This document shows, piece after piece, positions 1 through 64,000 of a stretch of 64,000 nt of DNA. The stretch lies in the NCBI GenBank assembly GCA_945890485.1, contig CAMDCN010000007.1:1-64000 (forward strand). Direction: 5' to 3'. The number at the start of each line of letters is the position of its first letter. Position 1 is the first letter of the stretch. The notes under the pieces were generated by a model. The model ran no database searches. It was not told the origin of the DNA and saw nothing but the letters and a program-made list of their open reading frames with translations. The position numbers and the translations under genes were made by a program. This stretch comes from Candidatus Sulfopaludibacter sp. SbA3. GTDB taxonomy: Bacteria > Acidobacteriota > Terriglobia > Bryobacterales > Bryobacteraceae.

Positions 1-170
1 GAGATTCAGCTGCTGCTTCATGAACGCTCTGACGCAGTCGTCGAGAAGAGCGTGGGCTGATTATCTGGACACAACCGACGACGCCCTAGCGAATTTACAG
101 GCCAACACCGATACCGCTCAGGATAATGCTCGACTCGGGATAATGCGCCTTATCTGGAGCCCAAGATAAG
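1..170. other. Left-edge segment without a recognised gene
   Basis: Frame 1 has an open stretch ending in TGA at 58-60, but it is too short to identify. The rest carries short repeats: GGATAATGC occurs at 121-129 and 138-146, and TTATCTGGA occurs at 61-69 and 150-158. The adjoining palindrome is listed separately. The IS66 homology to the right begins abruptly near 171, so this segment probably belongs to a different element or to the chromosome. Confidence 0.4.
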
Positions 171-176
171 GCGCAT
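143..176. repeat. Perfect 13-bp inverted repeat with 8-nt loop
   Basis: The arms ATGCGCCTTATCT (143-155) and AGATAAGGCGCAT (164-176) are perfectly complementary around GGAGCCCA. The right arm ends where IS66 transposase homology starts, and part of the left arm is echoed at 61 and 121. The arrangement resembles a recombinase core site or transposon end more than a terminator, because no T-run follows. This is inference; no recombinase gene is in the window. Confidence 0.6.
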
Positions 177-728
177 GCGCGCCGTTATTTCGTGGATGCC
201 GTGAAGGCGAATGAGAAAGATGCGTATGCGCTGGACTTAGTCCGTCGGATGGACGAGTTATTCGCGGTGGACCGGGAGGCGCGGGAGGCGAAGGTGTCCG
301 TGGCGACGCGGGCGGAGTGGCGGCGGGAGCGGTCGGTGGCGATTGTGGCGGGAATTAAGGCGCGGTTGGAGTCAAAGCCGGGGGACGTGTTACCGCAGAG
401 CCAGGCTGGAAAGGGTGTGCGGTACGGGTTGGGGCAGTGGCAGCGATTGGTTCGGTTTCTGGAGTATCCGGAGATCGAGTTATCGAATAACTTGGCGGAG
501 AGCTCGATGCGGCCGACGGTGTTGGGGAGGAAAAACTGGATCCACGTGGGGAGCGTGGAGGCGGGGCCGAAGGTGGCGGCGATCTTGTCGGTGATGGAGA
601 GCTGCCGGAGGATGGGGGTGCCGGTGCGGGAGTATCTGGGGGATGTGCTGCCGGGGTTGGGGGATCGGAAAGTGAGCGAGGTGGCGGAACTGACGCCGTC
701 GGCTTGGCTCAAGCGGAGAAGGGCCTAA
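171..728 (+). pseudogene. IS66-family transposase, C-terminal fragment
   Basis: This is the C-terminal third of an IS66 (DDE) transposase. The frame opens in an AHARRYF segment typical of the family and continues through the conserved region with LSNNLAESSMRP and GRKNW to a normal C-terminus. About 300 or more N-terminal residues are absent. No proper start exists: GTG 192 is only the first possible codon and lies inside the conserved domain. Codons are G-rich on the + strand, opposite to the C-rich trend of the resident + genes, which fits acquired DNA. It cannot make a working transposase. Confidence 0.88.
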
Positions 729-775
729 TCCGAAACGGGGGATTCACGCAAGGCTGGGGTTGGCCGTGCGCATAC
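171..775 (+). mobile_element. IS66-family element remnant with right terminus
   Basis: The element comprises the truncated transposase plus about 45 bp of 3' noncoding DNA. The right end is placed near 775 because the reverse complement there reads GTATGCGCAC, similar to the GTA-type tips of IS66 elements, and because host M4 peptidase homology starts directly after it. The left end is missing. The 8-bp target duplication expected for the family would be GGTGGAGT (776-783), but its partner is not in the window. The exact boundary is inference. Confidence 0.65.
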
Positions 776-1469
776 GGTGGAGTTCTATGCCAACAATGGC
801 GCCGACCGGCCCGACTGGTGGCTCGCTGAGCGAACACAGCGTCGCAACTATGACGCTTCCGGTAGGTACGTTGAGACCGTTGCAGCGCGCTACATGGACG
901 ATCCTCCAAAAGACAACGTTAGCCCCGCATGTTGGTATTCGGGTCTCGCATCGCTAGATGTTCATTACTCTTCTGGTCCGGCGAATTACATGTTCTATTT
1001 GTTGGCGCATGGTGGTACGAGCAAACCTCGTTCAGCTACGAATCCGCTTTACGGGAATTGCCCATTAGCCCCAGTGACTGTTCCCGGAATAGGAAACCAA
1101 AGAGGCTCTAAGATTTGGTACGACGCGCTGGCTCTATTGGGGCCAGGAGCAACCTATGCCGATGCGAGATTGGCCGCGACTACGTCGGCGAAAGAGCTCT
1201 ATGATATTGCCGAGATCGATGCGGTCGGGGCTGCCTTTTCGGCCATCAGCGTTGTCATCGGTGACTCCAATGGGGACGGAACCTTCAGCACTGCGGATCT
1301 GAATGTTCTAGTCGATTGGGTACTCGGTCGAGTTGCGATGCCGCCGCGAGGGACAAATGAGTTTGTCAAAACGGACGTGAACGGTGATGGGGCGCTCAAC
1401 AATACGGATATCAATTTATTCGTCGATCGACTTCTCGAGCGAATTTCCAGATTTCCGATTGAGCCATAA
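776..1469 (+). pseudogene. M4 (thermolysin-like) metallopeptidase C-terminal part with dockerin-like tail
   Basis: The frame reads the peptidase M4 C-terminal domain: the VEFYANN and DWWLAER helix region, LDVHYSSGPANYMFYLLA, whose His matches thermolysin His231, then GIGNQRGSKIWYDAL and YADARLAA. Two Ca-binding loops follow near the C-terminus (DSNGDGTFSTAD and DVNGDGALNNTD), a dockerin type I or EF-hand pair. The zinc-binding HExxH half, propeptide and signal sequence are missing because the IS66 remnant abuts at 775. The remaining GTG at 777 has no independent role. The intact ancestor was a secreted protease. Confidence 0.85.
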
Positions 1470-1763
1470 GCACCTGCGAATTCAGGCTGATACGCTTTGC
1501 TAGGTATTGATCTTGATATTGTCGTCGTTTTCAGGGAACCGGTGGAAGCTAGGCTGATTGAGCGGGCCGTCTCCAACTGGCCACTTGCAAGACGACCTGC
1601 TTGACCCGCGCGAATGGTTCAACCAGCACATCGGGGTTGTCGTCACCAACCGCAAGCCGTTTTCCTTCTGGGTGGATGTGTGGGGCTACCTGGCCACCGT
1701 GCCCGCGCCGTACGTCTCCATCGCGAGTTTGCGCAACCAATGAAGAAGCGCTGGAGGCACCCC
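1470..1763. other. Intergenic region with a possible gene remnant
   Basis: 294 bp without a convincing gene. A short open frame at 1558-1743 (+) encodes about 60 residues of protein-like composition (REWFNQHIGVVVTNRKPFSFW), but it has only a TTG start directly after a TGA and no recognisable family. It may be the tail of a lost gene. The downstream gene has its Shine-Dalgarno GGAGG at 1753-1757. Confidence 0.4.
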
Positions 1764-3765
1764 ATGAGACTGCAAACTGAACTGCCGCGCCTCGCCATGG
1801 CGATCCTGCCGATCCTTCTGGCTCCGGCCATGGGAAGAGCCGAGGAGGTCGTCGATGGCCTCTTCCGCCTTGTGACGGTGTCTGGCGCCGTCGACGGCGG
1901 CCTCTGCAAACCAGGAGCCACCTTCCGCGTGAGATCCGAGTGGCAAAACGTGTCAGGGAAATTCGTACGCAACGTGGAAGCGCGCAAAGCCGTTCTGACC
2001 GGCAATAACAGTCTGAAGAGTACCCACCTGCTGATTCCCTCGCGGGGCTCCGTCGCGCCGCAGGAGTCGGTCTTTGGCACGTTCTTGATTCAGTTAGGTA
2101 CCTGCGCGTCGTTCCAGTTCTACGTTAGCCTCGTCGGGTCAGCCGACCAAGCGATACTCCTCTGGGTCAACGAGTTTGGCGAGGCCGCGTCAGAGATCAT
2201 GCACCCGGGAACCGCAGGAACCATTGGCTTCACGGGCGGACCGGGCGAACCCGGGGGACCGGGTGGTTTCGGCGGGCCACCCGCTGGCTCAGGGTTCCCC
2301 CTGCTCTCCGATCCCGTGCGGATCGAGAACCTCCGGGTATCCGATGAGGGTAACCAGGTTCGCGGCGTCATCACCCTCGATCTGGTCAGCAACGTCTCCT
2401 CCTGGAGAAGCTCGGAATCACTGACAGAAACCTCGCCCGGCGCAAACGTATTCTCGAATGCCACTGACACCTTGGCGATCCAGGTGCTGCGCTACTCCAG
2501 CCATCTGCCCGGCGTGGTGAACACGCTGCGGGCCAGCCTTGCCTCGGTTGCCTTCGGCTATCGAAACACGCTCGAACTCAAGGAAACCAGCGCCGGCTCC
2601 AACCTGTTCGCGTCGGACCATTATCAACTCGTAGTGACAGCCCTTCGCCTCCCCTCCCCCAGTGTGATCGATACCTTGACGCTGGTCCGGTTAAGTAACT
2701 GGGACCAGACGCTGGCCGCGGGCGTCGTACTCACGGAAACTGGCGCCGATACCCTTGAGTTTCGCAGCGGTGCGATCGTCCTCGGACTAACTCGTCTCAC
2801 CGGAAAAGAAAACATGGCCATTGACGACTTCACGGCGGACGTTTCGCTGAACGGGGCGCCGCCCATAGAGATCGACGCGCTGGAGACGGCGCCCGCCTCC
2901 CTGGAGTTCAGAACCGATGCGATCCTGAACGCGGGCGAACCGGGTGTATTCCCGGGGGCCACACAGGCCTTGAAGGTTGGAGAGAAATGGAACCCGGTTT
3001 TGTATACTCCCGTAAAAGTTGGTGAAGGCAACCCACCGCTGAACGCCAGTGTCGTGCTCAGCGGGGTGGGGGGGATTCTCGGCTTTTCGAGACGATTTAT
3101 TGACCTGGAGCGAGCCCAAGAAGGCGAAACTCACGGCCCAAGTCAATGGAATAGCCGTCGACCAGGACTATCTTCGATTCGACCTCCTTCACAAGAAGGC
3201 CCCTCCGGAATTCGTTCTCTTGAATTTCCCTCACGCGATATTCAAGGACTCCCGATTTACCGTTCAGCAGAGGCGAATCGCAGTTGGCGTGATTAACGGC
3301 GACAGGCTCAGAGCCAAGGCTTGGACGGGCGCTGGCGCTCAGTACGAGGCGGACCTGCTGGTTCTCCCTGTCAATCAATGGCATCTGGGAGATGAAATGC
3401 GGCTGGATATCTATCAACCTGTGGCCGCGTTAAAGAATCCATCCGATCCCTCGCTGAGAGCTAAAGCCCCTATTGCGATTAAATTCGAGGTAGAAGTTCG
3501 CGATCGAGCTTTTGACGATTTGATCATTAGCGATCTCTACACAACTGGCTTTACGCCCAACGAACTGAAAATGAAAAGCGTCACGGCAGCCGGTTTTGGG
3601 GTCACCAATGACCCTACAGGCAAGTTCACGTTGATCGGCAACGATACCACCAAATCTCATGTCCCGATTCGAATCTCCATCACCGCCGAACTGCCCGCTG
3701 GCAGCTTCGTCGGCGACGGAGGCGTTCGATTTCTGTTGGTGGCCCGCAGAAACATAAAACCGTGA
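1764..3765 (+). pseudogene. Secreted protein with collagen-like linker, frameshifted at a G7 tract
   Basis: ATG 1764 follows GGAGG by six bases and starts a signal peptide (hydrophobic LAMAILPILLAPAMG, then AEE). An N-terminal domain of about 140 residues is followed by a Gly/Pro-rich linker (GEPGGPGGFGGPP) and beta-rich segments, several built around L(K/T)ETS. Near 3068-3074 a run of seven G ends the first frame's sensible reading. The second half (FSAFRDDLLTWSEPKKAKL onward) continues one base out of phase to TGA 3763-3765. One G fewer restores about 666 continuous codons. This may be a real null allele, slippage or a sequencing error. The family is not recognised; it is probably an acidobacterial extracellular protein. 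Confidence 0.65.
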
Positions 3766-3784
3766 AGGTGTCCTGGTAGCTGTA

Positions 3785-5005
3785 TCACTTCATCGGCCGC
3801 AGTCTTCCGGCCAAATTGGCCCAAGTCCATAGTACGGCCGTCAGCGCCGTCATGCCTCCCGCCACCAGTCCCACCAGGCGGATCGGATAAACGTCCACGG
3901 CCACCGCCGCTACGGTCATCGATACCATCATCGATACGTTCATCAGCATCTCCACGGTCGCAAACACGCGGCCCCGGTACGCCTCCGGCACATGATGCAG
4001 CAGCATGCTCCGGTTCAACACGTTGTTGGCTCCCATCGCGATCCGCGACAGCGTGATGAAGGCCACCGCCCCCCACATGGTCTCCATTTGCGTAAACGCC
4101 ATGTAGGCCCCGCCGATCACAAAGAAGCAGCCTGCGATCGCCCACTTGTACTGTTCAAAATTCAGCTCTTGTCCCGCCCGCAGCCCCACAAACCCGCCCA
4201 GCACGAGCCCCACCCCGGCGAACCCCCAGATGATCCCCACTCCCGCCGGACCTGCTTTGAAGACGACTTCGCCGAACAGGGTGAACAGAATCTGTGCCGC
4301 TCCGCCACCAGACGCCCATCCTACGCCCGCTAATGCAATCGCCAGGAGAAGTGGCGTCCGCCAGAGAAGCTGCAACCCCTCCACAAACTCCCGCACGCCC
4401 TGGTCCCGCTTCACCTCATGAACAACGCGAAACGAACCCACCAACCGCGAAATCGACCAAGCGCTGAACAAGAACGCACAAGAGTTAAACACGAAGGCCA
4501 AGCCGTAGCCGAAGGCCGCTACCGCCGCGCCGCCCAACATGGTCCCCAGCGACAGCGTCAACCAGGAGGTCGTTTGCGTCATCGCGTTCGCTGTGTGCAG
4601 CTCCTCGCCCTCGGCCAGGTCCGGCAAAATCGACGACCGGCCCGCAGTGAAGAACGGCGTCGCCACCATGAGTAGTGCGCTGAGGCCATAAAGCAGCACC
4701 GTGGCTGGCCACTCAAGCAGTAGCAGGAAAGCCAGCGCAACCACGGCGCGGAAGAGTTCGCTCGCCATCATCACGCGCCGCCGGTCCAGCCGGTCCAGGT
4801 AGACGCCGGCGATCGGCGCCACCATAATCGCGGGTAGCGTCCGCGCGATCATCACCGCCCCAACGGTCGACCCCGAGCCCGTGAGGTGAAGCGAAAGCGA
4901 CAACGCCGCAATCGAGTTGAAATGGTAACCCGTCTCGCTCACCACTTGGCCCACCCAGAGCGAGCGATAATTTGGGTTCTGCCGTAGCAGCGCCAAAAAT
5001 TGCAC
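3785..5005 (-). CDS. MFS transporter (EntS/MFS_3-like)
   Basis: A 406-residue inner-membrane protein with about 12 hydrophobic segments. The first MFS half carries the cytoplasmic loop motif YLDRLDRRRVMM between TM2 and TM3, and a second-half loop contains YRGRVFA. Length and pattern fit the MFS_3 / enterobactin-exporter-like drug or siderophore efflux group; the substrate cannot be read. The GTG start at 5005 is supported by GAGGAG just upstream on this strand. Only 13 bp separate it from the divergent transporter at 5019, so promoters must overlap the opposing genes. Confidence 0.85.
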   Translation of the reverse strand: MQFLALLRQNPNYRSLWVGQVVSETGYHFNSIAALSLSLHLTGSGSTVGAVMIARTLPAIMVAPIAGVYLDRLDRRRVMMASELFRAVVALAFLLLLEWPATVLLYGLSALLMVATPFFTAGRSSILPDLAEGEELHTANAMTQTTSWLTLSLGTMLGGAAVAAFGYGLAFVFNSCAFLFSAWSISRLVGSFRVVHEVKRDQGVREFVEGLQLLWRTPLLLAIALAGVGWASGGGAAQILFTLFGEVVFKAGPAGVGIIWGFAGVGLVLGGFVGLRAGQELNFEQYKWAIAGCFFVIGGAYMAFTQMETMWGAVAFITLSRIAMGANNVLNRSMLLHHVPEAYRGRVFATVEMLMNVSMMVSMTVAAVAVDVYPIRLVGLVAGGMTALTAVLWTWANLAGRLRPMK

Positions 5006-5018
5006 TTCTCCTCATCAT

Positions 5019-5981
5019 ATGCAAATCCTCTCTGACTGGTTCCTTTGGGCCATCCTCGCCATGGTCACGCTGGCCAGCCTCTTTCCCCACTGGGCCAGCG
5101 TCATCCACGCCAATACGCTCTCCGACTACGGCATCTTCGCCATCTTCTTTCTCTATGGCGTTAACCTCTCTGTCGAGAGCCTGCGCACCGGCCTCGTCAA
5201 CTGGCGGCTCCATCTGCTCGTTCAGCTCTCCACGTTTGTCCTGTTCCCGTTGCTCTTCCTGCCTTTCCGTGCCGTTGCCGGTCCCTACTTACCCGCCGAA
5301 CTGATGCTCGGTTTCTTCTACCTCTGCGCCCTACCTTCCACAATCTCGTCCTCCGTCGCAATGACTGCCATCGCCCGCGGCAACGTGCCCGCCGCTATTT
5401 TCAATGCGACGTTATCGAGCTTGCTCGGCGTCTTCCTCACGCCCGCGCTCGTCAGCCTGGTTGCGCAAACCACCGGCCAGGCGCCGCCTCTGACCCAGAC
5501 CGTCACGAAGGTCGCCACCTTGCTGCTGCTTCCCTTCGCCCTCGGCCAACTCCTCCGCCCGTTCGCCGGGCATTTCTTCGGACGGTACAAAAAGTACACG
5601 GCCATTTCGGACAAGTGCATCATCCTGCTTCTGGTTTTTGCGGCTTTCTCGGATTCCGTAAACGCCGGGCTGTGGACCACTTATGGCCCCGGCGTCCTCG
5701 CTCTCACCTTCGTCGCTACCGCTGCCCTGCTTGCGTTCGTTCTGGCCCTTACAACGACGCTGGCGCGCCTGCTGGGGTTCAACGTTGCCGACGAGATCGT
5801 CGCGGTTCTCTGCGGTTCAAAGAAGACTCTCGCCTCGGGCGCTCCGATGGCCAAGCTGATCTTTGCCGGCTCGGTGAGCCTGGGCCCGATCCTGCTGCCC
5901 ATCATCGTGTACCATCAGATCCAGCTTTTCGTCTGCAGTGTTCTAGCTCGCCGGTACGCCGCCCGACCCCAACTCCCTTAG
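5019..5981 (+). CDS. Bile acid:sodium symporter family transporter (SBF-like, YfeH type)
   Basis: A 320-residue protein of about ten TM segments. The ALPSTISSSVAMTAIARGN and CGSKKTLASGAPMA segments are hallmarks of the SBF-like (PF13593) branch of the BASS superfamily, where conserved polar residues bind Na+ and an organic anion. The substrate is unknown. ATG 5019 has no clear Shine-Dalgarno. The 3' end overlaps the convergent ceramidase-like gene by 39 bp. Confidence 0.87.
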   Translation: MQILSDWFLWAILAMVTLASLFPHWASVIHANTLSDYGIFAIFFLYGVNLSVESLRTGLVNWRLHLLVQLSTFVLFPLLFLPFRAVAGPYLPAELMLGFFYLCALPSTISSSVAMTAIARGNVPAAIFNATLSSLLGVFLTPALVSLVAQTTGQAPPLTQTVTKVATLLLLPFALGQLLRPFAGHFFGRYKKYTAISDKCIILLLVFAAFSDSVNAGLWTTYGPGVLALTFVATAALLAFVLALTTTLARLLGFNVADEIVAVLCGSKKTLASGAPMAKLIFAGSVSLGPILLPIIVYHQIQLFVCSVLARRYAARPQLP

Positions 5982-7349
5982 CATCTCCAGCGCCGCCTCG
6001 ACGACGATATCTTCGGTGTCCTGCCCGTAGAGCGCGGTGTCCACTTCGTAGCCGCCTTCGGCGAAGGCCGCCCGTGTGGGCATGTAGCCGAAGGTGCCGT
6101 TCGAGTAACCGGAAACGAGCGTGTGGGGGAACGGGCTCCCGGCTACGATCCGATCACCGATCTCTCCGAACGGCTCGTCCTGCATCGAGACGAGCACGAT
6201 GTCGCCCACGCGCATCACCTGCAGTTGCCGCTCGACAAACGCCTCCCCGCGCACCATCCTCGCGCGCTCTTCCTTCATCGTCGCGCGGGTCAACGCCGCG
6301 GTCGCCTCCCGGACTCCGACTCCGTTTGTCCGCGCCGCGTCGAGCGCCTCGCGGAGCTGCGTCACTGCCGCCACCAGTTCGGCATGAGGCGGAAATTCGT
6401 TCGCGGGAAGCCGCAGTGTCCGGCTGCGCACCGTGAATGCCACGGGGCCGTCGGCCGCAGGCACATCTTCATATAGCGCAATCGGCGCCCCGGATTCCAT
6501 TACGCCCACGAACCGCTCTGTCCGCCGGCGTGTGTCGATTTCGAGCGCCACCTTCGCCGCCTCCAGGCCCAGAATCCGGCCCAGCCGGTGATAGACGGCG
6601 CGGTCTCCGGTAAAGCCGCGCACCGGGCCTACGGATCCCGTCGCCCCTTGCAGGAACAGGCAGTGCCCGCCCATCTCGCGCTCCACCACTTCCCGGACGA
6701 CGCCGGGGAAATCGGGCGTGAACCACTCGTTCTCCCAGGCCATAATCGTCGGGTGGCAGGCGTAGTGGACGACCACCGCAACCGGCCGCTCGTCGAGATC
6801 GTCGACACGCACGACGCGCACCGTACGGTCCACCGGCACATCCCAGTTGCGGCCTACTACGACGCGGCCTCCGTCCACGGTCACGCGCCTGTTGACATTG
6901 ATCGTGCAACTGCCCTCCCCCGCCGCCACCCGCACCGACCGTAGATTCCGCAGCGCCTGCCAGCCGGCTCCGGCAATCCGGCGCGGCAGGCTTTCGAGAT
7001 ACTCGACGCCCATGTCCAGCCCCTCGGACACAACTTCTAACCGCATCGTCTTTGGTCCCGAGTGGGTGTGCGAGGCGGCGATCCGTATCGCTTCGCGCGG
7101 AAGTCCGGTCAAGGTTTTGACAGCGTCCATCACGCGCCCGGCCCACTCTTCATTGAAGCCGATGACGTCGACGTCGATGATGAGCGCCGTCGTCTCGCCG
7201 TCGCTCATCGCCAATGCGGTTGCGTACAGCGGCATATCCGCCCCGACGCCCCGTTGATGCAATTGCGCTCCCCAGATTCCTTGCGGTGTCCCCGGCGCCG
7301 GCGTGATGTCGCTGCGTCCCGTGCCTGCCTGTAGCTGTCCCATCTCCAA
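5943..7349 (-). CDS. Neutral/alkaline ceramidase-like protein
   Basis: A 468-residue protein opening with AGTGRSDITP, the signature start of the neutral/alkaline non-lysosomal ceramidase N-terminal family (PF04734). It has SHTHSGP, whose histidines match zinc ligands of the family, VHYACHPT and the FLQGATGSVGP loop. True ceramidases split ceramide into sphingosine and fatty acid; acidobacterial members like this are often uncharacterised amidases. There is no evident signal peptide, unlike secreted ceramidases. TTG 7349 gives the listed start, and ATG 7343 is equally possible since neither has a good ribosome site. It converges with the transporter gene. Confidence 0.83.
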   Translation of the reverse strand: MEMGQLQAGTGRSDITPAPGTPQGIWGAQLHQRGVGADMPLYATALAMSDGETTALIIDVDVIGFNEEWAGRVMDAVKTLTGLPREAIRIAASHTHSGPKTMRLEVVSEGLDMGVEYLESLPRRIAGAGWQALRNLRSVRVAAGEGSCTINVNRRVTVDGGRVVVGRNWDVPVDRTVRVVRVDDLDERPVAVVVHYACHPTIMAWENEWFTPDFPGVVREVVEREMGGHCLFLQGATGSVGPVRGFTGDRAVYHRLGRILGLEAAKVALEIDTRRRTERFVGVMESGAPIALYEDVPAADGPVAFTVRSRTLRLPANEFPPHAELVAAVTQLREALDAARTNGVGVREATAALTRATMKEERARMVRGEAFVERQLQVMRVGDIVLVSMQDEPFGEIGDRIVAGSPFPHTLVSGYSNGTFGYMPTRAAFAEGGYEVDTALYGQDTEDIVVEAALEMLRELGSGGVPAS

Positions 7350-7442
7350 AGCCTACTGCACCCGCAGCTTTTACAAACTCCTCACAATTCCGGAACCGTC
7401 CGTCGCCGCCTCATCCCGCGCTAGCCAACAGAGACAGTTCCT

Positions 7443-9014
7443 ATGAAACCCCAAACACTCCTCACCACATTGATCCTGACTGCGACCGCACTCCACGGGC
7501 AGCTTCCCATCAACCCGAACATTACACTGCGCGGACCACAGATCCTGCGCGTTGCCTTTATGGGTGACTCCTTCGCCGCGGGCGAGGGTTCGCCCAATCT
7601 CACTGGCGCTAACTGGACCAACCCGAATCCCGGGTGCCATAACTCCGATGAGAACGGCCGGTCTGGGGCCGCCCGCCGCATCCAGGCGCAGCTAGCGGAA
7701 CAGGCCGGCTTCCTCGGGCGCCGCCTTGAGTTCATCGACGTAGCCTGTTCCGGCGCCACCATCAACGGCTCCATCCTTGGCGAGAACTATCGCGGCGTTA
7801 CCCCGCTCACCACCACCGGTCCCGGCCCTGTCGGCCCTCCCATTCCTTCTCAGCTCGCTCAGGTGAGGCAATGGCTGAACGGCTCCGAACTCGACGTCCT
7901 CGTCCTATCGATCGGCGGAAACGACACCGGCTTCGGCGATGTGGTGACGAAGTGCATGACACCGCTCACCACTTGTAAGGACGACGCGGCGCTCGAAACG
8001 CTGATTCGTCGTGGAAAACAGGGCAACACGGAGTATGTCGGCCTCGACTTTCTCGCTGGAGCCTACACGAATATGAAGAATCGAATCGATGCCGATCTGA
8101 AGCCCAAAGCGGTCTACATTATCGGCGTACCGAACCCGTTGCGCGACCAGGATGGCCGCCTTTGCCATCGCTTCGAAGACGGCGTCGGCATTCTGCCAAC
8201 AAGCCTGACCGACCCGCTGAATAATCCCTTCGTTCAGATGGTCGGCTTTTCCACCATCGGCACGCTCAGCCCGGCCGAAGTCGACCGCGGCGAGGCCGAG
8301 TGGATCGAGGAGACGCTCATCAATCCCTTAAACACCCGGCTCGCCCAGATTGCGGCGACGTTCAGTGCCTCCGGCTGGCGCTTCGTCGATATTGAATTCA
8401 TGACCCGCCTCCATGGCTTCTGCTCTGAAGATGCCTGGTTCCACACGTTCAAGACCTCGCTCGCCACCCAGGGAGACTTCAATGGCGTCGCCCATCCGAA
8501 GCGCTCCGGCTATCAGGTTTACGATGCGTTCACGTTCCGTCTCCTCGCCCGCCACTTCAATGTCCGGACAACCAGCGCTCCCCGCATCGATCACGAGAAT
8601 TTCCACATCGTCTACACGCTGGACAATGAGACCAAAACCGTCACGCCTGGCGAGTTTAATCTTTCGACGGATCGGCTCTTCGTCGGGAATACCTTTTCCG
8701 TTCGCTTCCGCTCGCTCGTCTTCCCCGCGGCCAACGTACTGACTTCGCTGACGCTGCAGGTCTCGACGCGTGCCTTCTCCACCGCCACCGCGGCGGATAT
8801 CTCCAACTTCAATATGGACGTCGACCCCCAGCAGACAGGCAACTTCTCCCGCGCTGTCAGCATGAACAGCTTCGCCAATGGCGAGACGCTGCACATCCGG
8901 TGGCGGGCGATCACCCGGCCTCACTACGATGCCAGCGCCGCAACCACTACGTCCTTCTCGTCAACCATCCGGGTCAAAGTGAAGGATGGCGTCAACTCCG
9001 CGCGTCGCCTCTAG
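7443..9014 (+). CDS. Secreted SGNH/GDSL-type hydrolase
   Basis: A 523-residue exported protein with a signal peptide at residues 1-20 (LLTTLILTATALHGQ). The SGNH lipase/esterase blocks are present: GDSFAAGEG with nucleophile Ser43, IGGNDTGF with Asn160, and VAHP with His351. Several cysteines are present, as in the actinobacterial and fungal secreted GDSL lipases. About 140 C-terminal residues after the hydrolase form a beta-rich domain of unknown type, perhaps for binding. The substrate is probably an acyl or acetyl ester outside the cell. A hairpin terminator follows at 9067. Confidence 0.87.
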   Translation: MKPQTLLTTLILTATALHGQLPINPNITLRGPQILRVAFMGDSFAAGEGSPNLTGANWTNPNPGCHNSDENGRSGAARRIQAQLAEQAGFLGRRLEFIDVACSGATINGSILGENYRGVTPLTTTGPGPVGPPIPSQLAQVRQWLNGSELDVLVLSIGGNDTGFGDVVTKCMTPLTTCKDDAALETLIRRGKQGNTEYVGLDFLAGAYTNMKNRIDADLKPKAVYIIGVPNPLRDQDGRLCHRFEDGVGILPTSLTDPLNNPFVQMVGFSTIGTLSPAEVDRGEAEWIEETLINPLNTRLAQIAATFSASGWRFVDIEFMTRLHGFCSEDAWFHTFKTSLATQGDFNGVAHPKRSGYQVYDAFTFRLLARHFNVRTTSAPRIDHENFHIVYTLDNETKTVTPGEFNLSTDRLFVGNTFSVRFRSLVFPAANVLTSLTLQVSTRAFSTATAADISNFNMDVDPQQTGNFSRAVSMNSFANGETLHIRWRAITRPHYDASAATTTSFSSTIRVKVKDGVNSARRL

Positions 9015-9066
9015 AGCCGCCACCTGGAGAATCTGCTTCACTTTCGCCATCTGGGCTGCATGGCTA

Positions 9067-9112
9067 GCCGGAGATCGACGGCAATCGCTGCGTCAATCTC
9101 CGGCACCCGTTT
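9067..9112 (+). terminator. Probable rho-independent terminator after the SGNH gene
   Basis: The arms GCCGGAGATCGACG (9067-9080) and CGTCAATCTCCGGC (9091-9104) pair with one C-A mismatch around a 10-nt loop. They are followed closely by a short TTTT run. The site lies between two + genes. Confidence 0.6.
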
Positions 9113-9132
9113 TGAAACTGATACGTTGAGGT

Positions 9133-9753
9133 ATGAGAAAAACCATTCTCCACCTCTGTTTTGTCTGTTTGCCCCTCTGCGCGCAAGTTCCCGACCAGGA
9201 ACATCACAAGCATATGGACGCTGGCACCTACGCCCGGGTGCTCGAAGATCCTAGCCGCGACGCGTGGCAAAAGCCGCATGAAGTCATCATGGCGCTGGCG
9301 CTGAGGAAGACGGAGGCCATTGCCGACATCGGCGCGGGAACCGGGTACTTCAGCCGCCGCTTTGCCCGCCATGCTGGCACCGTCTGGGCAGTCGACATCG
9401 ACCCCAAGCTGCTCGAGATCGCTGGCAAAAACAAGCCGGAAAACTTGAAGCTCGTTCACGCCAAAATGGACGACTCGTCGCTCCCCGCCGGTGCGGTCGA
9501 CACTATTTTCATTTGCGATGTCTGGCACCACATCGACGGCCGCCCTGCCTACCTGCAGAAGCTGAAGAATGCGCTAAAGCCCGGCGGCCGGATTGTGGTG
9601 ATCGACTTCAAAGAGGGCAAGCTGCCGGTTGGCCCGCCGCCCTCCATGAAGATCACCGAGAAGGACATGGTTCGCGAGTTCGCCAACGCCGGCTTCAAAG
9701 TCAGCCAGCGGCACGACGTTCTGCCCCACCAATACTTTCTCGAGTTTCGGTAA
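9133..9753 (+). CDS. Class I SAM-dependent methyltransferase with signal peptide
   Basis: 206 residues. Residues 1-17 (KTILHLCFVCLPLCAQ) look like a signal peptide ending at a Cys/Ala-type cleavage site. The Rossmann methyltransferase domain follows: motif I DIGAGTGYFSRRFA, acidic AVDIDPK after beta 2, and motif IV-like FICDVWHHIDG. It groups with Methyltransf_11/25-type enzymes. An exported SAM enzyme is unexpected because the cofactor is cytosolic. A start after the hydrophobic stretch cannot be excluded, since Met30 in HKHMDAG is available. The acceptor is unknown. It ends 2 bp from a convergent gene. Confidence 0.83.
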   Translation: MRKTILHLCFVCLPLCAQVPDQEHHKHMDAGTYARVLEDPSRDAWQKPHEVIMALALRKTEAIADIGAGTGYFSRRFARHAGTVWAVDIDPKLLEIAGKNKPENLKLVHAKMDDSSLPAGAVDTIFICDVWHHIDGRPAYLQKLKNALKPGGRIVVIDFKEGKLPVGPPPSMKITEKDMVREFANAGFKVSQRHDVLPHQYFLEFR

Positions 9754-9755
9754 CG

Positions 9756-10094
9756 TTAGCGGCGATAGCGCCGATCATCGTCCCGCATCTGCCGGCTGAT
9801 CTCAAAGTCGAGTTGCGCGGAGAGCCGGGCGATGCGCTCACGCTCTCCGCGAGAAAATCCGAAGCGCGAGGACCGGCCAATTTCACGCTGCAGATTCCGC
9901 TCCATATCCCAGAGGCGCCGTGCCTCGCGGGGCGTGATGCGGCCGGTGCGTTCTCCAAACGCGATGCGGCCGGCGAAGTTGTCGCGGGCGCCGGAATAAG
10001 AAGGGCCGTAGCCGTACGGAGTGGCGCCGCGCCCGGCGTAGGGTTGCGCGCTGAGGGCGATGCCGAAAGCGAGGCCGAGTAGAAGGGTTTTCAT
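9756..10094 (-). CDS. Small exported helical protein, function unknown
   Basis: 112 residues. ATG 10094 is chosen because it opens a clear signal peptide (MKTLLLGLAFGIALSAQ) and has GAGGT eight bases upstream; a longer open frame exists but adds no plausible sequence. The mature part starts Gly/Tyr-rich, then forms charged helices (RTGRITPREARRLWDMERN and RGERERIARL) ending in an Arg-rich tail. Such TPREA-type helical hairpins occur in many small periplasmic proteins of unknown role. It diverges from the cytochrome c gene. Confidence 0.7.
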   Translation of the reverse strand: MKTLLLGLAFGIALSAQPYAGRGATPYGYGPSYSGARDNFAGRIAFGERTGRITPREARRLWDMERNLQREIGRSSRFGFSRGERERIARLSAQLDFEISRQMRDDDRRYRR

Positions 10095-10216
10095 GGTTGT
10101 GTACCTCGCTTCTTGTTTTTGCAAATTGAGGGCCACCGCAAAATAGGCCCTGTTTGGGCTGATTCTGGTGTTTTTCCACCACCCAGGTGCTTCCAATGCA
10201 CCGATTGCAATAGACT
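10095..10216. promoter_or_regulatory. Divergent promoter region
   Basis: 122 bp between the starts of the small exported protein (-) and the diheme cytochrome (+). It must hold both promoters. It is AT-richer than its flanks (TTGTTTTTGCAAATTG near 10110 and GTGTTTTTCCACCACC near 10168). No confident -35/-10 pair or operator could be assigned. Confidence 0.4.
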
Positions 10217-11023
10217 ATGGACACTATGCGCGTCTTCGCCATCGCTCTCCTTGCCGTACCTCTGTTGGCCCAACACGGCCGCTATCTCAGCGACTCCAAG
10301 AATGCAGCCATTGGCGATCCCCAGGCGATCGCCGCCGGGACCAAGCTCTTCATGGGCTCCTGCGCCGGTTGCCACGGACCTGACGGCGGCGGAGGCGCAC
10401 GCGGCCCCAACCTCGTCCGCCGCTCCCTATGGCACCCCCTCAGCGACGACGCCATTTTTCAGGTAATCCGTAACGGTGTGGCCGACATGCCGCCCACCAA
10501 GCTGGCGGACGAGCAGACGTGGAGCCTCGTGGCCTTTATCCACGCACTCACTGGCCCCGCCAGCACTAACCCCATACCCGGTGACCCCGCAGCCGGGAAA
10601 GCCATCTATTGGGGAGCCAAGGCGGGCTGCTCCAACTGCCACGCCATCCGCGGCCAAGGCGGCAGCATGGGTCCGGACCTGTCCAACGTTGGCGGCAGCC
10701 GCCCCCTCGCCGTCATTCGCGAGGCCATCGTGGAACCGGCCAAGGATCTCTACTACCTCGGCAACGAAGCGGCCACCGTCGAGCTCAAGAACGGCCAAAC
10801 CCTTCAGGGCGTTGCCAAGAACCGCAGTAACTATTCGCTGCAACTCATCGACACCAAGGGAGCACTCCACCTCATCCAAATGCGAGACGTTAAAAAACTG
10901 ACCGTCTCCGACTCGACACCCATGCCGACCGATTACGCCAAACGCCTCTCCCGCACCGAACTGCGCGACCTCCTCGCCTATCTCGCCACTCAGGATGTCC
11001 GCGCCAAGGAGTCCGCTCAATGA
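10217..11023 (+). CDS. Diheme cytochrome c
   Basis: 268 residues with a signal peptide (RVFAIALLAVPLLAQ). The first heme site is C49-AGCH and the second is C138-SNCH, each with a downstream Met-containing loop (ADMPPTKL after the first). The C-terminal 100 residues form the LKNGQTLQGVAKN / LHLIQMRDVKKL domain seen in planctomycete and acidobacterial heme proteins, ending in an RTELRDLLAYLA helix. It is periplasmic and probably carries electrons from the PQQ dehydrogenase, whose ATG lies inside its stop (4-bp overlap). ATG 10226 is an alternative start that trims three residues. Confidence 0.9.
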   Translation: MDTMRVFAIALLAVPLLAQHGRYLSDSKNAAIGDPQAIAAGTKLFMGSCAGCHGPDGGGGARGPNLVRRSLWHPLSDDAIFQVIRNGVADMPPTKLADEQTWSLVAFIHALTGPASTNPIPGDPAAGKAIYWGAKAGCSNCHAIRGQGGSMGPDLSNVGGSRPLAVIREAIVEPAKDLYYLGNEAATVELKNGQTLQGVAKNRSNYSLQLIDTKGALHLIQMRDVKKLTVSDSTPMPTDYAKRLSRTELRDLLAYLATQDVRAKESAQ

Positions 11024-12621
11024 TCCGCGCCACCCTCTTCGCCCTGCTCGTCGCTGCCGGCGTCTGCGCCCAGGTCCAGCACGAAGATATCGCCAAGGGC
11101 GCCGGACAAGATTGGCTTACCTACGCCGGCACCTATGCCGGCTGGCGCTATAGCCCCCTGCAGCAGATCACCGCCGCGAACGTACGGAATGTTGTGCCCA
11201 AGTGGGTCTACCATGTCCCCGGAGCGCGTGGCCTGCAAAGCTCCCCCATCGCCTATCAAGGCGTCCTCTACGTCACCGCCCCCAACTCCGTCTATGCCGT
11301 TGATGGCCGCAGCGGCCGGCTCATCTGGCGCTACGCCGATCCACGCGCAAAATCCAGCGGCCCCAACCGCGGCGCCGCGATCTGGGGAGACAAGGTCTAC
11401 TTCACCACCACGGACAACTATCTGGTCGCGCTGAATCGCCATACCGGCGCGTTGATCTTTAACAAGCAGTATGCCGATGTCGCCAAGGGCACCACCTCGA
11501 CGTCTGCCCCCGTTATCGCGAAGGGGAAAGTGATTGTCGGCAGCTCCGGCGGCGACAGTGGCATGCGAGGATTTCTCATGGCCCTTTCGGCCGACACGGG
11601 CGAGGAGCTTTGGAAGACCTATACCATTCCCGCCAAGGGCGAAAAGGGCTCGGAAACCTGGGGCGATTTGATCGACTGGGGCGGCGGCGCCACCTGGCTC
11701 TCCGGCACCTACGACCCCGCTCTCAACACGCTCTATTGGACTACCGGCAATCCATGGCCGGACTACAACGGCAGTGTTCGCCCCGGCGATAATCTTTATT
11801 CCTGCTCCCTGCTTGCCCTGGATCTCGACACGGGCAAGATGAAGTGGTATTTCCAGTTCACCCCGCACGATACCCATGACTGGGACGCCCAAAGCTGGCC
11901 GGTGCTGGTCGATACCGAGATTCAGGGCAAGCCCCGGAAAATCGTTCTCCACGCCAACCGCAACGGCTTCTTCTATGCGCTGGACCGCGTCACGGGCGAG
12001 TTCCTTCGCGCCACCCCGCTCATCGACAAGATCACCTGGGCCAAAGGCATCGACCCGAAGGGACGCCCCATCGAGCTGCCCAACATCGAACCCAACGCCG
12101 AAGGCAACTGGATCTGCCCCAGTGTAAAGGGCGCGACGAATTGGATGGGCCAATCCTACAACCCGGGCACCGGTTTGCTTTACGTCCTCACGCTCGAACA
12201 GTGCGGTATGTTCTATCGCTCCTCGCAGCAGCCACAGCCGATGAAGAACTTCTCCGGCGGCGGCGCTACCGAAGAGGGCGGCCAAGTCATCCTCCGTGCC
12301 CTCGACCCCAAGACTGGCAAGCGCGTGTGGGAATACCCCATGACCGGCTTGGGCCGCATGTGGACCGGCACCGTCTCCACCGCCGGCGGCGTGATCATCA
12401 GCGGCGACGACGACGGCAACGTGATTGCGCTCGACGCCAAGAACGGCAAGCATCTCTGGCACTTTAACGTGGGAGAGATGTTGACCGCTTCCCCGATTAC
12501 CTACTCGATCGATGGGAAGCAGTACGTGGCCGTCGCGTCAGCGAGCGCCGTCTTCTCCTTCGGCCTCTTCGAACCGGCGGTTCCCATCGAATCGCCGGTT
12601 ATCGAGATCAAAAAGAAGTAG
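11020..12621 (+). CDS. PQQ-dependent alcohol/polyol dehydrogenase (quinoprotein)
   Basis: 533 residues with a signal peptide (residues 1-18, ending GVCAQ). An eight-bladed propeller is marked by repeats of the form VYAVDGRSGRLIW, LVALNRHTGALIF, LLALDLDTGKMKWYFQ and VIALDAKNGKHLWHF. GSSGGDSGMRG replaces the vicinal-cysteine loop of methanol dehydrogenases. FTPHDTHDWDA and ANRNGFFYALDR are active-site and PQQ-contacting segments of the family. It oxidises an alcohol or sugar in the periplasm and passes electrons to the co-translated diheme cytochrome upstream. The substrate cannot be deduced. Confidence 0.9.
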   Translation: MIRATLFALLVAAGVCAQVQHEDIAKGAGQDWLTYAGTYAGWRYSPLQQITAANVRNVVPKWVYHVPGARGLQSSPIAYQGVLYVTAPNSVYAVDGRSGRLIWRYADPRAKSSGPNRGAAIWGDKVYFTTTDNYLVALNRHTGALIFNKQYADVAKGTTSTSAPVIAKGKVIVGSSGGDSGMRGFLMALSADTGEELWKTYTIPAKGEKGSETWGDLIDWGGGATWLSGTYDPALNTLYWTTGNPWPDYNGSVRPGDNLYSCSLLALDLDTGKMKWYFQFTPHDTHDWDAQSWPVLVDTEIQGKPRKIVLHANRNGFFYALDRVTGEFLRATPLIDKITWAKGIDPKGRPIELPNIEPNAEGNWICPSVKGATNWMGQSYNPGTGLLYVLTLEQCGMFYRSSQQPQPMKNFSGGGATEEGGQVILRALDPKTGKRVWEYPMTGLGRMWTGTVSTAGGVIISGDDDGNVIALDAKNGKHLWHFNVGEMLTASPITYSIDGKQYVAVASASAVFSFGLFEPAVPIESPVIEIKKK

Positions 12622-12626
12622 CTCGG

Positions 12627-13658
12627 CTACCGGAACAGCAGGGGTACGAACTCGGCGAGATACTGGCGCCACACGCTGTAGGTGTGTGGCCCCTCCGTCT
12701 CCCGGTAGACATGGTTCACCTTCCGCTCGGTCAGCAGCTTATCGAAGCCGCGGTTGCGTTCGAGCAGGAAGTCCTGCCGTCCGCACGCAAACCAGAACAG
12801 CTTTGGGGGAGCGCCGGTCAACAGTGCTCCCGCGTTCTCCGGTACCGCCGCACTGAACGCGCCCAAGGCCGAGAACATTTCCGGATGCCTTAACCCGATG
12901 TGGATCGACTGCCCCCCACCCATCGAAAGCCCCGCGATCGCTCGGCCTTTGGTCACCCGGTATTTGGTCTCCACCGTCGGCATCACGTCCCGCAACACAT
13001 AGTCCTCAAACACCGCCACATTTTTCGCCTGCACCTCACGTGGCGAACCAAACGGCACCGCATGGCCAAATGGCATCACCACGACCATCGGAACCGCCTT
13101 CCCCTCGGCAATCAGATTGTCCAGGATGAAATTCGCGTGCCCCACCAGCACCCATCCACCCGCCGTATCGTTCGACCCGTGGAACAGGTACAGCACCGGA
13201 TACTTCTTCTTCGACTGCGCATACCCCGGCGGCGTATACACCCAAAACGCCCGCGGCTCGCCGCCAATCGCTTTCGCATGCTGCCAGTTGATCTCGACGG
13301 AACCGTGCGGCACATCCCGCGCCTGCCACGGCATAGCCGCGTCTGTCGGCACCTCCACCAAGCTCGCTGAAGTCCGCGCCCGCAGCTTCACCCTTGGGTT
13401 CACCGGATCCGCAATCGTCACGCCATCCACGGTGAACGAGTAGATGTAGATGTTCGGTGCAAGCAGCCCCACCGTCACCCGCCAAACGCCCTTGGCGTCC
13501 TTCGTCATCGGCTCCTTCGCGCCGGCTTTCATCCAGTCGCCAAAAAAGCTCACCTCCTTCGCCTGTGGGGCGTCGAGCGAGAACGTCACACGCCGGTCTG
13601 AATGGATCTCCTGCGCGGCTGCGGACAAGGCAATGAGGAAAAGAGTATTTTTGAGCAA
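12627..13658 (-). CDS. Secreted CE1-type esterase with N-terminal E-set/CBM48-like domain
   Basis: 343 residues with a signal peptide (LFLIALSAAAQE). Residues about 22-105 form a glycogen-binding/E-set fold (VSFFGDWMKAG, WRVTVGLLAPNIYIYSF, DGVTIADPVNP). Residues 130-343 are an esterase-D-like alpha/beta hydrolase with LYLFHGSNDT, nucleophile GLSMGG (Ser245), Asp296 in CGRQDF and His325 in GPHTYSVW. This architecture matches acidobacterial and Bacteroidetes feruloyl or acetyl-xylan esterases. It lies between the two PQQ systems, convergent to one (5 bp apart) and divergent from the other (40 bp). Confidence 0.88.
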   Translation of the reverse strand: MLKNTLFLIALSAAAQEIHSDRRVTFSLDAPQAKEVSFFGDWMKAGAKEPMTKDAKGVWRVTVGLLAPNIYIYSFTVDGVTIADPVNPRVKLRARTSASLVEVPTDAAMPWQARDVPHGSVEINWQHAKAIGGEPRAFWVYTPPGYAQSKKKYPVLYLFHGSNDTAGGWVLVGHANFILDNLIAEGKAVPMVVVMPFGHAVPFGSPREVQAKNVAVFEDYVLRDVMPTVETKYRVTKGRAIAGLSMGGGQSIHIGLRHPEMFSALGAFSAAVPENAGALLTGAPPKLFWFACGRQDFLLERNRGFDKLLTERKVNHVYRETEGPHTYSVWRQYLAEFVPLLFR

Positions 13659-13698
13659 GGCGCATTATATCGACTCAGCCGGAGAGATAATAGGCTCC

Positions 13699-16044
13699 AT
13701 GCGCCGCATCGTATTGGCCCTGTTCGCCGCCGCTTTGGCCTCCGCCCAGGAACACATCCCCGAGAACGAGAAGAATCCCCTCGCCGGAAAACCGGACGCC
13801 ATCACCAACGGCAAACGCCTCTACGAACAAACCTGCCAGGCCTGCCACGGAGGCAACGCCGCCGGTAGCGAACGCGGCCCCGCCCTCTCCACCGGCGTCT
13901 TCAAACACGGATCTAAAGACGGCGAACTCTTCCTCAACATCCGCAACGGCCTCAAAGGCACGCAAATGCCGCCTTTCGCCGGCCTCAAGACCGAGCAGAT
14001 CTGGTCCATGGTTGCCTACCTCCGTAGTCTCGCCGATACCGGCGTCCGCTCCGCCGAAACCGTCCCCGGCAATCCCGCCGCCGGCGAGGCCCTCTTCTTC
14101 GGCAAAGCCGCCTGCTCCAACTGCCACGCCGTCCACGCCCGCGGTGGCATCTTCGCCCCCGACCTCTCCGCCGCTGCCGCCCTCCCCGCCGATACCATCC
14201 GCCAGAAACTAGCCGACCCCGCCTCCGTCGGCCGTACCCGCGGCCGCCGCACCGTTGGCCCCTCCATCACCACCGTCAAGTTCCCCGATGGCCGAACCGT
14301 CCGCGGCATCGCTCGCAATCAGGACACATTCACCCTCCACCTCGCCGACCCTTCCGGCAAGCTCCATCTTCTCGACAAGCGCAAGGTCACAGTCACCACC
14401 GCCCCCGGCTCCTTCATGCCTCCCGCCAAGCTCACCCCCGCCGAAACCACCGACCTGATCGCCTACCTCAAATCCAACACCGCCCGCGATTTCGACAAAA
14501 CCCGTCAGGCCCCCCTCAGCGGCGGCCTCACCTTCGAACGCATCCGGAATTCCGCCGCCGAGCCCCACAACTGGCTCACCTACTGGGGCGACTACCAGGG
14601 CACTCACTACTCGACCCTCGCCCAAATCACCCCGGCAAACGTCAAGAACCTCCAGACTAAATGGGCTGCCCAGATGCCCGGCGACACCCTTCTCCAATCC
14701 ACCCCCATCGTCATCGATGGCATTATGTACACCTCCGGCATGCCCGGCCAGGTCTACGCCCTCGACGCCCGCACCGGCATGGAAATCTGGAAATACGAGC
14801 GCAAGCAGAAGGTCGTCAACCCCTTCGAGAGCAACCGCTTCAATCGGGGCGTCGCCGTCCTCGGCAACCGCGTCTTCGTCGGCACCCTCGACGCCGCCCT
14901 CGTCGCCCTCGACGCCCGCACGGGTCTCCCGCTGTGGGAAACCCAAGTCGCCGATACCATGGAAGGCTACTCCGTCACCGCCGCCCCCCTCGCCGTCAAA
15001 GACAAAATCATCGTCGGCGTAGCCGGCGGCGAACACGGCATCCGCGGCTTCCTCGACGCCTACGACCCCCAAACCGGTCGCCGCCTCTGGCGCTTCAACA
15101 CCACCCCCGGACCCGGCGAATTCGGCAACGACACCTGGAAGGACGACACCTGGAAACGCGGCGGCAGCGGCACTTGGCTCACCGGCTCCTACGACCCCGA
15201 ACTCGACACCCTCTACTGGGCCACCGGCAACCCCGGCCCCGACATGGACGCCGAAGTCCGCAAGGGCGACAACCTTTTCTCCTGCTCCGTCGTCGCCCTC
15301 AACCCCAATACCGGCGCCCGCAAATGGCACTACCAGTTCACTCCCAACGATAGCCACGACTGGGACGCCAACCAGGACCTGATCCTGCTCAACCGCGGCA
15401 ATCAAAAACTCCTCGTCCAAACCAACCGCAACGGCCTCTTCTACGTCCTCGATCGCACCAACGGCAAGCTTCTCCTGGGCAAACCCTACGTCTCCCAATC
15501 CTGGAACGACGGCTTCACCCCTGACGGCCGCCCCGTCGTCCGACCCGGCTCCGACTCGACGCCCGAAGGCCGCGTCGTCGCCCCCAGCCTCGTCGGCGGC
15601 ACCAACTGGCAATCCCCCTCCTACGACCCCAAAACCGGCTGGATGTACGTCGTCTATGCCGACGCCCCTCAACGCTACCTCCGCGAACCCTCCACCTACG
15701 AACCCGGCAAAGCCTTCTGGGGTGGCCGCACCCTACCCACCGGCGACCCCGTCCTGACCGGTATCAAAGCCATCGACACCGTTACCGGCGACGTCAAATG
15801 GGATTACAAGCTCTCCCGCGGCTCCCTCTCCGCCGGCGTCCTCGCTACTTCCACTGGCCTCCTCCTCGCTGCCACCAGCGAAGGGAACCTCATCGCCCTC
15901 AACGCCAAAACGGCCCAGCCGCTTTGGACCATGCAAACCGGAGGCCCCATCGCCTCCTCTCCCATCAGCTACGCCGTCGACGGCAAACAGTTCATCGCCA
16001 TCTCCGCCTCCGGCGTTCTCTTTAGTCTCGGTTTGCCTGAATAG
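13699..16044 (+). CDS. Fused diheme cytochrome c - PQQ dehydrogenase
   Basis: 781 residues from ATG 13699, chosen because it starts a signal peptide (MRRIVLALFAAALASAQ); the open frame upstream overlaps the divergent esterase gene. Residues 35-290 repeat the plan of the separate cytochrome at 10217: C46-QACH, C139-SNCH, then an FPDGRTVRGIARN domain. Residues 300-781 match the separate PQQ enzyme (WLTYWGDYQGTHYS, AGGEHGIRGFLDA, FTPNDSHDWDAN, NRNGLFYVLDR). The cytochrome precedes the propeller, opposite to classical quinohemoprotein alcohol dehydrogenases with a C-terminal heme. Codon use is extremely C-ended. Confidence 0.9.
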   Translation: MRRIVLALFAAALASAQEHIPENEKNPLAGKPDAITNGKRLYEQTCQACHGGNAAGSERGPALSTGVFKHGSKDGELFLNIRNGLKGTQMPPFAGLKTEQIWSMVAYLRSLADTGVRSAETVPGNPAAGEALFFGKAACSNCHAVHARGGIFAPDLSAAAALPADTIRQKLADPASVGRTRGRRTVGPSITTVKFPDGRTVRGIARNQDTFTLHLADPSGKLHLLDKRKVTVTTAPGSFMPPAKLTPAETTDLIAYLKSNTARDFDKTRQAPLSGGLTFERIRNSAAEPHNWLTYWGDYQGTHYSTLAQITPANVKNLQTKWAAQMPGDTLLQSTPIVIDGIMYTSGMPGQVYALDARTGMEIWKYERKQKVVNPFESNRFNRGVAVLGNRVFVGTLDAALVALDARTGLPLWETQVADTMEGYSVTAAPLAVKDKIIVGVAGGEHGIRGFLDAYDPQTGRRLWRFNTTPGPGEFGNDTWKDDTWKRGGSGTWLTGSYDPELDTLYWATGNPGPDMDAEVRKGDNLFSCSVVALNPNTGARKWHYQFTPNDSHDWDANQDLILLNRGNQKLLVQTNRNGLFYVLDRTNGKLLLGKPYVSQSWNDGFTPDGRPVVRPGSDSTPEGRVVAPSLVGGTNWQSPSYDPKTGWMYVVYADAPQRYLREPSTYEPGKAFWGGRTLPTGDPVLTGIKAIDTVTGDVKWDYKLSRGSLSAGVLATSTGLLLAATSEGNLIALNAKTAQPLWTMQTGGPIASSPISYAVDGKQFIAISASGVLFSLGLPE

Positions 16045-16059
16045 TCGAAGCCGGGCCCC

Positions 16060-17415
16060 CTACTGCGGCCTCGGAACAGCCAACGGAAGGTTCAAGAGAC
16101 CCGCCCCCAGTTCAGCGGCCAATGGCGTTGCTCTCCGCACCGCGGCATCGGCGGCATCAGGGGTTACATTCGGACTCCGGCTAGCGAGTATCGCGACCGC
16201 ACCGGCGACAAACGGCGTCGAGTAAGACGTTCCCCATGCGGCGGCATAACCTCCTCCCGGATATGTCGTCACGATTCCTTCTCCCGGTGCTGCCACAGTA
16301 ACCAGAGGAACCCCAAAGTTACTAAAGGAGCTTCGTTGATCCCGGGCGCCGACCGAGGCGACCCCAATCACATTGGGAAGCGAGGCAGGAAAAACCGTCG
16401 CCGCATGGCCCTGATTCCCAACCGAGGCAACGCAGACAACATTGCGGGCGGTCGCGAAGTTGATGGCCTGGGTCAGTTCCGGAGACTCCTGCGGAAGGCT
16501 GAAACTCATATTGATCACCGTAGCCCCGTTCTGGGCGGCATGGTAGATTGCCTGGGCGATGTGAAAGAGATCCGAGGTGCCGTCGGCACGAAAGGCCCGT
16601 AGCGGCATGATCCGGGAAGTGGGCGCCGTTAGCCGGACGATACCGGCCACCATCGTTCCGTGACCAAACGAAGTGGGTACCTTCGAACCATCCAGAAAGG
16701 CCACGGTGGACTGCGCCAAGGTGATACTCACTCGTTGATTCAATGTAACCGGCACTCCATCCAGGAAAGCAACCGTAGACTGCTGCAGCAAGCTCGACAC
16801 CCCACTGGGGACCGTCTCAATCTCACTCACCATATCCGCCGAGCCGGTGACGAAATCGTACCCGGGAACCAGCGCTCCGGCAAGCGCCGGGTGGACAGGG
16901 TCAATGCCGGTGTCTATCACCGCCACCACGCCAGAGCCGGTTGCCCCGTGCTGATGCATCTGCGCGATCCCTATCTTGCCCGCCGCTGGCTGCCGGACGT
17001 ATCCAGTCCAAGCGGTGCCACCGTAGTAGGACAAATACGAACGGTCTCCCAGCAGAGAACTGAGCGGGCCGTCGTGGACCAGCGGCTTCAGAATCGCATC
17101 GTCTTCTTCGGGAAGCACAATCGCCTCGTTGATCTCGAAACTCAAAACGTCCGGATGAGCGCGAACGGCAGCCAGGAAGTCGACGAAAGAACTCTCATCC
17201 TCCTCATCATCATCCCGCTCAACAAGGAACACGTTCTGTCCCGGAATGCGTTCTTCCACTTCAAGATCAAACTCCGAAACTACTCTGTCTAACGCGCCAG
17301 GGCGGACCCTAAGTACAAACGTCACGTCATCGTCAGCCAAGATCGGGAACGGGGAAAACAATGCTAAAAAAATGGAGACTAGCCAGATAAGCACGGTACG
17401 GGTCGTGTTGGTCAT
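16060..17415 (-). CDS. Subtilisin-like serine protease (S8), exported
   Basis: 451 residues from ATG 17415, preferred over an upstream start because it begins a signal peptide (VLIWLVSIFLALFSPFPILA) and has AGGAC before it. A propeptide-like segment with an acidic stretch (ERDDDEEDESS) covers residues 30-100. The triad is Asp168 (VIDTGID), His252 (FGHGTMVAG) and Ser397 (GTSYSTP), with oxyanion Asn334 (VGNQG). Between Asp and His the octapeptide STVAFLDG occurs twice, 22 residues apart. It is the last gene of the sigma/CHAT run, 13 bp after the anti-sigma-like gene, so a role in that regulatory pathway is likely. Confidence 0.88.
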   Translation of the reverse strand: MTNTTRTVLIWLVSIFLALFSPFPILADDDVTFVLRVRPGALDRVVSEFDLEVEERIPGQNVFLVERDDDEEDESSFVDFLAAVRAHPDVLSFEINEAIVLPEEDDAILKPLVHDGPLSSLLGDRSYLSYYGGTAWTGYVRQPAAGKIGIAQMHQHGATGSGVVAVIDTGIDPVHPALAGALVPGYDFVTGSADMVSEIETVPSGVSSLLQQSTVAFLDGVPVTLNQRVSITLAQSTVAFLDGSKVPTSFGHGTMVAGIVRLTAPTSRIMPLRAFRADGTSDLFHIAQAIYHAAQNGATVINMSFSLPQESPELTQAINFATARNVVCVASVGNQGHAATVFPASLPNVIGVASVGARDQRSSFSNFGVPLVTVAAPGEGIVTTYPGGGYAAAWGTSYSTPFVAGAVAILASRSPNVTPDAADAAVRRATPLAAELGAGLLNLPLAVPRPQ

Positions 17416-17428
17416 TTTGTAATTCGTC

Positions 17429-18070
17429 CTAATCAATTTCTTTGTCTGTCCGGATCGAAGTCGTCGCATCCAGGTCCATCACCACTGCTTCGGGACCCTG
17501 TGGTGACCACGCGATCAACTGGAGGCCAGACTGAAGCCGGCACTCCAATTCGAATTCACCGAACTCGTTGGCCTGGGCTTCGGCTAAGGTCGCATGGCCG
17601 TCTGTCAACGCCACGCGCAGACCCTCTTCGATTGCGGCCTCACTCGTCCTGGTCGACAACTGTCCGGTCAAGAGAATCATCCGCTTGGGTGACAAAAATT
17701 CCAACTGCAGGTCGGCTCGGAACATGCCCGAGTGAAAAACCATGTGGCGAACCTGTTGGTCCACACTCCGGGCACCTGCCGGTTGCAGTTGCTGGGTGCT
17801 GTCAAAAAGGAGTTCGGCAAGTCGCCGAGGGAGATCCAGGAAAGAGGGCTGTGGCTCCGGCCGAAAGATCGCCAGGGCCCGGGAAACTGCATCGCGGGGC
17901 ACAGGAAGCAATCGGTCTTGCGAGGAAGTCCGTTCCACCATGCTTAGGGAGGCCACTAGCGCCTGACAAGCGGTACAGTTCAAATGCAGATGAGACTGCA
18001 TTTCGAGGGCCAACGCCGGGTCGGCCAGCCCACGTACGAAATCGATCCATTGTCCTTCGCTATAGTGCAC
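17429..18070 (-). CDS. Putative anti-sigma / zinc-finger protein with carboxypeptidase-regulatory-like domain
   Basis: 213 residues from GTG 18070, preceded by a purine-rich AAGAAGGA. Residues 5-40 resemble the N-terminal zinc-finger of anti-sigma factors: ADPALALEMQSHLHLNCTAC, with H and CxxC. The spacing is H-x2-C-x2-C, or H-x4-C from the first His, rather than the usual H-x3-C-x2-C. The C-terminal half reads LTGQLSTRT...GLRVALTDGHATLAEAQANEFGEFELEC, a beta-sandwich of the carboxypeptidase-regulatory type. No clear TM segment is seen. Position after the ECF sigma and TPR-CHAT genes suggests it holds the sigma factor inactive and may be the protease substrate; that is inference. Confidence 0.65.
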   Translation of the reverse strand: MHYSEGQWIDFVRGLADPALALEMQSHLHLNCTACQALVASLSMVERTSSQDRLLPVPRDAVSRALAIFRPEPQPSFLDLPRRLAELLFDSTQQLQPAGARSVDQQVRHMVFHSGMFRADLQLEFLSPKRMILLTGQLSTRTSEAAIEEGLRVALTDGHATLAEAQANEFGEFELECRLQSGLQLIAWSPQGPEAVVMDLDATTSIRTDKEID

Positions 18071-18197
18071 GATGTTGTCTTCCTTCTTCTCAGGGGAGGG
18101 ACGGTCTATGAAAAATATACCGAGCAGGAAAAAATGTACGGAAAAATTTCCCAGGTGCGGCAAGCTCACGGTCCGAGTCTCAACTCCTCTGGGAAGC
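18071..18197 (-). promoter_or_regulatory. AT-rich gap with candidate internal promoter
   Basis: This is the largest gap (127 bp) in the 27.1-16.1 kb minus-strand run and is markedly AT-rich. Read on the minus strand it has GGGAAATTTTTCCG (near 18152-18139) and TATATT (18119-18114), a good -10 but with a weak -35 (TTCCGT). It may start a separate transcript for the anti-sigma-like and subtilisin genes. Confidence 0.4.
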
Positions 18198-21065
18198 CTA
18201 CCCACCCATCAACGCAAAGCCTGCCCAATAATATGGGTGCGCCCACTCTTGACGCACCTGCAGCATCGCATGCCGCAGGGAGTCGGGCAGCGTACTACCC
18301 GCCGTAAGCCGCCCATAGAACAGGTCCATGAATCGCGTCGTGCTGACATCGCTGACGTCCCAGAAACTGGTGAGCAGGTTATGCGCCCCTGCCTGTAAGA
18401 ACCCGCTGGAAAGCCCGATCAGCTCATCCCCACCCATTACGGCATGGCTACCCGTGCTGCAGCCGCTCAGCGTCACCAACTGGGCCGACAGTTGGAGGTC
18501 GTCAAGATCCAGCACGCTTAAATTGCCGTCGGCGAGACGAATGGCGGAGAACAAGGGGCTATCCGAACGGAACAGACCGTGGGAGGCAATATGAACGTGC
18601 GAAGCGTACTGCCCGGCCTCGCGCAAAGCGGCAACCGTAGCCGCGGGACCGATCCGTAGATCGCCGGCCAAATGCCGCGCCACCAATTGGGCCTCGTCGG
18701 CGATAAAGGGCGCCCGCTCATCGGGAACTCCCAGCACCAAAGGCTTTTGCTCGAGCGGTCGTGCCTGCCGCGCCGGACGGCGGCCGATCGCCGCAAAAGT
18801 CTCACCGCTCAATGTCTGGCGGATCGAGAACTCGCCAACCAAGGGGCTTCCTGCCACCCCAAGCGCGGCAAAGGGCAGGCCGTGCAAAAACGAATGCGGT
18901 GCAAACACCAGGGATGGCACCGTTAGACGAGAGCGGAGGGGCTGAATGAGAAGACGATACAGCGTCGCCAGATGCGCCGTAATTGCTTGGATGTTCACGG
19001 TGGCGCTCAGATCCGTTCGATAGCTGGAACTGGAGATCTGAAACTGTAACAATCGAGTCGCTTTGCGAACTTCCGCCGTTGAGGCAAGCTTGTGGACAAC
19101 GAGCTCCGTCCTTCCATCCAACAGGAAGGCGTACACATTCTCCGGTGTGCAGTAGTACTCAATGAGAAGTTCGTCAACGCCAATGGAGCGGCGGACCGCG
19201 GACTCGGCCTCAGCCGCATCCTGGGCCGCCGCGGGCCATACGTCCGCCAGGAAGCCGTCCGCATCGTACAGCCGAAGCTGACTTAGGCGTTCGCGCACCA
19301 AGGCCTCCGCCAGGGCTGTGCGGGATCGCCATTCGCGGACTTCCGTCATTTCGCCACGCATTTCCGCCTCGGCGGTCCGCAGGTAGCATTGTTGCAATTG
19401 AGCCCGGGCGTCGACAAAGGACGGGTCATTCCGAGTCGCACCGCGAGCGGTGAATCGGCTGCCGTAGCTATCGCGAAAGGCCCGCGACTTCGCATTTTGC
19501 ACGGATGCCCACGCCGCCTGTACTTGCCCCGCCGCGGCCGGCCTCCGCAGTCGGAGAGTAACCAGCCGCTCGAACAGTGGCGTTTTGTCCTCCAGGAAGC
19601 GGATGCGCAGTTCCTCTCCCGGAATTTTCAGGCGAAGCCCGTCCAACTCCCGTTCCGCTGCTTCGTACGTCGACATCGCATCGCCTGCTCGCGCCTGCGC
19701 CTCCTGTGCTTGACCTAAAAGCATCCGGGCCCGAAAGGATAGGCTACGGGAGCCCATCTTTTCCGCCGCTTCGAGAGAACGCCGGCTCAGCTCCTCGGCC
19801 TCGGCGAACCGGTTTTGCCGCATCCGGACCCGGCACAGAACCAGCGCAGAGAGAACCGCTTTTCCAAGGGCCTCGCTATGGGCAAAAAAACGCCAACACC
19901 GCTGCGCCCGGGTAGCGGCGCGCACAACGGCGCCCAATTCCAGATCGAGCAGGGCCAAATGGAGATCGATGAACGCCGGCCAAGCGCGATTGCCCTCTTG
20001 CGAAAATATACGACGGGCCCGCCGGAAGAGCAGGATCGATTCCTCCGTCTCCCCACGGCCCGTTAGGGCCGCCGCATGAAAGACCATCGCCTTCGCTCTC
20101 TCGTAGCGCATGGCGAGCCGACCGAAAGCTTGCACCGCCGAAGCCGCCAAACGCTCTGCCTCTCCAAAAAGATTGAGATCGAGCATCATCTCCGCTTGAT
20201 CCAGATCACAGAGCGCGGAATGATAGTTGTCCGCTACCGCATCGGAATGAACCCGGGCGATGGCGTACAAACGCATCGCCTCCCGATTGTCGCCGCGCAG
20301 AAAATAGAGGTAGGCGATATTGTAGTCCGCCTGTGCCGCTAACAGCGGGAAACGATTCGCCACGCAGACCTCGCGGGCGGACCGGTGCAATCGGAGCGAA
20401 TCTTCAAATCGTCCCACGCTGATGTAGCAGGTAGCGAGGTTACTGTAGACCGCGGCGAGATCCTGCGGACAACCAGACCGATCGAACTCCTGCCGGGCGC
20501 TCTCATAGCGAACCAGCGCCTGTTCAAACCGGTCCAACCGGAAATAGAGATTGGCTAGATTCCCGTCCAGTCGCGCCAGGCGAACCGCATCTCCACGCGC
20601 CGCAAATACGGTTCTCGCCTCCTCGCCCCACGCAATGGCTTCGTCGTACCTCGCCAGGTAAGCTAACGTTTGAATGGCGCTACTCTTTGTTCGCGCCACC
20701 TCTTCTTCGCCCCATTCCGTCCCTTCTATCTGGAACTGCGCAATCGCCTGCTCATAGGCCACGCGAGCCTGAGAGTAGTTCCGCTGTAGATAGTGAACAT
20801 TGGCGGCTGCCCGCAACGCCATGCCCAGCAGTCCGGCCTCCCCCAAATGGTTCGCCATCGTCTGCATGGCCGCCACCAACTCACTCGCCCGCGCCAGATT
20901 CTCGCGTGCCAGCCGCAAGACCTCAGGGTACAGCTCAGCCAAGGTGGCGGCGGAATACAGGGTCGACGGAATATCCAGACGCGTACCGGGTTCTTTCTCC
21001 AGCCACTGGGCCAGCACATGGCCTAGTGGTGACGTAGTGCTGTCGGTCTCTGAACGTAGGTCCAT
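18198..21065 (-). CDS. TPR-CHAT caspase-like protease
   Basis: 955 residues. Residues about 60-480 are tandem TPR-type helical repeats (for example LANLYFRLDRFEQALVRYES, then LATCYISVGRFEDSLRLHRS). The C-terminal 330 residues are a CHAT domain (caspase HetF-associated with TPRs): FAPHSFLHGLPFAALG, then HIASHGLF with the catalytic His near 826, and LSGCSTG with the catalytic Cys near 867. ATG 21065 is preferred because AGGTG lies six bases upstream; GTG 21074, abutting the sigma stop, adds three residues. It is probably a cytoplasmic cysteine protease switched on through its TPRs. Being joined to the sigma gene, it probably acts on that factor's control. Confidence 0.87.
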   Translation of the reverse strand: MDLRSETDSTTSPLGHVLAQWLEKEPGTRLDIPSTLYSAATLAELYPEVLRLARENLARASELVAAMQTMANHLGEAGLLGMALRAAANVHYLQRNYSQARVAYEQAIAQFQIEGTEWGEEEVARTKSSAIQTLAYLARYDEAIAWGEEARTVFAARGDAVRLARLDGNLANLYFRLDRFEQALVRYESARQEFDRSGCPQDLAAVYSNLATCYISVGRFEDSLRLHRSAREVCVANRFPLLAAQADYNIAYLYFLRGDNREAMRLYAIARVHSDAVADNYHSALCDLDQAEMMLDLNLFGEAERLAASAVQAFGRLAMRYERAKAMVFHAAALTGRGETEESILLFRRARRIFSQEGNRAWPAFIDLHLALLDLELGAVVRAATRAQRCWRFFAHSEALGKAVLSALVLCRVRMRQNRFAEAEELSRRSLEAAEKMGSRSLSFRARMLLGQAQEAQARAGDAMSTYEAAERELDGLRLKIPGEELRIRFLEDKTPLFERLVTLRLRRPAAAGQVQAAWASVQNAKSRAFRDSYGSRFTARGATRNDPSFVDARAQLQQCYLRTAEAEMRGEMTEVREWRSRTALAEALVRERLSQLRLYDADGFLADVWPAAAQDAAEAESAVRRSIGVDELLIEYYCTPENVYAFLLDGRTELVVHKLASTAEVRKATRLLQFQISSSSYRTDLSATVNIQAITAHLATLYRLLIQPLRSRLTVPSLVFAPHSFLHGLPFAALGVAGSPLVGEFSIRQTLSGETFAAIGRRPARQARPLEQKPLVLGVPDERAPFIADEAQLVARHLAGDLRIGPAATVAALREAGQYASHVHIASHGLFRSDSPLFSAIRLADGNLSVLDLDDLQLSAQLVTLSGCSTGSHAVMGGDELIGLSSGFLQAGAHNLLTSFWDVSDVSTTRFMDLFYGRLTAGSTLPDSLRHAMLQVRQEWAHPYYWAGFALMGG

Positions 21066-21074
21066 CGCTGACAC

Positions 21075-21692
21075 CTAACTTGGCCGCAATCCCAGTTCTT
21101 CAAGTGACTTCTGCAGCTTGCGGATACAGCGGCCCCGAATGAATCCAATTGAGCCGGTCGCCAAACCGAATCGAGCGGCCGCTTCCCCATAGGAGATTGG
21201 AGGATCTGTGAGGAACAGCAGTTCCACTAACTCTCGGCAGCGCACCGGCAGGTTCGCAATCGCATCGCGAACGGCCTGATCGCGCTCGAGTTCGGCCATC
21301 ACTTCTGGCGCCAACGGCGCGGCGTTCTCCGGTTCGTCACGGTCCTCGTCCGGAAGATCGACCTCCCCGCGCCGCTGTAGATTCCTTTTCCAGCGCAGGG
21401 ACCGCCTACCCGCCACGGTCGCCAACCAAGAACGCAACGCCTCCGCGTTCCGTAGGTGTGGCAGCTCCTGGTATAAATCCATCCAAACTGCTTGGAAGAT
21501 ATCAGCGGCATCCTCTGGAGTTGCGCCGTAGCGATATGGAATCGAATAGACCAGGTTCTGATACTTCACGATCAGCGCTTCCCAAGCCCGCTGGTCGCCC
21601 CCCCGGCATGCGGTCAACAGCTTCTCATCCGGCCACGACCGGTCTGGGAGACTGCCGAGAACTTCGCCAATCGTAGAGGCCAGATCCGTCAT
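21075..21692 (-). CDS. ECF-type RNA polymerase sigma factor
   Basis: 205 residues. Sigma region 2 spans residues 30-105 (WEALIVKYQNLVYSIPYRYG, DAADIFQAVWMDLYQEL, ALRSWLATVAGRRSLRWKR) and region 4 spans 135-200 (LPVRCRELVELLFLTDPPISYGE, IGFIRGRCIRKLQ). The linker is acidic. Its ATG overlaps the stop of the peptide-binding-protein gene by 4 bp and its TAG abuts the CHAT gene, so it is translated between them. It probably directs transcription of its own cluster. The subgroup was not determined. Confidence 0.9.
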   Translation of the reverse strand: MTDLASTIGEVLGSLPDRSWPDEKLLTACRGGDQRAWEALIVKYQNLVYSIPYRYGATPEDAADIFQAVWMDLYQELPHLRNAEALRSWLATVAGRRSLRWKRNLQRRGEVDLPDEDRDEPENAAPLAPEVMAELERDQAVRDAIANLPVRCRELVELLFLTDPPISYGEAAARFGLATGSIGFIRGRCIRKLQKSLEELGLRPS

Positions 21693-23488
21693 GGCTTAAT
21701 ATTCTCTACGGCCCAATAGATTTCGTCCAAGCCTTCTAGTAGATGCGGCGCAAGGACAGCTGACTGCACATTTCGCAAGGCACGGTGCGCCCCGATTAGC
21801 ACGTGGGGGCTCACCAAACCAAGAAAAGGAAGCTCCCGGCTGATAATTCGCTGCACTTGGGCATAGTCCGTTTTTCGTTTCAGCGGATCGATCTCCGAAA
21901 CTTGACGCTTCATCAAACGATCGATTTCCCCTTCCCACGCTGTCGCCGGCTGCGGTTGATTGGGATGCCAGAAGTGCATACGCCCACTTGAAAGTAACAT
22001 CGGCATCTGGGCCGTCGGGTCCACATCCCCGTCGCGCAAGGCCAAAATCGCCGCCTCGTAGTCTTTCGTGTTCAATACCCGGTCGATCAGACTGCGAAAC
22101 TCCAGCGGTGCCAGGGACACCGTGATGCCCAACGCCCGTAAATCCTCCTGAATCATCGCCGCCATCTGCCGTTGTTCCGTATTGGCGGCATTCATCGCGA
22201 CCGTAAAGGAGACTGCGTTGCCGGAGGAATCCACCAACTGCTCACCCTTCCAGGTCAGTCCCATCGCTTTCAGTTGGCGGCGCGCCTCGTCAACCGAGCG
22301 GACTGGCACGGAACTCGCGCCGCTATACCAGAGCTTGTTCCCTGGACTTACATGACTGGACAGAGCACTCGCTTTCCCTTGAAACACCAGACGGGCGATT
22401 CCAGCGCGGTCAATCGCCATCGAGACGGCCCGCCGGAACCGGACATCTTGCAGCCAACCTCGTTTCGCTAACAATGCGGATAGTCCCGAGTCTGTCAGGT
22501 CGTTCTGATTAAAAAAAAGAAAGTGCTGCTCCAGACCAGGGCCCAGGTCCTTTAAAATCGGGCGTTGCTCCAGAGGCAGCCTCTCCAGCGAGCCATAGCC
22601 CCGCGCGGTCAGCCGGCTGTGCAGGTGCGTGTCGCCGGCCCGGAATCGAAGCAACTCCGCCTCCGGGTTGGGACTGAAGATCACCACCACCTCATCCAGG
22701 TAGGGCAACTGAACACCAGCCGTGTCGCGCTTCCAATAATGCGGATTGCGCTCCAAAACCATGCGCTGGCCCGGCAGGTACTCCTTCAGCCGAAATGGTC
22801 CCGTGCCGGCAAGTTCACTCGACGGCGCTCCCACCGTCCATTTCTCCAGCAGCTTGCCCGCCAGGTAGGCCGCCTCCAGCTTGTGTCGCGGCAAAATGGC
22901 GATGCTGTCAAAAAGTCTCTCGGCTGGCGCATAGGGTGCTGGCAAAGTGACTTCAATGGCGTTCTCGCCCACCGCGCGCAGGGTGGGAAATTTTCCATCC
23001 ACCCGCAGCAGATCACGCCCCGGAGCCTTCACGTTCTCGTCCAGCAGTACCCGAAAGGTAAACAGCACGTCCGCCACCGTCAACGGCTGCCCATCGGAAA
23101 ACTTTAGCCCGCGGCGCAACTGTAGAGTGTATTGCTTGCCGTCCCGCGAACGGCTCCACTCCCGCGCCAGCGCCGGCCGGGTCTCCTGCGAGGGCCGATG
23201 GATATGAACGAGATCAGAGTGGAGTAGACCCTGAATCTCCTTTGAGGAGGCATCCAGCGCGTTCAGCGGCATCAGCGTCTTCGGTTCGGCCCGCAGAGAG
23301 AAAACCAAGCGGCCCCCCGGTTTCCCTACCGCGGACCGGGATATCAGGTACTCCGGGTTCTGACCCCAAAGCCGCGGCGCCAAGGAAACGACCAGCGCAA
23401 CGGTAAGCAGCGTGGCCAACCCGATCGGACGACCTTGACCGTCCCGCGAGGACCCTAAACTCTGCTTACACTTCGGACGTAGCATCAA
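21689..23488 (-). CDS. Peptide/nickel-type ABC transporter substrate-binding protein
   Basis: 599 residues with an N-terminal hydrophobic export segment after about 20 residues (IGLATLLTVALVVSLAPRLWG). The SBP_bac_5 (DppA/OppA-like) family is shown by LAREWSRSRDGKQYTLQLRRGLKFSDGQPLTVADVLFTF, GTGPFRLKEYLPGQRMVLERNPHYWK, VRFRRAVSMAIDR and NQPQ near the end. It is the periplasmic receptor for the two permeases and two ATPases encoded just upstream, 3 bp away, and it overlaps the ECF sigma gene. The ligand is probably a short peptide, which cannot be specified. Confidence 0.9.
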   Translation of the reverse strand: MMLRPKCKQSLGSSRDGQGRPIGLATLLTVALVVSLAPRLWGQNPEYLISRSAVGKPGGRLVFSLRAEPKTLMPLNALDASSKEIQGLLHSDLVHIHRPSQETRPALAREWSRSRDGKQYTLQLRRGLKFSDGQPLTVADVLFTFRVLLDENVKAPGRDLLRVDGKFPTLRAVGENAIEVTLPAPYAPAERLFDSIAILPRHKLEAAYLAGKLLEKWTVGAPSSELAGTGPFRLKEYLPGQRMVLERNPHYWKRDTAGVQLPYLDEVVVIFSPNPEAELLRFRAGDTHLHSRLTARGYGSLERLPLEQRPILKDLGPGLEQHFLFFNQNDLTDSGLSALLAKRGWLQDVRFRRAVSMAIDRAGIARLVFQGKASALSSHVSPGNKLWYSGASSVPVRSVDEARRQLKAMGLTWKGEQLVDSSGNAVSFTVAMNAANTEQRQMAAMIQEDLRALGITVSLAPLEFRSLIDRVLNTKDYEAAILALRDGDVDPTAQMPMLLSSGRMHFWHPNQPQPATAWEGEIDRLMKRQVSEIDPLKRKTDYAQVQRIISRELPFLGLVSPHVLIGAHRALRNVQSAVLAPHLLEGLDEIYWAVENIKP

Positions 23489-23491
23489 ACG

Positions 23492-24511
23492 TTAGGACTC
23501 CTCGGGTGCAACCGCAACCGGCTGCAATTGCAACTCCAATGTTCTGGCAACTTGGCCGGAGAGCAAAATAGATAAAGTCAGAAGCACTGCCGGGAACCCA
23601 AGCCACCAGCGGCGGTCAGCCACCAGATCGTACTGAACCGAGGATAGCATCGTTCCCCAGCTCGGCACCGGTTCCGCCACCCCTAGCCCTAGGAAGGAAA
23701 GGGCCACCTCCACGAGCATGAATTCGGGAATAAGAATTGCAGCCTGAGCGCCCAGCACGCCCCGCAAACGAGGGAAAATGTGCTTCCGCAGAAGGTAGAT
23801 GGGTCCGGCTCCAAACCCTCGCGCTGCCATCACATATCCCTCATTGCGCGTGCTCATCACCACTCCGCGAAGAAGTCTTGCCGGACGCGCCCAACCAAGG
23901 ATACTGATCAGCCCCACCGCGAGAGCAAAAGCCACCGCTGGCGGCGTCTGGATAGGAAGCGCCGCCCGTAACGCCAGCAACACGTAGAGCACCGGTAGGG
24001 CCATCAACAACTCGGCGCCTCGGCTGATCATAAGATCGGGCCATCCGCCCAGCAGGCCGGCCAGGCAACCGCCCAAGATCGCCAGCAGCAAAGCGACCAT
24101 CGTCGCCAGCAGACCCGTGGCAAAGGTGACCGTACCGCCGGCCAACGATCGGCTAAAGACATCACGCCCCAAGTCGTCGGTGCCAAATAGAAAGAGTAGT
24201 CCGGGACTCTCCGCGCGGAATAGCACCATTCGGCCATCTCCCGCCGGTTGCAAGAGCGAGACGGGGTAACGGACACGGCAATCCTCCCCATAGGAGCCCA
24301 CTGAATCCGAACTCGGAACCATCTTGCACACAAATGGCATTCGCCATTCTCCCGCAGGGTCCACCATCCGGATTCGAGTGGGGGGCGCCGCCGGAAAATC
24401 CCGATGCTGCTCCCGCCAGGAGTAAGGAGCCATCCAGGCCAGACCCGCCAGCAGCATGTACCAACTGAGAAGAGTCACGGCGGCCGGCAGCCGCCAAGCA
24501 CATTCCCTCAC
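23492..24511 (-). CDS. Peptide ABC transporter permease, DppC-like
   Basis: 339 residues. A TM helix at residues 10-30 is followed by a periplasmic loop of about 75 residues (GTDDLGRDVFSRSLAGG marks the DppC/OppC N-domain) and a BPD_transp_1 core. The EAA loop reads VMAARGFGAGPIYLLRKHIFPRL. The GTG start sits in a GTGA overlap with the DppB-like gene, so the two are coupled. Confidence 0.9.
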   Translation of the reverse strand: MRECAWRLPAAVTLLSWYMLLAGLAWMAPYSWREQHRDFPAAPPTRIRMVDPAGEWRMPFVCKMVPSSDSVGSYGEDCRVRYPVSLLQPAGDGRMVLFRAESPGLLFLFGTDDLGRDVFSRSLAGGTVTFATGLLATMVALLLAILGGCLAGLLGGWPDLMISRGAELLMALPVLYVLLALRAALPIQTPPAVAFALAVGLISILGWARPARLLRGVVMSTRNEGYVMAARGFGAGPIYLLRKHIFPRLRGVLGAQAAILIPEFMLVEVALSFLGLGVAEPVPSWGTMLSSVQYDLVADRRWWLGFPAVLLTLSILLSGQVARTLELQLQPVAVAPEES

Positions 24512-25524
24512 GAGCGAATCCTCGGGTCGATGCGCCGAATCGCCAAGTCCGCCGCCAGATTTCCCGCCATCTGCGCGGATGCCGCAAACATCACGGCACC
24601 AACCACGACGTACGTATCGCGACTAAACACCGCCTCCAGCAGGAGAGGGCCAAGTCCCGGCCAGCCCGTGACCGTCTCCACCAGCAGCGAAGCGCTCAGG
24701 GTACTTCCCAAGGAATTGCCCAACAGCGAGATCAATGGATTAGCCGCCGCGGGAAAGAGATAGCGCCAACGCACAACCTTCGGGGGCAACCCAGCCTGCC
24801 GGGCCGCGAGCACGTAGGACTCCGCAAGGGCCTCGGACCAAGCCGCGCGCATATGCCGGAAGTAGGTCGGTGCAATCCCCACGGAGAGAGCCAGGACCGG
24901 TGCCACCAATCCTACAGCCAGGGAAGGCAGACCGCCCAGCCAGCCCGTCTCCGCCCGGGCTGCCGCGCCGCCGGGCAATGGCAGACCATACGCCTGTGCC
25001 ATAGCCAGAATCAGCAGAACCAGCACAATCTCCGGGATCGCCAGCGAAGCTTGCATTCCGCGGCCAGCGCCTTGCGCCAACCAACTATCGGGCCGCTGAG
25101 CGGCAAATGTCGCCAGCGGCAAGGCCACCAGTAGCGCAACCACTAACGCCACCAGGTTCAGTAGGACCGTCGCTCCGAGGCGCGGCAGCAATAGCGCCAT
25201 GGCATCCGTTTGATACGAGAGGCTCGGGCCCAGATCCCCGCGGCTCAGCCCGTCCAGCCATCGGGCGTAGCGAGTCCCCAGCGGTGAGTCCAGTCCGTAC
25301 CGGTCCCGTAGGCCCTCCAGCGTCGCTGACGAAACAGCTGGGCTCGCTTCCGCATCCGTCAAAAAGTCCCCCGGAATCCAATCAAACAGGGCGAAACAAA
25401 AAAAGGACAGCAGCCCCAACGTCACTGCAGCTTGCAGCAAACGGGTTAACAGAAAATGCACCCACATTGGAAACCGTCCATGTGCGCGGTCAGGGATTTG
25501 CGTCGCGGGCATCGGCTCTTTCAC
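24508..25524 (-). CDS. Peptide ABC transporter permease, DppB-like
   Basis: 338 residues. It opens with FLLTRLLQAAVTLGLLSFFCFALF, the typical DppB N-terminus, then LRDRYGLDSPLGTRYARWL and five further TM segments. The EAA loop is SYVLAARQAGLPPKVVRWRY. GTG 25524 directly follows the ATPase stop (TAAGTG); ATG 25512 or ATG 25464 are also possible. It pairs with the DppC-like subunit. Confidence 0.88.
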   Translation of the reverse strand: MKEPMPATQIPDRAHGRFPMWVHFLLTRLLQAAVTLGLLSFFCFALFDWIPGDFLTDAEASPAVSSATLEGLRDRYGLDSPLGTRYARWLDGLSRGDLGPSLSYQTDAMALLLPRLGATVLLNLVALVVALLVALPLATFAAQRPDSWLAQGAGRGMQASLAIPEIVLVLLILAMAQAYGLPLPGGAAARAETGWLGGLPSLAVGLVAPVLALSVGIAPTYFRHMRAAWSEALAESYVLAARQAGLPPKVVRWRYLFPAAANPLISLLGNSLGSTLSASLLVETVTGWPGLGPLLLEAVFSRDTYVVVGAVMFAASAQMAGNLAADLAIRRIDPRIRS

Positions 25525-26334
25525 TTAGTGTGTTGGGCCACCCGATTTGATTGGTGGACCAGGCACAAAATTTGCTTGGCGTGCCTGCCATCCGGCGAGA
25601 ATTTCCTGACTATACAAGTGCTGCGGTCCAGAAAAGAAGCTATCCATTGACTGGAGTTCCACGATAACCCCACTCCGCATGACCGCAATTCGCTCGGCGC
25701 AATGGGCTGCGGCGCCCAGGGAATGAGTCACCAAAACCGTCGCCAGCGGCCGATCCCGCCGCAATTCCTGTAAGAGGTCCAAAATGTCCCGCTGGATCGG
25801 CGGATCGAGGCCCGCCAATGGCTCGTCCAGCAACAACACCGCGGGCTCCAAGGTCATCGCCCGAGCGAGCAGCAGCCGCTGCCGCTGCCCTCCACTCAAT
25901 TCGCCAGGCAAACGCTCCGTCACGCTCGCCGGCAGGCCGACCCTTTCCAGCCAACGCCGAGCCACCACGTCCCGCTCCTGCCGGGAAAGGTCACTCCGCA
26001 ACAGATCCATCGGCTCCCGTACCAGAGCCAAACCATTCCACCATGGGTTCAACGCCCGCGCGGCGTCCTGCAGTACCAACTGCACCCCTCGGCAAAACCG
26101 TTTCCGTTGCTCGCCACGCAGCCTCCAAACTACGACGCCCTCGAATACCACGCTTCCGGTATCGGGCCGTTCAAGTCCAGCCAAACAACGCAGCAAGGTA
26201 CTCTTGCCGCAACCGGATTCCCCCACGATCGCCAAGGACTCCTCCGCGCCGATCGAGAGCGACACTCCCCCCAAAGCGCACGCCGCGCGATGCCGCTTTG
26301 CAAGCTCTCGCGCCACCAGCAGAGCCTCACTCAT
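25525..26334 (-). CDS. Peptide ABC transporter ATPase, DppF-like
   Basis: 269 residues. Walker A is GESGCGKST, the signature LSGGQRQRLLLARAM, Walker B VLLLDEPLAGLD, with an H-loop VTHSL. The C-terminal oligopeptide-ABC tail is shorter than usual. The ATG overlaps the stop of the upstream ATPase gene (ATGA). It is one of two cytoplasmic motor subunits of the importer. Confidence 0.9.
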   Translation of the reverse strand: MSEALLVARELAKRHRAACALGGVSLSIGAEESLAIVGESGCGKSTLLRCLAGLERPDTGSVVFEGVVVWRLRGEQRKRFCRGVQLVLQDAARALNPWWNGLALVREPMDLLRSDLSRQERDVVARRWLERVGLPASVTERLPGELSGGQRQRLLLARAMTLEPAVLLLDEPLAGLDPPIQRDILDLLQELRRDRPLATVLVTHSLGAAAHCAERIAVMRSGVIVELQSMDSFFSGPQHLYSQEILAGWQARQANFVPGPPIKSGGPTH

Positions 26335-27101
26335 ATCGAAGGCCTCACGCCTCCGGAGCGAGAGGCAAACATCGAATCCACTAGGACCCTCGTCATCGGC
26401 CCGATGCTTCCCGCGGCAAATTCTTTTTCGCTCGCTTCTTCAACAATACGCCCACGGTCCATCGTAATCACCCGATCGGCAAAGTGAAACATCTCACTCG
26501 GATCATGGGTGATCCATAAAATCGTCAGTACAGACTCCGCACGGATCCTCTTCATACACCGGAGCAGCGATGCGGCATGGATCGGATCCAGCGCGGACGT
26601 CGCCTCATCCGCCACTAATAGCGAAGGGCCCATCGCCAAAGCGCGAGCCACTGCTACCCGCTGCAACTCCCCTCCGCTCAACTCATGAGGCCATGCCAAA
26701 TCGGCCCTCCGCTCCTCCGGCAGCCCCGCCTCCAGAAACAACGCCCTCACCTGTTCACCGGCGGATTCAACCGGGTTACCGTGAGCCAAAAGAATATCCT
26801 TCACTTGTTCGCCACACTGCAGAAACGGACTCAGAACCGCAGCCGGATTCTGCGGAACAAGTGCCGCACGGCCACCAGCCATTTCCGGAGCCCATTCCAC
26901 TTCCCCGCTAGACATGCGCGCCGAGACCGGCAACACCCCGGCTAGAAGCCCGCCCAGAGTGCTCTTCCCACTCCCAGATCTCCCCAGCACGCCCACCACT
27001 TCGCCACGCCGAAGGGTGCAAGTCACACCGTCCAGCGCCTTCACCGCATCCTGGCGCTGAAGCCGATAGCTGACCGATACGTCGGAACATCGCACTAACA
27101 T
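26331..27101 (-). CDS. Peptide ABC transporter ATPase, DppD-like
   Basis: 256 residues. Walker A is GRSGSGKST, the signature LSGGELQRVAVARAL, Walker B LLVADEATSALD, with an H-loop WITHD. Shorter than typical DppD (about 330) because the C-terminal extension is missing. First gene of the long minus-strand run; ATG 27101 has GGTGG seven bases upstream. The promoter must be in the 224-bp gap beyond it. Confidence 0.9.
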   Translation of the reverse strand: MLVRCSDVSVSYRLQRQDAVKALDGVTCTLRRGEVVGVLGRSGSGKSTLGGLLAGVLPVSARMSSGEVEWAPEMAGGRAALVPQNPAAVLSPFLQCGEQVKDILLAHGNPVESAGEQVRALFLEAGLPEERRADLAWPHELSGGELQRVAVARALAMGPSLLVADEATSALDPIHAASLLRCMKRIRAESVLTILWITHDPSEMFHFADRVITMDRGRIVEEASEKEFAAGSIGPMTRVLVDSMFASRSGGVRPSI

Positions 27102-27325
27102 TCAAATACCACCGCTCGCCGCAATCTCGAACTCGTTCAGCACCGAAGAGAGCTGAAAAAATTTCGTGCGGCTATATTTTTGGCAGCGTGACTGCCCCTA
27201 GTCAATTGTAGGCCGCTAGGGGATAACGCAGCGGACGGCACAGAAGCCACTAATGAGGCGGATCGCCCCACATCCCAAAGCGCATCTCGAGTCCACCAAA
27301 CCGGCCAGCACTCTAAGGAGAATTT
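27102..27325. promoter_or_regulatory. Divergent control region between two large operons
   Basis: 224 bp separate the peptide-importer/sigma run (-) from the NTPase-ABC-HTTM operon (+). It contains an AT-rich core (GAAAAAATTTC and GCTATATTTTTGG at 27156-27184). A hairpin follows: CCCCTAG (27195-27201) pairs with CTAGGGG (27216-27222). The + operon has a strong AAGGAG six bases before ATG 27326. Exact promoters were not resolvable. Confidence 0.5.
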
Positions 27326-28465
27326 ATGTCACCAGCCCTCACCATCAATGCCATCCCGCCTGTTCCTGGCATTGCTTTTCCCACTCTCTCGTTTCACCGG
27401 GACCGGCTGACCAATTTGGCCGCGGAACCCGCCCTTCCTCGCTGGTCCTGGGCCTGCCGGATTATGGAGCCCGGCACGACCCAGATCGTCTCCCAACCCT
27501 TGGGATACGTTCCTGCCGCGGGAGACCTCGCGGTCGTCGAAGTGGAGGAGATGGGATTCCATGAGCGGATCACCACGCAAGACAATCTCCGCCTGCGCAT
27601 CTATCCCGGGGACCGTATCGTCGGTGTCTTCGGCAATCGTTACGCTACCGATGCTTACGAAGGTGAAGTCGACGGTTTGCATGAGCTCAGCCTGCTCACC
27701 GCTGGCGGAATGATCGGCACGGTGCGCTCTCGTCACCGTTCCGTGAAGCGCCCGACTCGCGTCAAGTTCCTCGGTTTCGTCGCCGATTCCAATGGCGAAG
27801 TTGTAAACCTGAAAACGGCCGGATTCCAGAAAGCCGCGCCCACGCAAGCACCGCGCAATCTGGTCGCCGTCGTCGGGACTGGCATGAACGCCGGCAAAAC
27901 CACCTCCTGCGTCAAGCTGATCAAAGCAATTTCACAGCAGGGCCACCGCGTTGCCGCCTGCAAGCTCACCGGCAGTGTTTCGAATCGGGATCAGGATGAA
28001 ATGCGCTCTGCCTCCGCCGTCCAGGTGCTCGACTTCAGCGACTACGGCTTCCCCTCCACCTATCTTTGCGGCAAGGACGAGTTGATGGATCTGTTCGGGA
28101 CCATGATGGCCGGATTGGAACCGGCCAACGCCGACGTCACGGTAATGGAAATCGCCGACGGCATCCTGCAACGGGAGACTGCGATGTTGCTCGAGGATGA
28201 ATCGATCAGGCAGCAACTGTCCGGCGTTGTGCTCGCCGCTGACAATGCGCTGTCCGCTCGCTACGCCGTGAGCCGCCTCGAGAGCCTCGGCCATCGGGTG
28301 CTCGCCGTAACCGGCGTTTTAACGTCGTCTCCACTCTGCATGCGCGAGTTCGCCGAAATCTCCGGAACGCCCGTCGCCTCCTCCGCCGGCGACGCCATCA
28401 TGCTCGGCGAAACGGTCACCGCGGCGCTCGAACTCCGCCGGAATACTGCAGCAAATGTCGCGTAG
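27326..28465 (+). CDS. P-loop NTPase of unknown function (DUF1611/MobB-like fold)
   Basis: 379 residues. Residues 1-165 form a beta-rich domain (PGDRIVGVFGNRYATDAYEGE, RSRHRSVKRPTRVKFLG). From 178 an NTPase domain begins with Walker A GTGMNAGKTT (184-193), followed by ACKLTGSVSNRDQDE and an acidic Walker-B-like VTVMEIADG. The lysine-threonine motif and the split-strand pattern recall the SIMIBI class (BioD, MobB, DUF1611). Bound nucleotide and substrate are unknown. It leads a seven-gene operon and overlaps or abuts the ABC gene. Confidence 0.65.
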   Translation: MSPALTINAIPPVPGIAFPTLSFHRDRLTNLAAEPALPRWSWACRIMEPGTTQIVSQPLGYVPAAGDLAVVEVEEMGFHERITTQDNLRLRIYPGDRIVGVFGNRYATDAYEGEVDGLHELSLLTAGGMIGTVRSRHRSVKRPTRVKFLGFVADSNGEVVNLKTAGFQKAAPTQAPRNLVAVVGTGMNAGKTTSCVKLIKAISQQGHRVAACKLTGSVSNRDQDEMRSASAVQVLDFSDYGFPSTYLCGKDELMDLFGTMMAGLEPANADVTVMEIADGILQRETAMLLEDESIRQQLSGVVLAADNALSARYAVSRLESLGHRVLAVTGVLTSSPLCMREFAEISGTPVASSAGDAIMLGETVTAALELRRNTAANVA

Positions 28466-28487
28466 GCAATTGCTCACGGAGCCGCTT

Positions 28488-30242
28488 ATGGCAAGGACCA
28501 ACGAAGCCCCGGCGCCATCAAACGCCACCGCCTGGCGCGCCATCCTGGGCCAGCTCCGCCCTTACCGTCGCGAACTGGCCACGGCCGCCGCGTGGCGCGT
28601 TCTCTTCCGTCTGCTTCCGGTCCAGGTTCCTCTCCTGGCCGGCGCACTCGTCGACGGCTTGAGCGGTCGGCCCGCACTGGTGTGGGGGTTAGACCTCTCC
28701 ACTCAACAGCCGCACGTGTTAGTGGAACGTCTCGGCCTGGCCCTCACCGGCATCGCTATCCTGACCGGAGTCGCCGCCTACGCCGCGGCTCGCTCCGCCG
28801 GACGGCTCAATCGCTTGGTCGTGCAGAGTTTCCAGCAGCAAGTCCTTACCGCGTGGGAATATGCTTCAGCGTCGTTTCACCGTCGGCATGGCGCCTCCGC
28901 TCTATCCGACCACGTCCTCTCGGACGCCCGCGGTATTGGACTCCTGGCGCGATTGTCCGTTGTCGAAGGAAGCGCCGAAACGGTACGGTTCCTCTATCCG
29001 GCCATCGTGCTCCTAACCATCGATCCTTGGATGGCCGTTTTTCCCATCGCCTCGCTGCCAGTCCAGTTCGTGCTCACGCAGCTGGCCGAACGCTGCGAGG
29101 ACGACTCTACCGACTTCTGGCAACAGCGCAAGTCCCACTTCAAACGCAGAATTCGGGAAAACTTCGAAGGTATCGAAACAGTGCAGGCCTTAAGCGCTCA
29201 GTCCACAATGCTCTCCCGTATCAGCACGGAGTCCGACGAGCTGCTGCTGGGATCCAGCAAAGCAGGGATCTACAGTTCTCTGCTCACCGCATCAGTCTGG
29301 AGCCTCTCGCTGCTGGCCTTGGGCGGCTCTTGGTGGGCGGGAGGCCATCGGGTCCTCACGGGAGAAATATCTTCCGGCGCGTTGGTGGCCTTTGTCGGCT
29401 TCGTTGGATATCTCAATGTGCCTCTCCGCCGGCTTGGCGGCGCCGCTAAGGAGACCCGCCGACAGTTGGCCCGGCTCCAACGAGTGCTCCACCTCATCGA
29501 TTCCGCCGCCGCCGACCAGCGCCAGCAGGGAACGGACGAACTGGAACCTGCCGCCGGCTACATCAGCCTGCGCGATCTCAGCCTGACCTACAGCCGCCAG
29601 ACAATTCTTTCCGATGCCTCCGCCACTTTCCCGGCCGGAGCAATGATTTGGATCAAGGGCCGTAGCGGCTCGGGGAAGAGTACCCTCCTGAGCCTGCTAG
29701 CCGGCTTCGATCAGCCCAACCATGGCAGTATCCTTGTCGACGGTCAAGACCTCCGCGAGTGCACCGTTTCCTCTATCCGGCGCCATATCGTCCTGGTCCC
29801 GCAACAAGCCGCAATCTTCACCGGTACCGTGGCCGAGAACCTTTCGCTCGGTCGGGATGGTGCCAGCGACGCCGAAATGATCAACGCCTGCGCAATCGCT
29901 GGCTTCAGCAGCACCCTCCGATCCCTACCCGAGGGGCTGGCCTCCATGATCGGCGAGGGCGGCCTCCGGCTCTCCGGCGGCCAACTGCAACGGCTGGCCA
30001 TCGCCCGGGCCCTCTTGCGGCAGCCCCGGGTTCTTCTCCTCGACGAACCCACCGCGGCGCTCGATCCCGATGCCGAGACCGATCTCCTCAACAATCTCTC
30101 CGCCCTCACGCCAAATATCACCATCGTGGTCGTGGCCCATAGCCTCCGCTCCCTGGCCGCATTTCACCACGTCATGGAACTCGAAGCCGGAGGCATCCGC
30201 CAATGGCCTCTCACCACCGCGGCGACTCCTGCCAGCCGCTGA
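28488..30242 (+). CDS. ABC exporter, fused membrane domain and ATPase
   Basis: 584 residues from ATG 28488, chosen because GGAG lies seven bases upstream; an earlier in-frame ATG at 28455 would overlap the NTPase gene. Six TM segments (type I exporter fold) occupy residues 20-320. The ATPase has Walker A GRSGSGKST, Q-loop VPQQAAIFTGTVAENLSLG, signature LSGGQLQRLAIARALL and Walker B VLLLDEPTAALD. As a half-transporter it should act as a homodimer. With a thiol protein, an HTTM protein and a peptidase in the operon, a modified peptide or small molecule is a likely cargo (inference). Confidence 0.88.
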   Translation: MARTNEAPAPSNATAWRAILGQLRPYRRELATAAAWRVLFRLLPVQVPLLAGALVDGLSGRPALVWGLDLSTQQPHVLVERLGLALTGIAILTGVAAYAAARSAGRLNRLVVQSFQQQVLTAWEYASASFHRRHGASALSDHVLSDARGIGLLARLSVVEGSAETVRFLYPAIVLLTIDPWMAVFPIASLPVQFVLTQLAERCEDDSTDFWQQRKSHFKRRIRENFEGIETVQALSAQSTMLSRISTESDELLLGSSKAGIYSSLLTASVWSLSLLALGGSWWAGGHRVLTGEISSGALVAFVGFVGYLNVPLRRLGGAAKETRRQLARLQRVLHLIDSAAADQRQQGTDELEPAAGYISLRDLSLTYSRQTILSDASATFPAGAMIWIKGRSGSGKSTLLSLLAGFDQPNHGSILVDGQDLRECTVSSIRRHIVLVPQQAAIFTGTVAENLSLGRDGASDAEMINACAIAGFSSTLRSLPEGLASMIGEGGLRLSGGQLQRLAIARALLRQPRVLLLDEPTAALDPDAETDLLNNLSALTPNITIVVVAHSLRSLAAFHHVMELEAGGIRQWPLTTAATPASR

Positions 30243-30276
30243 AGCCCGTTAATCCAAATCCCAGGGAGAACCAACT

Positions 30277-30789
30277 ATGACCGAAATAGCCACATCCGTC
30301 GAAAACATCCGCTCCGGAAAACTAGTCCCGGCCATTCTCAGCTTCATCGCCCTGATCGCGGTGCTCTCGCCCATCTGCGAAAACTTCAAACGGAAGCCAG
30401 TCGATAGCTTTCCCCTCTCCTACTACCCAATGTTTTCCGCGAAACGCCATGCGAACTTCTCCGGACAAACCCTCATCGGCATCGATCACCAAGGGAACCG
30501 CCAACGCCTCCGCCACACCCTCGCCGGCACCGGCGGCTTCAACCAGGTTCGCCGCCAAATCGCCGCTGCCGTCAAGGAGGACCGCGCCATGGAAATCTGC
30601 AATACCGTCGCCAAACGGGTGGCGCGTTCAAAACGATACACCGGGCCACACCTCGCCTCCGTGCAGGTCGTAACCGCTACCCACCACATCGACTCCTTCT
30701 TCGCCGGCAGCCAAATCCCAGTCGCCGAAAAGCTTCACGCCGCTTGCCCGGTACCCGCGCCCACCAAGTCGAACAAGGGGATCAAATAA
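30277..30789 (+). CDS. Small membrane-anchored protein of an HTTM operon
   Basis: 170 residues; ATG 30277 is preceded by AGGGAGAA. One TM segment (residues 17-35, VPAILSFIALIAVLSPI) is followed by DSFPLSYYPMFSAKR and a 110-residue soluble domain with several Arg/Lys and two Cys. Family not recognised with certainty. It lies 2 bp before the HTTM gene, and proteins with a SxYPMFS segment commonly neighbour HTTM genes, so it may be a partner subunit. Confidence 0.7.
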   Translation: MTEIATSVENIRSGKLVPAILSFIALIAVLSPICENFKRKPVDSFPLSYYPMFSAKRHANFSGQTLIGIDHQGNRQRLRHTLAGTGGFNQVRRQIAAAVKEDRAMEICNTVAKRVARSKRYTGPHLASVQVVTATHHIDSFFAGSQIPVAEKLHAACPVPAPTKSNKGIK

Positions 30790-30791
30790 TC

Positions 30792-31763
30792 ATGAAACGT
30801 CTAACGGAATGGCTCAACCAGCTTTGGTTCCCCAGCATGCCAGCCACCCGCCTTGCGATCATTCGCATCCTCGTCGGACTCTTTGCCTTCTGGTACATCG
30901 CACAGCGCCAGTCGATGTTCCTCGAGATGAACGCCAACGACCCGTTCTACTTCAAGCCGCTCGGGGCCGTCTGGTGGCTCTCCGAACCCCTCTCGCTTGG
31001 AGCCCTGAAAGCGCTCCTTGCGGTCACCCTCCTCGCCAACCTTGCCTTCATCGCCGGCTGGCGCTTTCGCATCACCGGACCACTCTATAGCATCCTCCTA
31101 CTCGCCCTGCTCTGCTATCGAAACTCCTGGACCATGATCTTCCACAACGACAACGCCATGGTCATCCATGTCCTCGTCCTCGGATTCACCGCCGCTGCCG
31201 ACGCCTGGTCCGCCGACTCCTGGCTCCGCTCGAGGCGGCAAACTCAAGCAATCCCGCCCATCTCCCACTGGCGCTACGGATGGCCCGTCCAACTCCTCTG
31301 CGCCGTCACCCTCTCTGGCTACTTCCTCTCAGGCATCGCCAAACTGGCCGGCGAGCTTGGCTGGGGCTGGGTCAGCGGTCATTCCCTCCGTAGCCAGGTC
31401 GCCGTCGACGCCATTCGCAAGACGCTCCTCGGAGAGACCCCACCCGAACTGGCCTTCTTTCTCTACGAGCAACTCTGGGTGTTCACCTTCATCGGAGTCC
31501 TCTCCATGGTCACCGAACTGTTCGCCCCGGTTGCCATCCTCAACCGCCGCGTGGGCATGTTCTGGGCCCTCAATGCCTTCGCCATGCATTGGGGAATTCT
31601 CTTCGTCATGGGCATCACTTTCCGGTACCAGCTCATGGGGATCATCTTCCTGTCTTTCTTCCCCGGCGAGCTTCTCGCCAAACCCGTGGAACCACTCCTC
31701 TCCCCCCGCAAACAACGACACCTCCAATCCATCTCGCAACCTCAAATCGGAGAAGCGCTATGA
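30792..31763 (+). CDS. HTTM-domain membrane protein (vitamin K-dependent carboxylase-like)
   Basis: 323 residues, with the start set at ATG 30792 just after the previous stop. Multi-pass protein: RLAIIRILVGLFAFWYIAQ at the N-terminus, then ANDPFYFKPLG, RNSWTMIFHNDNAMVIHVLV, and SGYFLSGIAKLAGELGWGWVSGHSLR. This is the horizontally transferred transmembrane domain shared with gamma-glutamyl carboxylase. Bacterial members are mostly uncharacterised. The stop overlaps the DCC gene start (ATGA), a pairing seen repeatedly in bacteria and likely functional. Confidence 0.82.
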   Translation: MKRLTEWLNQLWFPSMPATRLAIIRILVGLFAFWYIAQRQSMFLEMNANDPFYFKPLGAVWWLSEPLSLGALKALLAVTLLANLAFIAGWRFRITGPLYSILLLALLCYRNSWTMIFHNDNAMVIHVLVLGFTAAADAWSADSWLRSRRQTQAIPPISHWRYGWPVQLLCAVTLSGYFLSGIAKLAGELGWGWVSGHSLRSQVAVDAIRKTLLGETPPELAFFLYEQLWVFTFIGVLSMVTELFAPVAILNRRVGMFWALNAFAMHWGILFVMGITFRYQLMGIIFLSFFPGELLAKPVEPLLSPRKQRHLQSISQPQIGEAL

Positions 31764-32206
31764 GCACCCTTACCTCAAAATCCAACGACCTGCCAGGTCT
31801 CGCCGAACGGCCCCAAGCCAACGTCGTCGTCTACGACGGCCTCTGCCGCTTCTGCGTCGCCCAAATGCGCTTCATCTCCAAATTGGATCGCACCGGAAAA
31901 CTGGCCTTTCTTTCGCTCCACGACAGCATCGCCGATCTCCTCCTCCCCGACGTGAGCTTCGAACAACGCATGAAGGCCATGATCGTCATCGACGGAAATT
32001 GCCACCGCCACGCCGGTGCCGATGCCGTCCGCCATCTCTCCAAACTGCTCCCCCTACTCTGGCTCTTCGCACCCCTCCTCCATTTCCCCGGCACCCGGCC
32101 CCTGTGGCGATGGCTCTACGACCGTATCGCCCAAGTCCGTTACCGTTTCGGCCGCGTCAATTGCGACGGCGGCACCTGCCATCTCCACGAGCATCCCCGT
32201 GCCTAA
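31760..32206 (+). CDS. DCC family thiol-disulfide oxidoreductase-like protein (DUF393)
   Basis: 148 residues from ATG 31760 in an ATGA overlap. VVYDGLCRFC carries the family's CxxC (Cys29, Cys32), usually YDGxCxFC. Then FLSLHDS and an FEQRMKAMIVIDG strand follow, and a hydrophobic helix LLPLLWLFAPLLHF ends in RVNCDGGTC. The family is thioredoxin-like. Next to a carboxylase-like HTTM protein it could supply reducing power, as VKOR does for the vitamin K cycle; that link is inference. Confidence 0.85.
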   Translation: MSTLTSKSNDLPGLAERPQANVVVYDGLCRFCVAQMRFISKLDRTGKLAFLSLHDSIADLLLPDVSFEQRMKAMIVIDGNCHRHAGADAVRHLSKLLPLLWLFAPLLHFPGTRPLWRWLYDRIAQVRYRFGRVNCDGGTCHLHEHPRA

Positions 32207-33419
32207 CCATACCCCCAGTTCCATCAACACTCGCCCCGAGGAAATCGGCCTCTCCGTCCTAGGCCGCCCTATCCTGGTCCACTATCACGGATCCCCCGAA
32301 GCCCCCCTCCGCCTCTTCTTCCTCTGCGGACAGCACGGCGATGAACGGGCCATCCATCGCGCCGCCCAGCTCTTCTCCCAGTCACTCCACGACTCCCCCG
32401 AACTCCTCGGCGACCTCCTGCAAGTGGCCATCATTACCTCCGCCAACCCCGACGGCCTCGCCCTCCGCTCCCGCCTCAACGACCAAGGCGTCGACCTCAA
32501 CCGCGACCACCTCCACCTCCGCACCCCGGAAACCCAAGCCATTCACCGCTTCGTCGCCCAGTGGCGTCCCCACCTCACCATCGACATGCACAACTTCCCT
32601 TCCCGCCGGCTCCACCTCCTCGCCCGCGGGCTCCGCCTCGCCTGGGACCTCTGTATCGACTTCCCCACCAACCCCGCTATTCCCGTCCGCGACGGCCACC
32701 CCCTCTTCGCCTCCCTCGCCCAGGCCCTCGAACTCCGCCTCACCGAAGCCGGCTTCCGCTACGGCCGCTACACCATGGTCGAACCCAACGGCAGTTCCCG
32801 CCACGGCACCCCCCAACTCCTCGACGCCCGCAACGTCCTCTCCCTCCGCTACGGCTCCCCCGTCGTCCTCCTCGAAGCCCGCAACCCCTCCAAGCGGAAC
32901 GCACCCCACGACCACCGCCACATCCGCCAAGCCACCCTCCTCGCCTGCCACGAACTCCTCCGCTGGGCCACCAACCACGCCGAAACCCTCCTCACCCTCC
33001 AATCCCATCCCCCTACCCCCTCCCGAGTCCCCATCCGCTCCCGCCGCCGCATCGCCCCCCAACCCCTCAACGTCCCCGTCGTCAGCCTCTCCCACGGCCA
33101 AACCCAACTCCTCCCCTGCAACCCACATCGGCCCCTCGTCGAAGGCCGCCGCTCCGTCTCCCTCCCCCTCGCCTACGCCGTTCCCAACTCTGAAACCGGC
33201 GTCCTCGACCTCCTTCGCCGCCAGGGCCTATCCCTCACCACTCCAAGTCCCTCCCCCGGCTTCCAACTCGTCCCCGTCACACCTGCCACCGGCCCCCTCC
33301 TCGCCTTGCTCCTGGAAGCCAAATCCAACTTTAGCCCCTACCGCCGCTCCCCGCTACGCGACCCCATTCGCCGGATCACCAGCTTTACCGATTCCCAATC
33401 CATCGAGGCACTCTCATGA
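32199..33419 (+). CDS. M14-family zinc carboxypeptidase/amidase
   Basis: 406 residues from GTG 32199, which overlaps the DCC stop by 8 bp; the longer open frame lies wholly over the DCC gene. The M14 core is complete: HGDE (His46, Glu49) and His131 in IDMHNF as zinc ligands, DLNRD (Asn101, Arg102) for the substrate carboxylate, and Glu226 in VVLLEARNP as catalytic base. GQHGDE and the compact core fit the MpaA/AstE-like branch. No signal peptide, so probably cytoplasmic. A 150-residue C-terminal extension is unassigned. Confidence 0.85.
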   Translation: MPNHTPSSINTRPEEIGLSVLGRPILVHYHGSPEAPLRLFFLCGQHGDERAIHRAAQLFSQSLHDSPELLGDLLQVAIITSANPDGLALRSRLNDQGVDLNRDHLHLRTPETQAIHRFVAQWRPHLTIDMHNFPSRRLHLLARGLRLAWDLCIDFPTNPAIPVRDGHPLFASLAQALELRLTEAGFRYGRYTMVEPNGSSRHGTPQLLDARNVLSLRYGSPVVLLEARNPSKRNAPHDHRHIRQATLLACHELLRWATNHAETLLTLQSHPPTPSRVPIRSRRRIAPQPLNVPVVSLSHGQTQLLPCNPHRPLVEGRRSVSLPLAYAVPNSETGVLDLLRRQGLSLTTPSPSPGFQLVPVTPATGPLLALLLEAKSNFSPYRRSPLRDPIRRITSFTDSQSIEALS

Positions 33420-34234
33420 ATAACCAGCACTCTCTCACCACTCTTGAATTCGCTGTCCTCTCCAATGTCGCTCAGCGCGCCATCCAAGCCCCACCGCCGA
33501 CGATCATCGTCCACCAACCCCTCCAGAAGCGCTTCGTCGCCGGCGCCCTCGCCGCCGCCCTCCTCGCCTCCAGCGTCCTGCTCTACGGCATGAACTCCTG
33601 GTACACCACCTTCCGCGACTCCCAAACCTCTCTCCGCCAAGAAATCCACTCCCTCCGCCAGCAGTCCCTCGCCGAAGCCGGCCGCACCACCCAACTCGTC
33701 AACCTCTGGCAGGAAAGCCTCCGCAACAAAGACCAGAACATCGCCACCCTCCAACAGGAGAAGTCCGCCCTCGCAGTCGAACTCGCATCCACCCGCGCCG
33801 CCCTCGCCGAAAGAGCCCAACTCTCCCGCCGCGCCGCCACCGCAGCCGCTCCCGTCACCGCTCCCGCCAAACTCCCCGACGAACCCGCCCAGACCGCCCA
33901 AGCCCAGCCCGAACCCGCTCCCTCCACCACCGAAGCGCCCACCATTCCCTCGCCCGAACACTCACCCACCGTCACCGCCAAGCTCGCCCCCGTCCCACCC
34001 GCCCCTCGCAACCGCTTCCTCAAGGCCCTCCGCCACCCCATCTTTATCGATTCCGCCGTCCTCGCCGGCTCCCTCTTCGTCCCCGCCTCCTTACCCATCA
34101 CCCTCGCGCAGTCCCGCCTCGGACGCACCCTCGCCCGCCGCGTCATGAAGAAAACAGACACCGACAAGACCGTCGCCGGGCGCTTCGCCACCAGCGTTAC
34201 CAATATGCCCATCACCCAAAAGAGGAGAAGGTAA
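33416..34234 (+). CDS. Coiled-coil membrane protein of unknown function
   Basis: 272 residues starting in an ATGA overlap with the M14 gene. One TM segment at about 40-60 (FVAGALAAALLASSVLLYG) is followed by a coiled coil at 65-135 (heptads such as LRQEIHSLRQQSLAEAG). A Pro/Ala/Glu-rich linker spans 145-205, a short hydrophobic stretch lies near 215-235, and the tail is basic (KTDTDK...KRRR). No family recognised. Last gene of the operon; its stop sits in the loop of a hairpin. Confidence 0.7.
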   Translation: MNNQHSLTTLEFAVLSNVAQRAIQAPPPTIIVHQPLQKRFVAGALAAALLASSVLLYGMNSWYTTFRDSQTSLRQEIHSLRQQSLAEAGRTTQLVNLWQESLRNKDQNIATLQQEKSALAVELASTRAALAERAQLSRRAATAAAPVTAPAKLPDEPAQTAQAQPEPAPSTTEAPTIPSPEHSPTVTAKLAPVPPAPRNRFLKALRHPIFIDSAVLAGSLFVPASLPITLAQSRLGRTLARRVMKKTDTDKTVAGRFATSVTNMPITQKRRR

Positions 34235-34245
34235 CGCCTTCTCCT
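34223..34245 (+). terminator. Hairpin containing the stop codon of the HTTM operon
   Basis: AGGAGAAGG (34223-34231) and CCTTCTCCT (34237-34245) pair perfectly. The 5-nt loop TAACG holds the TAA stop. No T-run follows, so it may be a weak terminator or a 3'-end stabiliser. It lies 72 bp from a convergent gene. Confidence 0.5.
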
Positions 34246-34316
34246 GCTTCATCCGGAACTCCCGCGGAATCAACGCCACCGATTTCGACACCGAAACTCC
34301 CCGGTCCATACATCAA

Positions 34317-37300
34317 CTAGCTCGGAACGAATGGCTCATCCGCCGCGTTCATACCGCGCAAGGCCGCCACGCACTGTCCGCAGAAATCACCATCGTTGGC
34401 CGGATTGCCATAGTTCATGACGCAACCATCGGCTGGATCGTGAAGGTGAGATTGCTTGCCCGGTGCGTTTGGCGCATGCTGCAGGAACAGCGCATGCGCC
34501 AGCTCATGCACAAGAATCTTTACATCCGGAGCCGCCTGCGGCGCCTTGCTACTCAGGAGATAAACGGCCCGGCCGACCGCTTTCCCATCCTGCAGCGCAA
34601 AGCCGCCCCAGTTGTCCATCTCCACGGCCTGGATGAGCACGATCCCAGGATAGAAACCTCCATTGTTGTCAATCGCCCTGGCCAAAGCCTCCATGAAAAC
34701 GACCTTGACGAGTCCGCCAACTCGATCGTCAAAGTAGCCGGCATGGGGGTAGGGCCGATTGCCGAAGAAATCCGCCTGGTCAGCCTTCAACATCGGTGGA
34801 TACTGGGTCCCATGAAGTTTTAGCGTTTCGGAATTATAGTCAGCCGGCAGACGGAGATTGAAGAGAAACGGTGACTTGGCGGGGAAGTCAAGAATCAACG
34901 CATCCAAGTCAACGAAGTCCTTACCTTGGTAGTAAACCTCGTAGTTCGGCCGAGCCCCGGCGGCATCCTGAAAGGTCAGCGACAGTTGCCGATTCGTGTA
35001 GTCGAACCGGGCCGAGGCGAGGGGCGGCTTCACCGTGAACCCAACCGTACCAGCCATCCCAACCGGATCTTCGATCGCACATTGTATGTAGGACGACCCA
35101 TTCTCGCCTGCGCTGAAATCCACCAGTTTGATGGAGGAGGCAAAAGGTGTCCATCGAAGCGTAACTGTGAGGCCGGTAGCGGTCCCCGTCTTACCGGTTC
35201 CAGGGACTTGCTCCTTGAGCCAGCAGGCGCTATCGAGATACTGATAGCTCCCAAAATAGAGCTCTCCCTCATTTAGAACTCGCCCATCCTTGGGGTCAAT
35301 TGGCTTCCCCTCCCCATTGCGGGCCACCCGGAAGTATCGCTGCGAGAAGGTACAGTTGACGAACCAAGGGTGGTCGTGCGCCATTTGCGCTACCATTCGC
35401 CGGAAGTTGGCTGACTGTCCAGATAAAGGCCGGGAGTACAGAGCCTGCGGGTCGACCACTAGCTCGACGTAGCACTTGGCCAATTCCTTGGTCATTTCGG
35501 CCCCAAAATCGATGTCCGTCAGGGGAGCCGGCGCGTTCTTCAGACAGGCCGGGGCGCCGGGCTGGGTCACTTGGGCCTGCAGATACGCTGGAGCATCCTG
35601 CGGACCAGTATGCGGAGCCTGTTTCAGATAAGCCGAGAGCCTCGCCGCGCGCCAGACAATCATCGTGGCCGTTTCAGTGATGTTGGAATCGTTCCGGCCG
35701 GTAAAGGTTGGCCGGCCGACATAGAAGCGGAGCTTGTAGCGGTCGCCCCCAATGCGGGAAGGCGCGAAGACAAACTTGGCTTCACCGTTGCCGTCCAGGT
35801 CGAAGCTGATGGCGTGCGGTTCGTTCTTGGAATCCGGCAGTTCGGGAAACGGAACAAACGACCCGTTGCCGAGCGGGGACAAGAAGAGATTCTCCCGCAC
35901 AACCCCGGTGGAGCTGACGATCTTGTCGTTGGGGTCGGTGACATTTCCGTCCGGATGGAGGCGGCCTTTGCCCCCCACGTGGGAGCTTTTGTTGAAAGCC
36001 TGCGGATCGCCAGGGAGCGAGGGATGCGTTTGGTCCAGGCGCTCATCGATCGTTTTGAGATACTGCCCCGGCTTGGCGGCCAGCGCTGTTGGCTCAGCAC
36101 CAGTAGAGAAACTGGTGCCGCCGGCAACGGGGTTGCTGGGCCCTAGGCCCGTGGCGAACGATCCGGAGTCAACCACATCAGGCTCCACTAACTGGATGTA
36201 GAGGCGCACGTTGGCAGCGGGAACAAAGTCCGAATCGGAGTCGGAGGTGACGGGCCGCTTGCGGACGGTTACCTTCAGTGGGATCTTGCCGAGCGCGGGA
36301 TTGGCGTCGCAAAAAATGTCTTCAACCTCAAAGGGATCGCCGCCGAGCATATAGCGGGAGTAAGGCTTCTCATCGTCATGCAAACCTTCCTGATATCCTT
36401 CGCTGCGCGGATAGTCCCACTCGGGAAACTGCAACATCATGGCCGCCTGGGAGTAAAGCGGCCCGTACCCGGCCGCCCTGCGAAGCCGCGCGGCCGGAGC
36501 GCCCGCGAGCGGCAGTTTCCCATCTCCCGTGCTGATCAGGAATTTTTTGATCTCCTGGTCCAGTACGTTCCCCGGATCGTTATCCTGCAGAGTATTTAAG
36601 AGTCTCTTGGCATAGGCCCAGGAAAAGGTCAGGCAAGCGTCCGATTGCGGATGATCCAGAGGACGGTTGAATAGTCCGAGAACCTGCAGGCGGGCCTTGC
36701 GGCCTTGGGGAGTCGAGACGGGCTGGGCGAAAATATCACTCAGGTCACCAATCTCGACTTTCACTTCGTAGTAGGACGTGTCGATGGTGTCGAGGTCCTG
36801 AATATGATGCAGCGGGCTGGTCGAGGAAATATCCTTTTCGAGATTCCCGCCAGTTAAGTCGAGAGGATGGGTGGAGAGCTGTGTCAGTTGACGGTAGTAG
36901 TTGCGTGCCTTCTCGGCATCGCCGTACTTAGCGTGAACCAGAACCATGTTCCGCAGCATGTTGATGCCGAGACCCGGACCCACCGCGTTCGCGCTGCTAA
37001 AAGCCGTCCAGCCCTTTTCCGCCTCGACCACCAGTGGCCTGGCCGCTTGGCGCAACTCGCTGCCCACCTTTTGCGACAACGTCATCATCGCATCGAGCGG
37101 GGCCGTTGCGTTCCGGTCGATCTCATCCTCTCGCTTCTTGAGGTTCAGAAACTCTTGGTCTTCCTTCTTCGTGCGGGCGTCGCCTTTACTTTCCAGCTCT
37201 TTTCGGCGGGCCGTTACGCTTTTCCAGGGCTCCTTCGCCTTCTCCTGCTTCAGCCGGGCCCACTTCACATCAGCCGCTTTCTTGCTGTTCTGCTTGATGG

Positions 37301-40300
37301 CGTCCTGGATCGCTGGCCCATTCTGCAGATGTACGGCCAGGCGCATGTGAACCCAGCCGGCATCGGAGCCAGCGGACGCAACATCATTCTCGATCAGCCT
37401 CTTGGCAACGTCATAGTCCACTTTGTTGCTGATCAGCTTCTCGTTCCAACCCCGAAGCCGGAGCACGCACTTCCCGCAAAACTGTTGGGAGACCGGGTCA
37501 GGGTCGTAGTTCATGATGCAAGTATCGTGTTCGACGTGCTCCGGAATCTCCGTCGCCGCCGTACCGTCCGGCGCAGCGGTTTCGAAGGCCCGCTTGTAGT
37601 TATGGTTAACAAAGAAAGCGTGCGCCAATTCATGAATCAATAGATTCTTGGCGGGTAGATACTGCTGCCTGGGAGTAAGATGAGGCGGCTTTGGCAAAAC
37701 CACGTAACCCACCGACAACTGAGGCGACCCTAGCGATGCCTGCACCCCGCCCTCGACAAAATACGTTGCCTTGGAATAATTTTCAAAATAGAAAAAGTAA
37801 ATTCCCTTCTCGGTCTTAATCTCCTGAGCGAATTTTTCAAGCAACGTGTTGAAGATGGCATCCACTTGCTTTTTCGCATCCATCTCAAAATATTCCGGAG
37901 CGTGATAAGCGCGCTTGGTCTTACAGTAGTCCCTCCAGACCTCGGCGCGATCGATCAGAATCCGGTCACGGAAAAAGGAGTGGATAAATCCGCGGACCCG
38001 CGAGATTCGCAGACCGCCATCGTCATCGGACAAAAGGCCACTAACGGTGATCGCCAGCGGCGTCTGGCGATTGTTTACCGCGTTCACCAGAGCCGCCTTC
38101 ACCTGGCGCTTATGGTCAGAGGTCAACTGCTTGGAGTAGTTGCCCGAGAACTTCTTTTTGGGGAACGTCAGCCTGACCAGAGTGCCCGCGATATCGACCT
38201 CCACCACTCGGGCATCGGTACCCTTGCCGAGCTTGACCGTCAAATCGATAAAGCCACTGGCCTCGGTAATCACCGTTTTGATCTGCGACGTCTTCGGCGT
38301 CGTTTCAATAGTCGTCAGCGTTTCGCCTCGACGAAACGGCGTCGCGGTCTTTGCCAGCAGCAGGAACACCGGCGCGTTCAGCTCTTCCGTTAATACGGGG
38401 TCCCGGCCAACAATGAAACCAGTCGCGCCGCCGGAACTCTTCACCTCCACATAACGAGCTTCCGGATGATCCTTGGCACTGCGCTCAAACGGATCTGCGT
38501 CCGAAACAGTGACCGCGAACATGGGCTGCGTCTTGAAGTGATTCTTTACTGCGTTCGTATACTCCGGAAAGCTCCGGACGTGCAGTAGGTGCGTAGCATC
38601 GGGTTGAAGCTGCGGCAATTTCCAAAGGTGATGCAGGAACAGCTGAACGTCGCCTTCGGATTCGTACTTCTTCTTGTGCGCCTCATCGAAGCGCTCCTTC
38701 TTGGTGAACGAAGCCGGCGGGGCGCCCCGATCGGCGATATCGAGAATGATCCCGGTCACCTGCTTCATGGCGGCCGCGGCGGCCGTCACCTCCTCACTTC
38801 CTGGGGTGTTCGCCGGAAAGGTGAAGTAGTTCATCTTCACGCGACGGAACACCTCAAACTCGCCCGAAACCGCCATGGGGGGCTGCTGCTTGGCCGGCAA
38901 CCTCCGCACCTGTTCGCGTAGCGTGAGATTCGGCTTGGCGTCCTTGATATCAAAGTCCGACTTTTCCATCGCGACGTAAACGACCAGCCGATAACGGTCG
39001 CCCTGCATTCTAGACGGTTGAAACAGCACCCCGGTCTTGCCCGCATGCGCTCCGGTACCGCATTTGCTAAACGCTGCCCATGGCCGATCCCCCCCCGCCG
39101 GGGTGACCGGATAGGGAAACGCGCCCTGCTCAGCCGGCAAGAATACAGGTGCGGCCCCCACCCCTCGCTTGCCGCCATACTTCACCGGACAATTGTTCGA
39201 ACCCAGCGGAGCCGCGTCCGCATCAGCCGGATCCCCAGCCATTTGCTTTTCGAGGAAGTCTCTGGTGAGAGCCGTGGACTGCGCGTCGCCAACGCCGACC
39301 CAGTCCCGGACCTTCATATCGACGGCGTTGTCCTCCCAATCCCACAGACACTCCGCCGGCCCAACAGCCTTCAACGCATCGTCCGTCGTACTGGGCTGGC
39401 TATCGCTCTTCTTCACCCGGATCTTCGCCAGGATCGGGATGCGCGCCCCATCGCCCCAAACCGCTTTGTGCGATCCGAACTCCTCCGACTTCGGAATCAG
39501 CACCTTCGAAGGAGCAGGAATCGGGAACTGCGACTTTTCGCTTACCAGATCGACCGCAACCGCGATCGGGCCCGTGGACCACTTCGGGAAGCTAACCGCC
39601 GCCGCCAGCTTATAGCAAGGACTGTCCTTCGCCGTTTCAAGAGGCGTGCCCGCGTCGAACTGGACGTCCTCGTGTACCCCGGCCAAAAGCGTAAGGTCCG
39701 CCGTTGCGCCAGTCCCCCGGCGATTCGGCCGCAGATTCTGCACCTTGATCACCGCCGCAACCTCATTGCCGTTGAGATGCGTCGCATCGAGAACCACCTC
39801 GTGGCGATCCTTCGTCGGGTCGGCATTCGCCTTCGTCAGCAAGTCCAGGACGACGTCCTTCTCCAGCCGCAGCGTCTCGGCCTTGTTCTTGCCTTCCACA
39901 TCGTTGCCGCGCGCGGTAAGCATCTCCGGCGGCCCCCAATGCAGCGATACCGAATGGGGCAGAATATCGAAGTACAACCAAATCGCGTGTTCCGTCACCG
40001 GCGTCGAATCCAGCACCGGGACCACACTAAACCGGAGCATATAAGGAGACCGCGCCACCGTCACCACGCCATCCGGAAAATCCTGCGCCATCATCGCGCC
40101 GTCCGTCACCACGCTCACCGACTCCAGCATATTCGGGTAGCGCCGTTTCTCCGCCACCTCGTTGCACGGACCCAAATCACCACTGAATAAACCCCTGAAG
40201 TGCTTGGGACAGGTCCTCCACGTATACGTCTTGGTCCAGAACTTCTTCAGTTGCCCATTCACCCGGCAGTAAAGCTCCAGCCTGGACTCCTTAACCGCCG

Positions 40301-40622
40301 CCGGACGGAGATGCGTCCCAACAATAAGCACCCTCTCTTCCAGCGGCGCAAAGCAGAACCGTGTCGGCGCATCCGACGCAATATCCGGATGGTCCGGATC
40401 GCTCTGCTTAAAGAACGTCCCATGCAGAATATCGCTGTCGGTGGCGTGTAGCGCAATCTCGAGCGGCCCACACGAACCTTGGGGCATCACCGTATTCTGA
40501 ATCGGAATATTCACCGCGCCGCGGGTGACCCCGATCTTGCGCTGCACCATCGCATTCCGTCTGCGGACACCAAGCGGCAACTTGAAGTCGACGCACCGAA
40601 TAGGTTGGGGTTGGGGCTTCAT
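34317..40622 (-). CDS. Giant protein with two zincin metallopeptidase-like domains
   Basis: 2101 residues. Two HExxHxxxxxH motifs occur: HELAHAFFVNH (His997, Glu998, His1001, His1007) and HELAHALFLQH (His2039, Glu2040, His2043, His2049). Each is followed by CIMNYD or CVMNYG, like a metzincin Met-turn, and by FCGKC or FCGQC plus LRG. Each half also has an SR(M/I)xGDRY(R/K)L module (about 545 and 1590), so the protein looks like an internal duplication. There is no signal peptide and a Lys/Glu-rich helical region at 1115-1175. With LysM and Ig-like partners downstream of one promoter it may be a secreted effector. No known family assigned. Confidence 0.75.
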   Translation of the reverse strand: MKPQPQPIRCVDFKLPLGVRRRNAMVQRKIGVTRGAVNIPIQNTVMPQGSCGPLEIALHATDSDILHGTFFKQSDPDHPDIASDAPTRFCFAPLEERVLIVGTHLRPAAVKESRLELYCRVNGQLKKFWTKTYTWRTCPKHFRGLFSGDLGPCNEVAEKRRYPNMLESVSVVTDGAMMAQDFPDGVVTVARSPYMLRFSVVPVLDSTPVTEHAIWLYFDILPHSVSLHWGPPEMLTARGNDVEGKNKAETLRLEKDVVLDLLTKANADPTKDRHEVVLDATHLNGNEVAAVIKVQNLRPNRRGTGATADLTLLAGVHEDVQFDAGTPLETAKDSPCYKLAAAVSFPKWSTGPIAVAVDLVSEKSQFPIPAPSKVLIPKSEEFGSHKAVWGDGARIPILAKIRVKKSDSQPSTTDDALKAVGPAECLWDWEDNAVDMKVRDWVGVGDAQSTALTRDFLEKQMAGDPADADAAPLGSNNCPVKYGGKRGVGAAPVFLPAEQGAFPYPVTPAGGDRPWAAFSKCGTGAHAGKTGVLFQPSRMQGDRYRLVVYVAMEKSDFDIKDAKPNLTLREQVRRLPAKQQPPMAVSGEFEVFRRVKMNYFTFPANTPGSEEVTAAAAAMKQVTGIILDIADRGAPPASFTKKERFDEAHKKKYESEGDVQLFLHHLWKLPQLQPDATHLLHVRSFPEYTNAVKNHFKTQPMFAVTVSDADPFERSAKDHPEARYVEVKSSGGATGFIVGRDPVLTEELNAPVFLLLAKTATPFRRGETLTTIETTPKTSQIKTVITEASGFIDLTVKLGKGTDARVVEVDIAGTLVRLTFPKKKFSGNYSKQLTSDHKRQVKAALVNAVNNRQTPLAITVSGLLSDDDGGLRISRVRGFIHSFFRDRILIDRAEVWRDYCKTKRAYHAPEYFEMDAKKQVDAIFNTLLEKFAQEIKTEKGIYFFYFENYSKATYFVEGGVQASLGSPQLSVGYVVLPKPPHLTPRQQYLPAKNLLIHELAHAFFVNHNYKRAFETAAPDGTAATEIPEHVEHDTCIMNYDPDPVSQQFCGKCVLRLRGWNEKLISNKVDYDVAKRLIENDVASAGSDAGWVHMRLAVHLQNGPAIQDAIKQNSKKAADVKWARLKQEKAKEPWKSVTARRKELESKGDARTKKEDQEFLNLKKREDEIDRNATAPLDAMMTLSQKVGSELRQAARPLVVEAEKGWTAFSSANAVGPGLGINMLRNMVLVHAKYGDAEKARNYYRQLTQLSTHPLDLTGGNLEKDISSTSPLHHIQDLDTIDTSYYEVKVEIGDLSDIFAQPVSTPQGRKARLQVLGLFNRPLDHPQSDACLTFSWAYAKRLLNTLQDNDPGNVLDQEIKKFLISTGDGKLPLAGAPAARLRRAAGYGPLYSQAAMMLQFPEWDYPRSEGYQEGLHDDEKPYSRYMLGGDPFEVEDIFCDANPALGKIPLKVTVRKRPVTSDSDSDFVPAANVRLYIQLVEPDVVDSGSFATGLGPSNPVAGGTSFSTGAEPTALAAKPGQYLKTIDERLDQTHPSLPGDPQAFNKSSHVGGKGRLHPDGNVTDPNDKIVSSTGVVRENLFLSPLGNGSFVPFPELPDSKNEPHAISFDLDGNGEAKFVFAPSRIGGDRYKLRFYVGRPTFTGRNDSNITETATMIVWRAARLSAYLKQAPHTGPQDAPAYLQAQVTQPGAPACLKNAPAPLTDIDFGAEMTKELAKCYVELVVDPQALYSRPLSGQSANFRRMVAQMAHDHPWFVNCTFSQRYFRVARNGEGKPIDPKDGRVLNEGELYFGSYQYLDSACWLKEQVPGTGKTGTATGLTVTLRWTPFASSIKLVDFSAGENGSSYIQCAIEDPVGMAGTVGFTVKPPLASARFDYTNRQLSLTFQDAAGARPNYEVYYQGKDFVDLDALILDFPAKSPFLFNLRLPADYNSETLKLHGTQYPPMLKADQADFFGNRPYPHAGYFDDRVGGLVKVVFMEALARAIDNNGGFYPGIVLIQAVEMDNWGGFALQDGKAVGRAVYLLSSKAPQAAPDVKILVHELAHALFLQHAPNAPGKQSHLHDPADGCVMNYGNPANDGDFCGQCVAALRGMNAADEPFVPS

Positions 40623-40630
40623 TGACTCTC

Positions 40631-41281
40631 CTAGTAACCGCCGTCGTGTACGCCGCGCAACAACTCGCGGACCGCGTCATCCAATTCGCCGCTGGGCTCC
40701 AGTCCGTAGGCCAACTGAAACGCCGTCAGGGATTTCGTCGCTGCCTCGTCCCACGATTCGTCCACGGAGCCCTCGAAAAAGCCCAGATTGAACAGGCGCC
40801 GCTTCACCCCCGAAATCGTCGTCACCGGATTCAGATGCCCCAGGTCGAGTGGATAAACCTCCTTCGTCTCCCCCTCCCCCAAAGTCAACGTACCCTGCCG
40901 CGCCTGCGGTGGAATGCCGCAGATCACCATACCCTTGGCGTCGGTCCGCGCCCCATCATCCGAAACCGGCTTGCCGTCCACCACAATCGTGAATGGGACA
41001 TCCGACCGCGGATTGCCGTCCTCATCCACGAACTGAATCCGCAGCATCGCCGGCACGCCCTTCAACTGGAACACATGCACTTCGCCCGTCTCACCCGGCT
41101 CAGTCTTCTCCCGCTTATCCGGCACATAAACCGAATCGCCAGGCAACAACACGTTCGGATCCGTCCGCAAAGCCCGAAGCTGCGCGTTATTCGGGTCGTC
41201 CCACAGGGTCTCCCAAAAGAAACCAAATTTATCCGCAATACTGCTCAGGCAATCGCCGACTTCAACTTTGTGAATGGGCAT
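40631..41281 (-). CDS. LysM and peptidoglycan-binding domain protein
   Basis: 216 residues. An N-terminal LysM (residues 2-53: HKVEVGDCLSSIADKFG, PNVLLPGDSVYVP) is followed by a middle beta-sandwich at 75-145 (FVDEDGNPRSDVPFTIVVDG). The PG_binding_1-type helical domain (TISGVKRRLFNLGFFEGSVDE, AFQLAYGLEPSGELDD) ends the protein. It lacks a signal peptide, as do similar proteins in contractile-injection or type VI effector loci. It lies 8 bp upstream of the giant zincin gene and may deliver it or anchor it to the cell wall. Confidence 0.85.
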   Translation of the reverse strand: MPIHKVEVGDCLSSIADKFGFFWETLWDDPNNAQLRALRTDPNVLLPGDSVYVPDKREKTEPGETGEVHVFQLKGVPAMLRIQFVDEDGNPRSDVPFTIVVDGKPVSDDGARTDAKGMVICGIPPQARQGTLTLGEGETKEVYPLDLGHLNPVTTISGVKRRLFNLGFFEGSVDESWDEAATKSLTAFQLAYGLEPSGELDDAVRELLRGVHDGGY

Positions 41282-41347
41282 AGAGTTCCTTCGGTAACAT
41301 CATCCGCTCCGCGTGGCGGAAGGCTGATTCGATCGGCGCTCGCCGCC

Positions 41348-42013
41348 TCAAACCGGGCTCTTCACGTTGTACCAACCGTCCTTGTCATAGTCCGGGAAGC
41401 AGATCGTACACGTCCCCGGATCAATCTTGTGAAAAGTCACGCGGCCCTGATCATCCAATATCCCGGTGCGAGGCGCCGCTTCCCCCGGCACCTCCGCGCG
41501 ATATCGCGCCCCCGCCACCGGCTTTCCCGCCGCATCAATCAAGGCAAACTCCACCCAAGTCTTCGTCTTCTGCTCAGGCAACAAGCTCTGCGGCGTCTCC
41601 ACCAGCTTCGTCGTCTCCGGACTGCCTTCCTTCTCCGCCTCCGGTCGAACCGGCCCACTCCGTTCGTAAGCAAACGGAGCCCGTTGCATCGGCCACCGCC
41701 CCGACGGCTTCCCCCACGCCCCGGAATCGTAATCCGGAAACGTAATCTGACAAATACCCGGATCAAGCTCCCGGAAATTCACCCTGCCGTTCTCATCCAG
41801 CTTCCCAATCCGCGGCTCTGACTCATTCGGCACCACCACGTGATACCGCGCCCCCGGAACCGGCTTACCCAGCATATCGATCAGCGCCACCTCCACCCAC
41901 GTCTTCCCCACCTTCTTCGGCGGCTCCGACTGAGAACACGGCGCCACCGCCGTCGGCTCCCCCTCCGGAAAGCTGCTCTGCGCCGTCTCGACCTTGTCTT
42001 TTATCTCCGCCAA
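41348..42013 (-). CDS. Protein with two tandem Ig-like (carboxypeptidase-regulatory-type) domains
   Basis: 221 residues containing the same 60-residue unit twice, at about 38-100 and 150-218: TWVEVALIDMLGKPVPGARY / TWVEFALIDAAGKPVAGARY, then an ENGRV or DQGRV turn, and DPGxCxIxFPDYD. The linker is Pro/Glu-rich. DPGTC-FPDYD repeats of this kind are common in proteins encoded beside VgrG or LysM effector genes. No export signal. It is probably an adaptor or structural partner of the LysM and zincin proteins. Confidence 0.75.
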   Translation of the reverse strand: MAEIKDKVETAQSSFPEGEPTAVAPCSQSEPPKKVGKTWVEVALIDMLGKPVPGARYHVVVPNESEPRIGKLDENGRVNFRELDPGICQITFPDYDSGAWGKPSGRWPMQRAPFAYERSGPVRPEAEKEGSPETTKLVETPQSLLPEQKTKTWVEFALIDAAGKPVAGARYRAEVPGEAAPRTGILDDQGRVTFHKIDPGTCTICFPDYDKDGWYNVKSPV

Positions 42014-42017
42014 CGCC

Positions 42018-42437
42018 TCAACCTCCCACTCCCCACGCCCGTGGATCGTAAGCCTCTTTCACCGCCACCCAGTCCTCCTCCGATGCCCTCTCCAGCAAAT
42101 GGCTAATCCGGGCATTCGGCGGCACATCCGCATCCCGCAAGTAACGCCCCAGATACGGGTCCACATCAAAATTCGGCGACGCCTCAAACATCAACGTCAG
42201 ATACCCCGCCAACGCCGCCTGCCCCGTCAAACCATACCCCTTCGCCTTGGCCACCCCCGACGCAATCATCCTCGCCAAAGTCGAATCCGGCAGCGCACTC
42301 ACCGCCACCGGCCCACTCGGCAACCGCACAATCGTCCCGTCCTGCGACCCCCGAAAGTAAGCCACCAAATCCCGCTCAAAGGCCTTCTCCATCGCGGCCT
42401 GAAAGATTCCAATCTTCTGAGGAGTGATCACGAGCAT
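42018..42437 (-). CDS. Small protein resembling type VI effector-locus accessory proteins
   Basis: 139 residues from ATG 42437 (MLVITPQKIGIFQAAME); a TTG at 42497 could add 20 residues, but family members usually begin at the TPQ-type segment. Features: FERDLVAYFRGS, ASGVAKAKGYGLTGQAALAGYLTLMF, FDVDPYLGRYL and ARISHLLERA. The pattern of an arginine/helix start, a gly-tyr-gly turn and an LMF-xFD segment is that of small proteins flanking T6SS or related effectors. It heads the zincin cassette. Function unknown, possibly a chaperone. Confidence 0.6.
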   Translation of the reverse strand: MLVITPQKIGIFQAAMEKAFERDLVAYFRGSQDGTIVRLPSGPVAVSALPDSTLARMIASGVAKAKGYGLTGQAALAGYLTLMFEASPNFDVDPYLGRYLRDADVPPNARISHLLERASEEDWVAVKEAYDPRAWGVGG

Positions 42438-42515
42438 AGGACAATGCGTGCCATCAGGACGAGGCTCACCGCCCTCGTACCCGTCAATGGTACACAATCA
42501 GCGGTCGTCTTCGCC

Positions 42516-43550
42516 CTAACTCGTCGGGAACTCCCGCGGGATCAACTCCATCGCCTTCAACTCCGCCCACACCGGCGCCGGCACCTCCGCCTCCCGGATC
42601 AACTTCACCGTCTCCACCAACCGCCCCGGCGTCATCGTCGACGTCACAATCTGCGTCACCACCGTGGGAAAGTTCACCACCAACAACCCCGCCACCGCCG
42701 CCGCCAAATGTAACAACGGAGTCGACCCGCAAGCCTTATAAAACCGGCTCATCAACGCCCGCTCCGCCTCATTCGCCACCGCATAGTTATACAAAAACGG
42801 CGCCGCCCCCGCCGGATCCTCCGTCAACGTAAACGCCTGCCCATAGTTGATCCCCATCAACGTCACCTGATACCCCTCCCGCGCCCCCTCCGCAAACACC
42901 CCCATCATTTCATGCAGAATCGCCGGGCAAAACGTCACCCCCGCATAATCCAACACCCCCGGCTCCTCCTTCACAAACCGCCCCACAAACCCCGGAACCT
43001 TCACCCCCAACCCAATCCGCTCCACAAACCCCTGCCGCTTCGCCCGCTGCAGCATCCGCACCGCCGGCCGTATATCCGCCTCCCAATCCAACCCCACCTG
43101 CGCTTCCTTATCCGGCCCGTCATGCAACGCCACCCCGTACAACTTACCCCCGCCTAACTCAATCCGCTCCCGGCAAATCTGCTCCTCCGTGCCCTTCTCG
43201 GATCCATCCCACTTATCCGTCAACCCCTGATACCGCGCCGGTATCCCCGTCAACAACGCCTCCGGCTGATGCTCCGCCGCGTCCTCCCCCGCCAACCCCA
43301 AATATCGCAAACACTTCGTCTGAAACCGGATCTCCTCCGGCTTCACCCCCAATATCTCCAACGCCCGCCCCAACTGCAGCGTCGCCCGGTACAACACCGC
43401 CGAATCAAACGTCCGTATCCCCAGCTCCAACGCGGCCTTCACCATCGGCACCACATGCCGCTCCGTATCCACCGCCCCGCCCCCCGGCGCCGGACCAAAC
43501 CCAAACCGATGACATCCAAACGCAAACGTATCCGCCGCTATCTCTCTCAC
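42516..43550 (-). CDS. Aldo/keto reductase family protein
   Basis: 344 residues. An AKR (beta/alpha)8 barrel is suggested by VKAALELGIRTFDSAVLYRA (Asp and Tyr in catalytic positions), RFQTKCLRYLGLAG, KLYGVALHDGPDKE and RIGLGVKVPG. The first strand lacks the usual GxG pattern, so NADP use is not certain. Its start overlaps the GMC oxidoreductase stop (ATGA), indicating a coupled redox pair. The substrate may be a sugar or polyol. Confidence 0.82.
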   Translation of the reverse strand: MREIAADTFAFGCHRFGFGPAPGGGAVDTERHVVPMVKAALELGIRTFDSAVLYRATLQLGRALEILGVKPEEIRFQTKCLRYLGLAGEDAAEHQPEALLTGIPARYQGLTDKWDGSEKGTEEQICRERIELGGGKLYGVALHDGPDKEAQVGLDWEADIRPAVRMLQRAKRQGFVERIGLGVKVPGFVGRFVKEEPGVLDYAGVTFCPAILHEMMGVFAEGAREGYQVTLMGINYGQAFTLTEDPAGAAPFLYNYAVANEAERALMSRFYKACGSTPLLHLAAAVAGLLVVNFPTVVTQIVTSTMTPGRLVETVKLIREAEVPAPVWAELKAMELIPREFPTS

Positions 43551-45175
43551 GCTTTCCCCATCTCCCGGACAATATAATCACAAGCCCGCACCGTCAACGC
43601 CATCATCGTCAGCGTCGGATTCTGGCACCCTGAACTCACCCAAGCCGCCCCATCCGTCACAAACAAGTTATTCACCTCATGCGCCTGGCACCACTTATTC
43701 AACACACTCTTCCGCTTATCCGTACCCATCCGCGCCGTCCCCGTCTCATGAATGCAAAACCCCGGTATCGAATACTGCCCCGTCTGCCGCACATTCTTCG
43801 CCCCCGCGGCTTCTAACATCTCCGCCGCCTGCTCCCTTCCGTCCTGCCACAACTTCTTCTCGTTCTCCCCCCACTCCGCCGATATCTTCAACACCGGAAT
43901 CCCCCACGCATCCACCCGGTTCGGATCAATCGACACCCGGTTCTCCGGCCGCGCCAAACACTCCCCCCACAAGTTAATACTGATCCCAAACTGCCCCTTC
44001 CTTACGGCCTCCTTGTACTCCTTCCCAAATCCCGGAGCCCCAAAGTCAAACGCCGGCGCACTCCCCCCCTGGTACCCATACCCCCGTATGAACCCCTTCG
44101 TCTCCCGCTCCTTCAAATTCCGGAACCGCGGAATATAAACCCCATTCGGCCGCCGCGGCATCCCCGCCCACGGCTTCGCCTCCACCTGCGGCATCACCCC
44201 CGCCGCCCCGCCCTGATAAATATGGTCCATCAGGTTCTTCCCCAACGCGTCATTATCCCCGCAAATCCCCGAATTCATCAGCAACCTGGTCGATTCGAGC
44301 GTCGACGCGCACAACACAAACACCTTCGCCTTAACCTCCCGCACCTCCCGCGTCACCCGGTCGATATACATCAACCGGTCCGCCTTCCCATCCTTCGTCA
44401 ACACCTTCGCCGCCACCGCATCCGTCACCAACGTCAACCGCCCCGTCTTCTGCGCATCCGCCACCGTCGTAAACGGGCTCGAAAAGTAAGAGAAGGTCGC
44501 ACACCCCTGCTCGCAAGGCCCACAATAATGGCACGCCTGCCGCCCGTTATGCGGCTTCGTCAAGATCGCCGTCCGCCCAATCGTCAACGTCCGCCCAAAG
44601 TTCTTCTTAATCGCATCCTTCAGAATCGTCTCCCCGCACGTCAACTCCATCGGCGGCTGAAAAATCCCATCCGGCAAATGCTCCAACCCCTCCGCCTGCC
44701 CCGAAATCCCCACATACTTCTCCACCATCTCGTAATAAGGAACCAACTCCTCATACGTCACCGGCCAGTCATCCCCATACCCGTCGTGACTCTTCCCCGT
44801 CAAGTCCAACTTCGACATCCGGTAACTCTGCCGGCCCCAGCTCAGGCTCCGCCCCCCCAGCACCCGCATCCGGATCCAGTTAAACGGCTTATCTTGAACG
44901 TAAGGATTCTCCTTATCGTTCACAAACCACTTATGATTCCCCTCCCGGCACGCATAACATAGCCCCTGAATCGGCCGGTCCTCCAACACCTTCGGCGACA
45001 TGCCTAAGTAAGGGTACTGCCCCGGCCGGTTATGCTCCGTAAACTCCTTCGGAGTCACCTTCGCCCCCGCCTCCACCATCGCCACCCGCAGCCCGGCCTC
45101 CGTCAACCGTTTCGCCGCCCAGCCCCCCGTCGCCCCACTCCCCACCACCACCGCGTCAAAAACCGTAGTCTGCAT
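43547..45175 (-). CDS. GMC family oxidoreductase
   Basis: 542 residues from ATG 45175, where MQTTVFDAVVVGSGATGG gives the Rossmann FAD-binding start. A longer TTG frame reaching 45193 has no better ribosome site. Further features are RVLGGRSLSWGRQSYRMS (glycine-rich GMC region), CHYCGPCEQGCATFSYF, VLCASTLESTRLLMNSG and the C-terminal CIHETGTARMG ... NPTLTMMALTVRACDYI. It resembles the subgroup of GMC dehydrogenases that oxidise sugars or polyols. It lies just downstream of a toxin-antitoxin pair. Confidence 0.87.
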   Translation of the reverse strand: MQTTVFDAVVVGSGATGGWAAKRLTEAGLRVAMVEAGAKVTPKEFTEHNRPGQYPYLGMSPKVLEDRPIQGLCYACREGNHKWFVNDKENPYVQDKPFNWIRMRVLGGRSLSWGRQSYRMSKLDLTGKSHDGYGDDWPVTYEELVPYYEMVEKYVGISGQAEGLEHLPDGIFQPPMELTCGETILKDAIKKNFGRTLTIGRTAILTKPHNGRQACHYCGPCEQGCATFSYFSSPFTTVADAQKTGRLTLVTDAVAAKVLTKDGKADRLMYIDRVTREVREVKAKVFVLCASTLESTRLLMNSGICGDNDALGKNLMDHIYQGGAAGVMPQVEAKPWAGMPRRPNGVYIPRFRNLKERETKGFIRGYGYQGGSAPAFDFGAPGFGKEYKEAVRKGQFGISINLWGECLARPENRVSIDPNRVDAWGIPVLKISAEWGENEKKLWQDGREQAAEMLEAAGAKNVRQTGQYSIPGFCIHETGTARMGTDKRKSVLNKWCQAHEVNNLFVTDGAAWVSSGCQNPTLTMMALTVRACDYIVREMGKA

Positions 45176-45193
45176 ACGCGCAGTATATCCCAA

Positions 45194-45490
45194 CTATTTG
45201 CGCCACGCCGCCGCCTGATCCCTCTCCCCCGCCACCACTCGCAACACCCGCAGCACACCCCGCCCAAGCTCGTAATAAACCATATACCTACCCGCCGGAA
45301 ACACCCGCATCCCCTCCCGCCAGCGCTCCACTAACCGCCCCGCCTCCTCTTGCCCCGTCAACACCGGAAAGGTCGCCTGAATCCGCCCCACCTGCCCATC
45401 CGCCACCTCCTCGGAACTCCGCCCCGCCCAATACCGCCAAATCTTGTCCATGTCCCGCATCGCCCGCTTCGACAGGACCAACCGCTTCAT
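45194..45490 (-). CDS. ParE/RelE-family toxin
   Basis: 98 residues: KRLVLSKRAMRDMDKIWRYW at the N-terminus, GMRVFPAGRYMVYYEL and VLRVLRVVAGERD in the middle and end, the ParE (PF05016) pattern. Members block gyrase or cleave mRNA. Its ATG overlaps the antitoxin stop (ATGA), the normal antitoxin-first order. Confidence 0.85.
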   Translation of the reverse strand: MKRLVLSKRAMRDMDKIWRYWAGRSSEEVADGQVGRIQATFPVLTGQEEAGRLVERWREGMRVFPAGRYMVYYELGRGVLRVLRVVAGERDQAAAWRK

Positions 45491-45744
45491 TCCGCTTCCC
45501 GTGCGCGGGCCCGAATCCCCTCCAAAAACGCCGCCCCCCCATCCGAAAAGTCATACTCCACAAACTCCCCCCGGTCTATCTCCGCCGCCGCCTCCTCTAA
45601 CGACAACCGAAACTCCTCCTCCCCCGCCCACGCCCGCAGCGCCGCCTCCACCACCTCCCCACTATCCGCATACCCGCCCTCCTTCACCCGCCCCTCCACA
45701 AATCCCGCCCACTCCTCCGACAACCGTATCCGCATCTCAGCCAT
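45487..45744 (-). CDS. ParD-like antitoxin
   Basis: 85 residues. The N-terminal ribbon-helix-helix-like segment (MRIRLSEEWAGFVEGRVKEGGYADSGE) would bind DNA, and the acidic tail would wrap the toxin. ATG 45744 has AAGGAG seven bases upstream. It is probably autoregulated; no operator was resolved in the 27-bp gap upstream. Confidence 0.82.
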   Translation of the reverse strand: MAEMRIRLSEEWAGFVEGRVKEGGYADSGEVVEAALRAWAGEEEFRLSLEEAAAEIDRGEFVEYDFSDGGAAFLEGIRARAREAE

Positions 45745-45771
45745 AGCAAAACTCCTTCTCCCCCTATCCTA

Positions 45772-47049
45772 CTACCCCTCCACCACCTTCTCCCCCAACC
45801 GCTGCATCCGCCCAATCTCCCACTTCACCACCGCCGGCAACCCCTCCCCCATCCCCATCACCCACGCCGCCACCATCGCATTCGCCGGAAAATACAAGTT
45901 AAAATCCACCAACGAATGCAACCCCAACGCCACCAACGCCCCCATACACCCCACCCCCAAATACCAAGCCACCCCCTCGCTCCGCTGCGTCACCCACCAC
46001 AACCGACCCACCACCCGCCCCACCAACACCATTCCCAACCCAAACCCCACCCATCCCATCTCCAGCAACACCTGCAAATAATCGTTATGCGCATAATCCG
46101 CCGTATTATCCGGAGCTACTTTCTTAAACGCATAGAAACAACTCTCATACCCCCCCAACCCGCACCCCTTCCACCCATAATGCGCAATCGCCGGCAACGT
46201 CTCCTTCCATAACTGCACCCGCGTATCGCTGCTCACATCCTCCGTCACCGCCAACCCCGCAAACCGCGCAATCCACTCATCCGTCGGCAAAAACACAAAC
46301 GCCGCCACCCCCACCCCCACCGCCACCACCGCCGGCCAAACTCGCTTCCCCCCTCTCCCCCCCGCCGCCAACACCCCCGTCGCCACCATCCCGCTCAACG
46401 CCGCCAAAAACCCCATCCTGCTCAAACTAATCACCGTCCCCACCAACATCGCCGCCCCCATCGCAAACAAAGCACTCGCCCCCAAACTCGCCCCCACCCC
46501 GCTCTCCCCCCGCTTCTTCTCCCGCACATACACCCACACCCCCGCCCACACCGCCAGCGGCAGCGTCAACTCCAACAACCCCGCAAAGCTGTTCCGCGAG
46601 TTATAGCTCCCCACCGCCATCGGGCTCTGCCCCGCCGCCCGCTGCAGCCACCATTGCACCAACCCCAACCCCGCCTGCACCGCCCCAATTCCAATCACCG
46701 GAGCCGCCACCCACCACAAGCTCCGCCGAAAACTCCATACCAGCTCCCGCCCCACCGCAAACACCACCGTGTACCCCGCCAGCTCCATCACCGCCTCCGC
46801 CGTCCGTACCGGCGTCTGCGTCACCCCCGCCCCCCACTGCCACACCCCCACGCTCAAAAAGCCAGCCGCCAACCCCACGCCCCACCATCCCCCCGGATGC
46901 AGCTCCCGCCTCCCAAACGCCGCCACCCCCGCCAACCCCATCCCCAGCACCCCCCACGCCGAGTCCGCCACATAAACGCCCCCCTGCGCCAGCGTCAGCC
47001 CCCACAGGCAAACCCCCAGCAACCCCAAAGCCACCCAGCTCAACGCCAT
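45772..47049 (-). CDS. O-antigen ligase / Wzy-type polymerase family membrane protein
   Basis: 425 residues with about 10-12 TM segments. The family marks are SYNSRNSFAGLLEL, VISLSRMGFLAA, a periplasmic loop (KGCGLGGYESCFYAF, YAHNDYLQVLLEMGWVG), and ALGLHSLVDFNLYFPANA, typical of the Wzy_C (PF04932) domain. It would ligate or polymerise glycans on undecaprenyl carriers at the outer face of the membrane, and may serve the polysaccharide cluster starting 3.9 kb upstream. A terminator separates it from the FecR-like gene. Confidence 0.85.
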   Translation of the reverse strand: MALSWVALGLLGVCLWGLTLAQGGVYVADSAWGVLGMGLAGVAAFGRRELHPGGWWGVGLAAGFLSVGVWQWGAGVTQTPVRTAEAVMELAGYTVVFAVGRELVWSFRRSLWWVAAPVIGIGAVQAGLGLVQWWLQRAAGQSPMAVGSYNSRNSFAGLLELTLPLAVWAGVWVYVREKKRGESGVGASLGASALFAMGAAMLVGTVISLSRMGFLAALSGMVATGVLAAGGRGGKRVWPAVVAVGVGVAAFVFLPTDEWIARFAGLAVTEDVSSDTRVQLWKETLPAIAHYGWKGCGLGGYESCFYAFKKVAPDNTADYAHNDYLQVLLEMGWVGFGLGMVLVGRVVGRLWWVTQRSEGVAWYLGVGCMGALVALGLHSLVDFNLYFPANAMVAAWVMGMGEGLPAVVKWEIGRMQRLGEKVVEG

Positions 47050-47066
47050 CTCATTTCCCCCAAACG

Positions 47067-47101
47067 CAAAAAAGACCCGGAAGCGTCACCGCCCCGGGTC
47101 T
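47067..47101 (-). terminator. Rho-independent terminator of the FecR-like gene
   Basis: Read on the minus strand, AGACCCGG (47101-47094) and CCGGGTCT (47080-47073) form an 8-bp stem, followed by TTTTTT. This is a classic intrinsic terminator directly after the gene at 47128-47601. Confidence 0.85.
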
Positions 47102-47127
47102 CCTGTCCAAACAATCCTTCGGCTAAC

Positions 47128-47601
47128 TTACCGGCGTCGAGACAGCCGCGGCAAAGCCGCCTTCTGCGGAGCCTGCGCGCTCACCTTGCCCGTCGCCGCT
47201 GGCAAACCAGCGTCCATGCCAGCCGTACCCGTCGCGCCCGGCGTCACCACCAACGGCTGGTTATTCACCACCAGTTGTGTCCGCGCCTCGGCCGACATCT
47301 CGTACCGCATCCCGCCGCTCACCAGCCGCAGGCTCTCTGCGCCGCTAGCTGTCGTTTCCAGTTTGGCCGCAGAATTCGCGCCCAGTACAATTTTCGATCC
47401 ATCCCGCAGCGTCAACACCGTGGGTGCGCCCGCCGTCCGAATCTCGTCCCCGGCCATCACGGGCCAGGTCTTCGCGCCGGTCGCCGGAACCGCCGCGCCG
47501 TTCACATGCAATCCCGCCGTTGCCGCCGCCGTGCCGCGTTGTTCCGCGCCCGCCGCCAACATCGTTCCCCCGACTAAAAGTGCCAACAGAGCTGTTTTCA
47601 T
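47128..47601 (-). CDS. Small exported FecR-like protein
   Basis: 157 residues with a signal peptide (KTALLALLVGGTMLAAGAE). The mature part has a FecR-type beta-domain: VMAGDEIRTAGAPTVLTLRDGSKIVLGANSAAKLE and LVSGGMRYEMS, then an Ala/Pro/Gly-rich tail ending in arginines. FecR domains occur in surface or signalling proteins; no TM or sigma partner is adjacent. It sits between its own terminator and a palindrome-bearing upstream region, so it is an independent unit. Confidence 0.8.
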   Translation of the reverse strand: MKTALLALLVGGTMLAAGAEQRGTAAATAGLHVNGAAVPATGAKTWPVMAGDEIRTAGAPTVLTLRDGSKIVLGANSAAKLETTASGAESLRLVSGGMRYEMSAEARTQLVVNNQPLVVTPGATGTAGMDAGLPAATGKVSAQAPQKAALPRLSRRR

Positions 47602-47909
47602 TTTTATAGTAGGATGCTCCTCATCATCAGTTATAGGCTAAAAGGACTATCCCCTGCAAGCTGTAAGCCCTTCGTTAACATCTTTTTCCGTATGACATCG
47701 CCTTACAGTAAGGCGCCCCGGAACCAAACCCGGCCCCTATCCCGCCTCGTTCTCCGCAATCTCCCGGTCCATCTCGGTTCAATGCTCTCGCGCCTCCCCC
47801 CAAGCCGCTCCGCCTCCGCATCCCCGCCACTCGTGCGGAACCTCCGCATACTTCCGGTCACCACGCAACCGCTAACCCACTCATAGAAGCACCGCAATCC
47901 AAGGAAGGA
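47602..47909. promoter_or_regulatory. 308-bp intergenic region with palindromic operator candidate
   Basis: No gene seen. A perfect 8-bp-arm palindrome, CGCCTTAC-A-GTAAGGCG, spans 47699-47715. It lies about 100 bp upstream of the FecR-like start, where a TACTATAAA stretch (minus strand, 47617-47605) could be a -10 or leader. GGAG lies 15 bases before the ATG, which is a poor distance. Confidence 0.5.
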
Positions 47910-48368
47910 TCAACCCTCGTCCGCCGTCCCTGCATCCCCCATCTCCAACAACAGCTCGACATCGGTCATCACCCGTATCCCCCGGCGGGCGCAATAAGCC
48001 ATCACCTCCGGGTCAAACAGATGCTGGTCCAGGCTGCACAGAATGTCGGCCCGCCCCGCCACTGCCGTATACACAATCGCGTCGTCCGCCGCGTCTCCCG
48101 GAACCACGCGCGGTCCGGTCGCCGGTCGCACTACCGTCGCCACCGCCCGCACCTCGCGCACATACTCGCCCACCTCGTCCGCCGTCAAACCGTACAATTT
48201 CTGCAGTCGGGGATACTGCAGCACCCGCTCTAACTCATTCAAGATGTACTCGGAAACTACCAGCGTCGCCCTCAGCGCCCGCATCCTGCGCATCAGTTCC
48301 ACTGCTGGCCCGCTCGCCCTGCCGTTCGCCCGCACCAGGATAGCGGTATCCAGCGTAACCCGAAGCAC
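47910..48368 (-). CDS. PIN-domain toxin
   Basis: 152 residues. PIN fold motifs: RVTLDTAILV (first Asp), SEYILNELERVL (Glu), DAADDAIVYTAVAGRADILCSLDQHLF (Asp cluster) for metal-dependent RNase activity. It resembles the PIN_3 group. GTG 48368 follows the TAG of the antitoxin-like gene with no gap. Confidence 0.85.
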   Translation of the reverse strand: MLRVTLDTAILVRANGRASGPAVELMRRMRALRATLVVSEYILNELERVLQYPRLQKLYGLTADEVGEYVREVRAVATVVRPATGPRVVPGDAADDAIVYTAVAGRADILCSLDQHLFDPEVMAYCARRGIRVMTDVELLLEMGDAGTADEG

Positions 48369-48710
48369 CTACCGGGACGCCGCCTCGGGCGTCCAGCCCG
48401 CCCGCGCAGCGTCTAAAGCTTCGCTCATCGCAGCTTCCAGCTCATCCTCCGGCACGGAAGCCACCCGCCCGCGTAACGCACGTTGGGTCGCCAACAACCG
48501 TTCCCAGTTCTCCGCCGCCGAAGTCTCGGCCGGTGCCGAAGTCTCTTCGCCTGCATAGGCACACACCACCACCCGCTCGCCGTCTTCTAACTGTCGCCCT
48601 AGCAAGCTCTCCATCAATCGCTTCGCTTCGGCGGAAAGCTCGTGGACCGGGTACGAAGGCGACTCTGCAATCGATGTGGCCAAATGCCTTTCCATGACTA
48701 TCTTCAGCAT
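48369..48710 (-). CDS. Antitoxin-like partner of the PIN toxin
   Basis: 113 residues. Start at ATG 48710 with GAGGG seven bases upstream. The segment SYPVHELSAEAKRLMESLLGRQLEDGERVVVCAY and a helical, acidic C-terminus (EDELEAAMSEALDAARAGW) fit a PIN antitoxin of the Phd/VapB-like type, but the DNA-binding class is not clear. Identity rests largely on its fused neighbour. Confidence 0.65.
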   Translation of the reverse strand: MLKIVMERHLATSIAESPSYPVHELSAEAKRLMESLLGRQLEDGERVVVCAYAGEETSAPAETSAAENWERLLATQRALRGRVASVPEDELEAAMSEALDAARAGWTPEAASR

Positions 48711-48841
48711 AGCATCGCCCTCAGAAGTCGCTGACTAAGAACAAAGCCGCGTCCCGCCCACTGCGAACCATCCCTACGGCCAAGGTCACCGCTACCCATC
48801 CCCGACCAAACCACTCCTTCCCCCTTCCCCCGGCCCAAAAC

Positions 48842-48876
48842 AAAAAAGCGCAGCCAGGTCTCTCCACCCGCTGCGC
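48842..48876 (-). terminator. Rho-independent terminator after the DUF5678 gene
   Basis: On the minus strand GCGCAGC (48876-48870) pairs with GCTGCGC (48854-48848) over a 15-nt loop and is followed by TTTTTT. It lies 15 bp after the stop of the gene at 48891. Confidence 0.8.
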
Positions 48877-48890
48877 CACAGCCGCCCGCT

Positions 48891-49112
48891 TCACCGGAAA
48901 AGCCCTCTCGGCCCCCCGTCCGTCCCCGCCACCTCCACCAGCACCACCCGTCCCCCGCGGGCTTGCGCTGCCGCCGCCACCACACCCCGCTCCGTCCCCG
49001 CCGCCACCACCTGCCCCTCCGCCAGCGCCACCCACTGCCCCACATACTCGTGGCCATGCTCCGCCAACCACGTCAGCACCATATCCGTCGGACGTTCTCG
49101 CGGAGCATCCAT
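48891..49112 (-). CDS. Small DUF5678-type protein
   Basis: 73 residues. LTWLAEHGHEYVGQWVALAEGQVVAAGTERGVVAAAAQARGG carries the short conserved domain of DUF5678 (GQWVAL, then A..G hairpin), often found beside toxin-antitoxin or retropepsin-like genes. Function unknown. It ends at its own terminator and starts 18 bp after the VanZ-like stop. Confidence 0.65.
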   Translation of the reverse strand: MDAPRERPTDMVLTWLAEHGHEYVGQWVALAEGQVVAAGTERGVVAAAAQARGGRVVLVEVAGTDGGPRGLFR

Positions 49113-49129
49113 AGCGCCACCTGTCTCTC

Positions 49130-49504
49130 CTACAAGGCGATTGCCTCAGGTTGACCGACTCGCCAGCGCCGCCAAAGGGCCAGCACCAACCATCCCGCCG
49201 CTGCCCCGGCGGCATCGTCCCGCACATCCGCCCATTCCACCACCGGAATGTAGATCAGCCGTTGCAGCAACTCACACAGCATTCCCAACAGAAAGGCAGC
49301 CACCGCCGCCTGCCAAGCTCGCGCCACCGGAGCTAAACACCATCCCACCACCACCACCGTCGCCGCGAACACCACCACATGCCAAACCCGATGGTAATCG
49401 CCTTGCGTCCCCACCGCGGCCTTCGTCTCGCCACTCGCCACGGACCCTAAAACCAGCGCCGCCACCCACACCGCCACCATCACCCATCGCCACCAAGACA
49501 CCAC
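49130..49504 (-). CDS. VanZ-like family membrane protein
   Basis: 124 residues with four TM segments. HRVWHVVVFAATVVVVGW, AVAAFLLGMLCELLQRLIYIPVVEWADVRDDAAGAAAGW is the VanZ (PF04892) signature with conserved E and D-x3-N/D residues. Such small VanZ-like proteins often sit in exopolysaccharide clusters; this one starts 1 bp after the WbaP-type gene ends. Confidence 0.83.
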   Translation of the reverse strand: MVSWWRWVMVAVWVAALVLGSVASGETKAAVGTQGDYHRVWHVVVFAATVVVVGWCLAPVARAWQAAVAAFLLGMLCELLQRLIYIPVVEWADVRDDAAGAAAGWLVLALWRRWRVGQPEAIAL

Positions 49505-49505
49505 T

Positions 49506-50960
49506 CTAGTAAGCGCCCTCCGCTAGCAACACCGTCTTCACCGTCTTTGCCAAAATCCACAAATCCAACCACACCGACCAGTTCCTAACATAATACTCAT
49601 CGAACTCCACCCGTGCCTGAAACGTCGTATTCGCCCGCCCCGAAATCTGCCACAACCCCGTAATCCCCGGCCGCACCTTGCAATACAAGTCAATCCCGCC
49701 CCCGTACTGCTCCGACTCCCCCACCATGATCGGCCGCGGGCCAATCAAGCTCATGTGCCCGCCCAGTACATTCCAAATCTGCGGCAACTCATCCAAACTC
49801 GTCTTCCGCAGCCACCGCCCCACCCACGTCACCCGTGGGTCCCGCCCGCGCAACTTCCGGTAAGCATTCCATTGCGCCACCAGCTCCGGGTGCTCCGCCA
49901 AGTGCGCCGCCAACACCTCGTCCGCATTCGTCACCATCGTCCGAAACTTCCACGCCGTGAAAATCTCGCCGTCCATGCCCACCCGCTGCTGCCCAAACAG
50001 TACCGGCCCCGGCGAACTCACCCGCACCGCCGCATAAATCAGCGCCTGCAGCGGTACCGTCACCACCGCCACCGTTACCCCCACCGCCAAATCCAGCGTC
50101 CGCTTCGTCAGCCGTGCCAGCGGTTGAATCAACGACTGGTTCACTTCCAGGCCCAGCATCCCTCCCAGGTCCTTCGCCGAAACCCACAAGCTCGACATCC
50201 CGAACAAATCCGGAATGATCAGCACATGAGGAAAGCAGTGCGTGTACTTATGCACAATCGCGCTCAGCTCCCGGCTCGAAACCCCCGGCATCGCCACAAT
50301 GGCGTACTGCACCCCGTGGTGTTTCGCCAGCGCCGGCGCCAACTCCAGACTACCCAGCATCGGCCCGCCCGGCCGGTGCATCGTCATCGGCAACCGCCCT
50401 GCGTCATCGTCCAGCAGCGCTACCGGGCGCAGCCCGAGTTCCGGGTGCCGCCGCAGTATTTCCATCACTAAATGCCCGGTCCGCCCCGCCCCCATCACCA
50501 CGGCCGTCACGCCCCACCACGAAAACTTGCAGCATACCGTCCGCGTCACGCTACGCATCACCGTCGTCAGCACCACCGTCAGGAACCACGCCGCCACCAC
50601 CGTCAGCCGCGAATACTCCCCGGCCTCTTTGATCAGGTACGACCCGCCAATCGCCAGCAGATACGCCAAAGTCGTCGCCTTCAGCACCCGTCGGAATTCA
50701 TCCACGGGATTCAGGGCGATCCCCGGATAAAGACCAAACGCGCCGAAAACAACCACAAACACTGTCATCATCAAGGCGCCGGCAAACTGCCGCGGCTCCG
50801 CCGCTTCGCCGGTCCAGAGATAACGAGCCACCAGCGCCCCGCTCGTCGCCAGGGCCAGCGCAGCCACATCCGTCAGCAGCAACGCCGAAAACGTAGAAAG
50901 CCGCCGCCGAGTAGTCGCGGCGCGAGCCAAAGGAAGAGCACGAGTAGCGCTAGCCTGCAT
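49506..50960 (-). CDS. Undecaprenyl-phosphate sugar phosphotransferase (WbaP-type)
   Basis: 484 residues. Five N-terminal TM helices, then a Rossmann-like domain (VVMGAGRTGHLVMEILRRHP, VALLDDDAGRLP), and the bacterial sugar transferase domain: KRTLDLAVGVTVAVVTVPL (membrane re-entrant), GMDGEIFTAWKFRTM, LRKTSLDELPQIWNVLGGHMSLIGPRP and YCKVRPGITGLWQISGR. It transfers a sugar-1-phosphate to undecaprenyl phosphate and so starts repeat-unit assembly at the inner membrane. It has its own upstream promoter region. Confidence 0.9.
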   Translation of the reverse strand: MQASATRALPLARAATTRRRLSTFSALLLTDVAALALATSGALVARYLWTGEAAEPRQFAGALMMTVFVVVFGAFGLYPGIALNPVDEFRRVLKATTLAYLLAIGGSYLIKEAGEYSRLTVVAAWFLTVVLTTVMRSVTRTVCCKFSWWGVTAVVMGAGRTGHLVMEILRRHPELGLRPVALLDDDAGRLPMTMHRPGGPMLGSLELAPALAKHHGVQYAIVAMPGVSSRELSAIVHKYTHCFPHVLIIPDLFGMSSLWVSAKDLGGMLGLEVNQSLIQPLARLTKRTLDLAVGVTVAVVTVPLQALIYAAVRVSSPGPVLFGQQRVGMDGEIFTAWKFRTMVTNADEVLAAHLAEHPELVAQWNAYRKLRGRDPRVTWVGRWLRKTSLDELPQIWNVLGGHMSLIGPRPIMVGESEQYGGGIDLYCKVRPGITGLWQISGRANTTFQARVEFDEYYVRNWSVWLDLWILAKTVKTVLLAEGAY

Positions 50961-51177
50961 ATGAACAAGTCCTCAGGAAGGAAAGCGAAGAAACTCGGTT
51001 TCGGGTGCCACCTTTTGGTCGTCCGCACAGCCACGAACGCACAGAAAGATAGAAGCGGTCATAACAGACACTGCAAACCGGGCAGACCATCCCTTCCGGG
51101 GGGAACTTATTAGGGAGTATACCGTAGAGTTTACGGATTCTATCTTTCAATTTGACAAATTCTTTTCGGGCGTACGC
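50961..51177 (-). promoter_or_regulatory. Upstream region of the WbaP-type gene
   Basis: 217 bp. On the minus strand TATACT (about 51120-51115) is a good -10 box, partly inside a small inverted repeat CCGTA-n5-TACGG at 51122-51136. No convincing -35 at 17 bp was seen. A leader of about 150 nt before the gene follows from this. Confidence 0.45.
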
Positions 51178-52407
51178 CTATCCCGCCGCACTGAACCCTT
51201 TGGCCCGCTGTTCTTTTTGGAGTCCGAAGACAGCCTCAAAGCGATCGGCGATAACTTGTATGTCAAATGTCTTCTCGGCGTATTGCCGCCCGTTCCAGGC
51301 GCAGCGGCGCTGCATCTCCGGATCGTCGAGTAACTGCTGGGCCGCCGCCACAAAGCCGGCCTCGTCCGTAGGTTCGGCTGCCAAGCCCGCCTGGTGCTCC
51401 ATTACGATCCGGGAGGCCAGGTTATCAAGTGGTACGGAGAGCACAATGGGCCGGGCGGCACACAGATAACTCAGTACTTTCGATGGGACGCTATACTCAC
51501 TCGCCGAACTCTCGAGAATGGCAAGCAACACCGTCGCCGCGCCCAACATATGGGGAAACTCCTCAATCGGCTGAAAGCCCAAAGTAGTCAGGTTGCGCAG
51601 CCCACGGGCAGCGCTCTCCTTCTGCAGGTAGTCCACCCCCGGCCCGAACGAAACTACCACCACCTGCGCATCCGAATGCGTGGTAGCCAGCCCCTCGGCC
51701 AGCTTCAGCAGCAACCCGGGGTTATGCTTCATGCCCAGCGTACCCGAGTAAAGCAGCAGCCGCTTTCCTTGCAGGCCGTGTTTCGCGGCCCACCGCTGGG
51801 CCGCCCCGTCCGGGGCGATCGTCTCGAGGGGAGCCCAGTTTTCGATCACGTGGCAGCGCTCGCGAGATAGGCCCCAGAGCTCGACAAGCTTCAAAAAGTC
51901 TTTGGTGATAAACACAAGTCCACTGCTGTTCTTCGCCAGCCGACGCTCTAGGTACTCCTGGTACCAGCCGTAGAGATGGCCCACAATCGGCAGCCGCTTC
52001 GGCAGAAGCTTTTGAACAGCGGCGCTGTTCACATCCTGCATCCAGAAGTAAAACTCTGCCCCAGCCGCTTGGGCGGCCGCCGCCAGTCGAGATTGAACCT
52101 CGAGCGGAGCTCCAGCCGAAAGCACGACCTCCGGACCGCGGGTACGGATCTCGTCCTGCGCCAACTCCGCGTAGCACAGCTCTTGCTGCCGCCGGCGGAA
52201 AAGATTGTATTTCTGAAACGGCTCCCCAAGAGAAAGCCCAACTACCGTCAAGTTTCCGTTGACGAAGCTACCAGCCATCGCGCCTGCCTTTACCTTCTGA
52301 AGGTCAGCAAAATGCAAGTGAACTACGACGTGGCCCCGCAGCGACAGCGCCTCACTCAATTGAAGAGGAAACGGATATCCACCGTAATCTTGAATTAGTA
52401 TTCGCAT
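51178..52407 (-). CDS. Glycosyltransferase family 4 (WbuB-like)
   Basis: 409 residues. A GT-B fold is suggested by MRILIQDYGGYPFPLQLSEALSLRG at the N-terminus, FITKDFL, and the C-terminal donor-binding half LLYSGTLGMKHNPGLLLKLAEGL, FGPGVDY, LTTLGFQPIEEFPHMLGAATVLLAILE, SVPSKVLSYLCAARPIV. It adds a sugar to the growing lipid-linked repeat in the cytoplasm. Codon use is less C/G-extreme than upstream genes. Confidence 0.88.
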   Translation of the reverse strand: MRILIQDYGGYPFPLQLSEALSLRGHVVVHLHFADLQKVKAGAMAGSFVNGNLTVVGLSLGEPFQKYNLFRRRQQELCYAELAQDEIRTRGPEVVLSAGAPLEVQSRLAAAAQAAGAEFYFWMQDVNSAAVQKLLPKRLPIVGHLYGWYQEYLERRLAKNSSGLVFITKDFLKLVELWGLSRERCHVIENWAPLETIAPDGAAQRWAAKHGLQGKRLLLYSGTLGMKHNPGLLLKLAEGLATTHSDAQVVVVSFGPGVDYLQKESAARGLRNLTTLGFQPIEEFPHMLGAATVLLAILESSASEYSVPSKVLSYLCAARPIVLSVPLDNLASRIVMEHQAGLAAEPTDEAGFVAAAQQLLDDPEMQRRCAWNGRQYAEKTFDIQVIADRFEAVFGLQKEQRAKGFSAAG

Positions 52408-52470
52408 GCATTCATCCTTCTTCCACCACCAGTCCCCAGAGGCCTTTAATAGTACTTACTCAACCATTCA

Positions 52471-53166
52471 CTACGCACCCTTGCGACCGACAAAGTGCGA
52501 AGGGTCAATCCACTTCACGTCGTATCCGTGTGAAGTCAGCAGTCTGGTCATCTCTGCCGGAGCATACGGGACACCCCTCGTGGCGAGCGTCTGAAAGTGG
52601 ACTTCGACGAACACTGCACGCACTTGCGGTAACGGCAACAGCCGCACCAGACCCCGGATCACTTCCAGCTCGAATCCCTCGACATCAATCTTGACGATAC
52701 TTGGAACTGGATAACCCATAAACCCATCGCCGCGTCGCACTTCAATCTGGTGCACAATAGTTTCACCTTCGCTACAGGCAAGGCCGTCTGTAACAGATCC
52801 ATTCTTGCTCGCATAGAATGGCATGGTCCCGGCGTCATCCGAAAGAGCTACGGCCTCTATACGGACATTGGATAGCCCTTCTACGCGAGAAGCCAATGTT
52901 TTGACAGTACTAGGTGAAGGCTCGAAAGCAACCACCGAACCTGTTGGGCCAACGGCGTCAGAGAACTTTACCGTATACAATCCAATATTCGCACCAACAT
53001 CCCAGACGATATCTCCTGCCCGGATAGTGCTGAACAACACTCTGTCAAAGGCAGCCTCATAGTCGGTCCGGAACAGTCTACGGTAGGTTCTAACAATAGG
53101 CCGCAAGATCCCGATCCGCTGGCCCAAAGTCCTTATGTTTATTACGACATTGCTTGAGTAATTCAT
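52471..53166 (-). CDS. FkbM-family methyltransferase
   Basis: 231 residues. SAM motif VWDVGANIGLYTVKFSDAVGPTGSVVAFEPSPSTVKTL, then ASKNGSVTDGL and SIVKIDVEGFELEVIRGL, the hallmark of FkbM enzymes that O-methylate sugars or other hydroxyl groups. It would modify a residue of the exopolysaccharide. Confidence 0.87.
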   Translation of the reverse strand: MNYSSNVVINIRTLGQRIGILRPIVRTYRRLFRTDYEAAFDRVLFSTIRAGDIVWDVGANIGLYTVKFSDAVGPTGSVVAFEPSPSTVKTLASRVEGLSNVRIEAVALSDDAGTMPFYASKNGSVTDGLACSEGETIVHQIEVRRGDGFMGYPVPSIVKIDVEGFELEVIRGLVRLLPLPQVRAVFVEVHFQTLATRGVPYAPAEMTRLLTSHGYDVKWIDPSHFVGRKGA

Positions 53167-53259
53167 CTAAATCTCGATTTCACACTTGACCATATGGCGT
53201 CCCGGCGCCGAGTTCCTCTCCAACAAGTACGTCCAACTGCGGCAGATGGGCGCGACCAC

Positions 53260-54102
53260 TTAGTCCCGCTCGCGTCGCAGTTCCTTCTCTTTCAAGACGA
53301 TCATACATTCGTAGATACTTTGCAGTACTGAATACCAAAATCCCGCTCTCCCATCGAGTACTCCACCTTTGAGTAGATACAGAGTCACGAATTTTATGAC
53401 AGGACGGCCAGGAAGTCGGTAGAACAGTTCTTTCTGATGAAACTTCCGAACAGATGCATCTCTTCCCGCAATCGCCATCAGGAACGAGAACTTCTCGCCC
53501 TGATCTCGATTCTTCTGGATTTGCCTAGCCTCCAGCGAACTGTATGAATTGTGCCGCTCAATCCAGTGCGTAATACCCTTGCTAAAAGGAAAGTGATCGA
53601 ATGGCTCCTGAAGATACCCGATCGGGCCAGACGCAACGCTTACCGGATTTATGAGGCGTTCATAACGCACACAGTCAGGTCTAAAGAGGCGTAAATACCA
53701 TGCAGTTACCTGGACGTGCCGTAACCATGTATTCCAAAATATATCTCGGCGACGAATCCTATAGGCCACGATATCCGTCTCCCGAGTGACGACCTCGGCA
53801 ATTTCCGCCTGAAGAGCGGCGGTTCCTCGCTCATCGGCATCCATCAGTAAGATCCACGAATACTTGAATTCTATGTTCTGAAGCGCCCAATTCCGATGAG
53901 CCGACTCATCGCCGCCGAACATCACGCCCGAACTCCCTTTGGGAGCGACCGTGACTCTCGCCCCGGCTCGTTTCGCAATCTCCGCGGTACCATCGGTACT
54001 CCACGAGTCATAAACGTGAACGTCATCTGACCAACTCACCGATGCAAGGCACTCAGGTAGGTCCTTTTCTTCATTTCGCGTCGCAATCAGAATCGATACC
54101 AT
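53260..54102 (-). CDS. Glycosyltransferase family 2
   Basis: 280 residues from ATG 54102; an upstream TTG at 54120 would add six. VSILIATRNEEKDLPECLASV, DVHVYDSWSTDGTAEIAKRAGARVTV and ILLMDADERGTA give the GT-A nucleotide-binding and DxD-like elements, of the WaaE/KdtX-like lineage. It is a cytoplasmic sugar transferase of the repeat-assembly pathway. Confidence 0.87.
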   Translation of the reverse strand: MVSILIATRNEEKDLPECLASVSWSDDVHVYDSWSTDGTAEIAKRAGARVTVAPKGSSGVMFGGDESAHRNWALQNIEFKYSWILLMDADERGTAALQAEIAEVVTRETDIVAYRIRRRDIFWNTWLRHVQVTAWYLRLFRPDCVRYERLINPVSVASGPIGYLQEPFDHFPFSKGITHWIERHNSYSSLEARQIQKNRDQGEKFSFLMAIAGRDASVRKFHQKELFYRLPGRPVIKFVTLYLLKGGVLDGRAGFWYSVLQSIYECMIVLKEKELRRERD

Positions 54103-54279
54103 TCTTCTCAAGTACTCCAAGACGACTTCCGGTAGCTCTCGCTATCGTGATTCAGGACACGCTGTCCCTGGCGCCAACTTCACTTAGGTGCCCTACGATC
54201 CTTGTCAATCTGCCGCCTTTCTCATCGAAGCACTACATTTGCCCGAAGCGCAATGCCACCACACGGTCTCGGCTCCGCC

Positions 54280-55137
54280 CTACTCTTCAAACGCAGAGCA
54301 ATTCTGTATTACATGCTCTGAACTCGACATAGAACTAAGGATCACCGCGCCTGGATAGCGATTGGCGGCCGACTGCAGCGCTTCCCGAGCACTTTTTAGT
54401 CTGGGGGCCGCAACCCTTGCGGATTGTCGATGTAGGGGTGAAAACACGACCCTGCCCGCTCTCTTGCGCCCTTCATGCAACAACCCCAACGATGCAGGGT
54501 CGTCTACAAACTCGTGCTGAACTATATCGAAGCCCTCGAGAGAACCCATCTTCGCCAAGTTGCAAGTCATAAAAGACACGCCCCACGCCCTAACTAAGCC
54601 CGCTTCTTTTAATCGGGTAGCAACCTCGCACAGCTCTTCGAAACGGCCGCAGTCAGGAGGCTCATGAAGTAGCAGCACATCCACATATTCCGTCATCAGT
54701 TCCCGTAAACTAACGTGGAGGCTTCTTTGCATTGACGATCCACTTAGGGGCACCCGTCCGAGCAGATACCCGGTGCCAAGTATTGGAGCCGGCTTGGATA
54801 ATCGTGGCGCATCGATACTTGAGGAGCGCCGCCAACGCCTGAGACGGCGGACCAACGGCCTCAGCGGAGAGAGAACTGACGCAAGTGCCGTCGCCTCGAT
54901 CCCACACTTAGTCACAAGCGTAACTTTGTGTCTTTCTCCCTTCAAGGCAGTTCCTACGAATCGCTCTGCCTTGCCAAAACCATACGAGCGTGCCAAATCA
55001 AAGTGCGTGATACCGTTGTCTAGGGCCGAGAAGAGCGCCCGCTTTGCCGCGGCCGCCTCAACCGAACCCAAAATCGAGGCGCAGCCAAATCCGAGCGCGG
55101 ACGACCTGACATTAGGGGCAATGTTTACATATCGCAT
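54280..55137 (-). CDS. Aldo/keto reductase family protein (cluster copy)
   Basis: 285 residues. LGFGCASILG, GITHFDLARSYGFGKAERFVGTAL with the Asp-Tyr pair, VTLVTKCGIE (Lys of the tetrad), YVDVLLLHEPPDC and VRAWGVSF match the AKR barrel. Its 5' end overlaps the GMC gene by 13 bp, so they form a coupled pair. Its likely role is keto-sugar or sugar-lactone reduction for polysaccharide synthesis. Confidence 0.85.
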   Translation of the reverse strand: MRYVNIAPNVRSSALGFGCASILGSVEAAAAKRALFSALDNGITHFDLARSYGFGKAERFVGTALKGERHKVTLVTKCGIEATALASVLSPLRPLVRRLRRWRRSSSIDAPRLSKPAPILGTGYLLGRVPLSGSSMQRSLHVSLRELMTEYVDVLLLHEPPDCGRFEELCEVATRLKEAGLVRAWGVSFMTCNLAKMGSLEGFDIVQHEFVDDPASLGLLHEGRKRAGRVVFSPLHRQSARVAAPRLKSAREALQSAANRYPGAVILSSMSSSEHVIQNCSAFEE

Positions 55138-56795
55138 AGTGCACGGATGTGGTGGGCCAGCCGAACTGCAAGCACACCCATGAAGAACGTCGGATTCGCC
55201 TGACTAGATGTGGGGAGTACCGAACTACTGCAGACATAAACCCGTTCAGTGCCAAATACACGCAGATTTCGGTCAACCACTCCGGTCTTGGGATTATCCC
55301 CGATACGGGTTGTTCCGGATTGATGTACACCATCCTTCGAGTTGGAGCGAATCACGTCGCGTAGAGCTTGCTTCGGATACCAGTACTCAAGCTCGCCACA
55401 ATTCGTCTCTCGTAACCAAGAATCGAGGATCTCGTGGGATCTAATAATGGAGTCAATATCAGAGTCTGTTATTGAATATCTTATATGCAGCTCTTCTCCG
55501 TCGTCAGAAAGAAACATTCTATTTTCGAAGGATGGAACTTGCTCACTATGAAAATGAATGGCATATCGATTGTCGTTGCTATATAGAAATACACCCGGCA
55601 GTTTCCTCTCTCGGCAGTAACGTGAATAGAACAATTGGAGCGGCACGAGGAAGGACGCGGGCAACTCACGCATTATGTTTAAAAGATGTCGACTCAGCTT
55701 GACTCGCTTACCTCTCGTTACAGCGTGGGCGACCGCGGGCGGCGCAAGTCGGCGTCCGAGCCAAGGCGCTAGAATTGCCAGATACATGACGGACATAGCG
55801 CCACTCCGATGAACCGGGTCATAATATGGAGGATTGTCCAGCCACATTGCGGTATTCAAGAGATTCTCCGCGAGAATCGTTTCCTTTGATAGTTGAAACC
55901 GCCTTCGCAGGTATGCTCCAGAACGATCGCGGTGAAAGCCATAATCCGTCTTGGCCGAAGGGCCATAGAAACGGACAGATGCAATTTTGCCAGATACATG
56001 TCCTTGATAGTAGTGCCCCAACGCACGACTCGGACCTCCGATCCGGTTGTACAGTTGCTTCGACTTCAGTAATAGGCGTGTTGTCTCTTGCGCACCTGCC
56101 GCCACCACCACCCTCATTGCCCGAAAGCTAAATCTGACGCCTTCGCGTCTGCCCTCGGCTCTTACCACTACATTGGTCCCGGCACCCGACTCCTCAATGA
56201 TTTCGGTCACGAGAGTGTTCTTAACTACCACAACTCCCTTCGATCGCTCTAGTTGGGCACGATACCGTTTGCCAAACCGAGTCGGCATACTCCACCTTTC
56301 GACTGATGAATCATCAATCTTACCTCGCAAGAAGCCGTCAGCAATCGGAATATATCCTGCAGTGGACGCCGTAAGGTCGAATGTACCTGCCCCGCACTCA
56401 AACAGTTCTTGGGCTCTTGGGACAAATCTGATTGCTTCCTCATAGAACGAGTCGTCCCAAGTACAGCCACCGTCGAGTATTTCCCGAGCCGCGAAGTCAA
56501 TCGGGTCGTACATTACACAACGTCCACCCCATGTCGCACTTGTGCCGCCAACACCCTTGTTTGTACATTCGTACGGCGAGTGGTGATTGATCTCGTTTTC
56601 GACAACAATCGAATCATCAAGTCGATTCTTGCTGGTCGAACCACCGCCAAACTCCACAACTAGGATCTTAGCTTCGGGGCAAATACTCTCGAATTCCAGT
56701 GCAAACGATATCCCAGCAGGCCCACACCCTACAATGCAAACGTCAAACTCGATATCCTCGGCGTGCGCCGCCTCAAGAAACATTGCGTCCCTCAA
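55125..56795 (-). CDS. GMC family oxidoreductase (cluster copy)
   Basis: 556 residues. FAD Rossmann VCIVGCGPAGISFALEFE, then the GVGGTSATWGGRCVMYDP segment, MRVVVAAGAQETTRLLL, and GVHQSGTTRIGDNPKTGVVD with NPTFFMGVLAVRLAHHI at the C-terminus. It is more polar than the first copy and lies among transferases, so it probably oxidises a glycan or lipid-linked sugar. The start overlaps the acetyltransferase stop by 23 bp. Confidence 0.87.
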   Translation of the reverse strand: MRDAMFLEAAHAEDIEFDVCIVGCGPAGISFALEFESICPEAKILVVEFGGGSTSKNRLDDSIVVENEINHHSPYECTNKGVGGTSATWGGRCVMYDPIDFAAREILDGGCTWDDSFYEEAIRFVPRAQELFECGAGTFDLTASTAGYIPIADGFLRGKIDDSSVERWSMPTRFGKRYRAQLERSKGVVVVKNTLVTEIIEESGAGTNVVVRAEGRREGVRFSFRAMRVVVAAGAQETTRLLLKSKQLYNRIGGPSRALGHYYQGHVSGKIASVRFYGPSAKTDYGFHRDRSGAYLRRRFQLSKETILAENLLNTAMWLDNPPYYDPVHRSGAMSVMYLAILAPWLGRRLAPPAVAHAVTRGKRVKLSRHLLNIMRELPASFLVPLQLFYSRYCRERKLPGVFLYSNDNRYAIHFHSEQVPSFENRMFLSDDGEELHIRYSITDSDIDSIIRSHEILDSWLRETNCGELEYWYPKQALRDVIRSNSKDGVHQSGTTRIGDNPKTGVVDRNLRVFGTERVYVCSSSVLPTSSQANPTFFMGVLAVRLAHHIRALCDM

Positions 56796-57366
56796 CTCCC
56801 TGCCAATCTCTGCGTCGTTCTTTCACCTTCACTGCGGGATTCCCTGCGTAGACGCACCATTCATCCAAATTTTTTGACGCCACTGAACCCGCCCCCAAAA
56901 CACTGCCCTCACCGAGGGTGACGCCCGGGAGCACGATCGAACGAGCGCACACCCAAGCATAAGCACCTGAGATGATCGGCTTGGACACATAAGTAAACGT
57001 AGGGGAGTTGTAGTCATGCGTGGCACCGCACAAATAGCTACCCTGTGAGATTATCGTGTGGTGCGCAAGGTCCACCAACGCGGGGTTATACACCTCGGCA
57101 TTGGGGCCAATCGTCACGCTGCAGCCAGTAACAAGGTTCCACGGTGCCCAAATCGTAGCGGTCGGATAGATATAGTTGCTTGCGCCAATCCTTGCACCAA
57201 ACATTCCGAGAAGCAAGCTCCGCCAACCATGCAGCATAACAGGAGTCGGTCGAAACAGGAGGAGCCAAGCGATCCTCCACGTCAATCGCTTAAGCTTGTT
57301 AACAACGTCGAACGCGCTAACACTATAGGGGTCGATCTGAGCCCGATGCGGCATCGCTTCCATCAC
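56773..57366 (-). CDS. WcaF-type left-handed beta-helix acetyltransferase
   Basis: 197 residues. Hexapeptide repeats (GARIGASNYIYPTATIWAPWNLVTG, CSVTIGPNAEVYNPALVDLAHHTIISQGSYLCGATHDYN, ISGAYAWVCARSIVLPGVTLGEGSVLGAGSV) form the LbH trimer unit, with a His in the active loop. It resembles colanic-acid acetyltransferase WcaF. A Met four residues in (MPHRAQ) may be the true start. Confidence 0.87.
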   Translation of the reverse strand: MMEAMPHRAQIDPYSVSAFDVVNKLKRLTWRIAWLLLFRPTPVMLHGWRSLLLGMFGARIGASNYIYPTATIWAPWNLVTGCSVTIGPNAEVYNPALVDLAHHTIISQGSYLCGATHDYNSPTFTYVSKPIISGAYAWVCARSIVLPGVTLGEGSVLGAGSVASKNLDEWCVYAGNPAVKVKERRRDWQGVEGRNVS

Positions 57367-57462
57367 CGCACTCCGGCGCTAACTCGCCAGGAAGACTCCC
57401 TTCCCCGGCGTCCTCCACTCTGCGGCGCGAGGTAGTGATCTTGGCACATCGATAACGAACCA

Positions 57463-58638
57463 CTATCGGTCATTGAGCCCTCTTGGATGAACGAACTCCG
57501 CCAAATGTCGTACTAAATCGGCAACCACCGAATGTATCTCAAAGCGATTCTCAAAGCTCGCTCGGGCTCGATCTCTGACTGTGTCGCGCTCCTCGGGACT
57601 CAGCTTGCTCCACGTCCGCAGGAGCTTATCAGTCGCTTCGAGGTTGTCGGCCGCAACGAATCCGGCACCATCCGCCACGACCTCTCTCCAGATGTTTACC
57701 TTGTCAGAGATTAGGACGGGCAGCGAACAGGCCAAAGCTTCAGCGACGACAATTCCAAAGTTCTCTTGATGCGACGGCAGTATAAGTATCTCCGATACCG
57801 AAAAGGCGCCCCACTTCAAGTCACCACTAACAGTGCCTGCCCAGGTGATGCGGTCGCTAATCCCCAGGCCAGCCGCAAGCCGCATCAATTCTCCCTTCAG
57901 TCCCTCGGTATCCGGTCCCGCAATCACAAGATGCCAGTCCTTGTCGTGGGCAAGCGCTGATGCAAAGGCCCCGATCGCAATGTCGCATCCCTTCTTTTCT
58001 GCGATCCGCCCAACAAACAATGCAATTCGCTTGCCGTTCAATTCCGGAAAACGGGACCGCCATTTACCAACGCACTCTTCGAGTTCGAAATTTGGCCCGG
58101 CGGTGCCATACCGAACTACTCGTTCATTGCATCGGTACAACCAGAACGACTGCCTCGCGAGGATCCGCTCTTCTTCACATGTAAAAAAAACGGCGGAGGC
58201 GTCTCTCAGCACTCTATACTCACCCCATGGCCAATAGAGCCACTTCTTTAGATGCTTCAAGGGATACGTCCTCTTGAACCATGGATCCAGCATCCCATGA
58301 GTAAATACGACATATGGCGTACTACTGTCTCTGAGCACCCAGTGAGTAGCGAACCCGTGAAAGCCCCAAATGCCATTGACTATTACGGCACTGAAGCGTG
58401 AACGATTTGCCTTCAGCCATGGAACGATCTTCAGATTGAAGCTGTAGCTTCCGAGGGAAGGGCCAAGAGCGGTCACCTTAAGCTCGGACTCGGTCACATA
58501 TGATGCGTCCGGCGGATCCAAACTAAGTACTTCAACATTGGCTCCGAATTCGTGCCAAACACGAGCCTGTTGCCGAACACCCTCGATGGGCCCTCCCCAC
58601 TTTGGATCTATGCTGCTAATTATGTGAAGGATATTCAT
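57463..58638 (-). CDS. Glycosyltransferase family 4
   Basis: 391 residues. MNILHIISSIDPKWGGPIEGVRQQ, YVVFTHGMLDPWF, IALFVGRIAEKKGCDIAI, HLVIAGPDTEGLKGELMRLA and ILPSHQENFGIVVAEALACSLPVLISDKV give the GT-B fold and E-x7-E type donor site. It acts in repeat-unit assembly. Confidence 0.88.
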   Translation of the reverse strand: MNILHIISSIDPKWGGPIEGVRQQARVWHEFGANVEVLSLDPPDASYVTESELKVTALGPSLGSYSFNLKIVPWLKANRSRFSAVIVNGIWGFHGFATHWVLRDSSTPYVVFTHGMLDPWFKRTYPLKHLKKWLYWPWGEYRVLRDASAVFFTCEEERILARQSFWLYRCNERVVRYGTAGPNFELEECVGKWRSRFPELNGKRIALFVGRIAEKKGCDIAIGAFASALAHDKDWHLVIAGPDTEGLKGELMRLAAGLGISDRITWAGTVSGDLKWGAFSVSEILILPSHQENFGIVVAEALACSLPVLISDKVNIWREVVADGAGFVAADNLEATDKLLRTWSKLSPEERDTVRDRARASFENRFEIHSVVADLVRHLAEFVHPRGLNDR

Positions 58639-58842
58639 TATTGGAAATTGGACTCACGTTTTGTATGGAGGGCCTTTCCAGCTAACAACAGGGCCACAGA
58701 GACTTTCTGTACGGCCACCTACCCGTGCCCCCGGCTTCCCTGAACCACTCTGGACGGGTTTGGAGTTTACCTACACTTTGCATGTCACTTCTTGACTGCC
58801 TCTGCACGGTAGTTCACTGCAAGGTGAGGCCGTAGCGCAAGA

Positions 58843-59658
58843 CTAATCCTTCAGATCGAGAGCAGTAACAATTCCAACATCTGGGGTAGCCAGATAGAGG
58901 TGAGCCGTGTGATCTGCGATTTCCCAAAAGCCACCTACCCACCCGTTTCGTCGCGCCCTTGAGAGTAGTTGAGCCTGCACCGCTCTATCTCCGTGAACTT
59001 CCATCACGATCACTAAGCGGGATAGACCTTGACGATTGAAGAGATCATCCATGATTCCATGCTCTGCCCCCTCGACATCTAGCTTCACTAATGTGTCACG
59101 ACCGATGTCTGCGGAATACGTTTCAAAGAAGGGGAGGACATCAATGGAAATCGACTCCTCGTCACCAGTAACAGGTTCAAAACTCCCTTGATTTGCGCTC
59201 CGAATATAGAACGATGCGATTCGTCGCGATGGACCAATGGCGCAGGGCTCTAACTTGACCCGGGGCCGGAGCCGGTTCATCTGGAGATGTCCTTCGATGG
59301 CGTGGATATTATGGGAGACGGGCTCAAATGCAGTGACGGCGCAATTGGGCCACTTTGCGGCGGCGTAGAGCGTGAACAGACCGGTATTTGATCCGCAGTC
59401 ATATACACACTCCGGACGCCAATTCAATTCTTCTAGGTGATAGCAGTCCCCGGCTGCCAACTCGAGTACACTTTGGAAGTCACTCTCGAAGTGTGGAGCC
59501 CGGATTGTAGCCGTAAGCGCCCGACCGGACTTCTGGTACTTGACGTTGATAGTCGTGCCTATTGCCCACCATCGCCATATGGCAAGCGCCACGATGCAGC
59601 GCACGGCGGATATGGTGGAGAGGCCTCGAAGTAGGAGGCGAGAGCGGTAGAATCTCAT
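58843..59658 (-). CDS. FkbM-family methyltransferase (second)
   Basis: 271 residues. A hydrophobic N-terminus (TISAVRCIVALAIWRWW) may anchor it. SAM site CVYDCGSNTGLFTLYAAAKWPN, AVTAFEPVSHNI, and LVKLDVEGAEHGIMDD. Differs enough from the copy at 52471 that the two likely methylate different positions. Confidence 0.86.
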   Translation of the reverse strand: MRFYRSRLLLRGLSTISAVRCIVALAIWRWWAIGTTINVKYQKSGRALTATIRAPHFESDFQSVLELAAGDCYHLEELNWRPECVYDCGSNTGLFTLYAAAKWPNCAVTAFEPVSHNIHAIEGHLQMNRLRPRVKLEPCAIGPSRRIASFYIRSANQGSFEPVTGDEESISIDVLPFFETYSADIGRDTLVKLDVEGAEHGIMDDLFNRQGLSRLVIVMEVHGDRAVQAQLLSRARRNGWVGGFWEIADHTAHLYLATPDVGIVTALDLKD

Positions 59659-59688
59659 GGCTGCATCAGCGCCACTGCAGCGTGGCCC

Positions 59689-60894
59689 TTAGGTCGGATC
59701 ATTGATCACACTCCTGTAAATTTCTGCTATCTGGGGAGCGACGATGGCCGGCGTGAACCGGGATACGTTTCGAGCTCCGCTCCGCTGTAAGCTTTGGCGC
59801 AGCGGCAGGTCGCGAGCAATCGCAACGGCCCAATGTGCCATTTCTGCCACATTATGGGGATCCGAGACAATTATACCCCCCTCCCCAACTACCTCCCTCA
59901 ACGATCCGGCTCCGGAAGTGATGACTGGACAACCACATGCCATGGCCTCCAGCGGAGGCCAGCCGAATCCCTCATACACTGAGGGGAAGATAAGAACATC
60001 CGCACACCGGAAGAGTCTTCGGAGTTCGGTGCGCGAATCCGCGATCCGCGTTGAAATCGAGTCATGAAGATCGTTCTCGCTTGCGTACGCGAACTCTTCT
60101 TCGGTGAGGCTTGCTCCGGTCACTGCGACCTTGGCGCGCACTCCGTTTCTACGTAGGTGGGCCAGAACCCTCAGGACGCCAAGCCGATTTTTGTAGATCG
60201 AGGGCTTACCGACGTGCAGTAAGGCTACTTCGGCATCTCCGAATACTTCTTCACGATAATCTCCTTGCCCTCCCGTGACAGGCTGCAAGTACTCACTTGG
60301 CAACGTATTCGGGATCACATCAATTCGCTTCGCTGGTATCTCCAGATGTCGCACTAAATCATCAGCCGTGTTGGTTGAGACAGCAATAATACGATCATAC
60401 TCCCGGATTAATCCCGCGCAATATTTTGCCATCGCACGCCTCTTCGGCGGTACGTGTCCCCAGTCGGCAACTCCAGCAGCTACCATGTAGTTGATCAGGT
60501 CGTGGACAGTAACGATCGACCTCTTGATGAACAAAAAGCGTCGATACCATGTTATGTTCTGATCGACCACGTGTGCCATCTGTCCCTGTAGCCCAGCTAA
60601 ACGAATCGGCCACTCAATGTAGTTTTGACATCTCCCGCGCATCGGGCTCACACGTCCTACTGTCCCATCAGCTGGGCGATGGCCTACAATATGGGCCTCG
60701 GGCAGACAGGCTGGAAGATAGGCAAGGCAGAGTTCATAATAGGAGTTGATACTCGAGTGACCATTGCCTGGGTGAATGCCAAGTATCAGAGAGGTGGGTT
60801 TCGTCATACTGCTTTCATACGTAATCGGACCTACTCGATGTTGCGGTCGAGCCAGGCCGCCCGTTTCTGCTCGCGCCAATTGATCATTTGTCAT
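59689..60894 (-). CDS. Glycosyltransferase family 4 (mannosyltransferase-like)
   Basis: 401 residues with ATG 60894 overlapping the polymerase stop (ATGA); a later ATG at 60807 ([17 protein letters not shown]) may be the real start. [79 protein letters not shown] mark the GT-B C-terminal domain. Confidence 0.87.
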
Positions 60895-62486
60895 GCCCTT
60901 TGAGCGGAAAAAGGCTGAAGCCGGCCGCCTCTCCGCGGAAGGAGATCCCGGATGGGCCTCGCGACCAAGACAATGAGTATAAATACTAAAGGATAGATGA
61001 TGACGCTGGGGATAAGTCCGGAGATGGATTCCTCGGCAAAGGGGTGGTGGAAGTGATTAATTGCGATGATAAACCACATAGTTCGGCTGCTCGGAGCCCG
61101 GGTCCAAAACGCCTTGGGGAAGGTGGATCTAAGAATGTAGTGGCTTAGTCCAAAAAAGACGAGCATCGCAGCCCCTCCGCCAATCAGCCCAAACGCATGG
61201 TAGAAGTTTGCCATTACACCATAAGAGACATTGGTAGACATGTCGCCTTCGCCCAAGTCGCCCGCCACGTGGGCAAGGAAGTTCCCGCTGTTGGCCGACG
61301 GTTTATTTGGAAACAGAGCGCTCGGCATCATCAACTGAAAGCCCCAGACTACGGTAGTCCAGCCCGTGTACGCCTGCATATCATACGTTGCCGCGATCAA
61401 TCTATCTGCATCTCCTACAAGCGAGAATCTATTTAATTTTTCGAGCGTCCCCCCACCTTGAAAATAGCCCACATCCTGGCCAGCGTCGAGTTCCGTGGCG
61501 GCAGCTAGGTCACCACCCGATAACAGTTGCCCTAGCACATCGACCATCACTTCGGAGCGATCGCTTAGACCACCGTCTCTTCCGCCATTGTGCCGAACGT
61601 ATTGAGAGTATGGATATACAATGAGGGCATAGTAGACAATCAATCCAATGACACCACCTAGAACCCTGTAGTTACGGAATCCCAATCGTGCCACCCAAAC
61701 CATGCCCGCAGCTACAAGTGGTTCTAGCGCGCCATGTTTACTCGTAGAGAACAGGCCAACCGTCACCTCGATAAGCAATAGGGTCAAAACGAAGGGATGG
61801 CTCAGAAATTTTTTCGATCCTGTAATCCACGCGTAATACAGCGCTGGGACTATAGCAAGCGCCTTGACGGTGCTTAGGGTCCTTGCATACCCCAGGATCC
61901 CGCCCGTTTCAGCCGCTCTTCCTCCGAAGTCAGCCGCCATCGAGACAGCATACCCACCATATCCGACAAGAAAGAACGCAATACTCAAACTCAATATAGA
62001 GTCGGGACCACTCCCACTATTGGCAATCGGACTTCTAAACGCCGTAATGCGCGATTGAACCATAGTGGCAAGCCAAAGCGCACCGAACCCGAGCGCCATC
62101 ACCGAACCGGTTATGACAGGCTGCCGAAGGGTTCCATCAGCAGGAGAAAGTGACAATACCTTAACCGCCAAACAGACGAGCAAAAACTTCAACAATATTT
62201 GGAAGTTGAGCATGCCGATGAAGGACTTGACGCCACCTCCTGCGCGCACAGCAAATAGTCCGAGAACAATGGCCGTGGCGCTCAGGACGGAGAAGGCCGC
62301 CCCTGTTCCGGCTATCAGCTGGCCGATTGCATACATTGCGCCCACTAGTATTGGGGCCAACGGATGTTTTGTGCTTGGACTCATCGCGTAACGGAACAAA
62401 CTTGAATCACCAGCCAAGACGAGTTCGTGTCCGCTATCGGGGACGTCACTGCTGGCTTCCGGGTGCGGCGCATTTCGACCGGCCAC
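60891..62486 (-). CDS. Wzy-like polysaccharide polymerase (membrane protein)
   Basis: 531 residues with about 12 TM segments. Large polar loops occur, including one with RHNGGRDGGLSDRSEVMVDVLGQLL and one near SALFPNKPSANSGNFLAHVAGDLGEGDMSTNVSYG, as in Wzy polymerases. Its position among repeat-unit transferases makes polymerase the best call. No flippase or export genes are in view. Confidence 0.75.
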   Translation of the reverse strand: MAGRNAPHPEASSDVPDSGHELVLAGDSSLFRYAMSPSTKHPLAPILVGAMYAIGQLIAGTGAAFSVLSATAIVLGLFAVRAGGGVKSFIGMLNFQILLKFLLVCLAVKVLSLSPADGTLRQPVITGSVMALGFGALWLATMVQSRITAFRSPIANSGSGPDSILSLSIAFFLVGYGGYAVSMAADFGGRAAETGGILGYARTLSTVKALAIVPALYYAWITGSKKFLSHPFVLTLLLIEVTVGLFSTSKHGALEPLVAAGMVWVARLGFRNYRVLGGVIGLIVYYALIVYPYSQYVRHNGGRDGGLSDRSEVMVDVLGQLLSGGDLAAATELDAGQDVGYFQGGGTLEKLNRFSLVGDADRLIAATYDMQAYTGWTTVVWGFQLMMPSALFPNKPSANSGNFLAHVAGDLGEGDMSTNVSYGVMANFYHAFGLIGGGAAMLVFFGLSHYILRSTFPKAFWTRAPSSRTMWFIIAINHFHHPFAEESISGLIPSVIIYPLVFILIVLVARPIRDLLPRRGGRLQPFSAQRA

Positions 62487-63552
62487 TTCGCCGCACGCGA
62501 AAGGCCGCGGCTGAGGGGTCAGGCGGGAACTTGGTCAGCAAAACATCAATGGCGTCGGTCACTGCTTCGACGGTGATCTCGCTCAGTTCGTAGTCTTCTG
62601 GCATATGTGGCAGGTCGACACCGCGAAGCACGATGGCGTTGGGCGCTTTTAGCGGCAGCCACTCGATTGGGCTTTGCCATGCCGGCGCTAGAACGACGAG
62701 CGGAGCTTGGGACGCTCGGGCAAGATGCATCGGTCCAGTATCAACGGACACTACTACATCGGCAAGACACATCAGCGCGCTTAGGACGGGAATGCTTGTC
62801 AATCCACATATCTGAACGCTTGGGCTTCTCATTAACCTTCGAATACGATCTACTCCTTCCGCCTCGTTGGCCATCCCTGTGAACATCACCCTGAAACCAA
62901 GTGACCCAGACAGATAGTCCGCGACTTCCGCGAAGCGCCTATCGATCCACTTTGTTCTTTGACCGCCACTCGTCTGCGTAACCAGAATCGCAGTCCGTCG
63001 TGCGCGTACCTCAGTACCATCGCGGACTAGAATCTCGGCACTCGACAGATCATCTGGCGAGAAACTCACCAAGGGCTCTGTCACCTCACAATCAAGACCC
63101 AGGGCCCCGCAGATTCGGTGGTTGTTTTCGATCAGACTTATTGAAGTGTCGTATGGTATTGAAACATTGTAAAGCCTAGGTGCCAAGGTGAAGCCAATTG
63201 TGGAGTGCAGACCAAGACAGCGGTTGGCGATGGCAATTCGCGTGCGTTGGTTTCCGGCGTTTGAGATTCCGAACTTCGGCCGGACGAGGTTCCTTCGAAG
63301 ATGATCAGAAATGGACAGCCAGCCTTGGTAGAGATTTGTCAATGGGCTCTGACATGGAGCTAAAATATCAACGAAAGGATTGTGGCGAAGGACCTCCGCC
63401 ACCACCGGGCTGCAGGCTACACTGATTCTCGCGTTCGAGTCAGCCGCTTTTATACTCTCAAAGATCGGTGTGCTATGAATTGCGACCCCTAGCGCGGTTT
63501 CAAAGTTCATGAACAAGTAGTCACTTGGATTCGCGGCGCTTAGTCCCATCAT
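62446..63552 (-). CDS. Glycosyltransferase family 9 (heptosyltransferase-like)
   Basis: 368 residues. ALGVAIHSTPIFESIKAA, VSIPYDTSISLIENNHRICGALG, ILVTQTSGGQRTKWIDRRFAEVADYL, MCLADVVVSVDTGPMHLARASQAPLVVL give the ADP-heptose:LPS transferase GT-B fold and the DTGPMH sugar-nucleotide site. The C-terminus overlaps the polymerase gene by 41 bp. Confidence 0.88.
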   Translation of the reverse strand: MMGLSAANPSDYLFMNFETALGVAIHSTPIFESIKAADSNARISVACSPVVAEVLRHNPFVDILAPCQSPLTNLYQGWLSISDHLRRNLVRPKFGISNAGNQRTRIAIANRCLGLHSTIGFTLAPRLYNVSIPYDTSISLIENNHRICGALGLDCEVTEPLVSFSPDDLSSAEILVRDGTEVRARRTAILVTQTSGGQRTKWIDRRFAEVADYLSGSLGFRVMFTGMANEAEGVDRIRRLMRSPSVQICGLTSIPVLSALMCLADVVVSVDTGPMHLARASQAPLVVLAPAWQSPIEWLPLKAPNAIVLRGVDLPHMPEDYELSEITVEAVTDAIDVLLTKFPPDPSAAAFRVRRSGRSKCAAPGSQQ

Positions 63553-63606
63553 TCTCCCTCCTGGTAGCTCGTTGCGCTTCTCCTCAGCACCCGTACCTAC
63601 AGCTCA

Positions 63607-64000
63607 TCACGTTCCCGGAACTTCTGCCGCCGAACACACTTCGAGGTAACTAGACAGATCAATTGCGCCTATGGCCTCGAACAGGAGCTGAGAACTGATC
63701 GGGAAAGTCCCAACTCTTCGAACCACGACGCTCGCGGCGATGTTTGATAGAAGCGCTGCCTCAAGATATCCGTAGCCGCTGGCAATTGCCGCTCCAACCG
63801 TTGCCACCACAGTGTCGCCCGCACCTGAGACATCGAAGACTTCTTCTGCAAACGTGTGCAACGAAATCGCTGCGCCAGTTTGGTCAATGAGAGTCATCCC
63901 CTCGGCACCTTGGGTTACAAGCAACCACTCGATCCCCACCATCTGCCGGAGCCATTCGCCTGCCTCGCTGACTCCGTCACCTAACTGACCTCCCAACGCT
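63607..64000 (-). CDS. PfkB-family carbohydrate kinase, partial (HldE/RfaE N-domain-like)
   Basis: C-terminal part of a ribokinase-fold enzyme running off the right edge. VGIEWLLVTQGAEGMTLIDQ and FDVSGAGDTVVATVGAAIASG, with the catalytic Asp in GAGD, match PfkB enzymes, closest to D-beta-D-heptose 7-phosphate kinase. With the heptosyltransferase-like neighbour it suggests a heptose supply for the glycan. The frame continues past 64000 without a stop. Confidence 0.8.
   Translation of the reverse strand, partial: ALGGQLGDGVSEAGEWLRQMVGIEWLLVTQGAEGMTLIDQTGAAISLHTFAEEVFDVSGAGDTVVATVGAAIASGYGYLEAALLSNIAASVVVRRVGTFPISSQLLFEAIGAIDLSSYLEVCSAAEVPGT

Follow-up and report, generated by a model that had tools for sequence, protein, structure and literature searches.

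What would an oligopeptide importer, an ECF-type sigma factor, a CHAT protease, a candidate anti-sigma factor and an exported subtilisin do together when they are encoded in a single operon? We addressed this question in a stretch of 64,000 nucleotides (the window) from Candidatus Sulfopaludibacter sp. SbA3, a member of the Acidobacteriota, which are common soil bacteria.

Gene content and conservation of the operon

Analysis of ORFs combined with Pfam and NCBIfam profile searches confirmed the operon and recovered all nine of the minus-strand genes that a preliminary description of this DNA had placed between 16060 and 27101 (table 1). The 127-bp gap that it had reported is also real; it lies between the CHAT and anti-sigma genes and contains a conserved promoter-like motif. 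No RNA family reached its gathering score within the window. The operon was also considered as a defence system and rejected as such, PADLOC having returned only a generic subtilase match and weak BovA and IetS matches.

Table 1. Features of the operon and its flank, with positions in the window
Feature	Position	Strand	Basis or remark
OppD-like ABC ATPase	26331..27101	-	PF00005; same order in relatives
OppF-like ABC ATPase	25525..26334	-	PF00005; gene order as in relatives
OppB-like permease	24508..25524	-	PF00528 and PF19300
OppC-like permease	23492..24511	-	PF00528
Family-5 (oligopeptide/nickel type) solute-binding protein (SBP), probably exported	21689..23488	-	PF00496, E 4e-75
ECF-type sigma factor	21075..21692	-	PF04542; TIGR02937, E 6.5e-23
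TPR-CHAT protein, 958 aa, proposed peptide receptor and protease	18198..21074	-	PF12770, E 2e-53; PF13424
N-terminal TPR stretch, residues 60-300	20175..20897	-	Divergence tracks that of the octapeptide
Predicted sigma promoter of anti-sigma and subtilisin genes	18091..18126	-	Genome-wide match, model R2, E 0.71
Probable soluble zinc-type anti-sigma factor with C-terminal domain, 213 aa	17429..18070	-	His/Cys/Cys motif, profile match
Exported S8 subtilisin with octapeptide repeats	16060..17469	-	PF00082, E 9e-38; start may be near 17415
Octapeptide copy 1, QSTVAFLD	16759..16782	-	
Octapeptide copy 2, QSTVAFLD	16690..16713	-	5/8 codons unlike copy 1
Predicted sigma promoter facing divergent operon	27164..27199	+	Best R2 match among candidates scored, E 0.19
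Predicted target operon	27326..33419	+	P-loop/DUF1611-like protein, ABC exporter, 170-aa protein, three more

We examined 79 related loci, and counts for individual genes refer to the 56 of these that have enough flanking sequence. The sigma factor gene is present in 53 of the 56, the anti-sigma gene in 52 and the subtilisin gene in 51 (five lack a subtilisin, and a repeat-bearing subtilisin is absent from eight). The preliminary description had allowed for the importer being absent from homologous loci; because the SBP gene is in place in 50 loci (six lack it there) and at least two other importer genes are found in 44 (12 are without two there), such absence is mostly not seen, and the claimed association of importer, sigma factor, CHAT protein, anti-sigma factor and subtilisin is a conserved module. 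The gene set was found again in other Acidobacteriota, whereas seven of the nine CHAT loci in the source genome have none of the operon's neighbors (blastp, 1e-5), which argues that the set is not a chance assembly. In a cross-phylum check, the full gene set was not found in any of the four neighborhoods viewed among plasmid records (156 CHAT, 644 subtilisin).

Anti-sigma factor and promoter motif

The small 213-aa protein does not match any Pfam or NCBIfam model at 0.001. His27, Cys32, and Cys35 are invariant in its family (20 sequences), and the protein carries the HxxxCxxC motif of zinc-type (ZAS) anti-sigma factors in an N-terminal anti-sigma domain. The His-Cys spacing varies by one within the family, the window protein having H-x4-C. 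A profile of the 20 sequences matched PDB chains of zinc anti-sigma proteins, namely 3hug_B (2e-5), which we take to be RslA, RsiW (0.003), DdvA (0.06), and ChrR (0.2), and a membrane-span-like segment was found in none of 70 family members. These results bear out the earlier label "anti-sigma-like" and support the assignment of the protein as a soluble zinc-type anti-sigma factor, with inhibition of the sigma factor predicted from the adjacency of the two genes.

A bipartite promoter-like motif, CCTATATTTT-N13..17-CCCTTAT, precedes the anti-sigma and subtilisin genes, and 62 of 73 gaps between CHAT and anti-sigma genes contain it at 16 bits or more versus 0 of 73 shuffled gaps. Using a model (R2) built without the window rows, we obtained three matches over the 7.1-Mb genome among the 150 of 435 first-look candidates that were scored; two of these are inside the window, and the third, C8:68076, has no site of at least 18 bits with the promoter matrix. 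The genome-wide E-values of the two window sites, 0.19 and 0.71, are weak. One of these sites faces a divergent operon, the last three proteins of which are presumably HTTM-like, DCC-like, and M14-like. In genome G009 the motif precedes the same divergent gene, and the divergent operon is kept beside the sigma factor, the anti-sigma factor and both promoter motifs. A sigma promoter had also been anticipated upstream of 27101, and this was not borne out: a de novo two-block motif search before the first importer gene (37 upstream regions) reached at best five loci versus three to five in shuffles, the site next to 27101 points toward the divergent gene at 27326, and with the promoter matrix a site facing an importer ATPase gene was found in one locus only (L082). 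We predict that the motif is the promoter recognized by the sigma factor of this operon.

Octapeptide repeats and the TPR-CHAT protein

The preliminary description proposed that the subtilisin could make a peptide signal. The proposal is improved by the finding that exact repeats of the candidate peptide lie within the enzyme itself. Exact repetition of an octapeptide was found in 75 of the 79 operon subtilisins, with 33 unit types and 2-15 copies (the maximum is in L078), and no exact repeat is present in the L116 and L128 subtilisins; the unit of the window subtilisin is QSTVAFLD. Elsewhere in the operons such repeats were seen in none of 73 anti-sigma factors, none of 82 CHAT proteins, none of 73 sigma factors, and one of 71 SBPs, and outside the subtilisins no ORF of 70 aa or more across 80 loci contains the units. 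Repeats were also absent from one actinobacterial CHAT-subtilase neighborhood (Nonomuraea, L217), and one tandem DNA pattern gave no match in viral contigs. The subtilisin repeats comprise 249 exact copies versus 16 near-copies. Only two of 431 pairs of peptide-identical copies are identical in DNA, and 1,909 of 3,446 degenerate codons differ between such copies, with 2,095 expected for independent codons; with DNA identity this rare and synonymous change close to saturation, the octapeptide itself appears to be what selection maintains.

Where two subtilisins lie behind one CHAT gene they have a common unit (eight of eight loci), a locus with two CHAT systems (L069) has two units and a genome with five CHAT loci (G109) has five different ones. 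In another genome (G144), anti-sigma/subtilisin pairs on other contigs bear the unit of its full operon.

Asp186, His270, and Ser415, the catalytic residues, show no variation across 66 subtilisin sequences, and most related subtilisins have an export-like N-terminal segment. The array lies in an insertion between the catalytic Asp and His for which AK.1 protease and thermitase offer no equivalent, with 46 and 53 positions of the profile left unmatched; most arrays are placed just before the catalytic His, and some are found at the pro/mature junction. These positions are plausible processing sites, and they invite the explanation that the repeats act inside the enzyme, as a self-recognized cleavage site or an autoinhibitory loop that times zymogen activation, while the importer and sigma factor answer something else. 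The degenerate unit found in many arrays, which keeps a spacing near eight as a fold repeat would, also fits this explanation. However, cleavage specificity rarely requires eight fixed residues, the copies remain identical despite near-saturated synonymous change, and among the 11 readable sequences of the 12 S8 matches in the source genome repeats occur only in the two operon subtilisins. Because it also leaves unexplained the importer, the sharing of units across contigs and the co-divergence described below, we consider a role within the enzyme unlikely.

His832 and Cys872 of the CHAT protein are invariant in 63 aligned sequences, in agreement with the intact His/Cys pair noted previously. 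TPR models match the N-terminal half of the protein, its sequence relatives in PDB are TPR proteins (e.g., GPSM2 and kinesin light chain), and its most hydrophobic stretch, as located by hydropathy, is in the middle (median start 642). Distances in TPR residues 60-300 track those of the octapeptide (partial Mantel 0.383; 0 of 1,000 permutations), whereas co-divergence is absent for TPR residues 300-500 and the protease domain, and TPR groove positions outscore other TPR positions for association with the octapeptide. The unit is likewise tracked by distances in the sigma factor (0.312) and the SBP (0.19), so that common descent explains part of the co-divergence. Tree parsimony does not single out the TPR stretch, since the unit has a length of 46 on the trees of both CHAT 60-300 and CHAT 717-957, compared with 48-49 for the CHAT middle, 49 for the sigma factor, 50 for the anti-sigma factor, and 51-53 for the SBP. 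In tree-corrected single-site tests, unit position 4 versus residue 211, chosen as the top column, gave an uncorrected p of 0.03, and three other pairs gave p values of 0.11-0.22. The tree-based tests are at best weak, and the co-divergence of TPR groove and octapeptide is suggestive.

A candidate peptide signaling pathway and its relation to known systems

We lean, by somewhat more than even chances, toward peptide signaling, either quorum- or self-sensing. The secreted subtilisin would be protease and multi-copy octapeptide precursor at once, and the octapeptides would be freed outside the inner membrane by the subtilisin itself or a sibling protease and, judging from linkage and family, carried into the cytoplasm by the linked Opp-type importer. 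Binding of the cognate octapeptide by the N-terminal TPR superhelix, for which the co-divergence speaks, would activate the CHAT protease, which by analogy with Csx29 and Csx30 may cut the soluble zinc anti-sigma factor and free the ECF sigma factor to fire promoters of the bipartite type. The promoter before the anti-sigma and subtilisin genes would then supply more precursor plus brake, and further sigma promoters would precede variable target genes, in the window the divergent operon.

The same layout, with one promoter-like motif before anti-sigma and subtilisin genes, could also serve feedback on secretion: release of a peptide that lies inside a protease depends on the fate of that protein, and the octapeptide might be a receipt rather than a population signal, reporting that the cell's own subtilisin was exported, matured, or degraded, so that the switch would monitor secretion or proteolysis. 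Copy numbers of up to 15 suggest amplification of a signal instead, and the many unit types, including those of the five CHAT loci in one genome, look like private channels, which makes a receipt quite improbable. The family assignments alone would also fit a nutritional importer and proteolysis regulon, in which the subtilisin digests environmental protein, any peptides are imported and the CHAT-sigma pair senses general supply, a reading that we regard as very improbable because it leaves exact, apparently selected octapeptides and their type-specific divergence unexplained.

The operon resembles actinobacterial ECF54 in gene neighborhood (sigma factor, CHAT protein, and subtilase) and differs from it by the anti-sigma factor: the review account places ECF54 beside CHAT, subtilase and "carboxypeptidase" domain proteins, says that it has no anti-sigma factor (PMC8999054) and, in its part on ECF54, mentions no importer, repeats or promoter, all of which are features of the operon. 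That account derives from this context a degradation of the sigma factor itself by the associated proteases, which can hardly apply here because one of the conserved operon proteins, of 213 aa, has a profile match to zinc anti-sigma domains and the subtilisin has an export-like N-terminal segment in most relatives.

Peptide signaling of the kind we favor has its closest counterpart in the RRNPPA family, with the members Rap, Rgg, NprR, PlcR, PrgX, and AimR. An exported short linear peptide, import by oligopeptide permease and a cytoplasmic TPR receptor are described for this family (PMC9765709), and several pheromone copies per propeptide with maturation by proteases for some Phr systems (PMC11343458). 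The operon would share the importer-linked short peptide and, with its TPR-CHAT protein as candidate receptor, the cytoplasmic TPR reader, import and binding being predicted from sequence. However, the RRNPPA precursor is a small propeptide, whereas in the operon it is a full-size subtilisin; among ORFs of at least 70 aa the unit is found only in subtilisins, with no small dedicated propeptide gene among them. The operon receptor ends in CHAT rather than in an HTH or Rap-type output domain, the output would run via anti-sigma and ECF sigma factors, and the host belongs to the Acidobacteriota. Yeast alpha factor, in which several identical peptides reside in one exported precursor, is likewise multi-copy, whereas the operon precursor is bacterial and itself a protease.

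In Craspase (CASP; Csx29-Csx30-CASP-sigma of type III-E CRISPR), a TPR-CHAT protease is reported to cut the inhibitor of an ECF-type sigma factor (PMC10028731). The operon has the same three kinds of component, with cleavage predicted by analogy, and differs in the zinc type of its anti-sigma factor and in the added importer and repeat-bearing subtilisin. The window CHAT protein gives a weak match to the Csx29 model (27 bits; cut-off 300), the window proteins searched against Pfam include no Cas gene product, and the window contains no direct-repeat family of at least 22 bases at a spacing of up to 120 bases; in these scans neither Cas7-11/gRAMP nor a CRISPR array was seen beside the protease, where Craspase has them.

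The operon seems to embody a new form of peptide signaling in bacteria, and among the titles listed in our literature search none described a peptide signaling system of Acidobacteriota. We see about an even chance that it represents a signaling language of this phylum, with a subtilisin that is enzyme and pheromone, many private octapeptide types, readout by TPR-CHAT, and destruction of an anti-sigma factor. If private octapeptides are re-imported and read by TPR-CHAT, the peptide-sigma channel and the target genes would be particular to each species or operon. Such a system would amount to an entire class of quorum sensing beyond the Bacillota and to a CRISPR-free relative of the Craspase switch that is triggered by a ligand, with a named candidate signal (for the window species QSTVAFLD, in some frame), receptor, switch, promoter, and target operon. 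It would also reveal what TPR-CHAT proteases may be sensing where CRISPR is not involved, and synthetic biology would gain orthogonal peptide-sigma channels.

The operon and its relatives

Gene calling and profile matches in the window delimit an operon of nine minus-strand genes. The 7.1-Mb genome contains nine CHAT matches in total, and operon-type neighbours (blastp, 1e-5) are found at only two of these loci: one lies in the window, and the other, L014, is a paralogous operon in which a sigma reading frame is present although blast missed it. The gene that converges on the operon encodes a fusion of a PQQ dehydrogenase-like protein with cytochrome c.

Features of the window discussed in the text
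Feature	Coordinates	Strand	Remarks
PQQ dehydrogenase-like protein fused to cytochrome c	13450–16044	+	
Two Opp-type ATPases, two permeases, family-5 solute-binding protein (SBP)	within 27101–16060	−	
ECF sigma factor, 958-aa TPR-CHAT protein, 213-aa protein, subtilisin	within 27101–16060	−	subtilisin probably exported
Promoter matrix site	18121	−	among the best two in the window
Promoter matrix site	27171	+	among the best two in the window; outside the training set
Divergent operon	27326–33419	+	DUF1611/P-loop-like protein, ABC exporter, 170-aa protein; behind the genome's best promoter match

A search for CHAT relatives at 1e-60 in 121 genomes, including the window's own, yielded 23 positive genomes, and stretches from 20 of the 22 others formed a first set. 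Identity to the window proteins in this set was mostly 31–40% for CHAT and 22–34% for the small (213-aa) protein, and 38–49%, 31–55%, and 33–48% for SBP, sigma factor, and subtilisin, respectively; a single relative reaches nearly 80%. A second set, comprising the best 79 of a larger number of loci from a scan of named genome contigs (78 with names taken as Acidobacteriota, one titled Anaerolineae), was annotated using profiles built from the first. The order ATPase-ATPase-permease-permease-SBP-sigma-CHAT-small protein-subtilisin recurs in this second set, bearing out the gene order of the preliminary description. Among the 56 loci with enough flank (window plus 79 loci; misses are an unsorted mixture of real losses and ORF-calling faults), the sigma factor is present in 53, and the small protein, a subtilisin, and a repeat-bearing subtilisin in 52, 51, and 48. 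The importer, which had been proposed as part of the module, is largely retained (SBP in 50/56, at least two other importer genes in 44/56), these genes not being found in place at the remaining loci. L080 has the importer downstream and L132 a subtilisin upstream. Within the class, 143 of the 399 genomes have matches to the small-protein family at 1e-6, many of them close to threshold.

Three loci (L074, L084, and L119) encode SBP-sigma-CHAT with no subtilisin found downstream and are possibly receive-only systems. The Anaerolineae-titled locus L068 (JALOOI010000090.1) encodes permeases-SBP-sigma-CHAT at 44% identity; its anti-sigma frame looks broken and it has no subtilisin. The contig may be misbinned, the locus may have been transferred, or it may represent a receiver that lacks a sender.

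Probable anti-sigma factor, promoter motif, and predicted target operon

An alignment of 20 small proteins revealed invariant His27, Cys32, and Cys35, and the corresponding profile matched 3hug_B (which we take to be RslA; 2e-5), RsiW (0.003), DdvA (0.06), and ChrR (0.23–0.25) in the PDB, in line with the earlier designation of this protein as anti-sigma-like; the C-terminal part of the same profile matched a pyrogallol hydroxytransferase small subunit (0.0003). After trimming of N-terminal ORF extensions, none of 70 small proteins contained a 19-residue window with Kyte-Doolittle hydropathy of at least 1.6, whereas most subtilisins (65 of 78) and SBPs (51 of 71) have such a window, usually near the N-terminus. 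Because it combines the lack of a membrane-span-like window with the zinc anti-sigma profile match, the small protein is probably a cytoplasmic zinc-type anti-sigma factor.

The sequence TATATTTT is common to 41 of 73 gaps between CHAT and anti-sigma genes; the commonest shuffled 8-mer reaches 6. With the gaps as training set, a matrix of two blocks, CCTATATTTT-N-CCCTTAT, found a site in 68/73 gaps versus 16/73 shuffled gaps at 8 bits, and in 62/73 versus 0/73 at 16 bits. Applied to the retrieved loci (1.64 Mb), this matrix gave 106 matches of at least 18 bits; an anti-sigma gene follows 72 of these, and an importer ATPase follows a single one. A second model, R2, was built from 46 other loci with no window rows, and 150 of 435 candidates were scored; two of its three matches in the window's genome are the tabulated sites (E 0.19 for the plus-strand and 0.71 for the minus-strand site). 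These E-values are weak, whereas the locations of the sites are telling. The preliminary description had suggested looking for a sigma promoter upstream of 27101; a motif does lie there, but it faces the divergent gene at 27326 rather than the importer. Glycosyltransferase-looking genes (by eye) lie directly behind the motif at L082:6-704, L091:1771-3003, L103:5893-7146, and L107:2449-3753, and a small, apparently exported protein lies behind a strong match near the operon at L131:3100-3540 and L133:2807-3316.

The further products of the divergent operon are presumably HTTM-like, DCC-like, and M14-like proteins, and the operon could serve in making or exporting a secreted compound. Its first gene is rare: of the 81 relatives that were searched, a number that includes the window's own genome, two have it. 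An orthologous operon (66–83% identity over six genes) is present in a sister species (G009 C49, 3896-11672; L216) together with the promoter site (25.6 bits), the sigma factor (85%), the second site, and the anti-sigma factor (66%); importer, CHAT, and subtilisin were not found at this place, and another full operon, L065, is located elsewhere in G009. Since G009 keeps operon, both sites, sigma, and anti-sigma together, and given the rarity of the first gene, these sequence comparisons support a single regulon of sigma, anti-sigma, and target operon.

Octapeptide repeats and their putative receptor

A short motif recurred in the first 20 subtilisins read, and 75 of 79 subtilisin ORFs from the window and the 79 loci contain an exact octapeptide repeat of 2 to 15 copies. 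There are 33 unit types, mostly Q-S-T-x-x-[IVFL]-L-[DEN]. The four repeat-less ORFs are short or cut (L135, L145) or have only diverged single motifs (L116, L128). Repeated 8-mers are found in 0/73 anti-sigma, 0/82 CHAT, 0/73 sigma, and 1/71 SBP sequences, in 3/46 and 1/50 permeases, and in 2/49 and 0/40 ATPases; among 12 S8 matches in the window's genome, only the two operon subtilisins of the 11 readable ones (L180 was left out) carry repeats. Copies within a protein agree in amino acids and not in DNA: 2 of 431 pairs are DNA-identical, degenerate codons differ in 1909 of 3446 cases, where independent sampling at local codon usage would give 2095, and the two QSTVAFLD copies in the window differ in five of eight codons. 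Exact eight-mers number 249 versus 16 with one or two changes, the unit being defined as the commonest, a choice that favours exact copies. These patterns are most simply read as old copies in which selection holds all eight residues.

The array is contained in an insertion between the catalytic Asp and His, where 46 (AK.1 protease) and 53 (thermitase) profile positions are unmatched, and also fills the pro/mature junction in L078 and the QSTVSLLN/QSTVALLN group. Two array sites and free copy number disfavour a simple fold element. In the L078 subtilisin (10075-11976), QSTGAILD is present in 15 exact copies, the majority grouped into blocks at the pro/mature junction with a repeated basic linker between them.

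Across 53 loci, octapeptide distance correlates with CHAT divergence at rho 0.49 for residues 60–300, 0.23 for 300–500, and 0.14 for the protease domain. The partial correlation for residues 60–300 is 0.383 (0/1000 permutations), and partial correlations persist also for sigma (0.312, 0/500) and SBP (0.19, 2/500). Positions 2, 5, 9, 12, and 13 of five TPRs, which by our numbering we take to be the peptide groove, outscore the others (23 vs 139 columns, Mann-Whitney p 2e-6). Weighing against this, the TPR stretch does not stand out in tree comparisons, and when single sites are tested on a tree the lowest p value is an uncorrected 0.03. Together, these comparisons are suggestive of co-divergence of unit and TPR stretch. 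Where two subtilisins follow one CHAT, the unit is common to both in 8/8 loci, as descent alone could bring about. G144 has a full operon, L205, whose unit recurs in three anti-sigma/subtilisin pairs (L206, L207, and L208) that lie on other contigs with neither CHAT nor sigma nearby; L206 has just a single exact copy. The five subtilisin-bearing CHAT loci of G109 have five different units. These shared and separate units agree with unit-receptor matching.

Proposed mechanism and relation to known systems

At the level of sequence, the gene set recurs with a zinc-type anti-sigma factor and a shared promoter motif, and the octapeptide copies in the exported protease are under apparent selection. 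We propose, with moderate confidence for the mechanism as a whole, that octapeptides would be released from the exported subtilisin, imported, and bound by the TPR domain, and that CHAT, thus activated, would cut the anti-sigma factor. Import and TPR reading are proposed by analogy with RRNPPA systems (PMC9765709), among which there are propeptides that contain several pheromones (PMC11343458); the cleavage step is modelled on Csx29, whose cleavage target, Csx30, inhibits an ECF-type sigma (PMC10028731).

Group ECF54 sigma factors adjoin CHAT, subtilase, and carboxypeptidase-domain proteins and are proposed to act without an anti-sigma factor; the available part of that description mentions no octapeptides, importer, zinc anti-sigma, or promoter (PMC8999054). 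The system would resemble RRNPPA and Craspase in its working. Unlike RRNPPA, it has no HTH/Rap output, and no small propeptide was seen among the ORFs of at least 70 aa in the loci; unlike Craspase, it has no CRISPR-like array within the window and no Cas gene among the window genes scanned. Because these features are missing and no description of such a system appeared among the matches listed in the open-licence literature, we rate it as a new kind of system, a member of neither RRNPPA nor Craspase.
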